From the NCBI RefSeq assembly GCF_000427885.1, contig NZ_ATYW01000020.1:84817-148816 (forward strand): DNA of 64,000 nt, written 5' to 3'. Positions 1 to 64,000 of this stretch are shown piece by piece (within the stretch, counting starts at the first letter, position 1; each line of letters begins with the position of its first letter). Made by a program: the position numbers and the translations under genes. This DNA comes from Glycomyces tenuis DSM 44171 (GTDB lineage Bacteria > Actinomycetota > Actinomycetes > Mycobacteriales > Micromonosporaceae). A model generated the notes under the pieces. That model ran no database searches and was not told where the DNA came from. It saw nothing but the letters and a program-made list of their open reading frames with translations.

Positions 1-528
1 TACGGCAAGTTCGCCTATTCGACGCTCGCGGGGTTCTCGCATGCGATCGCCGGGCCCGGTCTGGAGGCCGCCGCCCCGGACGGCGCGCTCGTGCTCTCCG
101 AGGATGGCCGCCACTGGCGGGGCCGCGAAGACTCCGAAGAAAGCACCGTCGACGACGGCGGCGTCCTCACCGTGACATGGCAGCCGTGGGAGGACGTCAC
201 GATCACGACCTCGCTGGAGGCGGCCGTGGACGGCTGGCACGCCCGCGTCCACGTCATCGAGACCGAGCGGACCCTCCACACCGGCGAAGGCGGCTGGTGC
301 GTCCCACGCGACGGCCATGAGGCCGAGATCGAGGACTCCCAGGCCCGCGTGACCTGCCAGGGGCTGCGCAGCGAGATCATCGACAGCACCGGATCGCGTG
401 AGGCCCAAGTGATCGCGCCGATGCCCGGCACACACCTGTACTGGCCGGGGACTGTGCTGCCGGTCCTGCGCGGCGTCATCGAACCGGGTCGACACGTCCT
501 GAAATCACTGATATATATCGGCAACTAG
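1..528 (+). CDS. DUF2264 domain protein, C-terminal part (5' end outside window)
   Basis: The reading frame is open from base 1 and ends at TAG 526-528, giving the last 175 residues. The first residues, YGKFAYSTLAGFSHAI, match the conserved YGKFAYST block of DUF2264 proteins, after which the chain runs as a beta-rich domain. DUF2264 proteins have an N-terminal alpha/alpha-barrel that looks like a glycoside hydrolase; their substrate is not established. In actinomycetes they often sit with sugar-uptake genes. The barrel is missing only because the window starts inside the gene. A 7-bp stem-loop follows the stop. Confidence 0.8.
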   Translation, partial: YGKFAYSTLAGFSHAIAGPGLEAAAPDGALVLSEDGRHWRGREDSEESTVDDGGVLTVTWQPWEDVTITTSLEAAVDGWHARVHVIETERTLHTGEGGWCVPRDGHEAEIEDSQARVTCQGLRSEIIDSTGSREAQVIAPMPGTHLYWPGTVLPVLRGVIEPGRHVLKSLIYIGN

Positions 529-536
529 GTATAAGC

Positions 537-562
537 CTCGGTCACGACCCCGCGAGACCGAG
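537..562 (+). terminator. stem-loop after the DUF2264 gene
   Basis: CTCGGTC at 537-543 pairs with GACCGAG at 556-562 around a 12-nt loop, nine bases after the stop codon. There is no T-tract, which is usual for actinomycete terminators. It separates this gene from the acetyltransferase promoter. Confidence 0.45.
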
Positions 563-605
563 CGCCGATGCGCCGACGGCCCTGCCCCGCACCGCAACGC
601 CCGCC

Positions 606-611
606 GTAGAC
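606..611 (+). promoter_or_regulatory. -10 box of a probable leaderless transcript
   Basis: TAGACT fits the actinobacterial -10 form TAnnnT and ends nine bases before the ATG at 621. No ribosome-binding site lies between, so transcription probably starts at or near the ATG. No clear -35 is visible. Confidence 0.45.
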
Positions 612-620
612 TCGTGCGCG

Positions 621-1121
621 ATGAGCGAGCACACTGACCTGCCGGACGGAGCGATTCTGCGCCGCGCCGAGCGCCGCGATCTGCCGGAGATCCTGCAACG
701 GATCGTCGACCTCGCCGAATACGAGCGGGAGCCCGATGCGGTCGAGACGACCGTCGAAGACCTCGACGCCGCGCTGTTCGGACCGAACCCAGCGGTCTTC
801 GCGCATGTCGTCGAGTCCGATGGGCGGATCGTCGGCATCGCCGTCTGGTTCCTCAACTTCTCGACCTGGACGGGCAAGCACGGGATCTACCTCGAAGACC
901 TCTATGTCGACCCCGCCTCGCGCGGCCGCGGCTACGGGGCGGCGCTGCTGCGCGCGCTCGCCCGGCTGTGCGTCGAACGCGGCTACGCGCGGTTCGAATG
1001 GGCGGTGCTCGACTGGAACGCGCCTTCGATCGCGTTCTACGAGTCCCTCGGCGCCGTCCCGATGGACGATTGGACCGTCTACCGCCTGGCGGGGCCGGCG
1101 CTGAAGTCGCTCGGGTCCTGA
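621..1121 (+). CDS. GNAT family N-acetyltransferase (diamine-acetyltransferase-like)
   Basis: A 166-residue single-domain protein. The acetyl-CoA binding motif A is clear (LEDLYVDPASRGRGYGAALL, with the R-G-R-G-Y-G loop), followed by NAPSIAFYESLGA near the C-terminus. The LEDLYV block and overall length resemble spermidine/spermine (diamine) N-acetyltransferases, but the family is promiscuous and the true acceptor cannot be read from sequence. It stands alone between terminators. The convergent phosphodiester-glycosidase gene ends 36 bp downstream. Confidence 0.8.
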   Translation: MSEHTDLPDGAILRRAERRDLPEILQRIVDLAEYEREPDAVETTVEDLDAALFGPNPAVFAHVVESDGRIVGIAVWFLNFSTWTGKHGIYLEDLYVDPASRGRGYGAALLRALARLCVERGYARFEWAVLDWNAPSIAFYESLGAVPMDDWTVYRLAGPALKSLGS

Positions 1122-1157
1122 GCGACCGCGCCGCCCCGCGGGCGATGCGGCGGCCGC

Positions 1158-4100
1158 CTATTCGACGCTGATCGTCCGCGAGGCCTCCACGCCGTTGACG
1201 CTCACCGTCAGCTCGACCGTCCCGTGCCGCCACGCCAGCAGCTCGTTCGTGTCGGGGTCGAACCAGGCGTCGCACAGCCACCACTGGAGCGGGCCGGGAG
1301 GCTTCGATCCGATGCAGAGCTCGTCCGATCCGCTCCACTCGACGCTCATCGGGTAGCCGACCGGCAGTACCGCGTCGCCCTGGGTCAGTTCCGCTCCGAT
1401 CTGGACCGTCTCTCCGGGCGAGACGCTCGTCGGCGAGTCCAGCGCCAGCTCGTCGACCTGGGGGCGGACCTGCGCCGCGAGCCACTGCTCCTCGGGGGCC
1501 CACGGCCAGGAGCGGTCGGCCTCCTCGTTGACGCCGAACTCGGTCCAGCCGATGAAGCCGCCGTCCTCGGCGGAGCCGTGCGGGGCCTTCCCGGAGTTGC
1601 CGTTCACCCAGTAGGCCACGCCGTCGATGTGGTCGGCGGCGAAGTACCCCGCGTGCGCGCCGATGTAGACCGACTCTTTGCCGGTGCCGGTCTCGAACTC
1701 GCCGAGCCACCGCTCGAGGACGGCGGCTTCGAGTCGGTCGCCCAGCTGGCTGGCCTGCTGCGGGCTGCTGTCGTGCGGCGGCACGTGGGCCACCACGGCC
1801 ACCGAGTGGATGTCCGGGTCCTCGGCGGCCCCGTCGAGCGCCTCCCGCAGCATCGTGATCTGCTCGAAGCCGCCGCCGGCGATCGTCAGCCGCGAGGTGT
1901 CGAGCGTGACGAAGCGGGTGCCGCCGTGGTCGAAGGTCTGGTACGCGGGTCCGAACGTCGCCGACCAGTCCTCGATGTCGCAGCCCATGACCTCGTGGTT
2001 GCCGGGGACGTAGACCCAGTCCATCGCGTCGCCGAGCTCTTCGTCGAGGACCTGCTCGGCCAGTGCGAGGTCCTCGCTCTCGCATTCGTCGACCAGGTCG
2101 CCGTTGACGATCAGCAAGTCGGCGCCGGAGTCCTTGATCTCGCGCAGGGTGCGCCGGGCCGATTCGACGATGGGGCTGTCGGGGTCCTCGGCGACGAACT
2201 GGGCGTCGGACATGACCGCGAAGGTCCAGTCGGCGCCGTCGAGGTCGTCGGCGATCAGCGGGTCGGGCCGGGTCTCGGGGTCGGGCAGTTCGACGTCGGG
2301 CGCGACGTAGGAGACGAGGCCGCTGATGGCGATCTCGCCGTTGTAGGAGGCGTCGGGCGCGGTCTCGGCGACGTAGAGGCGGTACACCGAGAGCGGGTAC
2401 TGGGTGCCTTGGGGCACTTCGAATTCGACCCAGCGCCAGCCTTCCCAGGTGAGGTGGTCGCCGCGCAGGACGACGTCGGTTCCCTCGGCGTCCTTGAGGT
2501 GCAGCGAGGGCCATTCGCCGTTGCCCTGCGCCTTGATCCACATGCCGAAGCGCTGCGGCTGCCCGTCGACCTCGATGCTCGCCGGGGGCCAGGCGTAGGC
2601 GGCGCGGGTGGCGGTGGACTGGGTGAAGTCGTAGGCCATGGCGAGGCCGTCGCCGTCGTGGCCGTCGGCGGGGGCGACCGAGCCGGTGGCGCGGGCGGCG
2701 GTGAAGGTCCACTGCTCGGCGTCGGAGAAGTCGGCGACGGGCTGCTCGGTGAGCCCGATGGTGACGGCCAGTGTCGTGCTGTGGCCGTCGACGGTGAGGT
2801 CCACGACGGTCGATCCGCTGTCGGTCGCGGCCGAGACGGTGAAGCCGCCGCGGCCGTCGGCTTCGACGGCGATCACGTCCGGGTCGTATTCGAGCTCGAT
2901 GTCGGCCGGGTCGACGGGGGCGGTGAAGCCGTCGGCGTCGGAGCCGATGAGCTGGAACGCCGCGGTGGCGTCGCCGTCGGGCAGGGAGAGGAGCCGCTGG
3001 GAGGGCTCGATCTCGGCGAGCGGGCCGAGCACGGTCATCTCGGTCGAGCCGGAGGCCCGTCCGGACGCCGCGGTCACGGTGACGGTCCCGGAGCGGTGTC
3101 CGGCGTGGAAGACCGCGTCCCCGTCGACGTGGCCGGACCGGATCGAGCCCGTGCGCCAGTAGGGGGTCGCCTCGGCGGGGGCGAAGGAGGCGTCGTAGGG
3201 CGTGGCCGAGAGCGGGCGGCTCAGACCGGGGAAGACCCGGCCGTAGTCGTGGGGGTCGATCGAGCCGGGGGCGAACGGCGCGAGGGGTTCGACGGCGAAG
3301 CCGGCGGCTTCGCCGTCGCCCGCGGGGACGGTGAGGGCCAGGCCGTTGCCGACCTCGCGCTCGTTGCCGTCGGAGGGGCTGTTGACGGTGATCAGCTCGT
3401 CGGTGCCGGAGGAGCGGGCGAGCATGGTGGAGGAGCCGCCGCCGTCGAGGTTCAGGGCGCTGTGGGCGCCCATCGCGCGGAGTTCGGCGGCGACCTCGTC
3501 GAGCGTGTAGCCGCCGCTGGCGGCCTGGCGGCCGTCGAAGGTCACCAGGTACATGGTCCGTCCGTCCTCGGAGAATCCGACGGCGGTGCGGGGGTGGCGG
3601 CTCTGGTCCTCGTGGGGGACGGTCTCGCCGTCCTCGATGAGGACTTGGCGGCCGGAGACGGCGAGGTCGGGGACGGCTCCGTCGACGACGGGGGCGTACT
3701 CGACCTGGACGGTGTCGCCGACCGCGAGTGCGGCGAGGGCGCTCGCTCCGGCTTCGCGGCCGACGAGGGCGATGGCGCCTTCGGGGATCGCGCCCTCGTC
3801 GGGGGTGTCGTCCACGGCGGTGACAATTCCGTCCACAATGGTGACTTCGAGGAGTTCGGCGGCGCCTTCGGCGACGCGGGCGCGGCTGTCGGCTCCCCAG
3901 GCGGGCGTGTAGGCGCCGATGCCGTCGGCGGGGATCGCGGTGGTGTTGAGGCCGTGGAGGTCGAGGGTGCCCGAGGCCGTGGTGGCGGTGCCGGTGAAGC
4001 CGATCGACCGGATCGAGCCGCGGCCGTCGGCGTCGAAGGCGACGGCGTGGGAGGTCCCGGTGTCGGCGGATTTGACGAGCTCGCCGCCCTCGATGGCGGC

Positions 4101-4454
4101 TCCCTGGGGCCCGCCGGTGTCGTTGATGTCGAAGAAGTCGGCGTTGACGGCGAGGACGACGTCCTCATGGCCCTCGGTCTGCTCGCGGACCGTGGAGGCG
4201 TCCGAGACGGAGCCGGGCGAGAGGTACTCGGGCCGGACGTCGGCGGTGAGGTCGACGGTGACCGCGTCGGCGCGCAGCCAGCCCTGGTCCTCCCAGCGGT
4301 CGAAGGACTCGAGTTCGACGCCGGGGGCGAGGGTCCGGGTGTCGCCGTCGACCTGGATGGCGTCCGTGGCCGCATCCTGCGCCGCGGCCGAGGGCGCGAT
4401 GAGGGCGGTGGTGAGCAGTGTCGCGGTCGCGAGGATCCAGGGTGCGGTTCGCAT
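1158..4454 (-). CDS. secreted phosphodiester glycosidase / metallophosphoesterase fusion
   Basis: 1098 residues from an ATG at 4454; an in-frame ATG at 4526 would add 24 basic residues before the signal peptide MRTAPWILATATLLTTALIA, so the later start is preferred. The N-terminal third is a phosphodiester glycosidase (NAGPA/DUF2233) domain, with AVNADFFDIN and the hallmark NLDGGGSSTM near residue 335. Ig-like beta segments and a galactose-binding-like module follow. A calcineurin-type metallophosphoesterase begins near residue 745 with SDAQF, GDLVDE and GNHE. The first motif is D-A-Q rather than D-x-H, a variant I recall from related phosphatases. Known family members remove sugar-phosphodiester caps and phosphate. 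Here it probably acts outside the cell on sugar-phosphate polymers, which is inference. Confidence 0.85.
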   Translation of the reverse strand: MRTAPWILATATLLTTALIAPSAAAQDAATDAIQVDGDTRTLAPGVELESFDRWEDQGWLRADAVTVDLTADVRPEYLSPGSVSDASTVREQTEGHEDVVLAVNADFFDINDTGGPQGAAIEGGELVKSADTGTSHAVAFDADGRGSIRSIGFTGTATTASGTLDLHGLNTTAIPADGIGAYTPAWGADSRARVAEGAAELLEVTIVDGIVTAVDDTPDEGAIPEGAIALVGREAGASALAALAVGDTVQVEYAPVVDGAVPDLAVSGRQVLIEDGETVPHEDQSRHPRTAVGFSEDGRTMYLVTFDGRQAASGGYTLDEVAAELRAMGAHSALNLDGGGSSTMLARSSGTDELITVNSPSDGNEREVGNGLALTVPAGDGEAAGFAVEPLAPFAPGSIDPHDYGRVFPGLSRPLSATPYDASFAPAEATPYWRTGSIRSGHVDGDAVFHAGHRSGTVTVTAASGRASGSTEMTVLGPLAEIEPSQRLLSLPDGDATAAFQLIGSDADGFTAPVDPADIELEYDPDVIAVEADGRGGFTVSAATDSGSTVVDLTVDGHSTTLAVTIGLTEQPVADFSDAEQWTFTAARATGSVAPADGHDGDGLAMAYDFTQSTATRAAYAWPPASIEVDGQPQRFGMWIKAQGNGEWPSLHLKDAEGTDVVLRGDHLTWEGWRWVEFEVPQGTQYPLSVYRLYVAETAPDASYNGEIAISGLVSYVAPDVELPDPETRPDPLIADDLDGADWTFAVMSDAQFVAEDPDSPIVESARRTLREIKDSGADLLIVNGDLVDECESEDLALAEQVLDEELGDAMDWVYVPGNHEVMGCDIEDWSATFGPAYQTFDHGGTRFVTLDTSRLTIAGGGFEQITMLREALDGAAEDPDIHSVAVVAHVPPHDSSPQQASQLGDRLEAAVLERWLGEFETGTGKESVYIGAHAGYFAADHIDGVAYWVNGNSGKAPHGSAEDGGFIGWTEFGVNEEADRSWPWAPEEQWLAAQVRPQVDELALDSPTSVSPGETVQIGAELTQGDAVLPVGYPMSVEWSGSDELCIGSKPPGPLQWWLCDAWFDPDTNELLAWRHGTVELTVSVNGVEASRTISVE

Positions 4455-4534
4455 GGTGAGGGCCTTGTCTCCGTGGGTCTTCGGCCGGCGCCCGCGGACC
4501 CCGGCCGTGATTCGGCGCTTCCACACACGATGCC

Positions 4535-4571
4535 TGAAAATCCCCTACGTGAAAAGACGTAAACGTGAAAA
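4535..4571 (-). promoter_or_regulatory. three spaced TGAAAA repeats upstream of the phosphodiester glycosidase gene
   Basis: TGAAAA occurs at 4535-4540, 4550-4555 and 4566-4571; the last two are part of a 9-bp direct repeat ACGTGAAAA (4547-4555, 4563-4571). On the gene's strand this reads as repeated TTTTCACGT. It lies 80-120 bp before the start, in the only AT-rich patch nearby. It is a candidate activator or repressor site; the protein is unknown. Confidence 0.35.
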
Positions 4572-4717
4572 TAAACTTCTAACTCCGGGCGAACTCGATC
4601 TTGACGCCAGAGGGACGCCGCGGGCGTGAGCGGTGAATCGCCGGTCCCCGCGCCGCCGAAAACTTAGGATGGAGGCCCGCCGCGCCGATTCGGGCGCATT
4701 CGAGGAGGGAAGCGGGC

Positions 4718-5044
4718 ATGAGCGACTTCGCGTTCGCGGGGAAGACCTTCGAACTCCGCCTGGACAATGGGATCGTCTTCCACAACACCTATGGGGCCGA
4801 AGGCAACACGCTCCACTACGAGGAGGTCGACGGTGCCTCCGAGGGAGGCTCCGAAGAGGTCGGGCTGCACGTCGGGGAGGTGTCCCGCGGGGTCTACCTG
4901 ATCGGCTGGAACGAGCTCTCGGGGACCGCGGTCGCCCACGTGATGGACTTCAACACCGGCACGGTCACCGGCTTCTGGTCCATCGACGACGGCGGCGGCC
5001 GAACCGGCGAGGTGCACACCGGCACCTTCCGAGAGGTCGAATAG
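4718..5044 (+). CDS. MoaF-like small beta-barrel protein
   Basis: A 108-residue protein with no signal peptide. It begins FAGKTFELRLDNGIVFHNTY and continues with GVYLIGWNELSGTAVAHVMDFNTGTVTGFW, the pattern of MoaF-like (calycin fold) proteins, in which strands alternate with short turns and the G-T-x-V-x-H-V-x-D block is conserved. The molecular job of single-domain MoaF-like proteins is not established; the MoaF name does not prove a role in molybdenum cofactor synthesis, and no other moa gene is near. The start follows GAGGGAAGCGGGC, a fair ribosome-binding site. Confidence 0.6.
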   Translation: MSDFAFAGKTFELRLDNGIVFHNTYGAEGNTLHYEEVDGASEGGSEEVGLHVGEVSRGVYLIGWNELSGTAVAHVMDFNTGTVTGFWSIDDGGGRTGEVHTGTFREVE

Positions 5045-5052
5045 CGCCCGGT

Positions 5053-5058
5053 TAGGCT
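5053..5058 (+). promoter_or_regulatory. -10 box of a probable leaderless transcript (phosphotransferase gene)
   Basis: TAGGCT ends six bases before the ATG at 5065, with no Shine-Dalgarno sequence between. The upstream gene stops at 5044, so the -35 region would lie in its 3' end. Confidence 0.4.
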
Positions 5059-5064
5059 CATGGC

Positions 5065-5724
5065 ATGGAGCTGATCGGCGCCGGACGCGCCTCCCGGGTG
5101 TTCGCGCTCGACGCGGACCGAGTGCTGCGCCGCAGTGGATTCGACACCGAGGGCGAGGCACGGCTCATGCGCCTGCTGCGCCGGGAGGGCTTCCCGGCCC
5201 CCGAGGTCTTCGACGCCCGGGGCGGCGATCTGGTGATGGAGCGCCTGCACGGGCCGACGCTGGCCGCCGAGATGCTCGCCGGGCGGGTCGCCCCCGCTGA
5301 GACGGCGGACGTCCTGCTCGGACTGCACGAGCGCCTGCACCGGATCGACGCGCCGCCGTGGCTCCCCTCCGCCTCCCGCGGCGTCGACCTCACCGGCGAC
5401 GGCCCGGCCCGCGTGCTGCACCTGGACCTCCACCCGGAGAACGTGATCCTCACCGAAGCCGGTCCCCACCTGGTCGACTGGGCCAACGCGGCGGCCGGGG
5501 CCCCCGCGTTCGACCTCGCGGTCTCCTGGGTGATCCTCGTCGGCGTCGACCTCGCCGCATACGGTCTCCCGGCCGAGCGGATCGAGTCGCTGCGAACCGG
5601 GACGCTCCCGAGACTGCGCGAGGCCGCCACCGAAGCGGCACTGGCCGAAGCGATCCGCTACCGCCGGGCCGACCCGAACATCGACGAGTCCGAGATCGAC
5701 AGGGCCCTGAACGAACTCGCCTGA
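5065..5724 (+). CDS. APH-type phosphotransferase
   Basis: 219 residues with the aminoglycoside/choline phosphotransferase fold. The Brenner motif HLDLHPENV holds the catalytic Asp121 and Asn126, and the magnesium-binding Asp138 sits in LVDWAN. The N-lobe is short (nucleotide loop GAGRASRVF, residues 5-13), so the protein is smaller than typical 250-300-residue relatives but not obviously broken. Family members phosphorylate antibiotics, sugars or cell-wall amines; there is no evidence here for which. A terminator-like hairpin overlaps the stop codon. Confidence 0.75.
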   Translation: MELIGAGRASRVFALDADRVLRRSGFDTEGEARLMRLLRREGFPAPEVFDARGGDLVMERLHGPTLAAEMLAGRVAPAETADVLLGLHERLHRIDAPPWLPSASRGVDLTGDGPARVLHLDLHPENVILTEAGPHLVDWANAAAGAPAFDLAVSWVILVGVDLAAYGLPAERIESLRTGTLPRLREAATEAALAEAIRYRRADPNIDESEIDRALNELA

Positions 5725-5743
5725 CCGCCCCCTTCGGGCGGTC
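5723..5743 (+). terminator. stem-loop terminator after the phosphotransferase gene
   Basis: GACCGCCC at 5723-5730 pairs perfectly with GGGCGGTC at 5736-5743 around a 5-nt loop. The left arm starts inside the TGA stop codon. Confidence 0.6.
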
Positions 5744-5791
5744 GCGGAGAACTCGCTGGCCTCCGACGCCCACCGCTGGCAGGCTTACGGC

Positions 5792-6601
5792 GTGACCGAC
5801 ACCGAGACCCACACCGAGCACGGCGACCCGGCGATCGCGCGCGGCGGGGAGATCCTGCGCACCGAGGTCGGATCGGGCCTGCACGGCATCGCCATCGCCG
5901 GCACCGACGACCACGACGAGATGGGCGTGTTCATCGAGCCGCCCGCATGCGTCATCGGCACGGCCGGACCGATGGACCACTACGTGTGGCGCACCCGGCC
6001 TGAAGGGCACCGCTCCGGGCACGGCGACACCGACCTGGTCATGTACTCGCTGCGCAAATACCTGCGGCTCGCGACCGGCGGCAACCCGACCGTCCTGCTG
6101 CCGCTGTTCGCCCCGGCCGCATCGGTCTACGCCTCGACCGAGCTGGGCGACGAACTGCGGGGGCTCGGTTCCGCGTTCCTGTCGCAGCGGGCGGCGCGGC
6201 GCTTCGTCGGCTACCTCGACGGCCAGATCGACCGCATGCTCGGGCACGCGCGAGGGGGCAAGGTCCCGAACCGGCCCGAGCTGGTCGAGCGGTACGGCTA
6301 CGACGTCAAGTACGCCTCCCATGCGCTCCGCCTGGCCTACCAGGGCCTCGAGATCGCCGAGCACGGCCGGCTGACATTGCCGATGCCCGAGGCCGAGCGC
6401 GAGCACGTGCGCCGCCTCAAGACCGGCGGCGTCGCCACCATGGACGACGCCCTCGACCAGATCCGGGCCGTGCGGAACCGCTTGGTGGAGTCGCTGGAAT
6501 CCGGCTCCGCGGTGCTGCCCGCCGAACCGGACACGGACCGGATCTCGGTGTGGTCGATCGAGGCCCACCGGCGCCACTGGCGAGACCACCACGGCTTCTA
6601 G
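5792..6601 (+). CDS. nucleotidyltransferase superfamily protein (COG3541-like)
   Basis: 269 residues from a GTG start. The N-terminus has a polymerase-beta-type nucleotidyltransferase signature: GSGLHG (residues 27-32) followed by the acidic cluster GTDDHDEMG (37-45). The pattern matches the predicted nucleotidyltransferases of COG3541, also found in phages, whose substrate is unknown. The C-terminal part is helical (DVKYASHALRLAYQGLEI). It is an isolated gene preceded by a terminator. There is no partner gene that would make it a toxin-antitoxin module, so I do not call it one. Confidence 0.7.
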   Translation: MTDTETHTEHGDPAIARGGEILRTEVGSGLHGIAIAGTDDHDEMGVFIEPPACVIGTAGPMDHYVWRTRPEGHRSGHGDTDLVMYSLRKYLRLATGGNPTVLLPLFAPAASVYASTELGDELRGLGSAFLSQRAARRFVGYLDGQIDRMLGHARGGKVPNRPELVERYGYDVKYASHALRLAYQGLEIAEHGRLTLPMPEAEREHVRRLKTGGVATMDDALDQIRAVRNRLVESLESGSAVLPAEPDTDRISVWSIEAHRRHWRDHHGF

Positions 6602-6680
6602 GAGGCGGGGTCGCCGCGTCGCGGTCCGCGCGATGCCGCGGCCGTCGAACGTGGAATGCTCCGGCGCGGCGGCGCGAGCG

Positions 6681-6686
6681 CATAAT
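6681..6686 (+). promoter_or_regulatory. -10 box of a probable leaderless transcript (membrane protein gene)
   Basis: CATAAT ends six bases before the ATG at 6693. This supports 6693 rather than the in-frame ATG at 6633 as the true start. Confidence 0.45.
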
Positions 6687-6692
6687 GGGCCG

Positions 6693-7457
6693 ATGCGCCC
6701 CGCCAAGCCCTGGCCGGGCGGCCCCGACGCCGTCTGGGCCGCATCGGCCGGCACCTCCGCCCAGCACCGCCCGCCCGCGCCCGACGTCTCGGGCTTCGAC
6801 GACTTCGCCCGCCGCGTCGCGCCCCGCGAAGCCGCTCTCCTGTCGGCCCTGCTCTTCGTCTTCCTGGGCGTCGGCCTGCTGGTGTACGCCATCGTGGTGG
6901 CCTCGCTCATGCCCGAGCTGCCCGAGGGTCTCGACGGCTTCGACGCCGTCGTCCTCAACCTCATGAAGTGGCACTGGGTGGTATCACTGGTCGTCGGCGC
7001 CTGGTCCCTGCTCGTCACCGCCCCGCGGACCTATCTGAAGGACAAGCGCGACCACCCCGGCGAGACCCGCGCGCTCTACGAGGCGAGCCTCGATCGCGGC
7101 GTCGTCTGCGAGGTCTTCGCGACCCGCTTCAAGGTCCCCGGCAGCGACGGCTGGGACCGGACCGTCATCGGGATCGACGCGCGCCTCGACGGGGAGCGGG
7201 CCGCCCGCATCCGCCGGGCGTTCACCGACTGGTTCGCCGCCGTCCAGAGCGACGTGCGGACCGACAAGGAGGTGTCGAAACGGCACGGCGGCCGCGACGT
7301 CCTGCCCGCCGAAGACGTCTTCGGCCCCGAGGCGGCCGGCGGCTACCTCATCCGGCAGAGCGTCGTCGGCACTGGGTGGATGATGCTCATACGAGACGAT
7401 CCGGTCGCGAGACGCGAGTGGACCCGGCTGCGGATCGAGGAGGCGAAAGCGGCCTGA
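6693..7457 (+). CDS. two-helix membrane protein of unknown function
   Basis: 254 residues. An N-terminal Pro-rich stretch leads to two transmembrane helices (about residues 51-73, AALLSALLFVFLGVGLLVYA, and 95-112, HWVVSLVVGAWSLLVTA), then a soluble C-terminal domain of about 135 residues that begins RTYLKDKRDHPGETRALYEA and includes FKVPGSDGWDRTVIGIDARL. I do not recognise the family. The last 71 bp overlap, tail to tail, the 3' end of the histidine kinase gene on the other strand, an unusually large convergent overlap. Confidence 0.6.
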   Translation: MRPAKPWPGGPDAVWAASAGTSAQHRPPAPDVSGFDDFARRVAPREAALLSALLFVFLGVGLLVYAIVVASLMPELPEGLDGFDAVVLNLMKWHWVVSLVVGAWSLLVTAPRTYLKDKRDHPGETRALYEASLDRGVVCEVFATRFKVPGSDGWDRTVIGIDARLDGERAARIRRAFTDWFAAVQSDVRTDKEVSKRHGGRDVLPAEDVFGPEAAGGYLIRQSVVGTGWMMLIRDDPVARREWTRLRIEEAKAA

Positions 7458-8934
7458 GCCGGTTCGCGCGCGGCAGCAGCACCCGGAACGTCGCCCCGCC
7501 GCCGGGAGTCTCGGCCAGACGCACGCATCCGCCGTGGCCGGTGACGATCGCCGCGACGATCGACAGACCCAGGCCCGAACCGCCGCCGTCCGCGGCCCGG
7601 GGGCGACCCCGATCGACCCGGTAGAGCCGCTCGAAGACGGCCTCGGCGTGCTCGGCGTCCACGCCAGGGCCGGTGTCGGCGACCTCGACCACCGCGGCGG
7701 GCCGCGGCGGCGCCTCGCCCACCTGCGCCAGGCACGGCGGCCCCGACTGGGCGCCCCACCCGAGGCGCACGGTGATCTCGGCCTCGGGCGGGGTGTGCCG
7801 CAAGGCGTTCGACACCAGGTTGGTGACGACCTGGCGGAGCCTGGACTCGTCGCCGGTGACCTCGAGCGCCTCGAGCGGCTCCTCGCCGCCGTCCAGGGAC
7901 TCGAGCGCGACGAAGCGGCCGGGTTCGCGCAGGTGCGCGTCGCCGATCACATCGGCGGCGACGCCGAGGAGGTCGACCGGGGCGCTCCCGAAGGGACGCC
8001 GCCGGTCGAGCGAGGCCAGGAGCATCAGGTCGTCCAGCAGGAGCCCCATGCGCCCGGCCTCGGCCTCGATGCGGCCGACGGTCTCGTCGAGCGCCGGCCC
8101 GGGCGGGGCGCCGCCGCGCCGGTAGAGCTGCGCGAAACCCTTGACCGAGGTCAACGGCGTGCGCAGTTCGTGCGAGGCGTCGGCGAGGAACTGCCGCAGC
8201 CGGTCCTCCGAGGCCGCGCGGTCCTCAAGGGCGGCCTGGAGCCGGGAGAGCATGGTGTTCAGCGCCAGCCCGAGGCGGCCGGTCTCGGTGTGGGGGTCGG
8301 TGTCGGCCACGCGCTCGTCGAGGCGCCCGGCCGCGATCGCGGCGGCGGTGGACGTCATGCGGTCGAGCGGGTGCAGCCCGATCCCGACCACCCGGGAGGC
8401 GACGACGGCCAGCAGCGCGAGGATGGCCACGGTGACGCCTCCGCCGATGAGCAGCAGGCTTTCCGCGGCGGCCCGGACGTGCTCGGCCGAGAGGGCCATG
8501 ACGAGGTAGCCGTCGGGGGACTCCTGGACCAGGACGCGCCAGTCGCCGCCGTCCTCGTCCTCGACGGTGAAGGTCGTGCCGGTGCGCTCGGCCAGATCGC
8601 CCAGGCCCGTCAGGGCCGGAGGATCGGCCTCCCTGCCGCCGAAGGCGCGCACCAGCCGGCTCTCGGCGTCGTACGAGTAGACGTATGGCAGGTCGGCGGT
8701 CGTCTCCCGCCGCACGGGCTCCTCGTCGGGCGGCGGCTGGGAGCGGGGCAGCTCGACGATGACCTTGGGGGCCCCGAGCAGCTTGTCGTCGATCCGGTCG
8801 GTCAGGACGCGCTGGAGCAGGACGGTGGCGGTGAGGATGGCGGCCGCCAGCGCCATGGCGCACAGCGCGACGATCGTGAGGACCATCCTGGACCGGACCG
8901 TCCAGTGCCGCCACCGCCGCACGGGGGCCCTCAC
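7387..8934 (-). CDS. sensor histidine kinase (HAMP, HisKA, HATPase)
   Basis: 515 residues from a GTG whose first base is the last base of the response-regulator stop codon, so the two genes are translationally coupled. Domains in order: transmembrane helix (about 18-41), extracytoplasmic sensor loop (about 42-158), second helix (about 160-182), HAMP, HisKA with the phospho-accepting His255 in ADASHELRTPLTSVKG, and HATPase_c with NLVSNALRHT, DTGPGV and GSGLGLSIV. The C-terminal 35 residues after FRVLLP are low complexity and overlap the convergent gene. It lies downstream of the polyphosphate cluster, which suggests but does not prove a link. Confidence 0.9.
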   Translation of the reverse strand: MRAPVRRWRHWTVRSRMVLTIVALCAMALAAAILTATVLLQRVLTDRIDDKLLGAPKVIVELPRSQPPPDEEPVRRETTADLPYVYSYDAESRLVRAFGGREADPPALTGLGDLAERTGTTFTVEDEDGGDWRVLVQESPDGYLVMALSAEHVRAAAESLLLIGGGVTVAILALLAVVASRVVGIGLHPLDRMTSTAAAIAAGRLDERVADTDPHTETGRLGLALNTMLSRLQAALEDRAASEDRLRQFLADASHELRTPLTSVKGFAQLYRRGGAPPGPALDETVGRIEAEAGRMGLLLDDLMLLASLDRRRPFGSAPVDLLGVAADVIGDAHLREPGRFVALESLDGGEEPLEALEVTGDESRLRQVVTNLVSNALRHTPPEAEITVRLGWGAQSGPPCLAQVGEAPPRPAAVVEVADTGPGVDAEHAEAVFERLYRVDRGRPRAADGGGSGLGLSIVAAIVTGHGGCVRLAETPGGGATFRVLLPRANRLRPLSPPRSAAGSTRVSRPDRLV

Positions 8935-9644
8935 TACCGCGGCCTGGGGAGCCTGAGCGTGTAGCCGAAGCCGCGGACGGTCTGGATCAGCGGCGGTTCC
9001 ACGGTGTCGACCTTCTTGCGCAGGTAGTACACATAGGATTCGACGATGCGGCCGTTGCCGCCGAAGTCGTAGTTCCACACCCGGTCGAGGATCTGGTCCT
9101 TGCTGACCACGCGGCCCGCGTTGACCATCAGGTATCGCAGCAGCCGGAACTCGGTGGGCGAGAGCTCGATCGGCCTGCCCGCGCGGCTCACCTCGTGGAC
9201 GTCCTCGTCGAGCCGCAGGTCGGCGTAGCGCAGCACCCGCTCCTCGGAGGCGACGCCCGCCCGGGCGCGGCGCAGGATCGCCTGCACCCGCAGCACGACC
9301 TCTTCGAGGTCGAAGGGCTTGGCGACGTAGTCGTCGGCGCCGACGGTGAGCCCGGTGATCCGGTCGCGTACGGTGTGGCGGGCGGTCAGGAACAGCATCG
9401 GCACCTCGTGGCCGGCGGCCTTGAGCCGCCCCGCGACCTCGAAGCCGTCCATGTCGGGCAGCATCACGTCGAGGATCACCAGGTCGGGGGAGAACCGCCC
9501 CGCCACCCGCAGGCACGCGGCGGCGCTGTCGGCGACCTCGACCTCGAAGCCGGTCAGTCGCAGCGTGGCGGACATCAGGGCGCCGATGTTCTCCTCGTCG
9601 TCGACGACCAGGATCCGGTCCTTGCGTTGGGGCGAATCGCTCAC
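8934..9644 (-). CDS. OmpR/PhoB family response regulator
   Basis: 236 residues. The receiver domain has the acidic pair VVDDEE, the phosphorylation site Asp59 in LVILDVMLPDMDG and Lys109 in VAKPF. The winged-helix output domain ends VRGFGYTLRLPRPR. It is the partner of the kinase that starts at its stop codon. OmpR-type regulators bind direct repeats about 11 bp apart; such a repeat lies before the VTC gene at 12940-12957, although that site fits the PhoP consensus at least as well. Confidence 0.92.
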   Translation of the reverse strand: MSDSPQRKDRILVVDDEENIGALMSATLRLTGFEVEVADSAAACLRVAGRFSPDLVILDVMLPDMDGFEVAGRLKAAGHEVPMLFLTARHTVRDRITGLTVGADDYVAKPFDLEEVVLRVQAILRRARAGVASEERVLRYADLRLDEDVHEVSRAGRPIELSPTEFRLLRYLMVNAGRVVSKDQILDRVWNYDFGGNGRIVESYVYYLRKKVDTVEPPLIQTVRGFGYTLRLPRPR

Positions 9645-9740
9645 TGGGGCTCCTCCTCGTACACCCCAGTGATATCCGGCACCTCCGAGCCGGTTCTGAG
9701 AGGAACATCGGGAAACCTTGAGAATCCGCGCTTCGCAGAC

Positions 9741-9769
9741 GGCGGCGCCCGCGGCGAGCGGGCGCCGCC
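9741..9769 (-). terminator. second hairpin downstream of the CotH gene
   Basis: A perfect 12-bp stem (9741-9752 with 9758-9769) and 5-nt loop GGCGA. It lies between the CotH stop and the response-regulator gene and follows a larger palindrome. It is a back-up terminator or a structured 5' leader for the regulator. Confidence 0.5.
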
Positions 9770-9773
9770 GCCT

Positions 9774-9811
9774 CCGCTCGTCGGGGCGCGGCGCCGCGCC
9801 CCGACGAGCGG
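9774..9811 (-). terminator. 38-bp perfect palindrome after the CotH gene
   Basis: Bases 9774-9792 are the exact reverse complement of 9793-9811, with no spacer, beginning two bases after the CotH stop. As RNA it folds into a very stable hairpin without a T-tract, the common actinomycete terminator type. The exact symmetry would make it work from either direction. Confidence 0.65.
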
Positions 9812-9812
9812 C

Positions 9813-11336
9813 TCACTTCGCCAGCGCCGCTTCCAGGAAGGCGGTGCGGTCCTGGATGATCGCCGTCAGCGACTCGACCGATTCGGCGACGCCGTCGGCG
9901 CCGTTGAGCTCCGCGGCCGACGCCGCCGTCTCGACGGCCTCGAGCGCCGCGCCGCCGGCGTAGATCCGCTCGTAGAACTCGTCGTACGCCTGCATATAGG
10001 CCTCGTCGAACGCGCCGACGTCGAGGAACCGCTCCTTGAACTCGAGGCCGCCCATGTCTCCCGGCCCCATGATCACCGCGTCCTCCGGAATCTCGGCGCC
10101 CTCGGGCGGCGCCTCTCCTCCCGGCCCGTAGGTGCGCATCATCGAGGGCAGCTCCTCGGGAGCGAGGTCGGCGTTCTGCAGCACCAGGTCGAGATCCCAG
10201 GCGATGACCGAGAACAGGCCGGTCTCGAAGTCGTGCCACAGGTAGTAGTTGCTGCCCGGCCCGCCCATGTCGTCGCCGTTGACGAGCAGGTTCTGCAATG
10301 CGACATAGGAGGCGAGGGACTCGATGTCGAACCACTCGTCCAACTCGGCGGCGAAGGTCTCGTCGTCGGCGGAGTCATACCACTGGAGGAAGTCGACGAT
10401 CGGCCGCATGTCGGCCGCTCCCTCCATGTTGACCTGCTTGAAGTCGTCCTCGTAGTCGTCCGGGTCCTCGCCCTGGTAGGCGAAGTCCTGGCCGGCGCTG
10501 CCCTTGTAGAGCACGCCGTCGTCCGCACCGAACTCCTCCTGCACCCAGGTCACGTCCATGATGTCGACGACCCTGCGGGTCACCGCGTCGGATCCGTTGA
10601 CCGACACCGTCGAGTAGGTCCAGTCGTACGACGGCTGCCCGCTGGCCTCGACCGCCTCGGCGGCGACGGCCTCGGTCAGCACGGCGTCCTCCCTCGCCGA
10701 TTCGACTCGCAGGCTGATCTGCCGATTGCCCTGGTAGACCTGCCCGTCGACGTACTTGGAGAAGTCGACCAGCCACGGCAGCGCCTCAGGCTCGTCGAAG
10801 CTGAGCGAAAGATCCGGCGCGCCGATCCGGATGCCGCCCTCTTGCCCGCCGCCGCCCTGCTCTCCCCCTTGGCCGCCGGCGGGAGGCTGCCCGCCGTCCT
10901 GGCCGCCGCCCGGCGGCCGGTCCCCGCCCTGTTCCCCACCGGGCTGCTCCCCGCCGCCGCCGAGTCCTTGGAGCGTCGAGTTGCCCTTCAAGCGGATGCC
11001 GACGTCGGCGATGGTCACCCCGTCGATGGTGATGTCGGCCTTGATCCACTCCTTCTCGCCGGTGTCCTCGAAGGTCTCGGCCATCTCCCGGTAGTCGTCC
11101 TCGTCGTACTCGAGGGAGATCTCGTGCGCCACCGACGTGTCGAACAGGTCCACGGTGCCCTGGACGTCCCAGTTCACCGTGAAGCCCTCGGCCGCGTCGG
11201 AGTACACCAGGGCCGTGACCCGCAGCGAGCCGACGACGAGGATGAGGGCCGCGATGAGGCCGACCGAGCCCGCGACGAGCCTCCAGCGGTGCCGGAGGCT
11301 CACCGGTATGCGGTGGCGGATCGCTCTGGCGGCCAC
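9813..11336 (-). CDS. CotH-family protein kinase-like membrane protein
   Basis: 507 residues from a GTG two bases after the DUF4956 stop. A basic N-terminus and one transmembrane helix (about 20-45) place the rest outside the cell. The CotH kinase signature GIRLKGNST is at 113-121, NGDDMGGPGSNYYLWHD at 353-369, and the metal-binding AWDLD at 379-383, as in Fam20-like CotH kinases that phosphorylate proteins. A Gly/Gln/Glu-rich insert of about 46 residues (124-169) interrupts the N-lobe. The VTC, DUF4956 and CotH neighbours form a trio I recall from many actinobacteria; its shared function is unproven. Confidence 0.85.
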   Translation of the reverse strand: MAARAIRHRIPVSLRHRWRLVAGSVGLIAALILVVGSLRVTALVYSDAAEGFTVNWDVQGTVDLFDTSVAHEISLEYDEDDYREMAETFEDTGEKEWIKADITIDGVTIADVGIRLKGNSTLQGLGGGGEQPGGEQGGDRPPGGGQDGGQPPAGGQGGEQGGGGQEGGIRIGAPDLSLSFDEPEALPWLVDFSKYVDGQVYQGNRQISLRVESAREDAVLTEAVAAEAVEASGQPSYDWTYSTVSVNGSDAVTRRVVDIMDVTWVQEEFGADDGVLYKGSAGQDFAYQGEDPDDYEDDFKQVNMEGAADMRPIVDFLQWYDSADDETFAAELDEWFDIESLASYVALQNLLVNGDDMGGPGSNYYLWHDFETGLFSVIAWDLDLVLQNADLAPEELPSMMRTYGPGGEAPPEGAEIPEDAVIMGPGDMGGLEFKERFLDVGAFDEAYMQAYDEFYERIYAGGAALEAVETAASAAELNGADGVAESVESLTAIIQDRTAFLEAALAK

Positions 11337-11338
11337 GG

Positions 11339-12022
11339 CTACAGGTCCGTCTGGTCGTAGCCGGTCAGCACCGTCACCTGCTGTCCCTGCGTGACCGTGC
11401 GCAGATGGTCGAGCAGGTCGGCCGGTTTGCGCCCGGATTTGAGCTTGACCGTGTACGTCGCCTCGGTCAGCGCCCCGCCTCTGATCGTCTCGATGCTCAC
11501 CTGCTCGTACTCGTCGGTGTGGCGGATCAGCACGTCGTCGATGTCGTCGGCCATGTCCTCGTGCGCCGGCGTCTGCACCTTGACCACTTGGCGCTGGACC
11601 GAGTGGTGGAACCAGTCGAAGCGGTGCATGATCAGCAGCGCCAGGCACACGAACACGGTCGCGATGACCGCGAGGGTGTAGAAGCGGGTGCCGCAGGCCA
11701 TGCCCACGCCCATCACCAGGAAGATGTAGCCGACATCGCGCGTCTCCTTGAGCGCGTTGCGGAACCGGATGATCGACAGGGCGCCGACCAGGGCGAACGC
11801 GCGCGCCACGTTCGAGCCGATGATCAGCATGATCACCGCGATGATCACGCCCATGACGATCATGGTCTGCACATAGGACTGGCTGTAGGAGACGTTGCGG
11901 TGGGTCCTGCGGTAGACGATGCCGATCGCGCAGCTCAGCACGAACGAGAGCGACAGCGAGATCGCGATGTCGAGGTAGGAGAATTCACCGGTGAGGTCGT
12001 TGAAGCTGTTGAGGAAATCCAT
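11339..12022 (-). CDS. DUF4956 membrane protein
   Basis: 227 residues. The N-terminal half holds about four hydrophobic helices (DIAISLSLSFVLSCAIGIVY; TMIVMGVIIAVIMLIIG; FALVGALSIIRFRNALKETR; FYTLAVIATVFVCLALLIM), followed by a cytoplasmic domain with alternating beta strands (QVSIETIRGGALTEATYTVK). SIIRFRNALKETRDVGYIF is the family's conserved core. In other actinobacteria DUF4956 proteins sit between a VTC-domain polymerase and a CotH protein, as here, and are thought to be the membrane partner. It could be a channel for polyphosphate, but that is inference. Confidence 0.85.
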   Translation of the reverse strand: MDFLNSFNDLTGEFSYLDIAISLSLSFVLSCAIGIVYRRTHRNVSYSQSYVQTMIVMGVIIAVIMLIIGSNVARAFALVGALSIIRFRNALKETRDVGYIFLVMGVGMACGTRFYTLAVIATVFVCLALLIMHRFDWFHHSVQRQVVKVQTPAHEDMADDIDDVLIRHTDEYEQVSIETIRGGALTEATYTVKLKSGRKPADLLDHLRTVTQGQQVTVLTGYDQTDL

Positions 12023-12038
12023 GAACGGCGGTTGCTTT

Positions 12039-12887
12039 CTATCGGAGTGACGGCGCCGGCGCGCCTTCGGGCTTGGATCGGACGGCGTAGTCGTCCTCCA
12101 CGGGCACGTGGAACAAGGAGCGGGGCGCCCGGTCGAAGGCTTCGACGGTCTGGCAGTACTTCGAGACGCGCACGACCGCCATGCCCAGCCGCGCGGCCAG
12201 GTCGGTGATCCAGTACGGCACCCGCTCGTTGGCCTTGATCTCGACGACGGCCTTGCCCGGCGGGATGATCAGCCGGTTCTCGACCTCGGCGCCGAGGTGG
12301 AAGTCGCGGTCGCGTCCACGGACCCGGTGGTCGACGGTCACCCGCAACCCCAGGTCGGCGTCGTAGCCGAGGTAGGCCTCGCGGTTGTAGGCGGTGATCG
12401 CCGTCGGCCGCAGCCCGTGCCCCTCGACCAGGCCGAGGACCTCCTCGAGGAACGGCCGCTGATCCCGCTCGTGGTCGATCATGACGCCCTCGTCGCACAG
12501 CTCGCGGGCCAAGCGGTACGGCACGCGGACGCGGCGTTTCTGCGTCACCCGGTTGACCCGCTGCTTGATCTCGATGAACACCGGAGTCTCGTCGCTCAGG
12601 GCGTGCCGCTCGCCGTAGTTGCGGATGCGGAGCTTGCGGCGGAAGCGCAGGCCCTCGATCTTCTCCCAGTAGTAGCGCAGCGAGGCCGAGTCGTAGTAGA
12701 GGCTGCACACCGGGTACCCGCCGCGGGCGGAGTAGGGGTCGGCCTTCATGCGCGAGCGCAGCTCCTCGCGCAGCCGGGGCACCTGCCCGTAGGGGAGCAG
12801 GTACTTGATCTCGAATCTGTTGAACGAATGCAGTGCGCCTGCGGTGCGGCGCAGGTGCCCGGCGTCCTCTTCGCTGGGTCGGTTCAT
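12039..12887 (-). CDS. VTC-domain polyphosphate polymerase-like protein
   Basis: 282 residues with the VTC (CYTH-like tunnel) fold. Charged tunnel motifs are visible: EIK at 26-28, SLYYDS at 62-67, RRKLRIRNYG at 83-92, VFIEIKQR at 103-110, then TAYNREAY, RVTVDH, VVEIKAN and VSKYCQT. In yeast Vtc4 these basic and acidic residues line the tunnel where ATP is turned into polyphosphate; bacterial relatives are annotated as polyphosphate polymerases. The start has a good ribosome-binding site (GAAGGAG). It is the first gene of its cluster and has a PHO-box-like repeat 53-70 bp upstream, fitting phosphate control. Confidence 0.88.
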   Translation of the reverse strand: MNRPSEEDAGHLRRTAGALHSFNRFEIKYLLPYGQVPRLREELRSRMKADPYSARGGYPVCSLYYDSASLRYYWEKIEGLRFRRKLRIRNYGERHALSDETPVFIEIKQRVNRVTQKRRVRVPYRLARELCDEGVMIDHERDQRPFLEEVLGLVEGHGLRPTAITAYNREAYLGYDADLGLRVTVDHRVRGRDRDFHLGAEVENRLIIPPGKAVVEIKANERVPYWITDLAARLGMAVVRVSKYCQTVEAFDRAPRSLFHVPVEDDYAVRSKPEGAPAPSLR

Positions 12888-12939
12888 CGACGCTCCTTCG
12901 TTGTCGGAAACGTCGACGAGTCAAACGGCGGCGGTTGGA

Positions 12940-12957
12940 AGTGAACTCCCGATGAAC
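12940..12957 (-). promoter_or_regulatory. PHO-box-like direct repeat before the VTC gene
   Basis: On the minus strand GTTCATC (12957-12951) and GTTCACT (12946-12940) are separated by four bases, giving two 11-bp direct-repeat units. The Streptomyces PhoP box consists of such units with core GTTCACC. Its position 53-70 bp before the VTC start suits an activator. A different OmpR-type regulator using the same spacing cannot be excluded. Confidence 0.55.
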
Positions 12958-13149
12958 TCAAAACCACCTCAAAGCGGCGCCCGCCCGAGCACGCCGGTGG
13001 GCCGCGCCCCACCCCCTCGCGTGCCGGAGCGGCCGGGTTGTCGGCGGCGCCCCCGATGCGGTCCTCGCCATTCCCTGGCTCTGACCAGCGTTGATGCGCT
13101 CGCGGAAGGGCTCACCGTGGCCCAGGTGACAGTTGGGCCGGGTTCTGAT

Positions 13150-13177
13150 ATCGTTCTTGTAATCGTTCTTAAGAACG
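13150..13177 (+). promoter_or_regulatory. probable LacI-type operator of the catabolic operon
   Basis: CGTTCTTAAGAACG at 13164-13177 is a perfect 14-bp palindrome, preceded by a half-site copy ATCGTTCTT at 13150-13158 that repeats 12 bp later. It lies 38-65 bp before the LacI-family gene, the usual place for autoregulation and control of the downstream operon. The rest of the 327-bp gap back to the VTC gene shows no gene. Confidence 0.65.
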
Positions 13178-13214
13178 TTTCCAAGCCTCCCCCCCGACGA
13201 CGCAGGGAAGTCCG

Positions 13215-14249
13215 ATGGCCGAGACGAAGAAGTCGAACCTCGCGCTGGTGGCCGCGCGGGCCGGGGTCTCCGTGGCGTCGGTGTCTCGGGTCCTCAACGG
13301 CGGCTCCGCCTCCGAGGAGATGACCCGCCGCGTCCGCGAGGCCGCCGAGGAGCTCGGCTACGTGCCCGACGCCAGCGCGCGCACCCTCCGGACCGGCCGC
13401 ACCGACCAGATCGCGCTCGCCGTCGCCGACGTCGGCAACCCCGTCTACGTCCAGATGATGCGCACCGTCACCCCGATCGTCGCGAAGGCCGGCTACCGCC
13501 TCGTGGTCTCCTCCACCGGCAGCGACCCCGAAGACCAGATCGACCTGCTCGCCAGCCTCAATCGCGGCTACGCCGACGGCCTCCTGCTCAGCCCGCTGCG
13601 GATCACGCCCGAGCTGATCGAGGCCATGCGCACGAGCCGACTGCCGATCGCGGTCATCGGCTCCCTGCCGCCCGAAGTCGAGCTCGACAACGTGCGCGCC
13701 GACTCGGCGACCGGCATCGGGCTCGCCGTCGAGCACCTCGTCTCCCAAGGCCGCCGCCGCATCGCGCTCGTCAACGGGCCGGTCGACACCGTCCCCGGCG
13801 CGGCGCGCCTGGCCGGATACCTCGACGCGGTCCGGCGCTTCGAGCTTCCGGAGGACCCCCGGATGCAGGTGACCGCCACCGGCTTCACCTACCGGGCAGG
13901 CCGCAAGGCGACCGCCCGCCTGCTCGGCCGGGCCCGCCTCGACGCGATCGTGTGCGCCAACGACCTGCTCGCCGTGGCCGCGCTCAAGGAGCTCGCGGCC
14001 GCCGGCGCCCGCGTCCCCGAGGACGTCGCCGTCGTCGGCATGGACGACACCGACGCCGCCGAACTCGCCACCCCCTCGCTCACCAGCGTCGACCTCGGCT
14101 CGGCGAAACGCGCCAAGGCCGCCGCCAAGCTCCTGATCAGACGGATCGAGGACCCCGACGCGCCGGTCCGCCGCCACGTCATCGCACCCTCCCTGTCGGT
14201 GCGCGAGTCGACCTGTCCGACCACCGACACCATGGAGGCCGCCTCATGA
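13215..14249 (+). CDS. LacI family transcriptional regulator
   Basis: 344 residues. An N-terminal helix-turn-helix with hinge (ALVAARAGVSVASVSRVLNG at about 10-29) precedes a periplasmic-binding-protein-like effector domain (from about 65) ending in the usual VGMDDTDAAELATPSLTSV. It is the first gene of a ten-gene operon, with an operator-like palindrome 38-51 bp upstream, so it probably represses its own operon until the imported substrate or a product binds. The stop overlaps the first permease start by 4 bp. Confidence 0.92.
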   Translation: MAETKKSNLALVAARAGVSVASVSRVLNGGSASEEMTRRVREAAEELGYVPDASARTLRTGRTDQIALAVADVGNPVYVQMMRTVTPIVAKAGYRLVVSSTGSDPEDQIDLLASLNRGYADGLLLSPLRITPELIEAMRTSRLPIAVIGSLPPEVELDNVRADSATGIGLAVEHLVSQGRRRIALVNGPVDTVPGAARLAGYLDAVRRFELPEDPRMQVTATGFTYRAGRKATARLLGRARLDAIVCANDLLAVAALKELAAAGARVPEDVAVVGMDDTDAAELATPSLTSVDLGSAKRAKAAAKLLIRRIEDPDAPVRRHVIAPSLSVRESTCPTTDTMEAAS

Positions 14250-15160
14250 CGGTCGTCTCACCGCCCCTGGAGGAGCGGCCGGTCCGCCGGCGCCGCCGAG
14301 GTTTCGGCGGAGGAAGCCGGGACGCCTGGCCGCTCGTCCTGCCCGCCCTGCTCCCGGTCATGCTGTTCAGCGTCTACCCGCTGGTGTACGGCGTGCTCCT
14401 CGGCTTCACCGACGCCCGCGCCGGCCTGAACGCCGAGACCGCCTTCAACGGCCTCGACAACTACGTCGAACTCGCCGGCAACGAGCTGTTCTGGAACTCC
14501 TTCAAGATCGGCCTCATCTGGGCGTTCAGCGTCACCGTCCTCCAGTTCCTCGCCTCGCTCGGCCTGGCGCTCCTGCTGAACCTCGACCTGCGCCTGCGCT
14601 GGCTCGCCCGCACCCTCGCGCTCGTCCCCTGGGCGATGCCGCCGGTGATCATCGCGATCATGTGGCAGCTCATGCTCAACCCCGGCTACGGCCCGGTCAA
14701 CCAGATCCTGCCCGGCAACGTCAACTGGCTCGGCGAGGCCTCCATCGCGCTCCCGGTCGTCATCGTCGTCGGCGTCTGGGCCGGCATGCCCCAGACCACG
14801 ATCACCCTCCTGGCCGGGCTCCAGTCCGTCCCCGCGGAACTGAACGAGGCCGCGGCGATCGACGGCGCGAGCACCTGGCGCCGCTTCTGGCACGTCACCC
14901 TGCCCGCCCTGCGCCCAGTCGCCGTCGCGATCACCACGCTCGACCTGATCTGGAACTTCAACTCCTTCGCGCTGGTGTTCGTGCTCACCGCCGGCGGACC
15001 GGGCGGCACCACGATGCTGCCGAGCCTCTTCGCGTACAACGAGGCCTTCCGCTACGGCAACTTCGGCTACGCGGCGGCCATGGGCAACGTCATGGTCGTC
15101 GTGATCGGCGCGTTCCTGTACTTCTACCTGCGCGGCCAGATGAGGAGGCGCCTCCAATGA
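14246..15160 (+). CDS. sugar-type ABC transporter permease (MalF-like)
   Basis: 304 residues, six predicted transmembrane helices. The permease loop EAAAIDGASTWRRFWHVTLP contacts the ATPase. The ATG overlaps the regulator stop (ATGA) and the TGA overlaps the next permease start. It belongs to carbohydrate uptake family CUT1. No ATP-binding subunit is encoded nearby; many actinomycete CUT1 importers share the MsiK ATPase encoded elsewhere, and that probably applies here. Confidence 0.92.
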   Translation: MTVVSPPLEERPVRRRRRGFGGGSRDAWPLVLPALLPVMLFSVYPLVYGVLLGFTDARAGLNAETAFNGLDNYVELAGNELFWNSFKIGLIWAFSVTVLQFLASLGLALLLNLDLRLRWLARTLALVPWAMPPVIIAIMWQLMLNPGYGPVNQILPGNVNWLGEASIALPVVIVVGVWAGMPQTTITLLAGLQSVPAELNEAAAIDGASTWRRFWHVTLPALRPVAVAITTLDLIWNFNSFALVFVLTAGGPGGTTMLPSLFAYNEAFRYGNFGYAAAMGNVMVVVIGAFLYFYLRGQMRRRLQ

Positions 15161-16017
15161 CGACGCCCGCCACGACCTCCGCCGTCGGACGGAACCCGTT
15201 CTCCCGCCCGCTCCAGTACCTCGCGCTCCTGGTGTACATGTGCTTCCTGGCGTTCCCGCTGCTGTTCCTGCTCAGCACGGCCTTCAAGACGCCGCGCGAA
15301 CTGCGCTCGCCGGACGCCGGAATCCTGCCCCAGAGCCTCACCTGGGAGAACTTCACCTCGGCGATCGAGAAGGCCGACCTGTACACCGCGGCGGGCAACA
15401 GCCTGCTCGTCGCGGTCACGACCACCCTCATCGTCACCCTCGTCTCCCTGCCCGCCGCCTACGCCCTGGTCCGCTTCCGCACCAGGCTGCGGGCAGTGGC
15501 CACCGGCTGGATCCTGCTCAGCCAGGTCTTCCCCTTCATCCTCATCATCATTCCGCTGTTCCTGCTGATGCGGAACATCGGACTGGTCGACACGCTCCTG
15601 GGCCTGGTGATCGTGTACGCGGTGTGGGCGCTGCCGTTCTCGCTGTGGATGCTCCAGGGCTACGTGGCCGCCATCCCCGTCGAACTGGAGGAGGCCGGGG
15701 CGGTCGACGGGGCCGGCCGGCTGCGGACGCTCGCCAAGATCGTCCTGCCGCTCCTCGCCCCCGGCATCGTCGCCACCAGCCTGTTCACCTTCATCAACTC
15801 CTGGAACGAGTTCTTCTTCGCGCTCGTGCTCATCCAGGACCCGGACATGCAGACCCTGCCGCTCGCGCTGGCGCGCTTCGTCGGCGCCGAAGGGCAGGTC
15901 CAGCTCGGGCAGCTCGCCGCGGCCGCCCTCCTGGCCTGCATCCCGAGCCTCGTGTTCTTCCTGCTCATCCAGAAACGGCTCACCGCCGGACTCCTCAGCG
16001 GCGCGGTCAAGGGATGA
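15157..16017 (+). CDS. sugar-type ABC transporter permease (MalG-like)
   Basis: 286 residues, six predicted helices, with the ATPase-contact loop ELEEAGAVDGAGRLRTLAKI and the C-terminal RLTAGLLSGAVKG typical of MalG-like subunits. It pairs with the permease whose stop it overlaps, to form the membrane channel for the substrate delivered by the lipoprotein encoded next. Confidence 0.92.
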   Translation: MTTPATTSAVGRNPFSRPLQYLALLVYMCFLAFPLLFLLSTAFKTPRELRSPDAGILPQSLTWENFTSAIEKADLYTAAGNSLLVAVTTTLIVTLVSLPAAYALVRFRTRLRAVATGWILLSQVFPFILIIIPLFLLMRNIGLVDTLLGLVIVYAVWALPFSLWMLQGYVAAIPVELEEAGAVDGAGRLRTLAKIVLPLLAPGIVATSLFTFINSWNEFFFALVLIQDPDMQTLPLALARFVGAEGQVQLGQLAAAALLACIPSLVFFLLIQKRLTAGLLSGAVKG

Positions 16018-16066
16018 ACCGCCCATGACCGCGCCGACAGATCCTCACCACGAAAGAGAGAAAGCC

Positions 16067-17353
16067 ATGCGCACTCGCATCAGCGCCCGATCGGGCGCCG
16101 CGATCGTCGTCGCACTGCCCCTCGCGCTCACCGGCTGCTCGGCGTTCGGCGTCGGCGGCGACGACGAGGACGGCGCCACGCTGACCTTCCAGTCACTGGC
16201 GTTCCAGGACTCGACCATCGCCGCCACCGAGTCGATCGTCGAAGCCTGGAACGAGGAGAACCCCGACATCCAGGTCGAACTGGTCCAAGGCAGCTGGGAC
16301 AACGTCCACGACCAGCTGGTGACCCAGTTCCAGGGCGGCACCGCGCCCGACATCATCCACGACGAGTCGGCCGACATCATGGGCTTCGCCAACCAGGGCT
16401 ACCTGGCCGACCTGAGCCCCCACCTCAGCGACGAGGTGACCGCCTCGGTCTCCGACGAGGTCTGGCAGACGGTCACCACCGCGGACGGCGAGGTCGTCGC
16501 CGCGCCCACCCTGCTCCAGTCCTACGTGGTGTTCGCCAACACCGACGCCTTCGCCGACGCCGGCGTCGAGATCCCCGCCGGGGAGACGCTGACCTGGGAC
16601 GACTTCCAGGCGCTCGCGGCCGAGCTCACCGCGGGCGGCTCCTACGGCGCCGGCTGGGGCATGCAGCAGCCGACCGCCGCCGTCATGAACCTCGCCCTCG
16701 GCTTCGACGGCACCTTCTTCACCGGCGAGAGCGGCTCGATGGAGATCGAGGTCGGCGAGAACGAACTGGCCGTGCCCGAGCGCATCCACGCCATGGCCCA
16801 CCAGGACCAGTCGCTCGACCCCGTCTCGCTCACCCAGAGCGGCTCGGACGTCCTGCCGGGCTTCTTCGACGGCAAGTACGCCATGTACGTCGCGGGCAAC
16901 TACGTCGCCCAGCAGCTCGTCGAGTCCGCGCCCGAGGACTTCAACTGGGCGGTCCTGCCGCCGCTGGCCGGCACCGCCGGAGCGACCCAGGCGGCCAACC
17001 CGCAGACGATGTCCGTCGCCGCCGAGAGCGAGCACGTCGAAGAGGCCGCCGCGTTCATCGACTTCTTCATGCAGGCCGAGCACCAGGCGGCGCTCGCCGA
17101 AGGCGACTGGCTCATCCCGTCCTCGACCGAGGCCAGGGAGCTCGTCGCCGAGCACACCGCCGGCGAGAACGGCTGGGAGGCCATCCTCGCCTCCGGCGAG
17201 TCGCTGTCCGCGGCCCCCTTCCAGTCGGCGGTGAACTACCCGCAGTGGAAGGACCAGTACGCCACGCCCGCCCTCCAGCAGTACCTGGCCGATGAGATCA
17301 CCGTCGAGGAGCTCAGGCAGCAGCTCGTCGACGGCTGGGCCGAACTGGGCTGA
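16067..17353 (+). CDS. ABC transporter solute-binding lipoprotein
   Basis: 428 residues from the ATG at 16067, chosen over 16025 because a ribosome-binding site (GAAAGAGAGAAAG) precedes it and the signal peptide then starts at once. The lipobox LTGC puts the lipid anchor on Cys24. The mature part is a family 1 extracellular solute-binding protein (IVEAWNEENPDIQVELVQGSW, APDIIHDESADIMGF). It delivers substrate to the two permeases upstream. The operon suggests a glycoside, not a simple sugar. Confidence 0.9.
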   Translation: MRTRISARSGAAIVVALPLALTGCSAFGVGGDDEDGATLTFQSLAFQDSTIAATESIVEAWNEENPDIQVELVQGSWDNVHDQLVTQFQGGTAPDIIHDESADIMGFANQGYLADLSPHLSDEVTASVSDEVWQTVTTADGEVVAAPTLLQSYVVFANTDAFADAGVEIPAGETLTWDDFQALAAELTAGGSYGAGWGMQQPTAAVMNLALGFDGTFFTGESGSMEIEVGENELAVPERIHAMAHQDQSLDPVSLTQSGSDVLPGFFDGKYAMYVAGNYVAQQLVESAPEDFNWAVLPPLAGTAGATQAANPQTMSVAAESEHVEEAAAFIDFFMQAEHQAALAEGDWLIPSSTEARELVAEHTAGENGWEAILASGESLSAAPFQSAVNYPQWKDQYATPALQQYLADEITVEELRQQLVDGWAELG

Positions 17354-17375
17354 CGAACGACCGCACCCCGCGCCC

Positions 17376-17406
17376 GCCGGGGCGGCGCCGAACGCGGCGC
17401 CCCGGC
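17376..17406 (+). terminator. stem-loop between binding protein and hydrolase genes
   Basis: GCCGGGGCG (17376-17384) pairs with CGCCCCGGC (17398-17406). It is the only real gap inside the operon (87 bp). Such hairpins after binding-protein genes stabilise the upstream mRNA or partly end transcription, so that the binding protein is made in excess. Confidence 0.5.
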
Positions 17407-17440
17407 AGGCGCCGAACCGCACACGAAGCAAGGAGACACG

Positions 17441-18592
17441 ATGGACACGCTGGTGACGAAGTCGACGGGCGCGCTCGCGGGCGCGGCGGTGGGCGACGCC
17501 CTCGGCGGCGCGGCCGAAGGCAACACGCCCGAGGCGATCCAGGGACGCTACGGCGGATTCATCGAGGGGATCGTGCCCCCGTTCAACGAGGACTGGCGTC
17601 ACGCCCGGCCGATCGCCCCCTACCACAAGGGCGACGGCCACATCACCGACGACACCCTCATGACCACCGCCCTGGTCGACGTCTACGACACCGTGCGTGA
17701 CCACCTCGACGCCCACGCGATCGCCGAGCACCTGGTGCCGCTCCTCATCGGCGAGCAGCGCTGGATCCCCGAACTGGAATCCGAGTCGCTGCTGCTGCAC
17801 CGCGTCTTCCTCGCCGAGAAGTGGCTCGTCGCCCGGCTCCACTACGGACACGTCGACCCGCGCGAGGCCGGAGTGGGGAACATCGTCAACTGCGGCGCCA
17901 CGATGTACGTCGCGCCGATCGGCATCGTCAACGCCGCAGACCCCGAGGCCGCCTACGCCGAGGCGATCGACGTCGCCGGAGCCCATCAGTCCAGCTACGG
18001 GCGCGAGGCCGCCGGGGTCTTCGCCGCCGCGGTCGCCGAGGCGATGCGGCCCGGCGCCGACGTCGCATCGGTCGTCGAGACCGCCCTGCGGCTCGCCAAG
18101 GACGGCACCAGGGCCGCGATCGACGCCGTGGCGCAGGCCGCGGCCGGCGTCGACGACTGGCGGGGCGGCCTCGCCGAGCTGCGCCGCGCCGTCGAACCGT
18201 TCGACACCGTCGGCCCGCACTACCGGCAGCCCGCGATGGACGCGCGGATCCCCAGCCGTACCAAGGCCATCGAGGAGCTCCCGATCGCCCTCGGCATGCT
18301 CATCGCCGCGGACGGCGACTACCGCGAGGCCGTTCTCGGGGCCGTCAACTACGGCCGGGACTCGGATTCGATCGCCGTCATGGCCGGGTCGCTCGCCGGG
18401 GCCCTCGGCGGCGTCGGCGCCGTGCCCGCCGAATGGATCGGCGGCGTCAGCGAGGGCAGCCGCATCGACATCACCGCCACCGGCCCCGCCATCGCCGCCG
18501 TCGCCCGCGACGTGTGGGCGGCCGACGCCGAGCGCGCCGCCCGCACCGCCAAGGCCCGCAGCGCATTCGAGACGGAAACGGCCGTCCGATGA
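17441..18592 (+). CDS. ADP-ribosylglycohydrolase family enzyme, first copy
   Basis: 383 residues after a strong ribosome-binding site (AAGGAG). The two metal-binding signatures of the DraG/ARH fold are intact: TDDT at 69-72 (GHITDDTLMT) and DSDS at 307-310 (YGRDSDSIAVMAGSLAG). These hold the two Mg ions that help cleave an N- or O-ribosyl bond. There is no signal peptide, so it acts in the cytoplasm on imported material. Characterised relatives remove ADP-ribose from proteins; within a sugar-uptake operon a small-molecule ribosyl or glycosyl compound is more likely (inference). Confidence 0.85.
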   Translation: MDTLVTKSTGALAGAAVGDALGGAAEGNTPEAIQGRYGGFIEGIVPPFNEDWRHARPIAPYHKGDGHITDDTLMTTALVDVYDTVRDHLDAHAIAEHLVPLLIGEQRWIPELESESLLLHRVFLAEKWLVARLHYGHVDPREAGVGNIVNCGATMYVAPIGIVNAADPEAAYAEAIDVAGAHQSSYGREAAGVFAAAVAEAMRPGADVASVVETALRLAKDGTRAAIDAVAQAAAGVDDWRGGLAELRRAVEPFDTVGPHYRQPAMDARIPSRTKAIEELPIALGMLIAADGDYREAVLGAVNYGRDSDSIAVMAGSLAGALGGVGAVPAEWIGGVSEGSRIDITATGPAIAAVARDVWAADAERAARTAKARSAFETETAVR

Positions 18593-19932
18593 TGCGGCTC
18601 AGCTGGACGCAGCCCGAAGACCTCGTGCCGCACGCACTGGTCGCCGCCGAACTCGACGGCCGCGACGCCGCCGCGATCCGCGAACGCTGGCTCGATGCGG
18701 GCGGCGCGGCCGAAGCCGCCGTCAGCGGCGCGACGCCCGAACCCGCGCCCGAACGCCTCCGATCGCTCGCGCGCGAACTGCTCGCCGAACTCGACCGCCT
18801 GCCCGACCCCGCCGGGCTCGCCGCCGACGAACCCGAGGACGCAGACGGCATCCTCGCCTCCGCGGCGCCGCCCGAGCCGCCCGGGTCCTACAGCGCCGAC
18901 CGGGTCCTCGGCGCCTGGCTCGGCCGCGCGAGCGGCTGCCTGCTCGGCAAGCCCGTCGAGAAGATCCCCCTCGACGGCATCCGCGCCATCGCCCGCGCCA
19001 CCGGCAACTGGCCGCTCGGCTCCTACTTCACCGAGGTCGGCCTCGACCCGCGGATCGCCGCCCGCCACCCGTGGAACCGGCGGAGCCGCCCGAACAGCCT
19101 CGCCGAGAACATCGACGGCATGCCCGAGGACGACGACCTGAACTTCCCGCTGATCGCCCTCGCGCTGCTCGAACGCGTCGGCCGCGGCTTCACCACCGAC
19201 GACGTCGCCCAGTCCTGGCTGGACGACCTGCCCGGCGGGCGCGTCTTCACCGCCGAGCGCATCGCCTACCGCAACCTCCTCGACGGCTACGAGCCCGAGG
19301 CCGCGGGCAGGGTCCGCAACCCGTTCCGCGACTGGATCGGCGCGCAGATCCGCGCCGACGTCTACGGCTGGGCCAGCCCCGGCGACCCCGTGGCCGCCGC
19401 CCGCATGGCCTGGACGGACGCGCGCCTGAGCCACGGCCGCAACGGCGTCTACGGCGCGATGTTCGTCGCCGCCGCCGGCACGGCGGCCGTCGCGGGCGCC
19501 CCGATCGAGACGGTCCTGGACACCGGCCTCGCGGTCGTGCCCGAGCGCAGCCGCTACGCCGCGGCAGTGCGGCGCGGCGCCGAGATCGGCCGCGGCGGAC
19601 TCGCCGACGAGGCCGCGATCGACGCCCTCCACGCCGAATACGGCCACCTGCACTGGGTCCACGTCCTCAACAACGCCGCGCTGCTCGCCTTCGCGCTCGT
19701 CCGCGGCGACGGCGACTTCGAGCGCACCATCACGCTCGCGGTCTCCGGCGGCTGGGACACCGACTCGGTCGGCGCGACGGCGGGCGCCCTCGCCGGGGCC
19801 GTCACCGGCGCGAAGGGCCTGCCGTCCAAGTGGATCGACCCCTTGGACGACCGGCTCGCGAGCTCCGTCCCCGGCTTCGCCGGGGCACGCTTCTCCGAAC
19901 TGGCCCGACGCACCGTGGAGGTGTCCCGATGA
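18589..19932 (+). CDS. ADP-ribosylglycohydrolase family enzyme, second copy
   Basis: 447 residues; the start ATG overlaps the previous stop, and a second ATG follows at once. After about 95 residues of helical N-terminal extension, the DraG fold begins at DRVLGAWLGRASGCLLGKPV. Metal motifs are EDDD at 180-183 and DTDS at 390-393 (GGWDTDSVGATAGALAG). It differs clearly from the preceding copy, so the pair is not a recent duplication and the two probably act on different bonds or successive steps. Cytoplasmic. Confidence 0.85.
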   Translation: MMRLSWTQPEDLVPHALVAAELDGRDAAAIRERWLDAGGAAEAAVSGATPEPAPERLRSLARELLAELDRLPDPAGLAADEPEDADGILASAAPPEPPGSYSADRVLGAWLGRASGCLLGKPVEKIPLDGIRAIARATGNWPLGSYFTEVGLDPRIAARHPWNRRSRPNSLAENIDGMPEDDDLNFPLIALALLERVGRGFTTDDVAQSWLDDLPGGRVFTAERIAYRNLLDGYEPEAAGRVRNPFRDWIGAQIRADVYGWASPGDPVAAARMAWTDARLSHGRNGVYGAMFVAAAGTAAVAGAPIETVLDTGLAVVPERSRYAAAVRRGAEIGRGGLADEAAIDALHAEYGHLHWVHVLNNAALLAFALVRGDGDFERTITLAVSGGWDTDSVGATAGALAGAVTGAKGLPSKWIDPLDDRLASSVPGFAGARFSELARRTVEVSR

Positions 19933-20828
19933 AGGTCGCCATACTGGGCAGCGCCAATCTCGACCTCGTCTACGAGGTCGAACGCATCCCCGCCCCCGGC
20001 GAGACCGTCCTGGCGCGAGGATTCGCGTCCTATCCTGGAGGGAAGGGCAACAACCAGGCGGTCGCGGCAGTCCGCGCCGGGGCCGACACCGTGTTCATCG
20101 TCGCGCTCGGCCCCGACGACGCCGGTCGCCGCCTCGACACCGAAGCCCGCGCCGCCGGGATCGACGTGCGGCCCCGGTATCCGGGCGGCCCCACTGGGAC
20201 CGCGGTCATCTACGTGGACCGCCACGGCGAGAACTCCATCGTGGTCAACTCCGGCGCCAACGCGGCACTCACGAAGCTCTCCACGACCGATCTCGCGGCG
20301 ATCGACACCGCCGATGTCCTGGTCCTTCAGATGGAGACGCCCGTGCGCACGGTCGCCAAGGCCATCGCCGAGGCGAAGACCACCGGGACCGCCGTGGTCC
20401 TCAACGCCGCACCTTCCGGAGCGGTCACCCGACGGCTCGTATCCCAAGTAGACGTCCTCATCGTCAACGAGCACGAGGCCGCCGAGATCGTCGGGGAAGC
20501 CTGCGATGCCGCCGAACTCGTCTCAGAGCTCACCGCCCAGGGCTGCGCCGTGATCGTGACGCTCGGTGCCGCCGGGGCCCTGGTCGGCGTCCCCGGCGCC
20601 GCACCGGTGCGGGTACCCGCCTACGAGGTCGACGCCGTCGACACCACCGGCGCGGGCGACGCCTTCGTGGGGGCCTTCGCCGCTGTCTTCGACGGCACAG
20701 GCTTGGAAGCGCTCGTGGACGCCACCGGCTTCGCCACCGCCGCCGCCGCGATCGCCGTGCAGCGCAAGGGCGCCGTCCCATCCATTCCGACGCTGGAGGA
20801 GGTGCTGGAGTTCCGTGAAGGACGCTGA
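19929..20828 (+). CDS. PfkB family carbohydrate kinase (ribokinase-like)
   Basis: 299 residues. PfkB signature 1 (GGKGNNQAVAAVRAGAD, from residue 37) and signature 2 (DTTGAGDAFVGAF, with catalytic Asp244) are both present. Length and the PGGKGNNQ loop are closest to ribokinases. Placed directly after two ribosyl-hydrolase-family enzymes, it would phosphorylate the ribose or nucleoside they release. ATGA overlap with the preceding gene. Confidence 0.88.
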   Translation: MKVAILGSANLDLVYEVERIPAPGETVLARGFASYPGGKGNNQAVAAVRAGADTVFIVALGPDDAGRRLDTEARAAGIDVRPRYPGGPTGTAVIYVDRHGENSIVVNSGANAALTKLSTTDLAAIDTADVLVLQMETPVRTVAKAIAEAKTTGTAVVLNAAPSGAVTRRLVSQVDVLIVNEHEAAEIVGEACDAAELVSELTAQGCAVIVTLGAAGALVGVPGAAPVRVPAYEVDAVDTTGAGDAFVGAFAAVFDGTGLEALVDATGFATAAAAIAVQRKGAVPSIPTLEEVLEFREGR

Positions 20829-22824
20829 CCCCGACGAAGCGAACACCAACGAGTTCAACCCGCTGGTGCCCAGGCCGATCGACCGCCCGACGGTCCTCCC
20901 GCCCGGCGGCGCGATCGATCCCGGGCAGGGCGACGTCGCCAAGATCTTCGCGGCCCCGAGCGACCCCGCCGACTGGCCCGCGTGGCGCGCCGACCTCACC
21001 ACCTGGCGCGACGAGGCCCGTAGGCGGCTCCGCTACAGCGGCGCCGCCTACGAGGACCCCCGGACCCGCTGGGCGAGCCGCGCCTACGCCGTCGCCCAGG
21101 TGTGGCTGTGGGACGAGCGGCTCTTCGACCACGCCGAGCAGCGGTTCACCGTCGACGCCTTCCTCGAGTCGATCGCGGGCCAGGGCGGCCTCGACGGCCT
21201 CGTGCTCTGGCACGCCTACCCCGTGATCGGCATCGACGACCGCAACCAGTTCGACTTCTACCGCGATGTCCCCGGCCTCGCCGGGCTCGTCGAGGAGTTC
21301 CACGAGCGCGGCCTGCGCGTCTTCGTCGACTACAACCCCTGGGACACCGGCACGCGGCGCACCGGCCGCGACGACGCGGCCGAACTCGCCGCGCTCGTCG
21401 CCGAACTCGGCGTCGACGGCGTCTTCCTCGACACCCTCAAGGAAGGCGACGCGAAGCTGACCCGGGCGCTCACCGGGGCCGAGCCGCCGCAGGTCCTCGA
21501 AGGCGAGTCCCGCGTCCCCAACCAGCGCGTCGAAGACCACCTGCTCAGCTGGGCCCAGTGGTTCGCCGACTCCGAGGCGCCCGGCGTGCAGCGGGCCCAC
21601 TGGTACGAGCGGCGCCACATGATGCATTCCATCCGGCGCTGGAACCGCGACCACAGCGGCGAACTCCAGTCCGCGTGGATGAACGGCACCGGGATCCTGG
21701 TGTGGGACGCCGTGTTCGGCGTGTGGGTCGGCTGGAACCGGCGCGACGAGGCCACACTGCGGCGCATGCTCCGCGTGCAGCGCGCCGCCCACGGGATCCT
21801 CACGGCGGGGGAGTGGTCGCCGCTCGAAGGCGCGACGCCCGAGGCGATGACCGCCGGAGTCCACGTCTCGCGCTGGACCGAGAACGGCGTGACACTGTGG
21901 ACTCTGGTCAATCGCGGCGAACGCGACTGGCTCGGCGACCCGCTCGCCGCCGCCCTCCCCGCGGGCGGGCGCCGGTACGACGTGACCGCCGGAACCCCGG
22001 TCACCGGCGCGGTCACGGTGCCCGGCCGAGGCGTCACCGGCGTCCTCGAACTCGCGCCCGGCGCCGAGGAGCCGGCGTGGCTCGCCGGGCTCCTGCGCGA
22101 GGCCGCCGCCGACCCCGGCTCGTCCGACGCGGCCTTCCCCGCCCGCGAGGCGGTCCGCGTCGTCCCCGCGCCCTCCGAATCCGCCGGCGCGCCGAGCGAC
22201 GCGCTCCGCGTCGAGGCCGGCCCGAGGCGCCTCGAGGTGACCTACCGCCGCCGCGAGACCGGCTTCTACCAAGGCGCCCCGTACGTCGAGGAGTGGAAGC
22301 CCCTCCCGCCGCGCCTGCACGACGGCCGGCGCGAGACGCTCGACATCGAGATCCGCCGCCCGGTGGCCGTCGCCGCCCGTGAAGTCTCGGTCGGCGAGTT
22401 CCGGGCCTTCCTCGACGACACCGGCTACGAGCCGCTCGCCTCCGGGCGGTTCCTGTGCGGCGGAGGCGAAGCGGAGGCGCCCGCCACCGGAGTATCCCTT
22501 GAGGACGCCCGCGCCTATGCCGCCTGGGCCGGCGCGCGCCTGCCCGACGAGTTCGAATGGCAGCTCGCCGCCGCCCGGCCGGGCTTCCGGCGCCGCCGCC
22601 CGGCCGTGTGGAACTGGACCGAGAGCGAGCACTCCGACGGCGTCACCCGCTTCGCGATGCTCAAAGGCGGCGCCGACCACCGCAGCGAAGGCTCCGACTG
22701 GTACACCGACGGCGGCGTCCGCGACGAGACGTTCAGCCTGAAATTCCTGCTGCCGGGCCTCGGCCTCGAACGGTCGAGCAGCATCGGCTTCCGCATCGCC
22801 TGGGACTTGGGGGACCACCGATGA
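20815..22824 (+). CDS. TIM-barrel glycosidase-like protein fused to a SUMF1/FGE-like domain
   Basis: 669 residues from a GTG inside the end of the kinase gene (14-bp overlap), after GGAGGAGG. Residues about 60-330 look like an (alpha/beta)8 glycosidase barrel: DGLVLWHAYPVIGIDDRNQ, then GLRVFVDYNPWD, DGVFLDTLKEGD with Asp206, and VLEGES with Glu229/Glu231 as possible catalytic acids. A beta domain follows (to about 430). From about 510 to the end lies a sulfatase-modifying-factor-like domain (VSVGEFRAFLDDTGYEP, ARLPDEFEWQLA, SSIGFRIAWD). The copper-binding Cys pair of true formylglycine enzymes is absent, so this domain probably binds ligand or has another activity. No function is assigned. 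Confidence 0.7.
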   Translation: MKDADPDEANTNEFNPLVPRPIDRPTVLPPGGAIDPGQGDVAKIFAAPSDPADWPAWRADLTTWRDEARRRLRYSGAAYEDPRTRWASRAYAVAQVWLWDERLFDHAEQRFTVDAFLESIAGQGGLDGLVLWHAYPVIGIDDRNQFDFYRDVPGLAGLVEEFHERGLRVFVDYNPWDTGTRRTGRDDAAELAALVAELGVDGVFLDTLKEGDAKLTRALTGAEPPQVLEGESRVPNQRVEDHLLSWAQWFADSEAPGVQRAHWYERRHMMHSIRRWNRDHSGELQSAWMNGTGILVWDAVFGVWVGWNRRDEATLRRMLRVQRAAHGILTAGEWSPLEGATPEAMTAGVHVSRWTENGVTLWTLVNRGERDWLGDPLAAALPAGGRRYDVTAGTPVTGAVTVPGRGVTGVLELAPGAEEPAWLAGLLREAAADPGSSDAAFPAREAVRVVPAPSESAGAPSDALRVEAGPRRLEVTYRRRETGFYQGAPYVEEWKPLPPRLHDGRRETLDIEIRRPVAVAAREVSVGEFRAFLDDTGYEPLASGRFLCGGGEAEAPATGVSLEDARAYAAWAGARLPDEFEWQLAAARPGFRRRRPAVWNWTESEHSDGVTRFAMLKGGADHRSEGSDWYTDGGVRDETFSLKFLLPGLGLERSSSIGFRIAWDLGDHR

Positions 22825-24008
22825 CCGCACCACTGGAGGGCCTGCGCGTCCTCGACGTCTCCACGCTCTTCGCCGGGCCCATCGCGGCGACCTTCCTCGG
22901 CGACTTCGGCGCCGACGTGATCAAAGTGGAGCACCCGGCCAAGCCCGACGCCGCGCGCGGCCACGGGCCCTCGAAGGACGGCGTGAACCTGTGGTGGAAG
23001 ACCCTCGGTCGCAACAAGCGCACCGTCACCATCGACCTCGGCACCGAGGACGGCGCCGAGCTGCTGCTGCGGCTCGCCGCCGACGCCGACGTGCTCATCG
23101 AGAACTTCCGCCCCGGCACCCTCGAACGCTGGGGCCTGGGCCCCGAGGCGCTCCACCGCGCCAACCCGCGCCTCGTCGTCGCCCGCGTCACCGCCTTCGG
23201 CCAGACCGGACCGTACTCCTCCCGGCCCGGCTTCGGCAGCCTCGCCGAGGCCATGAGCGGCTTCGCGGCCCTCACCGGGCAGCCCGACGGGCCGCCGACG
23301 CTCCCGCCGTTCGGCCTCGCCGACGGCATCGCCGCGCTCGCCACCGCCTACGCCGTCCTCGTCGCGCTCCGCTCCGCCGACCGCGACGACCGCGGACAGG
23401 TCATCGACCTGGCGATCATCGAGCCGATCCTGATGCTCCTCGGCGGCCAGATCACCGCCTACGACCAGCTCGGCACCCTCCAGCCCCGCAGCGGGAACCG
23501 CTCGGTCAACAACGCGCCGCGCAACGTCTACCGCACCGGCGAGGGCGACTGGGTCGCCGTCTCCACCAGCTCGCAGTCGATCGCCGAGCGCGTCATGCGC
23601 CTGGTCGGCCGCGGCGACCTCGTCGACGAGCCCTGGTTCGCCTCCGGGCACACCAGAGCCGGGCACGCCGACGAGCTCGACGCGGCCGTCGCCGCCTGGA
23701 TCGAGGCCAGGCCCACCGGCGAGGTCATCGCGGCCTTCGAGGACGCGCAGGCGGCCGTCGCCCCCGTCTACGACGTGCGCGGCGTCCTCGCCGACCCCCA
23801 GTACCGGGCGATCGGGACCGTCCAGACCGTCGACGACGACGAGCTCGGGCCGGTCAAGATGCAGAACGTGCTCTTCCGGCTCTCCGAGACGCCGGGCGCG
23901 ATCCGCTGGACCGGCCGGCCCCACGGCCGGGACACCGACGAGGTCCTCGCCGAGGCCGGCGTCACCCGCGAACAGCTCGAACTCCTGCGCCGCAAGGGGG
24001 TCGTATGA
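22821..24008 (+). CDS. CaiB/BaiF family CoA-transferase
   Basis: 395 residues, family III CoA-transferase. The N-terminus GLRVLDVSTLFAGPIAATFLG and VIKVEHP are typical, as is NFRPGTLERWGLG. The catalytic Asp that forms the acyl anhydride is probably Asp168 (FGLADGIAAL). Enzymes of this family move CoA between carboxylic acids. With the lyase encoded next it would activate and then cleave an organic acid, the usual CoA-transferase/CoA-ester lyase pairing. Start overlaps the previous stop by 4 bp. Confidence 0.9.
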   Translation: MTAPLEGLRVLDVSTLFAGPIAATFLGDFGADVIKVEHPAKPDAARGHGPSKDGVNLWWKTLGRNKRTVTIDLGTEDGAELLLRLAADADVLIENFRPGTLERWGLGPEALHRANPRLVVARVTAFGQTGPYSSRPGFGSLAEAMSGFAALTGQPDGPPTLPPFGLADGIAALATAYAVLVALRSADRDDRGQVIDLAIIEPILMLLGGQITAYDQLGTLQPRSGNRSVNNAPRNVYRTGEGDWVAVSTSSQSIAERVMRLVGRGDLVDEPWFASGHTRAGHADELDAAVAAWIEARPTGEVIAAFEDAQAAVAPVYDVRGVLADPQYRAIGTVQTVDDDELGPVKMQNVLFRLSETPGAIRWTGRPHGRDTDEVLAEAGVTREQLELLRRKGVV

Positions 24009-24805
24009 GCCCGGTCAGCGCCCTGTACGTGCCCGGGGACCGCCCGGACCGCTTCGGCAAGGCCGCCGCCTCGGGCGCCGACGTCGTCATCCTCGACCTC
24101 GAGGACGCCGTCGCCGCCGAGGCCAAGGCCGCCGCGCTCGCCGATGTCACCGCGTATCTCGCCGCCCCGCCGACCGGCCCCGCCTTCCAGGTGCGCGTGA
24201 ACGCCGGAGCGGCGCACGAGATCGAGGCCGTCCGCGACACGGGCGCCCGCGTCGGCCTGCGCATCCCCAAAGTCGAGGACCCGCGCGAGCTCGACGAGAT
24301 CGCCTCGCTCGCACCCGGGCTGCCGCTCACCGCGCTCATCGAGTCGGCCCGCGGCCTCGAAGCCGCCGCGGCCGTCGCCGCCCACCCCGCCGTGCTGGAG
24401 GTGGCGCTCGGCGAGGCCGACCTCGCGAGCGACCTCGGCAGCGCCGAGCCGCTGGTGCTCGACCACGCGCGCGTCCGGCTGCTCGTCGCCGCCCGCGCCG
24501 CCGGACTGGACGCGCCGATGCTCTCGGCGTATCCCGCCATCGCCGACCTCGACGGCCTGCGCGCCGACACCGAGCGCGGCAGGGCCCTGGGCATGCGCGG
24601 CCGAGTCGCCGTCCATCCCAAGCAGCTGCCGGTGATCAGGGACGTCTTCGCCCCGACCGAGCGGGAACTGGCATGGGCGCGGGCCGTGGTCGGCGCGCTC
24701 GAGCACGGCGGCGGCGTCGCCACGCTGCCCGACGGCGAGATGGTGGACCCGGCCATGCTCGGGCGCGCCCGGCGCCTCCTCGAACGGGACGGGCCCCTCC
24801 GGTAG
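24005..24805 (+). CDS. HpcH/HpaI (CitE-like) CoA-ester lyase
   Basis: 266 residues. The CitE-type barrel starts LYVPGDRPDRFGKAAASGAD and has DLEDAV (31-36), ALIESARGL and GEADLASDLG, which supply Mg and CoA-ester contacts, and VAVHPKQLPVI near the end. CitE-like enzymes split malyl-, citramalyl- or 3-hydroxyacyl-CoA esters into two smaller acids. It is the last gene of the operon. The expected products would enter central metabolism; which ester it cleaves is not readable from sequence. Confidence 0.88.
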   Translation: MSPVSALYVPGDRPDRFGKAAASGADVVILDLEDAVAAEAKAAALADVTAYLAAPPTGPAFQVRVNAGAAHEIEAVRDTGARVGLRIPKVEDPRELDEIASLAPGLPLTALIESARGLEAAAAVAAHPAVLEVALGEADLASDLGSAEPLVLDHARVRLLVAARAAGLDAPMLSAYPAIADLDGLRADTERGRALGMRGRVAVHPKQLPVIRDVFAPTERELAWARAVVGALEHGGGVATLPDGEMVDPAMLGRARRLLERDGPLR

Positions 24806-24806
24806 C

Positions 24807-24826
24807 GCCGAATCCTCGGATTCGGC
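24807..24826 (+). terminator. terminator of the ten-gene catabolic operon
   Basis: GCCGAATCC at 24807-24815 pairs perfectly with GGATTCGGC at 24818-24826, two bases after the lyase stop codon. It marks the end of the operon that begins at 13215. Confidence 0.7.
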
Positions 24827-24915
24827 CTCGCGGGAGTCGCCGGACGGCTACGCTCTGATCGCCGCTCGCGGTCCCGCGGCGGCACTTGCGAGAGAGCAAT
24901 GGGGGTAATGCCGAT

Positions 24916-25050
24916 ATGAGGCGTAGAACTCGCGACCGCCGCCGGCGGATGGTGTCCATGGTCGTCACCGGAGCCGTCGTCAGCGGCGCAATAGTAGGCA
25001 CCGGCGCCTGGCTCGGCCGCTCGCGCCGCCTCCCCGAATCCCGGCAGTAG
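24916..25050 (+). CDS. 44-residue single-pass membrane protein
   Basis: An ATG at 24916, nine bases after GGGGGT, opens a 44-codon frame ending in TAG at 25050. The product starts with a very basic segment (RRRTRDRRRR), has one hydrophobic helix (MVVTGAVVSGAIVGTGAWLG, residues 15-34) and ends RSRRLPESRQ. The basic-helix-basic layout and clear start site argue for a real gene. It ends 17 bp before the DUF1269 gene, with which it is probably co-transcribed. Function unknown. Confidence 0.55.
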   Translation: MRRRTRDRRRRMVSMVVTGAVVSGAIVGTGAWLGRSRRLPESRQ

Positions 25051-25067
25051 GGGCGAGGGGAGACGAC

Positions 25068-25565
25068 ATGAGCAATCTGTTCGTCATCGGTTATCCCGAT
25101 GCCGTCACCGCCGAGCAGGCGCGCGACAAGTTCCTCGAACTACAGCGCTCGGAACTGCTCGCACTCCAGGACATCGCCATCGCCGAGAACCACGACGGCA
25201 AGATCAAGCTCCGCCAGATCCGCAGCGACACCGGTATCGGCGCCACGTCCGGCGCGCTGTGGGGCGGCCTGATCGGACTGCTGTTCTTCATGCCGCTGCT
25301 GGGCATGGCCGTCGGCGCCGGAGCGGGCGCCATCGGCGGCTCCGCCACCGACAGCGGCGTCAACGACGATCTCATGCGCGAGCTCGGACAGCAGCTGACG
25401 CCGGGCGCGGCGGCGGTGTTCGCCCTGGTCGAGCAGGCCACCTACGACAAGGTCATCGACGCGCTGGAGCCGCTCGGCGGCAAGCTCGTCCAGACCTCGC
25501 TGTCCACCGAGGAGGAGAGCGCCCTGCGCGAGGCGATCGCCCAGGCACGGGCCGCCCGCGCCTGA
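25068..25565 (+). CDS. DUF1269 family membrane protein
   Basis: 165 residues with a clear ribosome-binding site (GAGGGGAG). An N-terminal ferredoxin-like half (NLFVIGYPDAVTAEQARDKF, DIAIAENHDGKIKL) is followed by a glycine-rich hydrophobic hairpin (GALWGGLIGLLFFMPLLGMA, AVGAGAGAIGG) and a second half resembling the first (AAVFALVEQATYDKVIDAL). This is the standard DUF1269 layout. Family members are small membrane-associated proteins of unknown role, sometimes stress-induced. Confidence 0.85.
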   Translation: MSNLFVIGYPDAVTAEQARDKFLELQRSELLALQDIAIAENHDGKIKLRQIRSDTGIGATSGALWGGLIGLLFFMPLLGMAVGAGAGAIGGSATDSGVNDDLMRELGQQLTPGAAAVFALVEQATYDKVIDALEPLGGKLVQTSLSTEEESALREAIAQARAARA

Positions 25566-25654
25566 CCGGCGCCATCGAGCGGCCCAGAGCGACGCGGCAC
25601 CGGACGCCGATCCGGTGCCGCTCTCGCCATGCCCGGCCGCGACGGCGCGGACGA

Positions 25655-25801
25655 TATCGTGGTGAAGCGGTTGAAGCCCCGGTCGTCGGTCAGGCACCGG
25701 CCGACGCCGGTGAAGTTCGGGTCGCGCGGGGCCGGATGCGCCTTCTCGGCATGGGCGCTGCGGCCCGCGGCGTTGACCTGCCGGATCTCGACGAGCTGCC
25801 C
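25655..25801 (-). pseudogene. pcaH: fossil fragment of protocatechuate 3,4-dioxygenase beta subunit
   Basis: On the minus strand about 49 codons read LVEIRQVNAAGRSAH, then HPAPRDPNFTGVGRCLTDD and a tail RFTTI. This closely follows the conserved PcaH block (LVEVWQANAAGRY, HPAPLDPNFTGAGRCLTDD, YRFTTIKPG). No start codon, iron-ligand region or C-terminus is present. The match breaks at the right end exactly where a plus-strand ABC ATPase remnant begins. I judge it a deletion relic, not a gene. Confidence 0.65.
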
Positions 25802-25802
25802 C

Positions 25803-25910
25803 GCCGTCGTCTTCATCACCCACGACATCGACGAGTCCGTCTACCTCGGACAGCGGGCCCTGGTGCCCTCCTTGCCGCCCGCCGCCGCCCGCGCCGCGAT
25901 CGCCGTCGAC
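25803..25910 (+). pseudogene. fossil fragment of an ABC transporter ATPase (SsuB/TauB type)
   Basis: The plus strand encodes AVVFITHDIDESVYLGQRAL, the H-loop region of nitrate/sulfonate/taurine-type ATPases (VLFVTHDVDEAVFLADRV in typical members). The Walker A, signature and Walker B parts are missing. It starts one base after the pcaH relic ends, so the two remnants meet at about 25802. The rest of the stretch from 25566 to 26017 holds no gene I can support. Confidence 0.6.
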
Positions 25911-26017
25911 CACTGAGCTCATCCACTCCGCCTCCGAACGCGGCTTCTCCCCGCACCGGGCCTGGCGCGCGGCACTGCTCGTGGTGCACGACGAGCCTGC
26001 ACCCGATCGGCTTCCGC

Positions 26018-26047
26018 TTGACAGTACCTATCGATTTTCGATATATT
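26018..26047 (+). promoter_or_regulatory. sigma-70-type promoter with embedded operator for the DUF2975-xre pair
   Basis: TTGACA (26018-26023), an 18-bp spacer and TATATT (26042-26047) form a near-consensus promoter. TATCGA-TTT-TCGATA at 26029-26043 is a perfect inverted repeat spanning the spacer and -10, well placed for repression, probably by the Xre protein encoded by the second gene. A further GATCG/CGATC pair lies at 26050-26064. The ribosome-binding site is GAAGGA at 26065. Confidence 0.7.
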
Positions 26048-26077
26048 CCGATCGTAACTCGATCGAAGGAGTCCTCG

Positions 26078-26590
26078 ATGGGAAAGACGACGATCCTCGC
26101 GCTGCGCATCGTGCTCGCGATGGCGCTCGCCGGTTCACTGCTCGTGCAGGCGGTGGGGGCGGCGCTGTTCGGCAGCGACTTCGAGGACGACCCGAACCTC
26201 TCCTACCTGCGCGTCCCCCTCGTCGTGGTCCTCGTCCTGGGCATCGCGACCATCCAGATCACCATGGTCTGCATCTGGCGCCTGCTGACGATGGTGCGGC
26301 GCGGCACGGTCTTCTCCGAGGCCGCCTTCCGCTACGTCGACATCGTGATCGGCGCGATCGCGGCCGCCTCGGTCCTGACCTTCGCGTTCGCCGTCCTCGC
26401 GGCCTCGGCGAACCACCGCGTGCCCGACGACGAGGTCGCCCCGGGCATCGTCTTCCTCATCTGCGGGGCGTCGGTGATGATCGCCGGGGTCGCCCTGCTC
26501 GTCGTGGTGATGCGGAGCCTGCTGTCCCAGGCGATCGACCGCGACGCCGAGGCCCACCACCTGCGAGCCGAGCTGGACGAGGTGATCTGA
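26078..26590 (+). CDS. DUF2975 membrane protein
   Basis: 170 residues with four predicted helices (about 5-28, 45-69, 87-110, 125-148). The family resembles Bacillus YoaS, which is encoded with the small Xre regulator YozG in the same arrangement as here. Its stop overlaps the regulator start (TGATG). Role unknown; DUF2975 proteins behave as accessory membrane proteins under their partner regulator. More than half of the gene lies opposite the overlong end of the Rieske oxidoreductase gene. Confidence 0.85.
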   Translation: MGKTTILALRIVLAMALAGSLLVQAVGAALFGSDFEDDPNLSYLRVPLVVVLVLGIATIQITMVCIWRLLTMVRRGTVFSEAAFRYVDIVIGAIAAASVLTFAFAVLAASANHRVPDDEVAPGIVFLICGASVMIAGVALLVVVMRSLLSQAIDRDAEAHHLRAELDEVI

Positions 26591-28338
26591 TGCCGATCGT
26601 CGTCGACATCGACGTCATGCTCGCCAAGCGCAAGATGTCCGTGGGCGCGCTCGCCGAACGCGTCGGCATCACCCCCGCCAACCTGGCGGTCCTCAAGAAC
26701 GGCCGCGCCAAGGCGGTGCGCTTCACCACCCTCGCCGCCCTGTGCGAGGCGCTCGAATGCCAGCCCGGCGACCTCCTCCGCTGGAAGCCCGGGGACGCCG
26801 CCGAGACACCCCGGTAAGTCGTACGACCGGAGCGGCGCGGTCGCCGGCCCCTCGATCACGCCGCCGTCGACGTCGAACCGGGAGCCGTGGCACGGGCAGT
26901 CCCAGCTGCGCTCGGCGTCGTTGAACCGCACCAGGCACCCCAGGTGCGTGCAGGTCGCCGAGACCGTCCGGAGCTCCCCGTCGTCGCGGCGGTGGACGGC
27001 CCGCCGCTCGCCGTCGAGCTTCATGACCGCGCCCTCGCCGGGCCGCAGGTCCTCCGGCGTCTCGGCGCCGCGGCGCCTGCCGATCCGGTCGCCCACGAAG
27101 TGCTTGGCGACGTCCTTCTGGAACGAGGCGAACGTGGCGGCCTCCTTGCCCGCGTGCAGGCGCGAGGGCTCGTACAGCCCGCCCCACGCCGGCTCCCCGC
27201 CGAGCACGAGCCCCGCGAGCAGGCGCCCCGACATGACGCCGTTGCTCATGCCCCAGCCGCCGAAACCGGTCGCCACGTACAGGTGCCGCCCGCTCCCCGG
27301 CAGGCGCCCGACGAACGGCACCCCGTCGGTGGTGGCGCTGTCCTGCGCCGCCCACCGGTAGGCGAGTTCGGTGACGCCGAAGCGCTCGGCCGTCCAGGCC
27401 GCGAGTCGCTCGAACCGCTCCGACACCTCGCCCTCGCCGGGGGTGAACGACTCGCCGGTGACGATCAGGAGCCGCTCGCCGTCGCGGTACGGCGCGGTGC
27501 GCACCGAGCGCGTGCCGCCCTCCTTCGTGATGTACATGCCGCCCGGGTCCTCGCCGAGCGGGATCGCCCCCGCGACGACCACCTCGCGATGCGGCGACAG
27601 CCTGGAGAAGAGGCTGGGCCGGTTGAAGATCGGGTAGTGGGTCGCCACCACCGCGTCCAGAGCCCGCACCCGGTGCCCGCCCTCGACGGCGAGGACCACG
27701 GGGGACTCCTCCCGCTCCAGGCCGACCACGCGGGTGCGCTCGAAGACCCGCCCGCCGTTCGCGAGGAGGTCCTCCAGGAGCGCCAGCAGGTACCGGCGGG
27801 GGTGGAACTGGGCCTGGCCGTCGAGCCGGACCGCCCCGGCGACGGCGTAGGGCAGGCCGGTCTCGGTCGTGAACGACGCGTCCAGGCCCGCCTCGCGGGC
27901 GGCGTCGACCTCGTCGCGGATCGCCTGGACGCCCTCGTGCCGCTCGGTGTAGACGTAGGCGGGCGCCCGCTCCAGTTCGCAGTCGACCGACAGCGCCTCG
28001 GCGGTGGCGAAGGCGTATTCGACGGCCTCGGACTGGGAGGCGGCGTAGCGGCGCGCCGCCTCGGCGCCGAGCGCCGACCGCAGATGCGCGTAGACGAGCG
28101 CGTGCTGCGCGGTCAGCTTCGCCGTCGTGTGCCCCGTGACGCCCTCGAGGACGCGCCTGGCCTCCAGCAGCGCCACCGACCTGCCCGCGCGGGACAGCTC
28201 CCAGGCCGTGCACAGTCCGGCGATCCCGCCGCCGACGACCGCGACGTCGATGTCCAGGTCGTCCTCCAGCGGCGGATGCTCCTCGGCCTCGGCCGAGGCG
28301 ATCCAATAGGACTCAGGGGGTCCGAAATGCACTGTCAT
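26332..28338 (-). CDS. FAD-dependent oxidoreductase with C-terminal Rieske domain, stop codon lost
   Basis: The conserved part is 507 residues (28338 to about 26818): an N-terminal FAD/NAD fold (VAVVGGGIAGLCTAWELSRAG), a DAO-type domain with YVATGFGGWGMSNGVMSG, and a Rieske [2Fe-2S] domain with CTHLGC and WDCPCHGSRFD. Family members should end near PLRSYDL, but the frame stays open for about 160 more codons, to TAG at 26332, across the antisense of the xre and DUF2975 genes. The codon at the expected end is a rare TTA, the reverse of the xre TAA stop. The tail looks like antisense translation. The physiological substrate is unknown. Confidence 0.8.
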   Translation of the reverse strand: MTVHFGPPESYWIASAEAEEHPPLEDDLDIDVAVVGGGIAGLCTAWELSRAGRSVALLEARRVLEGVTGHTTAKLTAQHALVYAHLRSALGAEAARRYAASQSEAVEYAFATAEALSVDCELERAPAYVYTERHEGVQAIRDEVDAAREAGLDASFTTETGLPYAVAGAVRLDGQAQFHPRRYLLALLEDLLANGGRVFERTRVVGLEREESPVVLAVEGGHRVRALDAVVATHYPIFNRPSLFSRLSPHREVVVAGAIPLGEDPGGMYITKEGGTRSVRTAPYRDGERLLIVTGESFTPGEGEVSERFERLAAWTAERFGVTELAYRWAAQDSATTDGVPFVGRLPGSGRHLYVATGFGGWGMSNGVMSGRLLAGLVLGGEPAWGGLYEPSRLHAGKEAATFASFQKDVAKHFVGDRIGRRRGAETPEDLRPGEGAVMKLDGERRAVHRRDDGELRTVSATCTHLGCLVRFNDAERSWDCPCHGSRFDVDGGVIEGPATAPLRSYDLPGCLGGVPGLPAEEVAGLAFERLAQGGEGGEAHRLGAAVLEDRQVGGGDADAFGERAHGHLALGEHDVDVDDDRHQITSSSSARRWWASASRSIAWDSRLRITTTSRATPAIITDAPQMRKTMPGATSSSGTRWFAEAARTANAKVRTEAAAIAPITMST
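26590..26817 (+). CDS. small Xre/Cro-type regulator (YozG-like)
   Basis: 75 residues, almost entirely a Cro/CI helix-turn-helix: KMSVGALAERVGITPANLAV with recognition helix near 29-37, then LAALCEALECQPGDLLRW, the standard ending of this subgroup. It is coupled to the DUF2975 gene and probably represses the shared promoter by binding the 26029-26043 inverted repeat. Its whole coding region lies antisense to the unterminated end of the oxidoreductase gene. Confidence 0.88.
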   Translation: MPIVVDIDVMLAKRKMSVGALAERVGITPANLAVLKNGRAKAVRFTTLAALCEALECQPGDLLRWKPGDAAETPR

Positions 28339-28384
28339 GGTGACGGTTTACCCACACCGGGGCGCTCCATGCGCGGCGGCGCCG

Positions 28385-29107
28385 TCATCCCGCTTTGCGG
28401 CCGTAGCCCTGGAAGAGCACCGCGGTGGTCGGCGAGGGCACCATGCGGACGGTGGATCTGCGGTGGAGCGACCAGGCCGCCAGGTCGGCCATGGACGGCC
28501 GGATGCCCCGCAGGGCCAGGCGCACGCCGTGCCGCTCGCACTCCGCGCGCAGCACCGCCCGGTCGACCAGGAGGGCCGGGTCGTGGACGCCGCGCGGCGC
28601 GAGCCGCACGGACTCGATCAGGCCGATGGCGATCAGGCGGCACAGCGCGGTGTCCGCGAGCGTGTCGATCACCAGCACCCCTCCGGGGCGGAGCAGGCGG
28701 CACGCCTCCGCCACCGCGCGCGGCAGGTCGGGGACGTGCTCGAGGATCTCCCCGGCCACGACGACGTCGGCCGAGCCGTCGGCCAGCGGCGCCGCGAGGA
28801 CGTCGCCCCGGACGGCGTGGACCCCGTGCTCGGCGGCCAGCCGCAGCGAGGGAGCCGAGAGGTCCACGCCGATGTGCCGGTAGCCCTTGCCCGCGATGTG
28901 CGGCGCGAGCAGCCCCGCGCCGCACCCGAGGTCCACCAGGACCGCGTCCGGCCGGGCGGCCGGCGGGACGAGCCGCCCGCGGGCGGCGGCGAGCCAGTGC
29001 AGCATCACGAACGGCCCGCGCGGGCGCCACCACTGCTCGGCGTGGTCGTCGTAGAGCGCGAGATCGCCCCGCGCCGGCTTTCGGGAGCGGGCCGTGAGAC
29101 TGCGCAT
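28385..29107 (-). CDS. class I SAM-dependent methyltransferase (UbiG/UbiE-like)
   Basis: 240 residues from the ATG at 29107; an upstream in-frame start at 29164 would run into the UbiA gene. The SAM site VLVDLGCGAGLLAPHIAGKG and the following GVDLS, VRGDVLAAPL and EILEHVPDLPRAV are textbook Rossmann methyltransferase motifs. The N-terminal LYDDHAEQWWRPRGPFVMLH resembles UbiG-type quinone O-methyltransferases. Its start lies 26 bp from a divergent prenyltransferase gene, and the polyketide synthase follows that, so methylation of a prenylated polyketide or quinone is plausible (inference). Confidence 0.85.
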   Translation of the reverse strand: MRSLTARSRKPARGDLALYDDHAEQWWRPRGPFVMLHWLAAARGRLVPPAARPDAVLVDLGCGAGLLAPHIAGKGYRHIGVDLSAPSLRLAAEHGVHAVRGDVLAAPLADGSADVVVAGEILEHVPDLPRAVAEACRLLRPGGVLVIDTLADTALCRLIAIGLIESVRLAPRGVHDPALLVDRAVLRAECERHGVRLALRGIRPSMADLAAWSLHRRSTVRMVPSPTTAVLFQGYGRKAG

Positions 29108-29133
29108 GCGACCAGGATGGCACACTGGCGCCC

Positions 29134-29970
29134 GTGAAGCGGGCTTCGGCGGTGACGTGGGCACTCGCCCGCGCCTGCCACCCGCTGCCCGTCCTGGCGG
29201 TCACGGCGATCACCGCCGGGCTGGTCATCGGCGCCGAGCGGCCGTTCGGCGCCTCGCTGACGGTGGTCGCCGCCGTCTTCGCGGGCCAGCTGTCCGTCGG
29301 CTGGCTCAACGACCTGGTCGACGCGCCGCGCGACGCCATGGCGGGCCGCTCGGGCAAACCGGTGGCGGCCGGGGAGGTGGCCCCGGCGGTCGTGCGCGTC
29401 GGCGTGATCGCCGCGGCCGCGCTCGCGCTCCTCCTCTCGCTGCCCTCCGGACTGGCCGCCGCCGGAGCGCACACCGCCGCCCTGGTCTCGGCGTGGGCCT
29501 ACGACCTCGGCGTCAAGGCCACCGCGTTCTCGGTGCTGCCGTACGCGGTGTCGTTCGCGCTGCTGCCCGCGTTCGTCTCGATGGGGCTGCCCGGATCACC
29601 GCTGCCGCCGCCGTGGCTCCTGGCCGGTGCCGCGTGCCTGGGCTCGGCGGCGCACTTCGTCAACGTGCTGCCCGACCTCGACGACGACGCCGCGACCGGT
29701 GTGCGGGGCCTGCCGCACCGCCTTGGCCCGCGCGTGAGCTGGGCGGTCGCCGCGGCCCTGGTGCTGGGAGCCTCGGCGCTCCTGGCCTTCGGGCCGCCCG
29801 GCCCGCCCGCTCCGGCGGGTCTGGCCGCGGTGCCCCTCGCGGCGGCCGTGCTCGCCGTCGGCGCGCTCCTGGGGCGCCGCCCGCGCTCGCGGGCGGCGTT
29901 CCGAGCGGTGATCGCGGTGGCCCTCGTCGACGTGGCATTGCTGCTCCAAACCGGAGTTTCGACGCCATGA
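29134..29970 (+). CDS. UbiA family prenyltransferase
   Basis: 278 residues from GTG, about eight or nine transmembrane helices. Both Mg-diphosphate motifs are present: NDLVDAPRD (59-67) and DLDDD (181-185). UbiA enzymes join an isoprenoid diphosphate to an aromatic or lipid acceptor in the membrane. Next to a type III polyketide synthase, a phenolic lipid or resorcinol-type acceptor is likely. Only 26 bp separate its start from the divergent methyltransferase start. Confidence 0.88.
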   Translation: MKRASAVTWALARACHPLPVLAVTAITAGLVIGAERPFGASLTVVAAVFAGQLSVGWLNDLVDAPRDAMAGRSGKPVAAGEVAPAVVRVGVIAAAALALLLSLPSGLAAAGAHTAALVSAWAYDLGVKATAFSVLPYAVSFALLPAFVSMGLPGSPLPPPWLLAGAACLGSAAHFVNVLPDLDDDAATGVRGLPHRLGPRVSWAVAAALVLGASALLAFGPPGPPAPAGLAAVPLAAAVLAVGALLGRRPRSRAAFRAVIAVALVDVALLLQTGVSTP

Positions 29971-29981
29971 CCTCTAGCCGT

Positions 29982-30032
29982 CGCATCCGGGGGTTTGTAC
30001 CCTGGTATGAGGGGCATTCGTCTCCGGATGCG
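29982..30032 (+). promoter_or_regulatory. inverted repeat before the polyketide synthase gene
   Basis: CGCATCCGG (29982-29990) is repeated inverted as CCGGATGCG (30024-30032) around 33 bases, 78 bp before the polyketide synthase start. It could be a regulator site or a weak stem-loop after the UbiA gene. Confidence 0.3.
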
Positions 30033-30109
30033 CGACCGCTCCCGGTGCGCCCGACCCGAAAGCGAGGGCTGGTGTCAGCAACACGGACCCGCACAGAGAC
30101 GGCGCGGCG

Positions 30110-31153
30110 GTGAGCGCGCGCGTCACCGGCGTCGGCGCGGCGCTGCCGCCCGCCTACGAACAGGACACGCTCTGGTCCGAGTACTTCCGCGAGCACTTCG
30201 CCGGAAGCCGGGCCGCCGAGCGGATCTTCGCCTCCTCCGGGGTGCGCCGCCGCCACTCGGTGATCGACCCGGCCAGTGGACTGGACGTCTCCACCTGGTC
30301 CACAGGGGACCGTATGCGCAGTTACGGGGAACTGGCGCCCCCGCTCGGCCACCGGGCGGTCGCCGAAGCGCTGGACGACGCGGGCCTCGGTGCCGACGAG
30401 GTCGGCATGCTCGCCGTCGCCTCCTGCACCGGCTACTGCACCCCCGGCGTCGACATCCAGCTGGCCGCCTCGCTGGGGCTGCGGCCGGACGTCCAGCGGC
30501 TGCTCGTCGGGCACATGGGCTGCCACGCCGCCCTGCCCGGCATCGGCGCGGTCGCCGACTTCGTCTCGGCGCGCGGGCGGTCCGCCGTGCTGCTCTGCCT
30601 CGAGCTGACCACGCTGCACCTCCAGCCGGCCTCCAGGGATGCGCAGCAGGTGGTCACCCACGCCCTGTTCGGCGACGCGGCGGCGGCCCTGGTGCTGCGC
30701 CCCGAGAGCGAACCGGGCCCGGGTCTGCGCGTCACCGAGATCGCCGCCCGCACCGGCACCGGCACCAGCGGCCACATGACCTGGGACGTCACCGATCTCG
30801 GCTTCCGCATGGGATTGTCGCCCGACGTCCCCGAGGTCCTCGGCGAGCACGTCGGCCCGCTGGTGAAGGACCTGCTGGCCCGCCACGGCCTCGACGTGCC
30901 CGACGTGCGCGGCTGGGCGGTGCACCCCGGCGGGCCGCGCATCCTCGACGCCGTCCAGGACGGCCTCGGCCTCGCCCCCTCCGACCTGGCGGCCTCGCGC
31001 GAAGTCCTGGCCGAGTACGGCAACTGCTCCTCGGTCACCGTCCTGCTGGTACTGCGCGAACTGCTGCGCGCCGGCGAGCCGTCCGGACCGGTGGTGGCGA
31101 TGTCGTTCGGCCCCGGGCTCACCCTGTACGCGGCGCTGCTCGAACCGGCGTGA
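30110..31153 (+). CDS. type III polyketide synthase (chalcone synthase-like)
   Basis: 347 residues from GTG. The catalytic triad is intact: Cys138 in GHMGCHAALPG, His272 in AVHPGGPRIL and Asn305 in YGNCSSVT. The closing GPG loop is SFGPGLTLYAALLE. It should extend an acyl-CoA starter with malonyl-CoA to a pyrone or resorcinol. The UbiA prenyltransferase and methyltransferase next to it would decorate the product. Starter and chain length cannot be told from these residues. Confidence 0.92.
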   Translation: MSARVTGVGAALPPAYEQDTLWSEYFREHFAGSRAAERIFASSGVRRRHSVIDPASGLDVSTWSTGDRMRSYGELAPPLGHRAVAEALDDAGLGADEVGMLAVASCTGYCTPGVDIQLAASLGLRPDVQRLLVGHMGCHAALPGIGAVADFVSARGRSAVLLCLELTTLHLQPASRDAQQVVTHALFGDAAAALVLRPESEPGPGLRVTEIAARTGTGTSGHMTWDVTDLGFRMGLSPDVPEVLGEHVGPLVKDLLARHGLDVPDVRGWAVHPGGPRILDAVQDGLGLAPSDLAASREVLAEYGNCSSVTVLLVLRELLRAGEPSGPVVAMSFGPGLTLYAALLEPA

Positions 31154-31165
31154 GCCGGACGCGCC

Positions 31166-32374
31166 TCACCGCTGCGACGCGAGCCAGGCGGCCGGGTCGA
31201 GGCGGAGCCGGTCGATGAAGCTCAGGGCGGCGCCGATCGCGGCCGCGTCGGGGCCGAGGATCGCCGGGCGCACCGCGACGGGCGCCCACGCGGCCGACAG
31301 CACGCGCCGGGCGATCTCGTCCTCCACCCGATCGGTGACCCATGAGGACAGCAGGGCGAAGCCCCCGCCGAGCAGCACGGTGCCGATGTCGAGGATGTTC
31401 AGCACATTGGACAGCGCCACGCCCAGCGCGGTGCCCGCCTCGTCGATCGCCGCGAGCGTGGCCGCGTCGCCCTCGTCGGCCCTGGTCGTGACGGCGAGTT
31501 CCGGCATGGTGCCCGCCGGGGCGGGCGAGTCCCCCAGCAGCGCCTGCGGACTGGCGTAGGTCTGGAGGCAGCCGCGCGAGCCGCACGGGCACCGCCTGCC
31601 CTCCGGGTCCACTGTGACATGCCCGAGTTCGCCGCTCCAGCCCCGCGAGCCGCGTACGAGCCGCCCGTCCAGGATGATCCCCGCGCCGATGTGCAGCCCG
31701 CCCGAGACGTACACGAAGTTGTCGAGCTCGCCCCGCGTGGCGTGCAGCTCGCCGTGCGCGGCGAGGTTCGCCTCGTTGTCCACGGTGATCGGCAGGTCGA
31801 GGTGCCCCAGCCCCGACCGCAGGAGCGAGCCCGCGTCGACGTCGGCCCATCCGAGCGCCGGGGCGGACCGCACGACGCCCTTGTCGACTGGCCCCGGCAC
31901 GGCCAGCGTGACCGCGACGACCGTGAGGCGCTCGGCGGCGACGGCCTCGACGGCGGCCGAGGCCATCGCCGCCAGGCGGCCCATCACGGCGGCCGGCTCG
32001 GCGTCCGCGAACGCGAAGGGCGCGAAGGCCAGGTGCCGGACGGTGCCGGTGAGGTCGACGACGCACGCGGCCAGGCCGTCGGCCCGGATGTCGAGGCCCA
32101 GGCCGGCGGGCCCGCTGCGGGAGAGGATCAGCCCGACGCGGGGGCGCCCGGCCCGGCCGTCGCGGGCCGAACCGGTCTCGGTGACCAGCCGCCCGGCGAT
32201 GAGCTCTTCGACGATGCGGGTGATGGTGGGGCGCGTCAGGCCGGTGACCGAGGCGAGCTCGGTGCGGGAGATGGGCCTCTCGGCGGCGAGGACGTGCCGG
32301 AAGACCAGCTCGAGGTTGAGCTCGCGGAGGCTCTCCTGCCGGGCGGGACTCGCCGCCCGCTCGGTGCCGGTCAT
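31166..32374 (-). CDS. ROK family transcriptional regulator
   Basis: 402 residues. An N-terminal winged helix-turn-helix (ISRTELASVTGLTRPTITRI) precedes a ROK sugar-kinase-like domain with GLDIRADGL and the zinc motif CPCGSRGC, in GHVTVDPEGRRCPCGSRGCL. It is the last gene of a minus-strand sugar-use operon and overlaps the preceding gene by ATGA, so it is made with the enzymes it probably controls. The likely signal is a xylose- or arabinose-type sugar, judged from the GH43 partner. Confidence 0.9.
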   Translation of the reverse strand: MTGTERAASPARQESLRELNLELVFRHVLAAERPISRTELASVTGLTRPTITRIVEELIAGRLVTETGSARDGRAGRPRVGLILSRSGPAGLGLDIRADGLAACVVDLTGTVRHLAFAPFAFADAEPAAVMGRLAAMASAAVEAVAAERLTVVAVTLAVPGPVDKGVVRSAPALGWADVDAGSLLRSGLGHLDLPITVDNEANLAAHGELHATRGELDNFVYVSGGLHIGAGIILDGRLVRGSRGWSGELGHVTVDPEGRRCPCGSRGCLQTYASPQALLGDSPAPAGTMPELAVTTRADEGDAATLAAIDEAGTALGVALSNVLNILDIGTVLLGGGFALLSSWVTDRVEDEIARRVLSAAWAPVAVRPAILGPDAAAIGAALSFIDRLRLDPAAWLASQR

Positions 32375-33273
32375 GCCGCCGACCGGGCGGTGGCGGCGAG
32401 CGCGGCGGCCTCGTCTGCGGCGAGCGCACCGTCGGCGACGACCGCGATGACGTTCCGGTCGATCGACTCGCCCGGTTCGAGCACCAGCGGGCGGTCCCAG
32501 GCCAGCGAGGAGCCGACGCCGAGGTAGTCGCGGGCCCGGACGAACCAGCGGTCCATCGCCGTCTCGGCGTTCCCCGGCAGGAACACCACCGTCCACTCGC
32601 GGTTCTCGGAGTCGAGGCCGCCGACGGCCACCCAGTCGGCCGTCTTGCCGTGGACGGCGCGGACCCCGGTGCCGTCCTGGCTGAGGACCCTGACCGGTCC
32701 GGTGACGGCCGGGCCGCGCCAGAAGAAGCCGCCGTAGCCCGCGCCGGGGCGGCCCAGCGCCGCGGGGCTGCGGATCGGCAGCGGCCGCCGGGTCGCGTTG
32801 GCCAGGCGCGTCCGCACCCGCAGCGCCCACGCGTCCCGGTTCACCGGGCGGCAGACGATCGACCGGCGCTCTCGCAGGAGGATCGCCCGGCCCGCGTCGA
32901 CCCAGCGCACGGTGTGGACCAGATCGGTGTCCGACAACGTGAGCCACCGCTGATGCCGCTGCATCCCGTGGTCGTCGAGCCAGGCCGGGCCGTGCCCGGC
33001 GACGAAGGTCCGCCCGCCCCAGAAGTTGCGCCCGTCGATGTCCGGCGCGGCGATGCTGATGCCCAGCTGGTGGGTGTGGGAGTCCGGTCTGGCGTCGGTG
33101 ACCAGGCACCCGGCGAGCGTGCGCACGGGGTGGAGGAACGGGCGCGGCGCGGTGGACGGGGGCAGCTCGGGCCGCCACACGTACCTGGCGACCTCCCGCC
33201 CGCCGACCCGGAGCTCGACGGCGTCCGGCGCCTGGGCCGCGAGCGTCGGACCGGCAGTGCCGGGGACCTTCAT
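32371..33273 (-). CDS. DUF6807 (PmoA-like) protein, second copy
   Basis: 300 residues from an ATG preceded by GGGAGG; an ATG four codons earlier (33285) is possible. Family blocks include RYVWRPELPP, RPFLHPVRTLAG, SHTHQLGISIA, NFWGGRTFV and GAGYGGFFWR, the same as in the adjacent paralogue. DUF6807 proteins are annotated as PmoA family because of a distant link, but in actinomycetes they sit in sugar-degradation operons and their activity is unknown. His-rich positions suggest a metal or sugar site. Cytoplasmic. Confidence 0.8.
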   Translation of the reverse strand: MKVPGTAGPTLAAQAPDAVELRVGGREVARYVWRPELPPSTAPRPFLHPVRTLAGCLVTDARPDSHTHQLGISIAAPDIDGRNFWGGRTFVAGHGPAWLDDHGMQRHQRWLTLSDTDLVHTVRWVDAGRAILLRERRSIVCRPVNRDAWALRVRTRLANATRRPLPIRSPAALGRPGAGYGGFFWRGPAVTGPVRVLSQDGTGVRAVHGKTADWVAVGGLDSENREWTVVFLPGNAETAMDRWFVRARDYLGVGSSLAWDRPLVLEPGESIDRNVIAVVADGALAADEAAALAATARSAA

Positions 33274-33288
33274 GCCGCCTCCCATCGC

Positions 33289-34164
33289 CTACGCCTCGTC
33301 GTGCGCCCGAGCCGCCGCGACCAGGGCGAGCGTCGCCGGGCGGTCGAGGTCGCCGTCGGCGACCACCGTGATGATACGACGGCGCGGACCGGCGCCCGGA
33401 GCGGCCATGAGCGGTGCCGACCAGGCGAGCGAGGCGCCGACGCCGAGGTAGTCGCCGCTGCGGACGAACCACGGGTCGCCCTCGTCCGCGGCGACGAAGA
33501 CCAGCGTCCACGGCGCCTCGCCTGAGGCGTGCAGCGACAGCCAGGCGGTGCGCGCGCCGTGGAGCCCGCGCTCTCCGGCCGCGTCCGGCCCGACGACGCG
33601 GACGCGCCGCCCGCCCCGCCGCGCGCGCCAGAAGAAGCCGCCGTAGCCCGCACCGGGGCGGCCGTTGACCGCCGGGCTGGCGAACGCCAGCGGCGAGGCG
33701 GTCAGGTTCGTCAGCTCGAAGCCGAAGTCCAGCGCCCACGCCCGCTCGTCGAGCGGCACCGCGGCGATCCGGCGGCGCTCGCGCAGCAGCGCGGCCCCGC
33801 CGGGGCCGGTCCAGCGCAGCTCGTGGGCGAGCGCGGTGTCGCTCGCGGACTCCCAGCGGTGGTGGCGCTGGACGCCGTGGTTCGGCAGGGTCACCGGGCC
33901 GCGCCCGGCGACGAAGGTCCGCCCGCCCCAGAAGTTCGCGCCGCCCACGTCGGCCACCGCGAGGCTCACGCCGAGATGGTGCCGGTGGTCCTCGGGCATG
34001 AGCTCGGTGACCGCCGTTCCCGACGGCGTGCGCACCGGATGCAGGTACGGCCTGGGGGAGAGGCCTTCGGGCAGCTCCGGCCGCCAGACGTAGTCGGCCA
34101 CCGCCCGGCCGTCCAGGCGCAGGACGCGCGGCTCGGCGCCGACGTCTCCGGCCCCGCCGCTCAC
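33289..34164 (-). CDS. DUF6807 (PmoA-like) protein, first copy
   Basis: 291 residues from a GTG overlapping the GH43 stop (GTGA). It shares YVWRPELP, RPYLHPVRT, HLGVSLAVAD, NFWGGRTFVAG and RPGAGYGGFFWR with the gene downstream, from which it is separated by about 15 bp. The two are clearly related but well diverged, so this is an old tandem duplication. Function unknown; the operon implies a step in the use of oligosaccharides released by the GH43. Confidence 0.8.
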   Translation of the reverse strand: MSGGAGDVGAEPRVLRLDGRAVADYVWRPELPEGLSPRPYLHPVRTPSGTAVTELMPEDHRHHLGVSLAVADVGGANFWGGRTFVAGRGPVTLPNHGVQRHHRWESASDTALAHELRWTGPGGAALLRERRRIAAVPLDERAWALDFGFELTNLTASPLAFASPAVNGRPGAGYGGFFWRARRGGRRVRVVGPDAAGERGLHGARTAWLSLHASGEAPWTLVFVAADEGDPWFVRSGDYLGVGASLAWSAPLMAAPGAGPRRRIITVVADGDLDRPATLALVAAARAHDEA

Positions 34165-35714
34165 GGGGTGATCCGCACTGGACCGAACTCGGCCGCGCCC
34201 CCGGCGGCGTCCGGCGCGGCGGCGGCGAACAGGCCGAGGGCCGCGCCGACCCACTGCGCGGCGGTGGCCTCGAACGGCGGGCCGAGCGGGCGCGGCGGCT
34301 CGCCCGCAGCGCCCGCCAGGAAGCGGCAGCGGCCGTCCCCGTCGAGCTCCACGCCGATCGCGACCGTCGCGGTCGTGCCGTCCTCGCCGAGTTCCACCGC
34401 CGTCGCGTCGGCGGCCTCGCGTTCGGTGCCGCCCGCCTCGGCCCTCCGGTGGACCAGGGCGGCGCCGCCGGGCGTGCGCTCCAGGCCGATCCAGGCGTAA
34501 CTGTCGCCCAGCACCGTCAGACCGGCCCGCGCGCCCGCCGCCGCACCGGCCAGCCGCACGGTGGTGACGGCGCGGAACCGCTCGGCGGGCAGCCGCTGCT
34601 CCAGCAGGTTCGGGAGCCGCCGCAGGTCCCCGGTGTCGGTCGGCGCGCACGCCAGCCGCAGTGCCCCGCCCGGCCCGGGCTCCCGCCACTCCGGTTCGGG
34701 ATTGGCCGCCCACGCCCATTGCAGACCGGGCTCGCCGCCGGGGAAGTCGTCGCCCGCGGCCGGGGCGGTGGGCGCCTGGTCCGAGGCGACGTCCGGTTTG
34801 GCGTGCGTCGCGACCGGCCGCCCCGGCGGCTCGCCGATGACGGGCCAGCCGTCCGAGTCCCACCGCATCGGCTGCAAGTGCACGACGCGCCCGAACGCGT
34901 CCCTGTCCTGGAAGTGCAGGAACCAGTCCCGTCCGCCCGCGGCGGTCACCCACGCGCCCTGGTGCGGCCCGTTGACGTCCGTGTCGCCCTGCTCCAGGAC
35001 GATCCGCTCCTCGTAGGGGCCGAAGACGTCCCTGGACCGGAACACCGACTGCCAGCCGTCGCGCACGCCCCCGGCCGGGGCGAAGATCCAGTACCAGCCG
35101 TCGCGGCGGTAGCACTTGGGGCCTTCGAGCGTGCGGTACCCCGGCAGGGCGCCGCCGTCGACGATGTCGCGTCCGTCGTCCAGCAGCGCGGTCGCGTCCG
35201 AGTTCATGCGGTGGCAGGTGAGCCGGTTGTTGAACCCGGCCCGGCTCTTCGCCCAGGCGTGCACGAGGTACGCCGAGCCGTCCTCGTCCCACAGCGGGCA
35301 CGGGTCGATCAGGCCCCGCCCGCTCTTGAGCAGGCGCGGGCTCGACCACGGTCCCGCCGGGTCGGCGGCGGTGACGACGGAGACGCCGCGGTCGGGATCG
35401 GGGTAGAAGATCCAGAACCGGCCCGCGTGGTGGCGGATGGCCGGCGCCCACACCCCGCAGCCGCGCCGCGGCTCCCGGAACGCCCCCTCGGGCTCCAGCC
35501 GGGGCAGCGCGTGGCCGATGATCGTCCAGTTCACCAGGTCCCGGCTGCGCAGCACGGGCAGCCCCGGCACGCGGTGGAAGCTGGAGGCGACGAGATAGAA
35601 GTCGTCGCCGACCCTGACCGCGTCGGGATCGGACCAGTCCGCTCGCAGGACCGGGTTGCTGTAGGTGCCGTCGCCGTTGTCGGCGGTCCCGAATGCCTTG
35701 GCCCCTTGGTTCAC
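34161..35714 (-). CDS. glycoside hydrolase family 43 (beta-xylosidase/arabinofuranosidase type)
   Basis: 517 residues without a signal peptide. The five-bladed propeller carries the three acidic residues of GH43: Asp29 (RADWSDPDAV), Asp137 (GLIDPCPLW) and Glu197 (TLEGPK). A C-terminal concanavalin-like domain (from about 325) completes the usual two-domain form. Cytoplasmic location means it acts on imported short oligosaccharides, removing xylose or arabinose residues. It is co-transcribed with two permeases and a binding protein upstream. Confidence 0.9.
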   Translation of the reverse strand: MNQGAKAFGTADNGDGTYSNPVLRADWSDPDAVRVGDDFYLVASSFHRVPGLPVLRSRDLVNWTIIGHALPRLEPEGAFREPRRGCGVWAPAIRHHAGRFWIFYPDPDRGVSVVTAADPAGPWSSPRLLKSGRGLIDPCPLWDEDGSAYLVHAWAKSRAGFNNRLTCHRMNSDATALLDDGRDIVDGGALPGYRTLEGPKCYRRDGWYWIFAPAGGVRDGWQSVFRSRDVFGPYEERIVLEQGDTDVNGPHQGAWVTAAGGRDWFLHFQDRDAFGRVVHLQPMRWDSDGWPVIGEPPGRPVATHAKPDVASDQAPTAPAAGDDFPGGEPGLQWAWAANPEPEWREPGPGGALRLACAPTDTGDLRRLPNLLEQRLPAERFRAVTTVRLAGAAAGARAGLTVLGDSYAWIGLERTPGGAALVHRRAEAGGTEREAADATAVELGEDGTTATVAIGVELDGDGRCRFLAGAAGEPPRPLGPPFEATAAQWVGAALGLFAAAAPDAAGGAAEFGPVRITP

Positions 35715-35729
35715 GTCGATGCTCCGCGT

Positions 35730-36635
35730 CTATTTGAGTCCGGTGGTGGCGATGCCCTTGACCAGGTACTTCTGGCCCGCGATGAAGAAGCCGATGATCG
35801 GCGCCAGCGACAGGACCGACATGGCGAACATCTGCCCCCACTGCGACTGGCCCTCGGAGTCGACGAACTGGCGCAGCGCCAGCGGCACCGTGTACAGCTC
35901 GGGGTCGGTCAGGTAGATCAGCGGCCCGAAGAACTCGTTCCACACCGAGATGAACGTGAAGATCGCGGTGGTGGCGAACGCGGGCGTGCACAGCGGCATG
36001 ATCACCTTCCAGAAGGTGCGGAACGGCCCGCACCCGTCGATGCGCGCGGCGTCGTCGAGCTCTTTGGGGAGCGAGCGCATGAACTGCACCATCAGGAAGA
36101 TGAAGAAGGCGTTGGTGGCCAGGAAGTTCGGCACCAGCAGCGGATAGTAGGTGTTGAGCCAGCCGAGCTTGGAGAACAGGATGTACTGGGGCACCAGCAG
36201 GACGTGCCCGGGCAGCATCATGGTGCCGAGCATGAGCACGAAGAACAGCTTCCGGCCGGTGAAGTCGAGCCTGGCGAAGCCGTAGGCGGCCAGCGAGCAC
36301 GAGAACAGGTTCCCGATGATGCTGAGCACCACGATGACCAGCGAGTTGGTGAAGTAGACGCCGAAGTCGTAGTCCAGGGCCGTCCAGCCGTCGGCGTAGT
36401 TCGACGGCGCCCATTCGGTCGGCCACAGCCGCAGGTCGTCGAAGATCAGCGAGTTCGGTTTGAGCGAGCTGGAGAGCATCCACAGCAGCGGGTACATCAT
36501 GACCAGGCCCACCAGGCTCAAGAGCAGGTGCCGTGTGAATCTGCTCCGCCTGGTGGAGCCGAACCGCTCGATGGGGGCTTCGTCGTCGCGCTCGCGCTTT
36601 CCGGCCCGGCGCGGGGATGCGGTGTTGATCGACAT
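35730..36635 (-). CDS. sugar ABC transporter permease (MalG-like)
   Basis: 301 residues, six helices, with the ATPase-contact loop ELDDAARIDGCGPFRTFWKV and C-terminal GQKYLVKGIATTGLK. It is the inner-membrane partner of the permease encoded 8 bp upstream. The importer has no ATPase gene here, like the other sugar importer in this window, so both probably share a multi-sugar ATPase from elsewhere. Confidence 0.92.
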   Translation of the reverse strand: MSINTASPRRAGKRERDDEAPIERFGSTRRSRFTRHLLLSLVGLVMMYPLLWMLSSSLKPNSLIFDDLRLWPTEWAPSNYADGWTALDYDFGVYFTNSLVIVVLSIIGNLFSCSLAAYGFARLDFTGRKLFFVLMLGTMMLPGHVLLVPQYILFSKLGWLNTYYPLLVPNFLATNAFFIFLMVQFMRSLPKELDDAARIDGCGPFRTFWKVIMPLCTPAFATTAIFTFISVWNEFFGPLIYLTDPELYTVPLALRQFVDSEGQSQWGQMFAMSVLSLAPIIGFFIAGQKYLVKGIATTGLK

Positions 36636-36643
36636 GGCAGACC

Positions 36644-37609
36644 TCAGTTGTCGTAGTGGACCCAGTACTTGCCGGACAGGAACGTGAGCCCGGTGAACAC
36701 GGCGATGACGATCAGGAGCGTCCACGCCATCGCCGAGGCGTATCCCATGTGGAACTGGTTGAACCCCTGCTGGTACAGGTACAGGTTGTAGAACAGCGTG
36801 GAGTTCGCCGGACCGCCGGAGCCGTTGTTCATCACGAAGCCCTGGGTGAACGTCTGGAACGAGGCGATGAGCGACTGGATCAGGTTGAAGAAGATGATGG
36901 GGCTCAGCAGCGGCAGGGTGATCGAGCGGAACTGCCGCCATCTGGAGGCGCCGTCGACCGCGGCCGCCTCGTAGTACATCGTCGGGATCTGCCGCAGCCC
37001 GGCCAGGAAGATCACCATCGGCGAGCCGAAGGTCCAGACGTGCAGGACGATCAGCATGCTCAGCGCGTAGTCGGGGTCGGTGGTCCACGAGGGGCCCTGG
37101 ACGCCGAACCAGCCGAGGAAGGCGTTCACGATCCCCTCGCGGCCGAAGATCTCCCGCCACAGCAGGACGACCGCGACGCTGGCGCCCAGCAGCGAGGGCA
37201 GGTAGAACACCGCCCGGTAGACCGGCAGCCCCTTCACCCCGCGGTTGAGGACCATCGCGACCAGCAGCGCGGCCGCCAGCGACAGCGGCACCGACACGAA
37301 CGTGTAGGTGAAGGTGACCTTCAGCGACTGGAGGTACAGCGGGTCGGCGAACATCTCGCGGAAGTTCTCGAAGCCGATCCACTTCGGATCGTTGAGGAGG
37401 TTGTAGTCGGTGAACGCCAGGTACAGCGAGGCGAAGAACGGGATGACCACCAGCAGCATCCCGAGGAACCAGGGCAGCAGGAACAGGTAGCCGGCGCGGT
37501 CCCTGTGCCGGCGGCGTCCAGCGGCCGGGCCACGGCCGCCGCGGCGCTCTCGCGCCGCCGGCACAGGGACCTGCTCCCTCACTGTGTTGGCATCGGTCGG
37601 TGCGGTCAC
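36644..37609 (-). CDS. sugar ABC transporter permease (MalF-like)
   Basis: 321 residues from a GTG overlapping the binding-protein stop (GTGA). About 40 basic residues precede the first helix (AGYLFLLPWFLGMLLVVIPF). The ATPase-contact loop is YYEAAAVDGASRWRQFRSIT. A perfect 19-bp inverted repeat lies within codons about 13-38 of this gene, an unusual place for such a structure. Confidence 0.92.
   Translation of the reverse strand: MTAPTDANTVREQVPVPAARERRGGRGPAAGRRRHRDRAGYLFLLPWFLGMLLVVIPFFASLYLAFTDYNLLNDPKWIGFENFREMFADPLYLQSLKVTFTYTFVSVPLSLAAALLVAMVLNRGVKGLPVYRAVFYLPSLLGASVAVVLLWREIFGREGIVNAFLGWFGVQGPSWTTDPDYALSMLIVLHVWTFGSPMVIFLAGLRQIPTMYYEAAAVDGASRWRQFRSITLPLLSPIIFFNLIQSLIASFQTFTQGFVMNNGSGGPANSTLFYNLYLYQQGFNQFHMGYASAMAWTLLIVIAVFTGLTFLSGKYWVHYDN
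37498..37571 (-). repeat. 19-bp perfect inverted repeat inside the permease coding region
   Basis: Bases 37498-37516 are the exact reverse complement of 37553-37571, with 36 bases between that can fold further. In the mRNA this forms a long hairpin 38-112 nt after the permease start and just after the binding-protein gene. In many sugar operons a hairpin between these genes protects the upstream message; here the genes overlap, so the structure lies in coding sequence. Confidence 0.75.
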
Positions 37610-38940
37610 TGCTCGAGCGCGTCCTGCGACTGGGCGACGAATGCGGCCGCGGCCTCGCTCGAGCTCATGCTGCCGAACTCGACCTCGGTCGCGATCGCCG
37701 CGAGGGCGTCGGCGATCGCCGAGCCGCCGGGCGGATAGGGGAAGGAGGGCGGCAGGTCCTCGCCCTGGAGCCCGATCAGGTACTCCGTGGCGGTCCGGTC
37801 CTCCTCCGCGAGATCGCCCATCAGGTCCTCGGCGATCTGGGAGTTGGGCGGCACCCCGCGCGTGGTGCCGGTGGCCTGGGAGGCCCGGGGGTCGTTGGCC
37901 AGGAAGTCCAGCAGCCGCAGCGCCTCGTCCTGATGCTCCGAGGCCGAGGCGATCGACCACAGGTGCGGGCAGTCGACCGACTGGCCGCGGCGGACACCGG
38001 TGGTCTCGCCGGGCATGCGCAGCAGCGCGAGGTTGCCGCCCGCGGCCTGGGAGTAGGACAGGAAGTTGTTGGTGGGGATGATCTGGCTGGCCAAGGTGCC
38101 CGCGGCGATGTAGGACTGCTCGGCGCCGCCGCCGACCTGCTCGAAGAAGCCCGCGGGCGGGAAGCCGCCGGCGTCGCGCATGGCCTGGATCATGTCGAAC
38201 CAGGCCTGGACGCTCGCTTCGGACGCCCCGAACCGGCCGTCCTCGGTGAAGAAGTCCTCGCCCTGCTGGCGGATCCAGACGATGATGTTGGCGAGGGTGG
38301 ACGCCTCGAAGCCGGTGCCGTAGACCTCGCCGCCGGTGGCCTCGGTGACGGAGGCGGAGAACTCGGCGAGGTCGTCCCAGCTCCAGGTGTCGCCGTCGGG
38401 GATCGCGATGCCGTGCTCGTCGGTGATGTCGCGGTTGACGATGAAGCCGATCGCGTTGAGTCCGGCCGGGACGCCGTACACGGCGCCGTCGACCTCGGCC
38501 AGGGCCCGGGCGCTCTCGGACAGGCCGGAGAGGTCGACCGCGTCGCCGGCGGTGTTCAGGTCGAGCAGGGCGCCCCGGTCGGCGAACTCGCGAAGCGAGT
38601 CCATGCGCTGGGCCATCAGGTCGGGCTCGTCCCCGGCGGCGAAGCGGGTGGCGAGCTTGTCCTGGTAGGGGCCCGAGTCCTGGTACTCGGTCTTGACGGC
38701 GATGCCGGTCTCCTCGGTGAAGATGTCGAGGGCGGCCTCGGTGACCTCGGCGCGGGCCGCGTCGCCCCACCAGACCATGTTGATCTCGCCTTCGCCGCCG
38801 GAGGAGTCGTCGCCGCCTCCGAAGCCGCGGCCGCAGGCGGCCAGACCGGGTCCGAGGGCGAGGCCGAGGCCGGACAGCCCGGACGTCTTCATCAGGTTCC
38901 GGCGGCTCAGTCGCGGGCGGGAGGGGGTGCGGTCGTTCAT
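37606..38940 (-). CDS. sugar ABC transporter solute-binding lipoprotein
   Basis: 444 residues. The N-terminus has a twin-arginine-like SRRNLMK and a lipobox LAAC with Cys36 as the lipid anchor. The mature protein is a family 1 solute-binding protein (NMVWWGDAARAEVTEAALDIF, YQDKLATRFAAGDEPDLMAQ). It is the first gene of the seven-gene GH43/DUF6807/ROK operon and follows a clear promoter. The ligand is probably a short xylan-, arabinan- or pectin-derived oligosaccharide. Confidence 0.9.
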   Translation of the reverse strand: MNDRTPSRPRLSRRNLMKTSGLSGLGLALGPGLAACGRGFGGGDDSSGGEGEINMVWWGDAARAEVTEAALDIFTEETGIAVKTEYQDSGPYQDKLATRFAAGDEPDLMAQRMDSLREFADRGALLDLNTAGDAVDLSGLSESARALAEVDGAVYGVPAGLNAIGFIVNRDITDEHGIAIPDGDTWSWDDLAEFSASVTEATGGEVYGTGFEASTLANIIVWIRQQGEDFFTEDGRFGASEASVQAWFDMIQAMRDAGGFPPAGFFEQVGGGAEQSYIAAGTLASQIIPTNNFLSYSQAAGGNLALLRMPGETTGVRRGQSVDCPHLWSIASASEHQDEALRLLDFLANDPRASQATGTTRGVPPNSQIAEDLMGDLAEEDRTATEYLIGLQGEDLPPSFPYPPGGSAIADALAAIATEVEFGSMSSSEAAAAFVAQSQDALEQ

Positions 38941-39097
38941 CGCGCTTGCGGTCCTTTCCTTCCGTGCGGCCGGGGGAGGTCCGGCCTCGGGCGTGCGCTC
39001 CGCGGCGGCGGAGCGGGGTGCGGCTGGGTGGCGCGTCGCCGGGTCTCGGTCGTCCGCGTCTCGGCTTCGGGGGCCGCTGGACTCGGGGTCGCGGCTC

Positions 39098-39127
39098 AGA
39101 TTACGACTGTGATTCAGGTTATGTCAA
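39098..39127 (-). promoter_or_regulatory. promoter of the GH43 sugar-use operon
   Basis: On the minus strand TTGACA (39127-39122), an 18-bp spacer and TAATCT (39103-39098) form a strong sigma-70-type promoter about 160 bp before the binding-protein gene. A run of seven A at 39134-39140 lies just upstream. The long leader could hold the ROK operator; I see no clean palindrome. Confidence 0.65.
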
Positions 39128-39177
39128 GTCATGAAAAAAATTTGTTCGGAATGCGACGCGCATCGATGCCTTGAAGG

Positions 39178-39222
39178 CGGCGGCGCGGCGCCCGGCGGCC
39201 ACCGCCGAGCACCGCGCCGCCG
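39178..39222 (-). terminator. extended hairpin between the pectate lyase and sugar operon
   Basis: An 11-bp outer stem (39178-39188 with 39212-39222) encloses an inner CGGCGG/CCGCCG stem (39193-39198, 39202-39207). It lies upstream of the sugar-operon promoter and would stop read-through from the pectate lyase gene. The rest of the 493-bp gap (38941-39433) holds the promoter, this hairpin and one more at 39392. Confidence 0.45.
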
Positions 39223-39391
39223 GTGAGGAGCCCGGCCGGCCCCTCCCGTCGCTGCGGAGGGACCGGCCGACGCCGCCGGTCGAAGCGCGGCACCACTGGA
39301 TCGCTGGACGAGACCGCCGGCGGCGCAAGGGCGTCCGGTGGGCCGGGCGCCATGCGGCCCGAGCCCACCGGGCACTCCCTCGGTCACGGTC

Positions 39392-39413
39392 CGGACGCCC
39401 GAGGCGGCGTCCG
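39392..39413 (-). terminator. hairpin after the pectate lyase gene
   Basis: CGGACGCC (39392-39399) pairs with GGCGTCCG (39406-39413) around a 6-nt loop, 20 bases after the pectate lyase stop. Confidence 0.5.
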
Positions 39414-39433
39414 CGCGGTGCCTTCCGGGTCGG

Positions 39434-41074
39434 CTACGGCAGCACCTGGGTGCCGCCGAAGGTCACGACGAGGCTGCCGTCCGAGGCGAAGGACCAGTCC
39501 AGCGAGCCGGAGTACTCCGAGCAGCGGGAGCCGTTCGAGCCCTCCCACCACTGGTTCCCTCCGGCGTCGTCGCCGATGATCCGGTCCTCGTCGCCCGAGT
39601 CGCACGAGGTGTTGTCGCGGAAGGTCGAGGAGCCGCCGTCGAAGTTGAAGTTGCGCTCGGCGTTGCCGATGCTGGCGTTGCCGGTGATCGTCATCGACCC
39701 GGGGTTCGAGTTGTAGGTGAACCCGTGCTTGCCGTTGTCGTAGGCGATGCTGTTGGTCACGGTGTGGTCGACCGCGATGTCCTCGCCGCCGAGCTTGAAG
39801 CCGTTGCGGTCGCCGTTGCCGGCCTGGCCGCCGTTCGAGAGCGTCCCGTTCTCGTACGCCAGGGAGTTCTCGATCAGCACCTCGCCGATCGGGCCCGTGT
39901 CGTCCTTGGTGTACAGGTCCCAGCCGTCATCGATGTTGTTGTGCGCCACGGTGTTGCGGAAGACGTTACCGGGACCGGAGGTCAGCTTCGCGGCGAAGCC
40001 GTCGGCGTCCTCGCCGTCGGAGTCGACGTTGTCGTGCGACTCCGAGCTCACCACGAGGTTGTGCGAGGGCCACTCCTCTTCGGGCGCCCCGGCGGTGTAC
40101 CGCGCGATCTGGAGGCCCGTGTCGGCGTTGTGCCGCGTGACGACCCGCTCGATGATGTTGTGGTTGCCGCCCAGGAGGATCCCGTTGTCGCCGGCGTTCT
40201 CGACGATGAGGCCGTAGAAGTGCCACCAGTCGCCGCCCATGGCGATGCCGCGGTTGGCCGAGTCCTCGCTCTGGCCCGAGAAGTCCAGCACCGGCGTCTC
40301 GCCCGGGTAGGCGAACAGCTCGGTGCGGTCCGAGGAGGTGCCGTCGTTGCCCGGCTCGATGTGGACCGTCTCGGAGAAGTCGTAGGTCCCGCCCTTCAGG
40401 TAGATCGTCCCGCCCGGCTCGATGCGGCCGATCGCCGAGACCAGCGTCGTCGGGTCCGACTCGGTGCCGGAGGCGCCGTCGGTGCCGTCCGGCGCCACGT
40501 ACAGCTCGTCGCCGGTGGGCGGGTCGGTCGGGTCGTCGGGCGTCGTCGGGTCGTCCGGCGGCGTGGTGGTGTCGTCCGGCGGGGTGCCGTCGGTGGTCAC
40601 GTCCACGTAGTCGAGGTTGGGCAGGCCCTCCCCGGCGGTGGCGGTGAACTCGATCGTGTTGGTCCCCGCGTCCAGCTCCACCTCCACGAGCTCGGTGACC
40701 CAGTTCGTCCACGCGCCGGTGTCCTCGAACGCGGCCGAGGCCGCGGTGGCGTCGTTGACCGCCACCTCGGCGGGCCGGTCGCCTCCGCCGCCGTTGGCGT
40801 ACCGGATGCCAAGGGTGGCCGTCCCGGCCGCGTCGGCCTCGACGGTGAACCGGGCCCACGCGCCTTCCTCGTTCTCCGAGTTGCAGAAGCCGCTGCCGGA
40901 GAACCCGGCGTGCTCGGACTCGATCTCGCCGCCGCACTCGACCGAGGAGTCCTCGGCCTCGTAGCGGGTCTCCTGGGCGTGGGCGGTGTTCATCGCGACC
41001 ATCGTCGCCGCGGCGGCGACCAGGCCGGTCAGGCCGGCCACCGAGGCCACGCGCACCTTTCTTCTTCGGGACAT
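39434..41074 (-). CDS. secreted pectate lyase, PL9-type, with CBM35-like module
   Basis: 546 residues. A signal peptide (SVAGLTGLVAAAATMVAMNT, cut near AHA-QE) is followed by a carbohydrate-binding module of CBM35 type (YEAEDSSVECGG to NLDYVDVTTDG), a Pro/Asp/Thr linker (about 163-187), and a right-handed parallel beta-helix. The helix has NGFKLGGEDIAVDHTVTNS and GKHGFTYN, the signature of family 9 pectate lyases, where the Lys of FKLGG is the likely base. It cleaves pectin outside the cell by beta-elimination and should supply oligosaccharides to uptake systems such as the one downstream. Confidence 0.87.
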   Translation of the reverse strand: MSRRRKVRVASVAGLTGLVAAAATMVAMNTAHAQETRYEAEDSSVECGGEIESEHAGFSGSGFCNSENEEGAWARFTVEADAAGTATLGIRYANGGGGDRPAEVAVNDATAASAAFEDTGAWTNWVTELVEVELDAGTNTIEFTATAGEGLPNLDYVDVTTDGTPPDDTTTPPDDPTTPDDPTDPPTGDELYVAPDGTDGASGTESDPTTLVSAIGRIEPGGTIYLKGGTYDFSETVHIEPGNDGTSSDRTELFAYPGETPVLDFSGQSEDSANRGIAMGGDWWHFYGLIVENAGDNGILLGGNHNIIERVVTRHNADTGLQIARYTAGAPEEEWPSHNLVVSSESHDNVDSDGEDADGFAAKLTSGPGNVFRNTVAHNNIDDGWDLYTKDDTGPIGEVLIENSLAYENGTLSNGGQAGNGDRNGFKLGGEDIAVDHTVTNSIAYDNGKHGFTYNSNPGSMTITGNASIGNAERNFNFDGGSSTFRDNTSCDSGDEDRIIGDDAGGNQWWEGSNGSRCSEYSGSLDWSFASDGSLVVTFGGTQVLP

Positions 41075-41125
41075 GTCGTTCCTTCTCTCGTATCGAAATA
41101 CATAGAAACGTTGATGGATCTTCCG

Positions 41126-41189
41126 AGTCTATGGAAAGGGCTTTCTCAATGTCAAGGTCCGATGTGCAACCGATTGCTTTCAATATCGG
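41126..41189 (-). promoter_or_regulatory. promoter and possible operator of the pectate lyase gene
   Basis: On the minus strand TTGACA (41155-41150) and TAGACT (41131-41126) are 18 bp apart, about 52 bp before the start. The spacer holds a short palindrome GAAAG-GG-CTTTC (41134-41145). Upstream at 41170-41189 CCGAT and ATCGG form an imperfect inverted repeat. Either could bind a sugar-responsive repressor. Confidence 0.55.
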
Positions 41190-41319
41190 GCACGAGGAGT
41201 GGCCATCCGACCGTCGGAGCGGCCGTTTCGCTCTCGCGTGAGCATTCGGCTGACGGCGGTGGCGCCAGTTGTTGCAAACGCTTGAACGTCCGACTCCGCC
41301 TGAAATGTCCTCTGTGTCG

Positions 41320-42273
41320 TCACCGTTCGCCGCTGAGGCGGACCCCGAAGGCCGCGAGCGCGGCCCGGAAGGCGGGCGGCTCCTCGACGGTCACCTCGGC
41401 GTCCAGAAAGGCCAGACCGGTGAGCAGCCATTCCCACGTGTCGAGCATCAGCGTGGCCCTGGTCCGCCGCTCGCCCAAGGGATGGAGCTCGACGTCCTCG
41501 TACCTGAACGCGTCGGCCACGGCCGCCGCGGGCGCCTCCACCGTGAGCACGACGCGCTCGCGGCCCCGGTTGATCCCCTGGTCGAGGTAGTCGACGGCGG
41601 TCGCGGCGGGCAGGGGCCGCGGGGCGAAGACGTCGTTCGTCATCGTCAGGCCGCCGATCCGGTCGACGCGGTACAGCCGCCAGTCGCCCCGCCCGGTGTC
41701 CCAGCCGAGCAGGTACCACCGCAGATGGCGGTGCACCTGCCGGTGCGGTTCGACGCGCCGCCGCGAGACCGCGCCGTCCTTGCGCTCGTAGTCGAAGGCG
41801 ACCGCCCGCCGCTGCCCGATGGCCTCGGCCAGCGTCCCCAGGTCCGCGGCGCCGGTGCTCGGCGCGGGCGGGGCCTCGGTCTCCAGGCTCGCCCGCAGCC
41901 GCGCCGCCCGGTGGCGCAGGCGCTTCGGCAGGTACTGCTCGACCTTGCCGTAGGCCCGGGTCGCCGCGTCGTCCAGACTCCCCTCGGCCGCGCTGCCGGT
42001 GGCCGCGAGGGCGGCCAGCCCGAGCAGGACCGCGATCGCCTCGTCGTCGCCGAGCATGAGCGGCGGCATGGCCGTGCCGGCCGTGAGCCGGTAGTGGCCG
42101 CCGGGCCCCGGCCGGGTCGCCACGGGGTAGCCGTAGCCGCGGAGGCGGTCGACGTCGCGCCGCAGCGTCCTGGGGCTGACGCCGAGCCGCTCGGCGAGCT
42201 CCTCGCCGCTGAACGACCGCCCGGTCTGGAGCATGGCCAGCAGCGACAGGGCCCGCCCGGTGACATCCGCCAT
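41320..42273 (-). CDS. WYL-domain (YafY-type) transcriptional regulator
   Basis: 317 residues from the ATG at 42273; an earlier in-frame ATG at 42315 adds 14 unlikely residues. CAGACT six bases before 42273 suggests a leaderless transcript. The winged helix-turn-helix (GEELAERLGVSPRTLRRDVD) is followed by a WYL domain with HRHLRWYLLGWDTGRGDWRL. WYL proteins sense nucleic-acid or small-molecule ligands. It is divergent from the UvrA-like gene by 62 bp and probably controls it. Confidence 0.87.
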   Translation of the reverse strand: MADVTGRALSLLAMLQTGRSFSGEELAERLGVSPRTLRRDVDRLRGYGYPVATRPGPGGHYRLTAGTAMPPLMLGDDEAIAVLLGLAALAATGSAAEGSLDDAATRAYGKVEQYLPKRLRHRAARLRASLETEAPPAPSTGAADLGTLAEAIGQRRAVAFDYERKDGAVSRRRVEPHRQVHRHLRWYLLGWDTGRGDWRLYRVDRIGGLTMTNDVFAPRPLPAATAVDYLDQGINRGRERVVLTVEAPAAAVADAFRYEDVELHPLGERRTRATLMLDTWEWLLTGLAFLDAEVTVEEPPAFRAALAAFGVRLSGER

Positions 42274-42322
42274 GGCCCCAGTCTGGCCCATATCGCGGCC
42301 GGGAACCGGCCGCATCCGCTCA

Positions 42323-42328
42323 TAGCCT
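42323..42328 (+). promoter_or_regulatory. -10 box of a probable leaderless transcript (UvrA-like gene)
   Basis: TAGCCT ends seven bases before the ATG at 42336, with no ribosome-binding site between. The region is shared with the divergent WYL regulator. Confidence 0.4.
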
Positions 42329-42335
42329 CGGTCGT

Positions 42336-44594
42336 ATGAGCGAACGAACGATCCGCATCCGAGGCGCCCGCACCAACAACCTGAAGTCCGTGGACGTGGA
42401 CCTCCCGCGCGGCGGCCTCACCGTGCTCGTCGGCGTGTCCGGCTCGGGCAAGTCGTCACTGGTGTTCGACACGATCGCCGCCGAGGCCGGCCACCAGTTG
42501 AACGAGACCTTCCCCCCGTTCGCCCGGAACCGCCTGCCCAAATGGACCCGGCCGGAGGTGGACGAGATCGGCGGGCTCTCGCCCGTCGTGCTCGTCGACC
42601 AGCGCCGGATCGGCGGGAACGCCAGGTCCACCGTCGGCACCGTCACCGACGCGTGGACCTATCTCCGGCTGCTGTTCTCGCGGATCGGCTCGCCCCACGT
42701 GGGGGAGTCGAACCGGTTCTCGTTCAACGACCCGGCCGGCATGTGCCCCGCCTGCTCCGGGCTCGGCGAGGTCGTGGTGAGCGCCGTCGACCGCTTCCTG
42801 GACCTGGACCGGTCCCTCGCCGAAGGGGCGATCCTGGTGCCCGGCTTCGGCAGCGGCGGCTACTGGCACTCCCGGTACGCCGACATCGGCAGCTTCGCCC
42901 CCGAGACCCCGCTGCGCGAGTGGACCAAGGACGAGCGGCTGGCGCTGCTCTACGGCGGCGAGCACGCCGCCCGGCTCGGCACCCGCCCGCCCGCCGACTA
43001 CGAGGGCGTGGTGGAGCGGTTCGAGCGGATCCACCTGCACACCGCCGACGACCTGTCCGACCGCAAGCGGGAGACCATCGCCCGGTTCACCCGCTCCGAG
43101 ACCTGCCCCGAGTGCGGCGGCGAGCGCCTGAACGGGCCCGCCCGCACCGCCACGGTCCTCGGGCGCACCATCGGCGAACTGGCCCGCATGGAGATCACCG
43201 AGCTCGCCGCCCTGGTGGAGCGGGTGGACGAGCCGGCCGTCGCGCCCGTCGCGGCCGCCCTCGTCGAGCGGCTGCGGGCCATGGTCACCATCGGGCTCGG
43301 GTACCTCCACCTGGGCCGGGCCACCACCAGCCTGTCCGGCGGCGAGTCGCAGCGGATCAAGACCGTCAGGCACCTCGGGAGCAGCCTGGTCGAGATGCTG
43401 TACGTCTTCGACGAGCCCACGGTCGGCCTCCATCCGCACGACGTCGCCTCCATGACCGCCCTGCTGGAGCAGCTGCGCGACAAGGGCAACACCGTCCTCG
43501 TCGTCGAACACGACCCCGCCGTCATGGCCGTCGCCGACCAGATCGTCGAGATCGGCCCGGGCGCCGGCGCCGACGGCGGACGGCTGGTCTTCCAGGGCGC
43601 CTTCGACGAGCTGCGGACGGCCCGCACCCCGACCGCGGCGGCCCTCGCGCGGCGGACACCGGCCAAGGCCGAGCCGCGCGAGCCCGCCGGCGTGATCACG
43701 GTGAAGGACGCCGTCCGCAACAACCTCCGGCAGGTGACCGTCGGCATCCCCGCCGAGGTCCTCACCGTTCTCACCGGCGTCGCCGGATCGGGCAAGTCCA
43801 GCCTCGCCGCGGAGCTGGTCGAGCAGCACGGCGCCGTCGTGATCGACCAGAGGCCAGTCGGGGCCAACCGCCGCTCCACGCCCCTGACGTACACCGGCGT
43901 GGCCGCCGCGGTCCGCAAGCTCTTCGCCGGGCGGAGCGGCCTGCCCGCCAAGCACTTCAGCGCCAACTCCGAGGGCGCCTGCCCCGAGTGCGAGGGCCTC
44001 GGCGTCATCTACACCGACCTGGCCTTCATGGACGGCCGGGAGACCGTCTGCGAAGCGTGCGAAGGCAGGCGCTTCACCGACGAGGTGCTCCGCCACCGCG
44101 TCGACGGCCTGTCGATAGCCGACGTCGACGAGCTGACCATCGCCGACGCCCTCCGGCGCCTGCCCGACCCGGCGATCCGCAAGGCGCTGCACCACCTCGA
44201 ACGGGTGGGGCTCGGCTACCTCCGCCTCGGCCAGCCGCTGACGACGCTCTCGGGCGGGGAGTGCCAGCGCGTCAAGATCGCCAAGGAACTGCGCGACGCC
44301 GCCGAGCCGTCCCTGTACGTCCTCGACGAGCCCACGACCGGGCTGCACCTGAGCGACGTCGACACGCTCGTCGGCGTCCTCGACCGGCTGGTCGACCAAG
44401 GCCACACCGTCGTGGTCATCGAGCACGACCTCGACGTGATCCGCCGCGCGGACTGGCTCGTCGACCTCGGCCCCGGGCCCGGCAGGCACGGCGGGCGGGT
44501 GCTCTACGAAGGGCCGGTGGCGCACCTGAGCGGCACCGCCACCGCCGAGGCCCTGTGGGGCGCCGCCCGGCGTCAGCCGCCGACGACGGCGTAG
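42336..44594 (+). CDS. UvrA-like ABC ATPase (DrrC-type drug resistance)
   Basis: 752 residues, against about 950 in housekeeping UvrA. Two ABC units are present: Walker A GVSGSGKSS (33-41) and GVAGSGKSS, signatures LSGGESQRIK and LSGGECQRVK, Walker B YVFDEPTVGLHP and YVLDEPTTGLHL. Zinc-finger cysteines are CPAC, CPECGG, CPECEG and CEAC. The UvrB-binding region appears shortened. Short UvrA proteins of this class include DrrC of daunorubicin producers, thought to clear DNA-bound drug. It could protect against a DNA-damaging metabolite; which one is unknown. Confidence 0.85.
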   Translation: MSERTIRIRGARTNNLKSVDVDLPRGGLTVLVGVSGSGKSSLVFDTIAAEAGHQLNETFPPFARNRLPKWTRPEVDEIGGLSPVVLVDQRRIGGNARSTVGTVTDAWTYLRLLFSRIGSPHVGESNRFSFNDPAGMCPACSGLGEVVVSAVDRFLDLDRSLAEGAILVPGFGSGGYWHSRYADIGSFAPETPLREWTKDERLALLYGGEHAARLGTRPPADYEGVVERFERIHLHTADDLSDRKRETIARFTRSETCPECGGERLNGPARTATVLGRTIGELARMEITELAALVERVDEPAVAPVAAALVERLRAMVTIGLGYLHLGRATTSLSGGESQRIKTVRHLGSSLVEMLYVFDEPTVGLHPHDVASMTALLEQLRDKGNTVLVVEHDPAVMAVADQIVEIGPGAGADGGRLVFQGAFDELRTARTPTAAALARRTPAKAEPREPAGVITVKDAVRNNLRQVTVGIPAEVLTVLTGVAGSGKSSLAAELVEQHGAVVIDQRPVGANRRSTPLTYTGVAAAVRKLFAGRSGLPAKHFSANSEGACPECEGLGVIYTDLAFMDGRETVCEACEGRRFTDEVLRHRVDGLSIADVDELTIADALRRLPDPAIRKALHHLERVGLGYLRLGQPLTTLSGGECQRVKIAKELRDAAEPSLYVLDEPTTGLHLSDVDTLVGVLDRLVDQGHTVVVIEHDLDVIRRADWLVDLGPGPGRHGGRVLYEGPVAHLSGTATAEALWGAARRQPPTTA

Positions 44595-45280
44595 GCCCGG
44601 ACCGGGAAGGTGCCGAGGCCGCGCACCGCGGGCGGCGCGGCGTGGAGCCGGGCGCCGCTGCGCGGGAGCCGGTCGAGGCCGGTCAGGTGCTCCAGCACCG
44701 GGATGCCCGCGGCGAGCAGGATCGAGTGCGCGGGCCGCTCGTCGCCGGAGGTGTCGTCGATGTTGACGCTGTCGATGCCGACCAGCGCCGCCCCGGCGTC
44801 CGCCAGCGTCCGCGCCCCGGGGCCGTCGAGATACGGCGCCTCGGCGGACAGGTACCCGTCCGTGCCCCAATGGCGGTCCCAGCCGGTGCGCAGCAGCACG
44901 GCCCGCCCCGACACCTCGTACGGAGCCAGGTCCTCCGGCGTGGCGGCTCTGCTCCCGCTCCCGGTCAGGTCGACCAGGACCACCGGCAGGTCCGCCACTT
45001 TGGACAGATCCAGCTCGGCGAGGTCCGCGCCGTCGGCGTAGCGGTGGAACGGGCTGTCGACGTAGGTGCCGGTGTTGCCGACCATGCTGATGCGGTCGAT
45101 GGCGAACTCGGTGCCGGGCGCGTAGTGCCCGCGCGAGTCCTCGCGGGTCAGATGCGGGGTGATCTCCGGGCCCGGCAGGCCCGGATAGGTCGTCATGCCC
45201 GCGGTGATCGCGTGGCTGAGCTCGACGAGCCGCCGCCCGTCGGCCGGGCGGTTCGGATCGGAGGCGCGGTGTTCGGTCAT
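44573..45280 (-). CDS. cyclase family protein (kynurenine-formamidase-like) with altered metal motif
   Basis: 235 residues. The fold is that of KynB-type hydrolases: LVELSHAITAGMTTYPGLPG at the N-terminus and LLRTGWDRHWG later. The metal-binding motif HxGTHxDxPxH reads NTGTYVDSPFH (69-79), so two His positions are Asn and Tyr, while Asp75 and His79 remain. Activity may be changed or lost. TACGGT on its strand, seven bases before the ATG, suggests a leaderless transcript. The 3' end overlaps the UvrA-like gene by 22 bp. Confidence 0.8.
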   Translation of the reverse strand: MTEHRASDPNRPADGRRLVELSHAITAGMTTYPGLPGPEITPHLTREDSRGHYAPGTEFAIDRISMVGNTGTYVDSPFHRYADGADLAELDLSKVADLPVVLVDLTGSGSRAATPEDLAPYEVSGRAVLLRTGWDRHWGTDGYLSAEAPYLDGPGARTLADAGAALVGIDSVNIDDTSGDERPAHSILLAAGIPVLEHLTGLDRLPRSGARLHAAPPAVRGLGTFPVRAYAVVGG

Positions 45281-45306
45281 CGTTCACACCGTAGCGCCCG
45301 CCGCGC

Positions 45307-45912
45307 TCAGATCCAGCCCTGCTCCCAGGCGTGCTGGGCGGCGGCGTGGCGGGTGCGCTTGCCGAGCTTCCGCATCGCGGTGGACAGGTAGTTCCGGACC
45401 GTTCCCGGCGCGAGGTGCAGCTCGGCGGCGATCTCGTCGATCGTGCCGCCGCCGCGCGTGGCCCGCAGCAGTTCGAGCTCCCGATCCGTCAGCGGCGAGG
45501 CGTCCTCGGTGAGCGCCGAGGCGGCGATCTCGGGGTCGATGTAGCGCTTACCGGCGCTGACGTCGCGGATGACGCGGGCCAGCTGGTCCACCGGCGCCGT
45601 CTTGGGCACGAAGCCCGAGACGCCCGCCGCCAGCGCCCGCCGCAGGATCCCCGGCCTGGCGTGGCGCGTCACGAGGATGACCTTGGGCCCCTTGGCCGCC
45701 GAGAGGATCTGGCCGGCCGCCCACAGGCCGTCGCGCGGCGGCATCTCCAAGTCGAGGATCGCGATGTCCGGCGCGTGGCGTCCGGCGAGCTCGGCGGCGG
45801 CCTCGCCGTTGTCGGCCTGGGCGACGACGGCCATGTCCGCCTCGAGGTCGAGCAGCGAGGCCAGGGCCTCGCGGATGAGGGTCTCGTCGTCGGCGATGAG
45901 CAGTCTGATCAT
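45307..45912 (-). CDS. NarL/LuxR-type response regulator
   Basis: 201 residues. Receiver domain with phosphorylation site Asp54 (IAILDLEMPPRDG) and Lys104 (FVPKTAPV), then a LuxR-type helix-turn-helix (LTDRELELLRATRGGGTIDE; LHLAPGTVRNYLSTAMRKLG). Its start overlaps the kinase stop (ATGA). Together they are divergent from an ABC export pair, a common design for sensing a toxic compound and switching on its export. Confidence 0.92.
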   Translation of the reverse strand: MIRLLIADDETLIREALASLLDLEADMAVVAQADNGEAAAELAGRHAPDIAILDLEMPPRDGLWAAGQILSAAKGPKVILVTRHARPGILRRALAAGVSGFVPKTAPVDQLARVIRDVSAGKRYIDPEIAASALTEDASPLTDRELELLRATRGGGTIDEIAAELHLAPGTVRNYLSTAMRKLGKRTRHAAAQHAWEQGWI

Positions 45913-47096
45913 GCCCCGGCCTCCAGCGGCAGCGATCCGGTCAGGACGAAGCGCCCGCCCTCGCGGGCGTGCTCGACCGCGCCGCCCGCGGCCGTGAAGC
46001 GCTCGGCGAGCATGGCCAGGCCGTTGCCGCTGCCGCTCTCCTCGCCGGCCCCGTCGTTGGTGATCGCGACGGTCGCCGCGCCGCCCTCGGCCTCCACGCG
46101 CAGCGTCGCCTCGGTCGCCTCGGCGTGGCGCAGCAGGTTCGTCGTGCCCTCCCGGACCAGGAGCCCCAGCAGCCGCTGGCGTTCGGGCCCCAGTTCGGGT
46201 ACGTCGGCGTCGACGGTGGCGTGGATTCCGGCCGAGTCCAGGATCCTCGCGGCGGAGGCGATCTCGTCGGCCAGCGAGACCTGCCGGTAGCCGCCGACGA
46301 CGGCGCGCGTGTCCCCCAGCGTGGCCCGGGACAGCTCCTCGATGGCCTCCAGCTCGCGCACCGCGTCGGCGGGCCTGACCTCGACGAGGCGTCGCGCCAG
46401 CTGCGCCTTGAGGACGATCGCCTGGAGGTGGCCGCCGTTGATGTCGTGGAGCTCGGCGGCGAAGCGCAGCCGCTCCTCGGCCACCGCCAGCTCGGCGGCC
46501 AGGCCCCGGCTGTGCTCGAGTTCGAGTGCCACGGCGTAGTTCCACCACTGGCAGACCACGCCGAGCACCACGGCCGGGAAGATCATGAGGGACATGATGG
46601 GCAGGGTGCGGTCGGCCAGTCCCGTCCACGTCAGGCCCACCGCGACGACGAACACCGCCACGGTGCCGTACAGCGCGAGCTTCCAGCGGAGGCCGGGGCG
46701 GGCCCGCAGGACCGGGACGGAGGCCAGCAGCCCGGCCGGAGCCACCCAAGCGGCGCTGACCTCGCCGTCGTAGGCGAGGGCGAGACCGGCGACCAAGGCC
46801 GCCAGGCCCGTCCAGCTCAGCAGCCGCTGCGCTCGCTCGCTTCCGTCCCGCATGAACACCACCAGCGCGGCGGTGCTCACCGCGGTCACGGCGGCGGCCG
46901 CGACCACGGCCGCCGCCAGGCGCGGGCCGGGCAGCTCCGAGGCGGCCAGGAACGACAGGGCGATGAACAGCGCGAAGGGACCGCAGCCCGCGATCGTCCA
47001 GAAGGTGTATCGGCGGAGCCGGTGCAGATCCCGCACCGGCGGCTCGAAGTGGCTCAGCACGTCGTGATTGAACCACCGCCACCGCCGAAGTGACAA
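45909..47096 (-). CDS. sensor histidine kinase, HisKA_3 type
   Basis: 395 residues if translation starts at the TTG at 47096; a GTG at 47060 is the alternative, since neither has a good ribosome-binding site. About five or six hydrophobic helices span residues 30-190, with short loops, so signals are probably sensed in or at the membrane. The phospho-acceptor is His217 in AAELHDINGGHLQAI, followed by an ATPase domain (REGTTNLLRHAEATEAT; NDGAGEESGSGNGLAML). It pairs with the regulator encoded downstream. Confidence 0.88.
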   Translation of the reverse strand: MSLRRWRWFNHDVLSHFEPPVRDLHRLRRYTFWTIAGCGPFALFIALSFLAASELPGPRLAAAVVAAAAVTAVSTAALVVFMRDGSERAQRLLSWTGLAALVAGLALAYDGEVSAAWVAPAGLLASVPVLRARPGLRWKLALYGTVAVFVVAVGLTWTGLADRTLPIMSLMIFPAVVLGVVCQWWNYAVALELEHSRGLAAELAVAEERLRFAAELHDINGGHLQAIVLKAQLARRLVEVRPADAVRELEAIEELSRATLGDTRAVVGGYRQVSLADEIASAARILDSAGIHATVDADVPELGPERQRLLGLLVREGTTNLLRHAEATEATLRVEAEGGAATVAITNDGAGEESGSGNGLAMLAERFTAAGGAVEHAREGGRFVLTGSLPLEAGA

Positions 47097-47102
47097 ATGT
47101 CA
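47091..47102. promoter_or_regulatory. palindrome in the kinase/ABC divergent region
   Basis: TGACA-AA-TGTCA is a 5-bp inverted repeat at the junction of the divergent genes, covering the proposed TTG start of the kinase. On the plus strand TACATT at 47115-47120 could be the -10 of the ABC genes. A binding site for the LuxR-type regulator is possible; if so, the kinase start at 47060 is more likely. Confidence 0.3.
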
Positions 47103-47184
47103 AGCCGGATCGCGTACATTTCCAGCGGCTTCGATGCGGATTCGGCACTACCGGGGCCCGCCCCGATCTCGGATCGTTGAGCGC

Positions 47185-48159
47185 ATGATGCGAACACATG
47201 CGACACCCGGCGCCGAGCCGGACTCCGACCTCGGCGGCCTCGCCCCCTCGGACGCGGCCGTCGACGTCCTCGACCTGACCTGTCGCTACGGCTCCTTCAC
47301 CGCGGTCGAGGGCGTCTCCTTCGCCGTCGCGCCGGGGGAGCTGTTCGCGCTCCTCGGCACCAACGGCGCGGGCAAGACGACCACGATCGAGACGCTCCAA
47401 GGGCTCCGGCGCCCCGCCTCCGGCCGAGCCCGCGTCCTCGGGCGCGACCCCTGGCGGCACCGCCGGGCCCAGGCCGGCCAGGTCTCGGTGATCGGCCAGG
47501 AGACCGGTTTCGCCGAGGACCTGACCGTGACCGAGACCGTCCGGCTGTGGACCGAGCTCCACCGCCTCGCCCCCGACGAGGGCGTGGGCGGACTGATCGA
47601 CCGGGTCGGGCTCGCCCACCGCTCGGGCACGCGCGTCGTCGCCCTCTCGGGCGGCGAGCGCCGCCGCCTCGACCTGGCGCTGGCGATCGGCACCCGGCCG
47701 CGGGTGCTGTTCGCCGACGAGCCCACCACCGGCCTCGACCCGAAGTCCCGCCGCGGCACCTGGGCGATCCTGCGGGAGCTCACCGCGGGCGGCACCACGG
47801 TCCTGCTGACCACGCACTACCTCGACGAGGCTGCCGAACTGGCCGACCACGTCGCCATCATGGACAAGGGCCGGATCGTCCGCTTCGGCACCGTCGAGGA
47901 GGTCGTCGCCTCGCACGGCGCGCTCATCACCGCGCGGTTGGACGAGGCGATCGACGCCAGGGACCTCCCGGCCCTCGCCGGCGAGATCCGCTGCGCCGCG
48001 GGCGAACTGCGCGTGCGCACCCCCGAACTCCAGGCCGACCTCCACCGCCTGCTCACCTGGGCCGACTGGCGCCAGATCACCCTCGGCGGCCTCAAGGCCG
48101 CTCCCGCCACGCTCGACGAGATCTTCGCCGAGCTCGAAGACGACAAGGACCGACGATGA
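47185..48159 (+). CDS. ABC exporter ATP-binding protein
   Basis: 324 residues from the first of two adjacent ATGs; longer in-frame starts (47068) would lie inside the divergent kinase gene. Motifs: Walker A LLGTNGAGKTTT, Q-loop GQETGF, signature LSGGERRRL, Walker B VLFADEPTTGLDP, H-loop LLTTHYLDEA. The C-terminal extension (from about 250) is usual for DrrA/CcmA-type exporters. It overlaps the permease gene by ATGA and forms an ABC-2 exporter with it. Confidence 0.92.
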   Translation: MMRTHATPGAEPDSDLGGLAPSDAAVDVLDLTCRYGSFTAVEGVSFAVAPGELFALLGTNGAGKTTTIETLQGLRRPASGRARVLGRDPWRHRRAQAGQVSVIGQETGFAEDLTVTETVRLWTELHRLAPDEGVGGLIDRVGLAHRSGTRVVALSGGERRRLDLALAIGTRPRVLFADEPTTGLDPKSRRGTWAILRELTAGGTTVLLTTHYLDEAAELADHVAIMDKGRIVRFGTVEEVVASHGALITARLDEAIDARDLPALAGEIRCAAGELRVRTPELQADLHRLLTWADWRQITLGGLKAAPATLDEIFAELEDDKDRR

Positions 48160-48914
48160 ACGCCACGACCCAGCACGCGCCCCTGTGGTGGACGCTCGGC
48201 ATCGCCGAGTCCCGCCTGATCGCCCGCAACCGCACCGTCCTCATCACCGCCGCGGTCCTCCCGCTCCTCATCGGCTTCGCCTTGAGCCGGTCCGACGACA
48301 GGCTCCTCGCCGGCGGCGTCGGCGCCGTCGCCGCCATCCAGATGGGCTTCGTCCAGATGTTCGGCGTCTTCTTCGCCGTCACCATGACCCTCGCCTCGCG
48401 GCGCCAGCAGCGCTACCTCAAGCGCCTGCGCACCTCGCCGGCGTCCACCGCCTCGGTCGTGGCCGGGCTGGCCGCGCCCTCCGTGGCGCTCTCGCTGATG
48501 CAGACGCTGATCCTGCTGGTGTTCCTCGGCTGGCAGACCGGCACCGTGCCCTCACGCCCTGATCTGCTCGCACTGGCGTTCGTGATCGGCACGGTCCTGA
48601 ACGCCGCGCTCGGCTTCCTGACCGCCTCGTTCACCAAGAACCCCGAGGCCGCGCAGGTGACGGTGATCCCGGGGATGCTCGCGCTCATGATCGGCATCGG
48701 CTGGACGCTCATGCAGGAGCCCGGCGGGGTCGGGCTCGCCCACCTCCTCGTCCCCGCCGGGGCCGTCACCGACCTGACCCGCACGGCCTGGGACGGCACG
48801 GCCGGCCGCGGCTTCGCCGAGGCCGTCGCGCTCCCCGGCGGCGCGGCGCTGGCCGTCGCGGCGGCGGCGTGCGTCGTCGCCGTCAAGCTCTTCCGCTGGC
48901 AGCCCCGAGCCTGA
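48156..48914 (+). CDS. ABC-2 type exporter permease
   Basis: 252 residues with six predicted helices (from about 29, TVLITAAVLPLLIGFAL, to 226-245, LPGGAALAVAAAACVVAVKL) and the ABC-2 cytoplasmic segment RRQQRYLKRLRTSPAS. It works with the ATPase encoded just before it. The substrate is probably an antibiotic or lipid, judged by the divergent two-component system. Confidence 0.9.
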   Translation: MNATTQHAPLWWTLGIAESRLIARNRTVLITAAVLPLLIGFALSRSDDRLLAGGVGAVAAIQMGFVQMFGVFFAVTMTLASRRQQRYLKRLRTSPASTASVVAGLAAPSVALSLMQTLILLVFLGWQTGTVPSRPDLLALAFVIGTVLNAALGFLTASFTKNPEAAQVTVIPGMLALMIGIGWTLMQEPGGVGLAHLLVPAGAVTDLTRTAWDGTAGRGFAEAVALPGGAALAVAAAACVVAVKLFRWQPRA

Positions 48915-48941
48915 ACACCCACGTTGGAAGGAGGGACCGAC

Positions 48942-49157
48942 ATGTCCGACAGCGAATACCTCGATTCGGTGATGACCGGCCGACTGCCCTCGCGCGTCGG
49001 CACCGAAGTGGCGGTGGCCGTCCCGGTGCTCGCCGTGATAGCGGCGATCGTCTACTTCACCGGGTCCAGCCCGTTGAAGCTCGTGGTCGGCGGGGCCGCC
49101 GTCGTCTGGTTCGGTGTGCGCATCGCGATCATCGCCGCCCGCAACAGGCGGCGGTGA
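48942..49157 (+). CDS. small two-helix membrane protein
   Basis: 71 residues from an ATG preceded by a strong AAGGAGG. The first 25 residues are acidic to neutral (SDSEYLDSVMTGRLPSRVG), then two hydrophobic helices (about 28-46 and 52-67) end in ARNRRR. It follows the exporter genes by 27 bp and is probably co-transcribed. Function unknown; an exporter accessory is possible. Confidence 0.7.
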   Translation: MSDSEYLDSVMTGRLPSRVGTEVAVAVPVLAVIAAIVYFTGSSPLKLVVGGAAVVWFGVRIAIIAARNRRR

Positions 49158-49167
49158 ACCCGCCCGT

Positions 49168-49770
49168 TCACGCTCCCGGTTCGCGCACCGCCCCGCCGAC
49201 GACCGCGGCCACCGCTCTGCGGACGGCCTCGGGCTCCGGCGGGGCGCTCTGCCGGTCGGCGAAGAGCAGGTGCGCCGAGCCGATCAGCGTCGGCGCGAGC
49301 AGGTCGATCTCGGCGTCGGCCGCGATGCGGCCCAGTTCGCGTTCGGCGGTGAGGTACGAGGCGATGACGTCCACGGCCTCGGTCAGGACCGGGACGCCGG
49401 CCGGCCAGGTGCGGCGCAGCCGGCGCCGCAGCTCGTCCCGGAAGGTCACGAGGGCGACCATCGCGACGGCCACCGAGCCGAACAGGGCCGTCAGCGCGTC
49501 GGCGAGGTTGCCTGCGACGGTGCCGGTCCCGGCGGCCTCGCGCAGCGCGGCGGCCTCGGCGTCCATCCGGCCCGCGCGGTCGTGCACGAGCTCGGCGAGG
49601 AAGTCCTCGAAGTCCTCGAAGTGCCGGTGCAGGACGCCCTTGGCGACGCCCGCCTCCTCGGTGACCGCCCGGCTGGTCAGCGCGCTCGGACCGTCCCGGA
49701 GCAGGATGCGCTCGGCGGCGTCGAACAGCTGCGCGCGCGCGTCGCGAATGGCGATTCCAGTCGGTGCCAC
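49168..49770 (-). CDS. TetR family transcriptional regulator
   Basis: 200 residues from the GTG at 49770, which has GGAGGAG four bases upstream. The DNA-binding domain is clear (RAQLFDAAERILLRDGPSAL, SRAVTEEAGVAKGVLHRHFE), followed by an all-helical ligand domain. An inverted repeat 22-49 bp before its start is a likely operator. It may repress itself or the divergent antiporter/arginine deiminase genes. Confidence 0.88.
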   Translation of the reverse strand: MAPTGIAIRDARAQLFDAAERILLRDGPSALTSRAVTEEAGVAKGVLHRHFEDFEDFLAELVHDRAGRMDAEAAALREAAGTGTVAGNLADALTALFGSVAVAMVALVTFRDELRRRLRRTWPAGVPVLTEAVDVIASYLTAERELGRIAADAEIDLLAPTLIGSAHLLFADRQSAPPEPEAVRRAVAAVVGGAVREPGA

Positions 49771-49791
49771 GGGTCTCCTCCGCGATCCCAG

Positions 49792-49819
49792 ATCGATGAG
49801 CGGGCAATCGCCCATCGAT
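49792..49819. promoter_or_regulatory. probable TetR operator
   Basis: ATCGATG (49792-49798) and CATCGAT (49813-49819) form a 7-bp inverted repeat with a 14-bp spacer, 21 bp before the TetR start. Spacing and place suit a TetR dimer pair. A further stretch to 50028 holds only the promoter of the antiporter gene. Confidence 0.45.
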
Positions 49820-49964
49820 AGTGGGCGCATGACCACTCTACCTGAGCCCGGCGCCGAGCGGACCCGTCGAGCCGCGAGGCCCTCCGGCGTGGGCGCCGAA
49901 CGCGCCTGAGCCCCCCGCCGGGGGCCGCTTCGCCGAAACCGGGGAGCGCCGCCGCCTCCGGCTA

Positions 49965-49970
49965 TATAGT
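49965..49970 (+). promoter_or_regulatory. -10 box of the antiporter/arginine deiminase genes
   Basis: TATAGT, within the AT-rich CTATATAGT of an otherwise GC-rich region, lies 58 bp before the antiporter ATG. No good -35 is visible at the right distance. Confidence 0.4.
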
Positions 49971-50028
49971 CGGCCCAACGTGGACCGGCGGACACCCTGC
50001 CCGCCGGCGGGCGAGCAGCGAGGGAGCC

Positions 50029-51468
50029 ATGGCGAAGCCGGAAGTCGCAGCCGAGTCGGCTCCCGCCGCCAAGGTGGCCTTCTGGACGCTCACCGCCATG
50101 GTCGTCGGCTCCATGGTCGGCGCGGGCGTCTTCTCCCTCCCCGCCCGCTTCGCCGAGGAGACCGGCGTCGCCGGCGCGCTCATCGCCTGGGCCATCGCCG
50201 GGACCGGCATGCTCATGCTCGCGTTCGTCTTCCAGTCGCTCGCCGTGCGCCGCCCCGACCTCGACGCGGGCGTCTACGCCTACGCCAAGGCCGGCTTCGG
50301 CGAGTACCCGGGCTTCTTCGCCGCCTTCGGGTACTGGGCCAGCGCCTGCGTCGGCAACGTGACCTACTGGGTCCTCATCATGTCCACCACGGGCGCCCTG
50401 ATCCCCGCCCTCGGCGACGGCGACACGGTCCTCGCCGTGGCGGTCTCCTCGGTGGGCCTGTGGGGCTTCTTCCTGCTCATCAAGCGCGGCGTCAAGGAGG
50501 CCGCGGCGATCAACCGGATCGTCACCGTCGCCAAGGTCATCCCCATCGTCGTGTTCGTCCTGCTGGCCCTGTTCTACTTCGATCCCGGCGTCTTCGCCGA
50601 CAACTTCGGCGGGGCCGACTACGCCGGATCGCTGTTCAGCCAGGTCCGGGGCACCATGCTCGCCACGGTGTTCGTGTTCCTCGGCGTCGAGGGCGCCAGC
50701 GTCTACTCCCGGCACGCCAAGCGCCGCTCCGACGTCGGGCGCGCCACCGTCACCGGCTTCCTCAGCGTCTTCGCGGTCTTCGCCTCGGTCACGATCGTCT
50801 CCTACGGCATCATGCCGATGGACGAGATCGCCGAGCTCCGCCAGCCCTCGATGGCGGGCGTCCTCGAGGCCGCCGTCGGCACCTGGGGCACCGTGTTCGT
50901 CAGCGTCGGGCTGATCGTCTCGGTCCTCGGCGCCTACCTGGCGTGGACGCTCATGGCCGCCGAGGTCCTCTTCGTCGCCGCGAAGGACGACGACATGCCG
51001 CGGTTCCTCGGCCGCTCCAACGCCGCCGACGTGCCCGTCCCCGCCCTGGTGATGAGCACCGCCCTGTCGCAGATCGTCCTCGTGGTCACCTTCTTCTCCG
51101 AGGACGCCTTCAACTTCGCGCTCAACATGACCAGCGCCCTGACGCTCATCCCGTTCCTCCTGGCCGCCGCCTTCGCGGTCAAGGTCGCCACCGGCCGCGA
51201 CGCCGCCGCGCCCCGCGGCACCTCCGGCGAGATCGCGATCAGCGTCCTCGCCGTCGTCTACACCGCGTTCCTGCTCTACGCGGCCGGTCTGCGATACGTC
51301 CTGGTGTCGCTGATCGTCTACGCCCCGGCCACCGTCCTGTTCGTCATGGCCCGCCGCGAGCAGGGCCGACGCCTGTTCAGCCCCGCCGAGGCCGTGCTGC
51401 TGGCCGTCTCGATCGCCGGCGCGGCCGTCGGCGTGGTCGCCCTGGCGGCCGGCTGGATCAGCATCTGA
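50029..51468 (+). CDS. APC family basic amino-acid antiporter (ArcD-like)
   Basis: 479 residues, 12-13 transmembrane helices. The APC start [20 protein letters not shown] and the later [20 protein letters not shown] match the arginine/ornithine (and lysine) antiporters of the APA family. It precedes an arginine deiminase gene by 31 bp, so arginine/ornithine or arginine/citrulline exchange is the most likely role. The start follows GCGAGGGAGCC. Confidence 0.87.
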
Positions 51469-51499
51469 ACCGACCCACCGACAGCCGAGGAGTGCACCG

Positions 51500-52762
51500 A
51501 TGACCGCCGACCAGAAGCCGCTCTCCGCCGCCTACGGAGTCCACTCCGAGGTCGGCAGGCTCCGCAAGGTCCTGGTGTGCGCCCCCGGCCTGGCGCACCG
51601 GCGCCTGACCCCCAGCAACGCCGACAGCCTGCTGTTCGACGACGTCATGTGGGTGGAGAACGCCCAGAAGGACCACGCCGAGTTCGTCGAGCTGCTCCGC
51701 GCCCGCGGCGTCGAGGTCGTCGAGCTCCACGACGTCCTCGAGCGGACGGTGGCGATCCCCGAGGCCCGCGACTGGCTGCTCGACCGCAAGATCGTGCCGG
51801 GCCAGGTCGGCCTCGGCCTGGTCGACGCCACCCGCTCCTATCTGGAGTCGCTGCCGCCGCGGCGGCTCGCCGAGTACCTCATCGGCGGCCTCGCCGCCGC
51901 CGACCTCCCCGAGGACCTGCGGCCCGGCTACATCGCGCTCGTCCGCGAGTCGACCGGCACCCGCGAGTACCTCATGCCGCCCCTGCCGAACACGCTCTAC
52001 ACCCGCGACACCACGTGCTGGCTCTACGGCGGCGTCACGCTCAACCCGCTGTACTGGCCCGCGCGCCACGACGAGACGCTGCTGATGAAGGCGGTCTACC
52101 GCTTCCACCCCGACTTCGCCGGCGCCACCGTCTGGTGGGGCGACCCGGAAGTCGACTGGGGGCAGGCCACCTTCGAAGGCGGCGACATCATGCCCGTCGG
52201 CGGCGGCGTCGTGCTCATGGGCATGAGCGAGCGCACCTCCCGCCACGCCATCACCCAGGTGGCGCGGGCGCTGTTCGAGCAGGGCGCCGCCGAGCGGGTG
52301 ATCGTCGCCGGCATGCCGAAGCTCCGCGCGGCGATGCACCTCGACACCGTCTTCACCTTCGCCGACCGCGAGACGGTGACGCTCTACCCGAGGATCATGG
52401 CGGACGTCCACGCCTTCACGTTGCGGCCCTCCGAGGCCGTCCCCGGCATCCACCTCACCGACCACGGCTCCGAGCGCTTCACGGACGTCGTGGCCGCCGC
52501 CCTCGGCCTGCGCGGGCTGCGGGTGATCGAGACCGGCGGCGACCTCTACGCCTCCGAACGCCAGCAGTGGGACTCGGGCAACAACGCCGTCGCGATCGAA
52601 CCGGGCGTCGTGGTGACCTACGACCGCAACACCCAGACGAACGCGCTGCTGCGGCGGGCCGGGATCGAGGTCCTCACCATCGTCGGCGCCGAACTGGGCC
52701 GCGGCCGCGGCGGCGGGCACTGCATGACCTGCCCGATCGTCCGCGACCCCGTCGAGTACTGA
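51500..52762 (+). CDS. arcA: arginine deiminase
   Basis: 420 residues, full length. The active-site blocks are present: [32 protein letters not shown] and [10 protein letters not shown], with the catalytic Cys408. It turns arginine into citrulline and ammonia. No ornithine carbamoyltransferase (arcB) or carbamate kinase (arcC) gene is in the window, so the classical ATP-yielding pathway is not shown; ammonia release or acid resistance with an ArcD-like exchanger is possible. It ends 10 bp from the convergent MFS gene. Confidence 0.93.
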
Positions 52763-52772
52763 AGCCGGGCCT

Positions 52773-54053
52773 TCATAGGTCACGCTTCGGGGCGATCGCC
52801 AGGCCGATCACGGTGACCGCCAGCGCCGCCGTCGTGTACAGCGAGATCGCCGCCGAGGAGTCGAACCAGTCGAACAGGACGATCGCGATGATCGGGGCGA
52901 GGGCGCCGCCGGGTATGCCCGCGAGCTGGTAGCCCAACGAGGTGCCCGAGTAGCGGACCTTGGTCGGGAACAGCTCGGCGATGAAGGCGGCCTGCGGCCC
53001 GTACATGGCGGCGTGCGCGATGAGCGCCACCGTGACGGCGGCGATGACGGCCCCCGTCCTCCCTGTGTCCAGCAGCGGGAAGAACACCCACGCCCACACC
53101 GCGGCCGTGACGGCCCCGGCGACGGCGATGCCCTTGCGTCCGAAGGTATCCGACAGGCGCCCGAACCACGGGACGAGGACGAGCTGGACCGCCGAGCCGA
53201 CCACGACCGCCACCAGGCCGACGCCGTCCTCGTCGCCCAGATGCGTCAGCAGGTGGAGCGTGAAGATGTAGAAGGCCACGTCGACGCCGATGCGGGCGCA
53301 GAACGAGGCGGTCAGGGCCCGCCGGTGGGTCCGGAACACCTCGGAGAGCGGGTTCTCGGGGCGCTCCCTCTGGTGCGTGAACATCGGCGATTCGGCGATG
53401 TTGCGCCTGATCCACAGGCCCACCAGGGCGAGCGCGGCCGAGACGAGGAACGGCAGCCGCCAGCCCCAGGTCGCGAACGCCTCGTCCGAGAGCACCAGGC
53501 CCGTGAACGCGAGCACGCCGACGGCGGCGATGTTCCCCGCGGGCACGCCGAACTGGACCCAGGCCGCCGCCAGGCCCCAGTGCCGCCGCGAGGAGTGCTC
53601 CATCGACAGCAGCACCGCGCCGCCCCACTCGCCGCCGAGGCTCAGGCCCTGCACGAACCGCAGGACCACCAGCAGCACCGGCGCCGCGGTGCCGATGGAG
53701 GCGTGGGTGGGCAGGATGCCGATGAGGAAGGTCGACATGCCCATGACCAGGAGCGTGACGGCCAGGACGTTGCGGCGCCCCACCCGGTCGCCGAGGTAGC
53801 CGAAGGCGATGCCGCCGATGGGGCGGGCGATGAAGCCGACCCCGTAGGTGGCGAAGGCCAGCAGCGTGCCGGTGGCCGGATCGGAGCCGGGGAAGAACAG
53901 CGGCCGGAACACCAGCGCGGCGGCGGTGCCGTAGAGGAAGAAGTCGTACCACTCCAGGGAGGTCCCGAGCGCGCAGGCGCCGATGATCTCGCGCGGCGTC
54001 CGCTTCCGCGGGGGAGCGGCGGCGGTGGCGGCCGCGGCGGCGGCGGTGCTCAT
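52773..54053 (-). CDS. MFS transporter, metabolite:H+ symporter family
   Basis: 426 residues, 12 predicted helices. LEWYDFFLYGTAAALVF and GYLGDRVGRRNVL are typical of the MHS group (ProP, ShiA, citrate/ketoglutarate carriers), with VQGLSLGGEWGGAVLLSMEH in the third helix region. Its start overlaps the GlnH-like gene stop (ATGA), so it belongs to the PknG operon. A dicarboxylate or amino-acid-related substrate would fit that module (inference). Confidence 0.87.
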   Translation of the reverse strand: MSTAAAAAATAAAPPRKRTPREIIGACALGTSLEWYDFFLYGTAAALVFRPLFFPGSDPATGTLLAFATYGVGFIARPIGGIAFGYLGDRVGRRNVLAVTLLVMGMSTFLIGILPTHASIGTAAPVLLVVLRFVQGLSLGGEWGGAVLLSMEHSSRRHWGLAAAWVQFGVPAGNIAAVGVLAFTGLVLSDEAFATWGWRLPFLVSAALALVGLWIRRNIAESPMFTHQRERPENPLSEVFRTHRRALTASFCARIGVDVAFYIFTLHLLTHLGDEDGVGLVAVVVGSAVQLVLVPWFGRLSDTFGRKGIAVAGAVTAAVWAWVFFPLLDTGRTGAVIAAVTVALIAHAAMYGPQAAFIAELFPTKVRYSGTSLGYQLAGIPGGALAPIIAIVLFDWFDSSAAISLYTTAALAVTVIGLAIAPKRDL

Positions 54054-54898
54054 TCGCACCCCTCGAACTGCGGTATGGGGAACCGCGAGAGGTCGCCCAG
54101 GACCGTCCCGGCGAACCACTGCTCGAGGAGCAGCTCGGCGGTGCTGGCCGACCCGTCGGGGCCGTCCTGGTACATCTCGGTGATGGCGCGGTTGACGGCT
54201 TCGCACCCGGCGGTGTCGCCGGGCCGCATGCCGACGCCGATGCGCTCCTGGGAGAACCGCGCCCCGACGAGCTTCGCCTCGAAGTCGGCGTCCAGCGCCA
54301 GGCCCGCGAGGCCGAGCTCGTCGGTGGCGATCGCGTCGACCTCGCCGCTGCCGACCAGCCCCATGCACTCCTCGTAGCTCTCGACGCTCCGGATGACCGC
54401 GTCGACGCCGTGCTCCTCGGTGAGGCGGTCGATCGCGTTGGAGCCTTCGACCTCGCAGACCGTCCCGCCCTCGAGGTCGTCGAGCGTGGCGATCTCGTCG
54501 TTGTCCGCGCGCACCAGGAGGTCGAAGTGGTCGATGACGTACGGCCCGGCGAAGGCGACGCTCTGCTTGCGCTCCTGTGTGATCGAGTAGGTCGCGATCG
54601 CGAGGTCGATCTCCCCGGACAGCAGTTTCGGCTCGCGTTCGTCGAGCTCGATCGGGACGAAGACGACGTCCTTGCCCAGCTGCTCCGCGATGTAGTTCGC
54701 CACGTCGATCTCGTAGCCGACGAACTCGCCGTCGACCTCCTCGCTGAGCAGCGTCAGGCCGTACCGCACGCCGATCCGCAGGGTGTCCTTGTCGAGGATG
54801 GACTCCTCCTCGTCGCCGCCGCAGGCCGCCAGCGGCACCATGGCCATGGCGCACAGGGCGACCAGGGCTCGTCGGATCATGCTCCACCGTCCTCTCAT
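54050..54898 (-). CDS. glnH: GlnH-like amino-acid-binding lipoprotein
   Basis: 282 residues from the ATG at 54898, which overlaps the GlnX-like stop (ATGA); an ATG at 54880 is a fair alternative with a better signal peptide. Lipobox LAAC, Cys26. The mature part is a family 3 solute-binding protein (LRIGVRYGLTLLSEEVDGEFVG; DLAIATYSITQERKQSVAFAGP). No ABC permease is linked. In mycobacteria GlnH binds Asp/Glu/Asn and signals through GlnX to PknG rather than feeding a transporter; this order supports the same job. Confidence 0.85.
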   Translation of the reverse strand: MRGRWSMIRRALVALCAMAMVPLAACGGDEEESILDKDTLRIGVRYGLTLLSEEVDGEFVGYEIDVANYIAEQLGKDVVFVPIELDEREPKLLSGEIDLAIATYSITQERKQSVAFAGPYVIDHFDLLVRADNDEIATLDDLEGGTVCEVEGSNAIDRLTEEHGVDAVIRSVESYEECMGLVGSGEVDAIATDELGLAGLALDADFEAKLVGARFSQERIGVGMRPGDTAGCEAVNRAITEMYQDGPDGSASTAELLLEQWFAGTVLGDLSRFPIPQFEGCE

Positions 54899-56289
54899 CG
54901 GTACTCCCTCAGCCGCGGCGCGATGCCGCTGAAGGTGAACACGCCCAGCGAGACCATCGCGGCCACGAGCAGGAACGCGAACCCGGCTATGGCGTCCTCG
55001 CCCGCGGCGACGGCCGACTCGAAGCGTTCGAGGTGCCGGTCCGACAGCTCGTCGAGCGCGTCCTCGTACTCGGCGCGGGCGCCCTCGACCAGCGCGAGCC
55101 GCTCGGAGGGGCCGCCGCCCTCCTCGCGCATCGCGGCGTCGGCGAGGATGAGCGCGGTGTACGCCTCGACGAGACGCTCGCTCTCGCCCGAGCCGTCGAG
55201 GCCGTCGCCGACCAGTCCGGTGAGCTCCCCGCCCCGGCCGGTCTCGGCCAGGGCGTCCTGGTAGCGCGGCAGGCTCACCGCCTCGAGGTAGACCAGCTGC
55301 TGCGCCTTGTCGAAGTAGGTCTGCTCGTAGACGTCGGCCTCGCCCGCGTCGAGCAGGAACCTGACCCGGTCGGCGTGGAGGCCGTTGGAGATCGCCTGTG
55401 CCCGCTCCAGCGACAGCACCGCGTCGAAACCGTCCAGTTTGGCCTCGTCGAGCGCCTCGCGCTCGGTGTCGAGGACGGTGAGCCCGGTGAACAGGTACAG
55501 CACGGCCACGGCCGTGGCGACGACGAGCGAGGGGTTGAACACGCGCCGGAATCCGCGGGCCAGGAAGACCTGGAGGGCCACCAGGAGCGCGAGCGCGGCG
55601 ACCCCGGTGAGGGCCACCGCGACCAGTCCGGCGTCGATGCGCCCGGACGCGGCGTCGTAGGACTCGCGGACGATCGTCGCGTTCTCCAGGGTGAGGTTGT
55701 AGGCCTGGGGGAGGATCCGGCCGCTCATGAGCTCGGCGGCCTCCCGGTAGGCCTCCAGCACGTTCTCGGGCGGCCCCCCGGAGGCGTAGCCGCCGTCCCG
55801 CGCGAGCAGCAGCGCGACGGCGGCGAGCTGCTGGTACTCGCCCCACCGGGACATGACGGACTCGATGGTGCGCCGCTCGGCCTCGGCCGAGCCGGCGAGC
55901 CGGTGGGCCTCGAGCAGCGCGGCGGCGATGTCGCCGCGCCGCTGCTCGTAGCGGTCCATGGCGGCCTCGGCGCGGTCGGGGTCCGAGCCGCCGACGAGCA
56001 GCGCGGTGGCGACCTGCGAGTCGGCGTCGCTGAGCGCGTAGTACAGCTCGGTGGTGGCCACGACCTGCGGCCCTGAGGAGTGGCCGATGACCTCGAGCGC
56101 GTCCTCTGCGGCGCTGACGGCGTAGTAGAGCGCGCCGAACATGGCCGCCAGGGCCGCGACCACCGCCGTGGCCTGGGCGATCAGCGTCTGCGGCCCGCCG
56201 CTGCCGGGTTCGACGCCGAGCCGCGCCAAGGCGGCGGCGTCGCCGGCCGGCAGGCCCCGGCCCCCCGGGCGTTCGCGGAGCGCCGTCAT
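54895..56289 (-). CDS. glnX: GlnX-like membrane sensor
   Basis: 464 residues with four transmembrane helices (about 36-59, 223-246, 252-271 and 434-459). Two long extracytoplasmic helical segments lie between helices 1-2 and 3-4, in a repeated pattern (both contain ALERAQ/ELYYALSDAD-type helices and a heptad-like spacing). This is the layout of mycobacterial GlnX (Rv0412c family), which passes the GlnH signal to PknG. Weak sequence identity is expected in this family; the call rests on topology plus the neighbours. Confidence 0.7.
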   Translation of the reverse strand: MTALRERPGGRGLPAGDAAALARLGVEPGSGGPQTLIAQATAVVAALAAMFGALYYAVSAAEDALEVIGHSSGPQVVATTELYYALSDADSQVATALLVGGSDPDRAEAAMDRYEQRRGDIAAALLEAHRLAGSAEAERRTIESVMSRWGEYQQLAAVALLLARDGGYASGGPPENVLEAYREAAELMSGRILPQAYNLTLENATIVRESYDAASGRIDAGLVAVALTGVAALALLVALQVFLARGFRRVFNPSLVVATAVAVLYLFTGLTVLDTEREALDEAKLDGFDAVLSLERAQAISNGLHADRVRFLLDAGEADVYEQTYFDKAQQLVYLEAVSLPRYQDALAETGRGGELTGLVGDGLDGSGESERLVEAYTALILADAAMREEGGGPSERLALVEGARAEYEDALDELSDRHLERFESAVAAGEDAIAGFAFLLVAAMVSLGVFTFSGIAPRLREYR

Positions 56290-56825
56290 CGTCCCGCCCC
56301 GTCCTCGGCGGAGCGCTCCCGCACCGTGATCGCGGTCCAGAGGCCGATGTGGATGACCGAGTCGGGTTCGAGCCGCGTCTCGACGTTGCGTTCGAGCTTC
56401 TGCCCGTCGACGCGGGTGCCGTTGGCCGAGCCGACGTCGTGGACGGTCCAGCTGTCGCCGTCGCGTTTGAGGATCGCGTGGATCCGCCGGGAGACGCCGA
56501 GGTCGGCGGCGGGGACCTCCCCGAGGTCGATGAGCGGGCGCGGGCCCGCATCGCCCGACTCGCTCCGCCCGATGTAGACGACGTCGCGGTCCAGCGGCAC
56601 GACCCGCCTGGGCGCGTGCGGCGGGAACGGGACCGGGTCGTCCCCGCCGACGCCGTTGCCGAGCCGGTCGTAGAAGGCCCGGTCCGCCTCGATCACCGCC
56701 TCGAACAGCGTCGGCTCGGTGCTGCGGCGGGTGCGGAAGTCCGGCATCTCCACGAGCACTTCGCCGCAGACGCTGCACCTGATCGGGTTGGACGAGTCGT
56801 GGCCGTTGGGGCACCGGTGGCTCAT
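56286..56825 (-). CDS. FHA-domain protein with N-terminal zinc ribbon
   Basis: 179 residues. Cys5, His9, Cys17 and Cys20 (CPNGH and CSVC) form a small zinc knuckle. The FHA domain (about 75-170) has its phosphothreonine-binding residues: Gly86-Arg87 (YIGRSES), Ser112-Arg113 (GVSRRIHAIL) and Asn135-Gly136 (VGSANGTRVDG). Thr36 and Thr39 in RRSTEPTLFE, just before the FHA, lie where GarA/OdhI carry their PknG-phosphorylated ETT motif. It could be the kinase's substrate or docking partner. ATGA overlaps on both sides. Confidence 0.85.
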   Translation of the reverse strand: MSHRCPNGHDSSNPIRCSVCGEVLVEMPDFRTRRSTEPTLFEAVIEADRAFYDRLGNGVGGDDPVPFPPHAPRRVVPLDRDVVYIGRSESGDAGPRPLIDLGEVPAADLGVSRRIHAILKRDGDSWTVHDVGSANGTRVDGQKLERNVETRLEPDSVIHIGLWTAITVRERSAEDGAGR

Positions 56826-58093
56826 TGCGTGTCTTCCTCCAGCGAGGTCGGGGTGCGGACGGTGCGGTCGGTGACCATGTGCGCCTCGAGCTCCTCGGAG
56901 CGGGTGATCCCGGCCCGGATGGTGGCGCCGCCGCGGCCGTCGAAGTCGAGGAGCCTTTCGATCTGCTCGGCCTGCTCGGCGTTGCCCACCTCGCGGGCCC
57001 CCTCCAGCGCGGTGACGAGCAGCCGGGTGGCGGCCTCCGGGGCCCGGTGGAGCCGTTCGAGGGCCTCGCGGATGTGCGCGATCCCGGTCAGCTGGGTCCG
57101 GTGGTGGACCACCGCGGGATGGAACGCGCTGCTCATGGCGGCGTCGCCGGTCCATATCGCCCGGACCGAGCCGGCCGCGACGGCCCGCTCCCGGCAGACC
57201 AGCTCCAGCCTCGCCTGCCGCTCGAGATCCACGCCGGTGGCGGGGAACGCCGCCTCGATCAGGTACTGGCGCTCCTCGGCGCCCCAGGCCCCCAAGGGGA
57301 ACGCGAGCCTCCTGGCGCCGGCCTCGCGCCCGCGGGGGAGGAGGTCGCGTTCGGTCGGGAACGCCTCCCACAGCCCGGTCACCTCGAAGCCTTTGGGGCC
57401 CTTGACGGTCAGTTCGACCTCGTCGACGGCCCTGGCCATGGCCCGGTCGGTCGCCCGGGTGAAGAACTCGGCCAGGTCGGGCAGGTCCTTGCAGTAGTTG
57501 CGGGTGCCGTGGAACAGCTGGGCGATCCGCCTGAGCTCCTCGGCGTTCCACCCGGTCCCGATGCCGACGGCGTCGCAGGTGAACCTCCCCTCGCAGTAGG
57601 CCAGGTCCGCGTCGTACCGGGCCGGATGCTGGTTGACCTGCCCGTCGGTCAGCAGCAGCACGTGGCCGATGGCGCCCGGCCGGCTCGATGCGATGTCGGC
57701 GGCGCGCCGCAGCCAGGTGCCTATCGAGGTCGCGCTGCCGATCTTCATCGCGTCGACCGCCGCGGCGGCGGCCCGCTTGTGCTCCTCGGTCCCCGCCGCG
57801 AGACGCCCGCCGCCGGGGTAGAGCTCGGTGGCGCCGGTGCCCCCGGCGATGAGCGCGAAGTGCGCGTCCTCGCGGATGGCGCCGAGCGCGGCCTTCGCCG
57901 CCCGTTTCGCCTCGGTGAACTTCGGGCCGGCCATCGACCCCGAGCGGTCGATGACGATGATCTCGGCGACCTCGGCACCGACGTCCTCGGCGGGCGCGAA
58001 GCCGACGGTGACGACGGCGTGCATCGTCGTCTCCTCCGGCGCCAGATAGGGGTTCTGGGCCACGCTGATCGCGAATCCGGTCTGCTCGGTCAA
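56822..58093 (-). CDS. von Willebrand factor A domain protein
   Basis: 423 residues, no signal peptide. The VWA domain has a complete metal-ion adhesion site: DRSGS (49-53), Thr122 and TDGQ with Asp150. Beyond residue 250 comes a beta-rich part and a helical C-terminus. VWA proteins bridge partners through a metal ion. It is encoded 22 bp after the PknG gene and overlaps the FHA gene, suggesting a complex with kinase and FHA protein. Confidence 0.87.
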   Translation of the reverse strand: MTEQTGFAISVAQNPYLAPEETTMHAVVTVGFAPAEDVGAEVAEIIVIDRSGSMAGPKFTEAKRAAKAALGAIREDAHFALIAGGTGATELYPGGGRLAAGTEEHKRAAAAAVDAMKIGSATSIGTWLRRAADIASSRPGAIGHVLLLTDGQVNQHPARYDADLAYCEGRFTCDAVGIGTGWNAEELRRIAQLFHGTRNYCKDLPDLAEFFTRATDRAMARAVDEVELTVKGPKGFEVTGLWEAFPTERDLLPRGREAGARRLAFPLGAWGAEERQYLIEAAFPATGVDLERQARLELVCRERAVAAGSVRAIWTGDAAMSSAFHPAVVHHRTQLTGIAHIREALERLHRAPEAATRLLVTALEGAREVGNAEQAEQIERLLDFDGRGGATIRAGITRSEELEAHMVTDRTVRTPTSLEEDTQ

Positions 58094-58115
58094 ATCGTCC
58101 TCCTTCTGCGGCGCT

Positions 58116-60296
58116 TCACAGCCAGGTCCTCGGCCGCGCCCGGTTCGCCGCGCCGACGAGCGCCCAGCGCGTCAGCGGCGAGGCGCAGCCGGCCGAGACG
58201 CGGCGCAGCACCGCCTCGTAGGCCTGTCCGATCGCGTTGCGGGTCAGCGCCACGCCCCGCACGCTCCGCCCCGGATCCTCGGCCCCCGCTTCCACGGCCG
58301 CGAGCGCGGCCCGCCACACCTCCGCCTCGATGAGGGCGGCCCGGGCGGCGTCGAGTCCGGCGAGCTCGTCCAGGTGGGCGCCCGCCGCGACGACCGCCTC
58401 CAGGTCCGGCCTCCCGCGCACGCGCTCGGCGATGAGCGCCTGCCGGGCGTCGAGGTAGTGGCTCGACGAATGCGGCACCTCCGCCATCGCGGCCACCCGC
58501 TCGACGGCCGAGTCCGAAGTGCGGGCCAGCCCGAAGGCGGCGCTGGTGTGGTTGCGGTCGGTGCGCCAGACGGTGCGGTACAGCTCGGCCGCCCGCCGAG
58601 GCGGCGTCCCCGCCGACTCCTCGCACACGGCCAGCGCCAGCATCGGCGCGAGCTCGCCCGGCAGGCGCCGCCGCACCGCCGCGAAGTGCTCGGCGGCTTC
58701 CGCGGGGGCGCCGCCGAGTGCGGCGACGCCCCGGTACCAGTCGAGCCGCCAGTCGTCGCCGAAGTCCCCGCGCGCCCGCTCGATCTGCGCCGCCGCGTCG
58801 CGGGCGCCCAGTTCGGCGGCGAGCCGGATCCGCGCCAGCCGCGCCTCCGGGGTGGCCGGGAGCGCCTCGATGAGCTCCCGGGTCCTCGCTGCGGGCTGGA
58901 GGGCCAGCCCGACCAGGGCCGGACCGGCGAGATCGGACGGGTCGGCCACCTGCGGCACGGGCAGCACCCTGCGCGCCTCCTCGGCGCCGGGCCGGGCGAA
59001 GACGGTGTCGGCCGAGTCGGCCAGGGCGCTGGCGAGCGCGCCGCGCTCGAGTCCGAAGCGGGCGGACACGGCCGGGTAGGGCTGGCCGTCGAGTTCGGCG
59101 CGGATCTGCCGCAGCACTCCGGTCAGCTGCTCGGCCATGGCCGCGGCGGAGTCGAACCGCTCGGCGGGGTCGCGGGCGCAGGCGCGCTGGAGCAGCAGGT
59201 ACAGCGACTCGTTGAAGCCCGCCGGGCGCGGCGGCAGCGGGACCTCGCGGGTCTCCCCGCCGCTCGCCTCGGCGGGCCGGAACCCGAGTGTGAGGACGGC
59301 CAGGGTCCGGCCGACGGTGTACAGGTCCGAGGCGACGTCGGGCGGGTGGGCCCGGCCGATCTCCGGCGCGCTGTAGCCGGGGGTGCGCCAGATGTCGCCG
59401 TCGGTCCGGCCGATGCGCCGCATGGCGCCGAGGTCGATGAGCTTGAGCCGCTTGCCGAACTGGATGACGTTGGACGGCTTGAGATCGCAGTAGACCATGC
59501 CGTTCGAGTGCAGGTAGTCGAAGGCGGACAGGATCTCCAGAGCGAACGGGATCGCCCAGTGGGCGGGCATCGTGGCGCCCCCGGCCCAGGCGGGATGGCT
59601 CAGGTCGCTCAGGGCGACGCCGCCGACGTACTCCATGACCAGGTAGTCGTGTTCGGCGCCGTCGCTCCGGTCGCGGTGCTTGACGTAGTTGTGGATGTCG
59701 ACGATGTTGGGGTGGTTCACGGCGACGAGGTAGTGCCGCTCGTCGCGGGCGGCGCGCAGCGCCGCCGGGTTGGCCGGGTCGAGGAGTCCTTTGAGGACCA
59801 CCCGGCTCTCCAGGTGGTGGTCGACGGCGAGGTAGACGCCGCCGAGCCCGCCGTGCGCGATGAGGCCCTCGACCTCGTACTGCCCGGCGACGAGCTCGCC
59901 TCTGGCGAGCGTGCGCGTGAAGTCGTAGACGGCCTCGCAGGTGGGGCAGCGGCCCTTGAGCGGCGCGGGGCTCCCGTCGGCGGACCGCCCGACCTCGTGG
60001 CTGTTCGGACACCACCGGCGGCTCTCGGGCACGACGGGGTCGCTGAGCAGGTTCGAGGTCGGGTCGCTCACCGGCGCGCTCGGGACGTCGGCGAGCCCGG
60101 TGCCGAGCCGGCCGGGCACGTGGACGTCGACGGGCGCGGGCTCTACGCTCAGGGCCCGCTGCTCCGGCACCGGGGGCGGCTCGTCGACGTAGTCGGCGGC
60201 CGAGCGCCCGCACGCCTCGCACAAGCCCTCCTCGTCCAGGACGCCCTTGCCCTCCCCGGGACACTTGGGCAGGGCGCAGTAGACGACGCCGGTCAC
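58116..60296 (-). CDS. pknG: PknG-like serine/threonine protein kinase
   Basis: 726 residues from GTG. Order: N-terminal zinc site (Cys7, Cys12, Cys26, Cys29), disordered segment, a second metal knuckle (Cys96, His100, Cys117, Cys120), kinase domain (about 138-400) and TPR-like helices to the end. Kinase residues are Gly-rich loop AHGGLGGVY, Lys169, Asp271 in YCDLKPSN and Asp288 in LIDLG; the HRD-to-YCD and DFG-to-DLG changes are those of PknG. In mycobacteria PknG phosphorylates the FHA protein GarA to control glutamate metabolism. The knuckle here is CxxxH/CxxC rather than the all-Cys rubredoxin. Confidence 0.9.
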   Translation of the reverse strand: MTGVVYCALPKCPGEGKGVLDEEGLCEACGRSAADYVDEPPPVPEQRALSVEPAPVDVHVPGRLGTGLADVPSAPVSDPTSNLLSDPVVPESRRWCPNSHEVGRSADGSPAPLKGRCPTCEAVYDFTRTLARGELVAGQYEVEGLIAHGGLGGVYLAVDHHLESRVVLKGLLDPANPAALRAARDERHYLVAVNHPNIVDIHNYVKHRDRSDGAEHDYLVMEYVGGVALSDLSHPAWAGGATMPAHWAIPFALEILSAFDYLHSNGMVYCDLKPSNVIQFGKRLKLIDLGAMRRIGRTDGDIWRTPGYSAPEIGRAHPPDVASDLYTVGRTLAVLTLGFRPAEASGGETREVPLPPRPAGFNESLYLLLQRACARDPAERFDSAAAMAEQLTGVLRQIRAELDGQPYPAVSARFGLERGALASALADSADTVFARPGAEEARRVLPVPQVADPSDLAGPALVGLALQPAARTRELIEALPATPEARLARIRLAAELGARDAAAQIERARGDFGDDWRLDWYRGVAALGGAPAEAAEHFAAVRRRLPGELAPMLALAVCEESAGTPPRRAAELYRTVWRTDRNHTSAAFGLARTSDSAVERVAAMAEVPHSSSHYLDARQALIAERVRGRPDLEAVVAAGAHLDELAGLDAARAALIEAEVWRAALAAVEAGAEDPGRSVRGVALTRNAIGQAYEAVLRRVSAGCASPLTRWALVGAANRARPRTWL

Positions 60297-60575
60297 GGCG
60301 TCGCCCCGTTCGGACGGACGCGGGGCGGGAACGGGCGAGCTGTCGCGTTGGGCATGGCCGACTCCGGGGGTGCGGGCTGGGGATCGCCGTGACTGTCCAC
60401 CCTACCGACATCGTCCCCGCCTTGCACGCCACGGCGTCGAGGGCAACCGTCACGGGCGCACGGCCCTCACCCCGGCGACCTCGAATCGGCCACAGTGAAC
60501 GGACACCGTGGACCGGGCGCGGCCCGCCGCCCGCGCAGCGGAAGGAAAGGAATCGCGCGGGCGGGCGGGCCGCCG

Positions 60576-60591
60576 CGGTCCGGTCGGACCG
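60576..60591 (-). terminator. hairpin after the small ferritin-like gene
   Basis: CGGTCCG and CGGACCG (7 bp) pair with a 2-nt loop, 16 bases after the stop of the gene at 60607-60831. The remainder of the 310-bp stretch 60297-60606 shows no gene; it must hold the PknG-operon promoter, but I see no convincing -10/-35. Confidence 0.4.
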
Positions 60592-60606
60592 GCCGGCCGC
60601 GTCTGG

Positions 60607-60831
60607 TCAGGCCTTGACGCTCAAATGGCGGCCGAGCAGCTCCTTCGCCCGCTCGGCACGGGTCCTGTCCTCCTCCTGGACCTCCTCCAGGAAGCGGGCG
60701 GCGTCCTCGTCGCCGTTGCCGCGCGCGTCGTCGATGTACCGCTGGATCGTCGAGGCCTCCTGAAGCGTGTGGTACAGGACGCTGACCAGGTTGTACGACA
60801 CGTCGTAGGTGCCTGTCTCGTGGTGTGTCAA
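60607..60831 (-). CDS. small helical ferritin-like protein
   Basis: 74 residues from a TTG preceded by GAGGGGGGAC. The sequence is two amphipathic helices: YDVSYNLVSVLYHTLQEAST followed by YIDDARGNGDEDAARFLEEV and a basic tail. The pattern resembles half of a ferritin-like four-helix bundle, and small actinobacterial proteins of this kind are common, but the iron-binding Glu/His set is incomplete. A dimer could complete the bundle. Function unknown. Confidence 0.6.
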   Translation of the reverse strand: MTHHETGTYDVSYNLVSVLYHTLQEASTIQRYIDDARGNGDEDAARFLEEVQEEDRTRAERAKELLGRHLSVKA

Positions 60832-60931
60832 CGGATGTCCCCCCTCGTGGTCGGCGCCAGCGCGCCCCGCTCTGGGACGCCGCGCCTCCGCGAAGCCGTA
60901 CCCGCCGCCCCCGCGGCCTAACCGCCGACCG

Positions 60932-62068
60932 TCATGCCGCCAGCTCGCCGTGGAGCTGGCGGGCGGCGACGAGCAGCGCGCCCTTGAGTTCGACGCCCTC
61001 CGCCGACTCGCCGCGCCGCGAGCGGAGCTCGCGCTCCAGGGCGTCCAGGACCTCGACTGGGGTGGCCGCGGCCGGATCGGTCTCGGCCACGATGTCGGGC
61101 CTGCCCGAGACCAGCCTGGCGACCCGCTCCTCGAGCGCGTCCGCCGCCGCGTCCAGCACGCCCGCGTACTGCGCGCTGAACGCCTCGTCCAGGGCCCGGT
61201 ACGGCATGTCCTCGCGGCTGACGTGGTGCAGCGAGTTCGCGATGGTCTGGACGGCGTCGGTGGTGCGGCCCACCAGCTCGGCCGCGGCCCGGTAGCGGTC
61301 CGCGTCCCGCAGGTACCGGCTCCGCGGCCGGCGCGGATTCAGGCGCAGGCTCTCCCGCCCGCGCCGCAGCGCCCGCCCCAGCTCCCAGACGCGCTCGTCG
61401 AGCCGGTCGGCGCGCTCGACCCAGTCCCGCGTGTCGGCGGCGCCCCACTCGCCGCGGACGCCCTCGGCCATCTCGCGCAGCAGCCGCCCCTCCTCCTCGC
61501 CCACCCGGCGGGTCTCGTCCCCGGCGGCCCCGACCCGCACCGGCGGGAAGACCAGCAGGTTGACCGCGGCGCCGGTGAGGGCCCCGAGCGCCGTCTCGGC
61601 CAGGCGCGACAGGATGTACGGGCCGTCCAAGCCCCCGATCGTGACCATGAACAGCGCCGTGAACGGCACGTACATGCCCTGGTCGTCGAGACGCTTCCAC
61701 TGGCCCGCCAGGACGGCGACCGGCACCAGGACGGCCAGCGCGAGCTCCGTGGTCGGCAGGGCGACGCCCGCCAGGTACGCCAGGACGACGCCGAGCGCCA
61801 CGGACGCGACCTGCCGGCCCGCCGACAGCACCGACCAGTACACGGTGGTCCGCACCATGATCATGGCCGCCCACGGCGCCACGTACGGCATCGGCAGCCC
61901 CAGCGCGTGCGCGGCCAGCGTCCACGCCGCCACCGCGGCCAGCCCCGCCTTCAGCGCCTGCTTCGCGGTCTCGCGGGCGGCACTGCCGCTCCGGCCCATG
62001 CCGCGCAGGAAACGACCCCCGTCCTCGGCGTCGCCGAGGACGCCGTCCCATACGGATCGAACACGCAT
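60932..62068 (-). CDS. FUSC / aromatic acid exporter family protein
   Basis: 378 residues from the ATG at 62068; a longer frame from 62173 would overlap the divergent gene's start. Six predicted helices fill about residues 30-180 (AGLAAVAAWTLAAHALGLPM; GVVLAYLAGVALP; YILSRLAETALGALTGAAVN), with the FUSC block APWAAMIMVRTTVYWSVLSA. The C-terminal half is soluble and helical. Relatives (ArAE family) export aromatic acids. 100 bp separate it from the small gene downstream, with no clear signal. Confidence 0.82.
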   Translation of the reverse strand: MRVRSVWDGVLGDAEDGGRFLRGMGRSGSAARETAKQALKAGLAAVAAWTLAAHALGLPMPYVAPWAAMIMVRTTVYWSVLSAGRQVASVALGVVLAYLAGVALPTTELALAVLVPVAVLAGQWKRLDDQGMYVPFTALFMVTIGGLDGPYILSRLAETALGALTGAAVNLLVFPPVRVGAAGDETRRVGEEEGRLLREMAEGVRGEWGAADTRDWVERADRLDERVWELGRALRRGRESLRLNPRRPRSRYLRDADRYRAAAELVGRTTDAVQTIANSLHHVSREDMPYRALDEAFSAQYAGVLDAAADALEERVARLVSGRPDIVAETDPAAATPVEVLDALERELRSRRGESAEGVELKGALLVAARQLHGELAA

Positions 62069-62166
62069 GCAAAATGGAGTACCCGACGGCGCGCGCCGGT
62101 ATGCTCCGCCGCCGTCCGGCGCCCCGATCGGGTTTGTGATCGGGCACGGCAGGGAAATCGAACGCC

Positions 62167-63816
62167 GTGACACAGCGGGGGAGCGCCGCGTCCGTCGAGC
62201 CCGAGGCGGGGACGGGCGTCGAGACGGTCGACGCGGTCGTGATCGGCGCGGGACCGAACGGACTGGTGGCCGCCAACATCCTGGCCGCGCGGGGCTGGGA
62301 GGTGACCGTCCTGGAGGCCGCCGGCCGGCCCGGCGGCGCGGTGCGCACCGAGGAGGCCGCCGAACCGGGCTTCCGCGGCGACCTGTTCAGCGCCTTCTAC
62401 CCGCTGGCCGCCGCCTCCCCGGTGATCGCCGAACTCGAACTGTGGCGCTGGGGGCTGCGGTGGCGGCGCGCGCCCGACGTGCTCGCGCACGTCCTGCCCG
62501 ACGGCAGGGCCGCACTGCTGTCCTCGGACATCGAGGCGACCGCGGCCTCGCTGGCCGCTTTCGCCGGAGGCGACGCCGAGGCCTGGCGGGACGAGTACGA
62601 GTGCTGGAGGCGCATCCGAAAACCGTTCATGAACCTGCTGCTGCGGCCCTTCCCGCCGGTCAAGGCCGCGAAGCGGCTGCTGCACACCCTCGGCGCCGCC
62701 GAGACCCTGCGGCTGGCGAGGACGATGATCCTGCCCGCCCGCCGCCTCGGCGCCGAGCGCTTCGCCGGTGAAGGCGCCCGCGCCCTCCTGGCCGGCAACG
62801 CCATGCACAGCGGCATCGGCCCCGACCAGGCCGGCAGCGGATGCTTCGGCTGGCTGCTGTCCATGCTCGGCCAGGACCTCGGCTTCCCCGTCCCCGAAGG
62901 CGGAGCCGGGAGCCTCACCGACGCCCTGGTGGCCCGGCTCGAAGCCCACGGCGGCAGGGTCGACTGCCGCCGGCCGGTCGCGAAGGTCCTGCACGCGCGC
63001 GGGCGCGCCGTGGGCGTCCGCGACGCCGACGGCGAGGCGATCCACGCCCGCCGGGCCGTGCTCGCCGACGTCTCCGCTCCCGCCCTGTACCTCGACCTCG
63101 TCGGCGCCGAGCACCTGCCGCGACGGCTCCTCGACGATCTGGACGCCTTCGAGTGGGACCAGGCCACGCTCAAGGTCGACTGGACGCTCGACGCGCCGAT
63201 CCCCTGGGAGGCCCCCGAGGCCGCCCGGGCCGGCACCGTCCACCTCGGCACCGGCGTCGACGGCCTGTCCAAGGCCGCCGTCGAACTGACCTGCGGCCGG
63301 ACGCCGGACGAGCCGCTCCTGCTCATGGGGCAGATGAGCACCGCCGACCCGAGCCGCTCGCCCGAGGGCACCGAGACCGCCTGGGCCTACACCCGCCTCC
63401 CGCAGGGGCCGGACTGGACCGAGGAGGACAGCCGCCGCCTCGCCGACCGGATGCAGCGGACGATCGAGCGGTACGCGCCCGGCTTCACCGACCTGGTGCG
63501 CGAGCGGACCGTCGTCGGCCCCGCCGAGCTCGAGCGGATGGACCGCAACCTGGTCGGCGGTGCGATCAACGGCGGTTCGGCCGCGATCCACCAGCAGCTC
63601 GTGTTCCGCCCCGTCCCCGGCACGGGCAGGGCCGACACGGTGCTCGACCGGCTGTACCTGGCGAGCGCCTCGGCCCATCCGGGCGGCGCCGTCCACGGCG
63701 CGCCCGGCGCGAACGCCGCCCGGGCCGCGCTCGCCCGCGACGGCTGGGCCGGCGGCCCCTACCGCGCCGCCGTCGGCGCGTGCAACCGGGTGCTGTACGG
63801 CCGCTCGATGCCGTGA
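62167..63816 (+). CDS. phytoene-dehydrogenase-like FAD oxidoreductase
   Basis: 549 residues from GTG. The dinucleotide fold VVIGAGPNGLVAANILAARGW and EAAGRPGGAVRTEEA open the protein; ASAHPGGAVHGAPGANAARA near residue 505 is the C-terminal FAD block of the CrtI/PYROXD2 group (COG1233). Members oxidise isoprenoids or other hydrophobic compounds, but this subgroup mostly has no assigned substrate. No phytoene synthase gene is near, so a carotenoid role is not supported by context. Confidence 0.87.
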   Translation: MTQRGSAASVEPEAGTGVETVDAVVIGAGPNGLVAANILAARGWEVTVLEAAGRPGGAVRTEEAAEPGFRGDLFSAFYPLAAASPVIAELELWRWGLRWRRAPDVLAHVLPDGRAALLSSDIEATAASLAAFAGGDAEAWRDEYECWRRIRKPFMNLLLRPFPPVKAAKRLLHTLGAAETLRLARTMILPARRLGAERFAGEGARALLAGNAMHSGIGPDQAGSGCFGWLLSMLGQDLGFPVPEGGAGSLTDALVARLEAHGGRVDCRRPVAKVLHARGRAVGVRDADGEAIHARRAVLADVSAPALYLDLVGAEHLPRRLLDDLDAFEWDQATLKVDWTLDAPIPWEAPEAARAGTVHLGTGVDGLSKAAVELTCGRTPDEPLLLMGQMSTADPSRSPEGTETAWAYTRLPQGPDWTEEDSRRLADRMQRTIERYAPGFTDLVRERTVVGPAELERMDRNLVGGAINGGSAAIHQQLVFRPVPGTGRADTVLDRLYLASASAHPGGAVHGAPGANAARAALARDGWAGGPYRAAVGACNRVLYGRSMP

Positions 63817-63857
63817 CACGGCGTTTGCGCTGCCGCGCGGGGGGTATCTGGAGAGGC

Positions 63858-63926
63858 ATGAGGACAGCACAGCGCCGGCGCCGGACAGGCGCGGCCGAAT
63901 CCGGGAGCGGAGGCGGTGCCGTGTGA
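63858..63926 (+). CDS. possible 22-residue leader ORF before the SRPBCC gene
   Basis: An ATG after GGAGAGG opens 22 codons (basic start RTAQRRRRTG, Gly/Ser end) and stops in a TGA that overlaps the GTG of the next gene. The good ribosome-binding site and overlap suggest translational coupling, but such a short frame may be chance. Confidence 0.3.
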   Translation: MRTAQRRRRTGAAESGSGGGAV

Positions 63927-64000
63927 ACGCCAGAACCGGAGCCGATGCGGCCATGGACATCCCCGCGCCCCGCGACGACGTCTTCGCGATCCTCGCCGAC
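63923..64000 (+). CDS. SRPBCC family protein, N-terminal start only
   Basis: A GTG at 63923 opens a frame that runs off the window. The 26 visible residues include MDIPAPRDDVFAILAD, the opening strand and helix of SRPBCC/START-like (polyketide cyclase-type) proteins. The real start could also be the internal ATG at 63953. It is probably co-transcribed with the oxidoreductase upstream. Confidence 0.6.
   Translation, partial: MNARTGADAAMDIPAPRDDVFAILAD

Follow-up and report, generated by a model that had tools for sequence, protein, structure and literature searches.

The window, the whole stretch of 64,000 nucleotides analysed here from the soil actinomycete Glycomyces, carries on its minus strand a six-gene operon (52773-60296) in the order pknG, vwa, fha, glnX-like, glnH-like and MHS. 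A gap of 22 bp separates pknG from vwa, and the remaining four junctions are 4-bp ATGA overlaps; the gene number, strand and junctions described in an earlier note on this DNA were all recovered at the same spacing. A Pfam scan of the six proteins returned PknG_TPR, Pkinase and PknG_rubred, VWA_3, FHA, SBP_bac_3 and MFS, in agreement with the note's proposal that a kinase, a sensor and a phosphothreonine reader are encoded together. The same six-gene set was found in three other Glycomyces genomes (four in total), and the arrangement is therefore not due to chance. No promoter or terminator was found in a scan upstream of pknG-b. A defence-system identity for the operon was rejected, as the PADLOC matches were generic kinase matches.

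The product of pknG-b (58116..60296, minus strand; 726 aa, GTG start) was assigned to the PknG family of Ser/Thr kinases by its Pfam matches, all above the Pfam cut-offs (PknG_TPR, 1.8e-47; Pkinase, 8.3e-30; PknG_rubred, 1.5e-16), by its match to M. tuberculosis PknG (2pzi, E 5e-107) and by the presence of the Hanks-type catalytic residues K169, E186, D271, N276 and D288. The protein comprises an N-terminal zinc-ribbon-like motif, a degenerate rubredoxin, the kinase domain (residues 140-388) and the PknG TPR domain (409-724). A complete four-Cys rubredoxin metal site was not found, one Cys being lost: C96, C117 and C120 are retained, and the equivalent of C109 is S99, a position occupied by His in the Glycomyces loci L037 and L057 and adjacent to the conserved H100. 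The rubredoxin is missing from Corynebacterium PknG and hence dispensable for PknG membership (PMC8546545). Residues 1-62 contain one Thr and two Ser, compared with many Thr in the N-terminus of the host's canonical copy, so that the known N-terminal phosphothreonine docking sites for GarA are missing; these Thr autophosphorylation sites, which dock the FHA substrate, are weakly conserved even within PknG (PMC8546545).

The membrane transducer (54895..56289, minus strand; 464 aa) matched the GlnX family NF058618 over its full length with 213 bits (E 7e-63; below the curated cut-off of 250), against 282 for its Nonomuraea kin and 390 for the host's canonical GlnX. Its AF2 model (pLDDT 92.5) contains long helices at 33-102, 175-247, 253-313 and 394-463 and predicts four transmembrane helices and two extracytoplasmic four-helix bundles, the architecture described for GlnX (PMC9769921). 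The protein is thus GlnX-like in both sequence and predicted structure, as had been claimed. A PDB search with this model gave no whole-fold relative at E <= 0.001. Far down the list stood 3va9, a sensor domain that forms a four-helix bundle (probability 1.00, TMt 0.82).

The solute-binding lipoprotein (54050..54898, minus strand; 282 aa, lipobox LAAC) matched SBP_bac_3 (Pfam E 3.8e-26), and its alignment to mycobacterial GlnH (6h1u) showed that the equivalents of Arg147, Thr162, Ser164, Arg169 and Asp250 are retained. The sole change in the pocket is Trp232 to Tyr, which is also the residue at that position in the glutamate-binding 5eyf. With this one exception the Asp/Glu-recognising residues of mycobacterial GlnH are kept, and the earlier description of the lipoprotein as GlnH-like stands. 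Arginine as the ligand of GlnH-b, an idea arising from adjoining arginine deiminase/ArcD genes and a TIGR01096 match, was set aside because the equivalents of the Asp/Glu-specific Arg147 and Thr162 are retained and because neither G. harbinensis nor G. sambucus showed arginine genes beside its operon.

The Glycomyces genome has its own canonical operon, glnX-glnH-pknG-PP2C-FHA, and separately encodes a GarA-like protein; the operon in the window is therefore a second copy. The earlier note had rightly seen one co-encoded set but missed this canonical pknG operon. In phylogenetic trees, PknG-b and GlnX-b were nested beside Nonomuraea (SH-aLRT 99; bootstrap 100), in the Nonomuraea/Streptosporangiaceae lineage, and the host's canonical PknG and GlnX grouped with Micromonosporaceae; the branches leading to the Glycomyces group were long. 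The VWA tree, with its long branches, was uninformative on the origin of the operon. Judged from sequence, the window operon is a second PknG operon of the Streptosporangiaceae type that was acquired horizontally. Compared to the usual extended operon, it is missing the PP2C gene and carries an MHS transporter. The long branches, the loss of PP2C and of one rubredoxin Cys, and an eroded tail motif would fit a decaying duplicate without present function; however, all catalytic, MIDAS and phosphothreonine-binding residues are intact and the six-gene set is retained in four Glycomyces genomes, which makes decay very improbable.

The pknG-PP2C-VWA-FHA(+glnX-glnH) arrangement is widespread among actinomycetes. 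A VWA gene was present in 47 of the 80 named pknG loci, and an FHA gene in 43 of these 47 compared to two of the 33 loci without VWA; an FHA protein without a VWA gene was seen in the canonical Glycomyces operon and in two Nocardiopsis loci. Further, across 246 evenly drawn genomes, in which the pknG neighbourhood was judged via Pfam family, the best VWA match adjoined pknG in 9/9 cases. The comparison across actinomycetes that had been suggested thus confirmed that the extended set recurs, but with VWA in more than half of the named loci neither it nor FHA is an exotic extra. A literature search covering papers outside subscription found none in which the PknG operon is tied to VWA, FHA or PP2C, and an earlier description elsewhere is possible.

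The last gene encodes an MHS-family (MFS) metabolite/H+ symporter (52773..54053, minus strand; 426 aa), which matched TIGR00883 with 385.8 bits (E 2.3e-115; cut-off 443). Its best equivalog was the shikimate transporter, with all matches under cut-off, so that of the proposed 'dicarboxylate-type carrier' the MHS/MFS transporter stands but the dicarboxylate label exceeds the data. Asp/Glu sensing might lead PknG-b to regulate this symporter directly, with VWA and FHA assembling the kinase with the transporter. In line with this, MHS is present in all four Glycomyces copies (72-89% identity between the window and the others), and in 11 loci from Amycolatopsis pknG is followed by another, different MHS gene; however, the latter proteins are only 31-34% identical and come from one lineage. 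Since almost no other pknG operon with VWA/FHA has MHS, such a role cannot explain VWA and FHA, and we regard it as improbable.

The product of vwa (56822..58093, minus strand; 423 aa, TTG start with AGGAGG upstream) was modelled by AF2 (pLDDT 95) as a vWA domain within a beta-sandwich, plus C-terminal helices, and its MIDAS (D49/S51/S53/T122/D150) is invariant in the family. Compared to the PDB, the model matched 4fx5 at Z 51.4, ArnB (8s05_B) at Z 30.7 with an rmsd of 3.3 over 362 residues, and vWA2/ArnE (5a8j) at Z 27.8 over 344 residues; 4fx5 and ArnB/ArnE were the only close full-length matches, as the inter-alpha-inhibitor heavy chain aligned over 333 residues at an rmsd of 6.5 and most others covered the vWA domain only. 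The family sequence profile matched ArnB at 3.7e-11, and the window VWA is 18% identical to ArnB. Pfam scanning of 41 VWAs detected VWA_3_C in 40 and ArnB_C in none, for which reason we name the protein 'ArnB-like' and not ArnB; the window VWA matched neither.

In the TerY-P triad, a TerY-type VWA forms a metal-dependent complex with a kinase and a PP2C encoded in a Ter locus. The VWA, PP2C and kinase genes adjoin in related operons and could likewise specify such a complex, akin to those of tellurite-resistance (Ter) signalling; however, the TerY-type C-terminal domain was not among the Pfam matches of the 41 VWAs and the fold match is ArnB, and we give this explanation very little credence.

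Residues 408-423 of the VWA protein, its C-terminal segment (TDRTVRTPTSLEEDTQ; 56825..56872, minus strand, codons located from the translation), contain two putative acceptor positions conserved in the VWA alignment, T408 (codon 56870-56872) and T411 (codon 56861-56863): T411 is Thr in 58/58 core VWAs and position 408 is S/T in 56/58. Only eight positions in the whole protein are at least 95% S/T, four of these at the MIDAS. Seven divergent VWAs, which have a zinc ribbon at the C-terminus and beside whose genes no FHA gene was detected, do not retain T411; further, Glycomyces VWAs evolve fast, with the wider motif of the tail eroded in the loci L036, L037 and L057. T411 falls in the segment corresponding to the phosphorylated, ArnA-bound part of ArnB. 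As this segment is modelled as ordered (pLDDT about 87), the conservation of T411 could be structural. A freely disordered phospho-tail was rejected on the basis of the AF2 model and the 4fx5 match.

The ArnA-like protein encoded by fha (56286..56825, minus strand; 179 aa) consists of an N-terminal zinc ribbon (CPNGH...CSVCG) followed by an FHA domain (Pfam 4.4e-12). In the family alignment, C5, H9, C17 and C20 of the ribbon are invariant and the phosphothreonine-binding residues R87, S112, N135 and T137 are intact; the window protein has one zinc ribbon and its relatives two. The family profile matched ArnA at 1.4e-10 and 3.4e-10 and GarA at 3.6e-8, so that ArnA is the nearest solved prokaryotic relative, with GarA next. 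The earlier note had missed this resemblance of the pair to archaeal ArnB and ArnA, seen in the VWA fold and in both profiles.

Since an FHA protein is the established output of PknG (PMC8546545), the operon FHA, with its phosphothreonine-binding residues retained and GarA as its next-best solved relative, could instead be a substrate of PknG-b similar to GarA/OdhI, binding metabolic enzymes of the 2-oxoglutarate node and controlling them, with VWA as a passive scaffold. We consider this unlikely: the protein scored 29 bits with the GarA/OdhI equivalog (cut-off 200), the N-terminal ETTS motif was sought and is absent, a zinc ribbon standing in its place, a separate GarA-like protein (198 bits) is encoded elsewhere in the genome, PknG-b is without the docking sites for GarA, and ArnA is the nearer relative. 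The FHA protein as a GarA-type end of the signal chain, as first proposed, was thus not upheld.

Gene order, domain content, catalytic and phosphothreonine-binding residues, fold match, tail conservation and phylogeny were established directly. From these we infer phosphorylation, binding, ligand and output, and somewhat favour the view that GlnH-GlnX-PknG controls a bacterial ArnB/ArnA-like phospho-switch in a second, horizontally acquired operon. An extracellular acidic amino acid would be bound by the lipoprotein GlnH-b, which would dock on GlnX-b, and GlnX-b would relay this state across the membrane to PknG-b, at its TPR domain. Once active, this kinase would phosphorylate Ser/Thr of the VWA C-terminal segment, around T408/T411, which would loosen the three-domain fold and turn a weak zinc-ribbon-mediated VWA-FHA contact into a tight FHA-phosphothreonine complex; the model for this step is the action of ArnC on ArnB and ArnA in Sulfolobus. 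As the PP2C eraser gene is missing here, reset would come from a phosphatase encoded elsewhere, e.g., in the canonical operon. The MHS carrier, presumably co-transcribed, would be no more than a target or an associated uptake function.

Work on PknG treats it as a sensor of three genes that acts on GarA/OdhI, and by analogy the pair of VWA and zinc-ribbon FHA suggests a previously unlinked PknG output. More tentatively, the VWA-FHA phospho-switch with its PP2C eraser may be an original branch of PknG output across actinomycetes, with the three-gene operon known from Mycobacterium and Corynebacterium as a reduced version, and the same logic may couple nutrient sensing to a VWA-FHA complex that depends on phosphorylation in Bacteria and Archaea alike. 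If such a switch is also encoded in most PknG operons of Streptomyces, Nonomuraea, Actinomadura and relatives, a whole output branch has been overlooked because the model species are without it, the structural-genomics protein 4FX5 would acquire a function, and an archaeal nutrient-response module would be tied to a bacterial kinase of known activating ligand class. VWA T411 and FHA R87/S112 are residues at which this can be tested.

Among known proteins, 4FX5 (caci_2163, the VWA of Catenulispora acidiphila) belongs to the same family over its full length (E 5e-51 from the window VWA, 6e-178 from the family profile) and has the same STKTVR tail at its C-terminus. Unlike the window VWA, it is a structural-genomics entry without assigned function, and it has been described as a structural ortholog of ArnE/ArnB with no link to PknG (PMC6509490).

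In Sulfolobus, ArnB (vWA) and ArnA (zinc finger and FHA) act with the kinase ArnC and the phosphatase PP2A in the nutrient response (PMC6509490, PMC12852372). The window VWA shares with ArnB the vWA domain, split beta-sandwich and C-terminal helices, an intact MIDAS and conserved Ser/Thr in the C-terminal segment, and the FHA protein shares with ArnA an N-terminal zinc ribbon and a phosphothreonine-competent FHA domain, a likeness of architecture; as in Arn, the pair is accompanied by a Ser/Thr kinase that contains a TPR domain, and in most relatives also by a phosphatase. In contrast to Arn, the module is bacterial and tied to a membrane amino-acid sensor, with PP2C in place of PP2A, VWA_3_C in place of ArnB_C, 18% identity and no archaellum. 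According to the authors of PMC12852372, most ArnB-like proteins outside Arn take no part in multi-phosphorylation processes.

With GarA/OdhI the FHA protein has in common an FHA domain and a plausible role as a PknG-linked reader, but it differs in its zinc ribbon, the missing ETTS motif and a score far under the family cut-off, and the host has its own GarA-like gene. Finally, like the PknG-GlnX-GlnH operon of Mycobacterium and Corynebacterium (PMC6069109, PMC8546545, PMC9769921), the window operon brings together a TPR kinase, GlnX and a GlnH with an acidic-amino-acid pocket, and it shares the rubredoxin specifically with Mycobacterium PknG. In contrast to that operon, it adds VWA, a zinc-ribbon FHA and MHS and is a second genomic copy, and in its PknG-b the docking Thr sites of the N-terminus are missing, as is one Cys of the rubredoxin.

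All six minus-strand genes described in the earlier note, together with their junctions, were present in the window. The first, pknG (58116-60296), is followed after a 22-bp gap by vwa (56822-58093), and then by fha (56286-56825), a glnX-like gene (54895-56289), a glnH-like gene (54050-54898) and an MHS transporter gene (52773-54053), each sharing a 4-bp ATGA overlap with its predecessor. The operon lies on contig C9 of a 5.74-Mb Glycomyces genome, and its closest named counterparts occur in Glycomyces harbinensis and G. sambucus. Downstream, a convergent arginine deiminase gene ends at 52762; with an arcD-like arginine-ornithine antiporter gene it occupies 50029-52762 (plus strand), 10 bp short of the operon. 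This pair also adjoins the operon in another genome, G119 (locus L036), and none was found near it in G. harbinensis or G. sambucus. The nearest gene upstream is approximately 635 bp away, and a FUSC/aromatic acid exporter-like gene (minus strand) and a CrtO-like FAD dehydrogenase gene (plus strand), overlapping by a few bases, were observed at 60932-63816. At 45307-48914, translations alone indicated a sensor-kinase/response-regulator-like pair beside an ABC transporter ATPase/permease pair.

The same genome carries a canonical operon on contig C6 (locus L003), composed of glnX (5212-6603), glnH (6600 to approximately 7590), pknG (7600-9966) and genes for a PP2C phosphatase (9981-11051) and an FHA protein (11048-12310), both with a zinc ribbon; a separate GarA-like gene is located on contig C11. 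The window kinase, PknG-b, is 36% identical to the canonical PknG. In phylogenetic trees with long branches, both window PknG and window GlnX, with their Glycomyces orthologues, were placed beside Nonomuraea within the Streptosporangiaceae (SH-aLRT 99 and 100/100, respectively), and the canonical copies of both proteins clustered with Micromonosporaceae. Further, the gene order matches the one in Nonomuraea and Actinomadura, pknG-(PP2C)-VWA-FHA-glnX-glnH. Judged from sequence, the window operon is a second copy, acquired horizontally. In a 3294-bp contig labelled Nocardia aurea (L063), PknG also nested within Nonomuraea, reflecting either transfer or, more likely, assembly contamination.

The Glycomyces version of the extended operon lacks the PP2C gene and includes the MHS gene, and no more than a few tens of bp separate pknG from vwa in four Glycomyces genomes. 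Since the MHS protein is more conserved among these four copies than PknG, VWA or FHA, it matters to this version of the operon. A different MHS gene, whose product is 31-34% identical to the window transporter P0006, follows pknG in 11 Amycolatopsis loci (L071, L072, L073, L077, L079, L080, L087, L090, L091, L108 and L119), a neighbourhood that apparently arose independently.

With regard to distribution, a set of 80 named pknG loci, chosen by closeness to the query and hence not unbiased, included 47 with a VWA gene. These 47 loci also contained FHA (43), detected PP2C (40), glnX (44) and glnH (42) genes, and an FHA gene was present in two of the 33 loci without VWA. In a second sample of 246 genomes drawn evenly across the phylum, PknG occurred in 15 and the operon-type VWA family in nine; in each of these nine, the best VWA match shared a contig with pknG, at a distance of about 1-3 kb. 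The PknG genomes without this VWA all belong to a single taxonomic family of the same order, presumably Mycobacteriaceae; therefore, the mycobacterial and corynebacterial model operons look like a reduced form. A search of the accessible literature found no description of VWA, FHA or PP2C genes of the PknG operon.

Several variants were observed among these loci. In Mycobacterium sp. OAS707 (L125, 6701-15106), the genes run glnX-glnH-pknG-(gap)-VWA-FHA, an extended arrangement that differs from the three genes reported for the M. tuberculosis operon. Three Actinomadura and Spirillospora loci (L102, L103, L105) are reduced to pknG-VWA-glnX-glnH, with PP2C and FHA not detected, and A. pelletieri has both such an operon and a complete one (L096). 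A divergent PknG-VWA module, whose VWA carries a C-terminal zinc ribbon and where no FHA gene was detected, was found in L049 (5256-13029), L053 (5571-11948), L048, L050, L051 and L052; a trypsin-like protease gene precedes it in L049 and L053. In L049, the gene for a weakly GlnX-like protein precedes one for a sugar-type SBP_bac_1 protein, an arrangement that resembles a sensor exchange. An approximately 400-aa protein without Pfam match, encoded between glnH and pknG (L044, 4943-6148; L040, 4951-6171), recurs in several related operons.

Aligned end to end with the NCBI GlnX family, the window membrane protein, GlnX-b, scored 213 bits (E 7e-63), below the cut-off of 250. Its model (pLDDT 92.5) showed long membrane-spanning helices and two extracytoplasmic helical bundles, the architecture of C. 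glutamicum GlnX (PMC9769921). In M. tuberculosis GlnH, Asp is held by Arg147, Thr162, Ser164, Arg169, Trp232 and Asp250 (PMC6069109). Alignment of the window lipoprotein, GlnH-b, with this protein (6h1u) revealed equivalents of all but Trp232, which is replaced by Tyr, the residue also present in the glutamate-binding protein 5eyf; hence an acidic amino acid is our best guess for its ligand.

A domain scan of PknG-b identified rubredoxin, kinase and PknG-TPR domains, and the complete set of catalytic residues is kept. In the rubredoxin, one metal-binding Cys is replaced by Ser or His and adjoins a conserved His. PknG of Mycobacterium and Corynebacterium recruits its FHA substrate through phospho-Thr sites in the N-terminus (PMC8546545). 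In contrast, PknG-b lacks a Thr-rich N-terminus, with a single Thr in residues 1-62, whereas the canonical copy of the same genome keeps one.

The window VWA, P0002, has a full-length homologue in 4FX5 from Catenulispora acidiphila (E 5e-51), a structural-genomics structure without assigned function. This was also the top structural match (Z 51.4) of the P0002 AF2 model (pLDDT 95). Next came archaeal ArnB, taken from the ArnAB complex, with Z 30.7 and rmsd 3.3 over 362 residues (8s05_B), and then ArnE/vWA2, a paralogue of ArnB, with Z 27.8 (5a8j); both aligned over the whole chain. The inter-alpha-inhibitor heavy chain aligned over 333 residues with an rmsd of 6.5; the majority of the remaining matches were confined to the vWA domain. 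The VWA family profile also matched the ArnB sequence within the vWA domain (3.7e-11). The operon FHA proteins combine an N-terminal zinc ribbon with an FHA domain whose phosphothreonine-binding residues are intact, and among prokaryotic PDB proteins their profile was closest to two ArnA entries (1.4e-10 and 3.4e-10), followed by GarA/OdhI.

The C-terminal segment of the core VWAs has the consensus DEM-x-L-[D/E]-T-R-S-T-K-T-V-R. Of 58 core sequences, every one has Thr at position 411, and 56 have Ser or Thr at position 408; only eight positions of the whole protein, including four MIDAS residues, are at least 95% Ser/Thr. Seven divergent VWAs without T411 have a C-terminal zinc ribbon and belong to loci with other sensors, where no FHA gene was detected. 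The window VWA reads TDRTVRTPT there, retaining T408 and T411 but not the remainder of the motif. The conservation may have a structural reason, since the model, which carries no phosphate, shows this segment as ordered (pLDDT approximately 87-92), as is that of unphosphorylated ArnB. The absence of Thr sites from the kinase N-terminus together with the retained VWA site would fit an FHA protein that docks on VWA instead of PknG-b. Most likely, GlnH-b would sense an acidic amino acid and GlnX-b would transmit the signal to PknG-b, which, activated via its own TPR domain, would phosphorylate the VWA C-terminus; the FHA protein would then bind tightly, and the downstream output is likewise putative.

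The similarity of 4FX5 to ArnE has already been published (PMC6509490), and 4FX5 is among listed structural orthologues, most of which act outside multi-phosphorylation processes (PMC12852372); a link of 4FX5 to PknG is absent from both papers. The phosphorylated residues of ArnB lie in its C-terminal helix bundle (peptides RMELIETTRR, ISESIETTRR and EITSEVTKK), where the kinase ArnC phosphorylates it and PP2A reverses this; ArnA binds through its zinc finger when ArnB is unphosphorylated and through its FHA domain once the bundle carries phosphate, in a nutrient-dependent manner (PMC6509490, PMC12852372). The earlier interpretation, a signal chain from ligand to reader within one operon, was partly supported. 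The gene set itself was confirmed, and the point of interest is not co-location itself but an ArnB/ArnA-like pair common in PknG operons.
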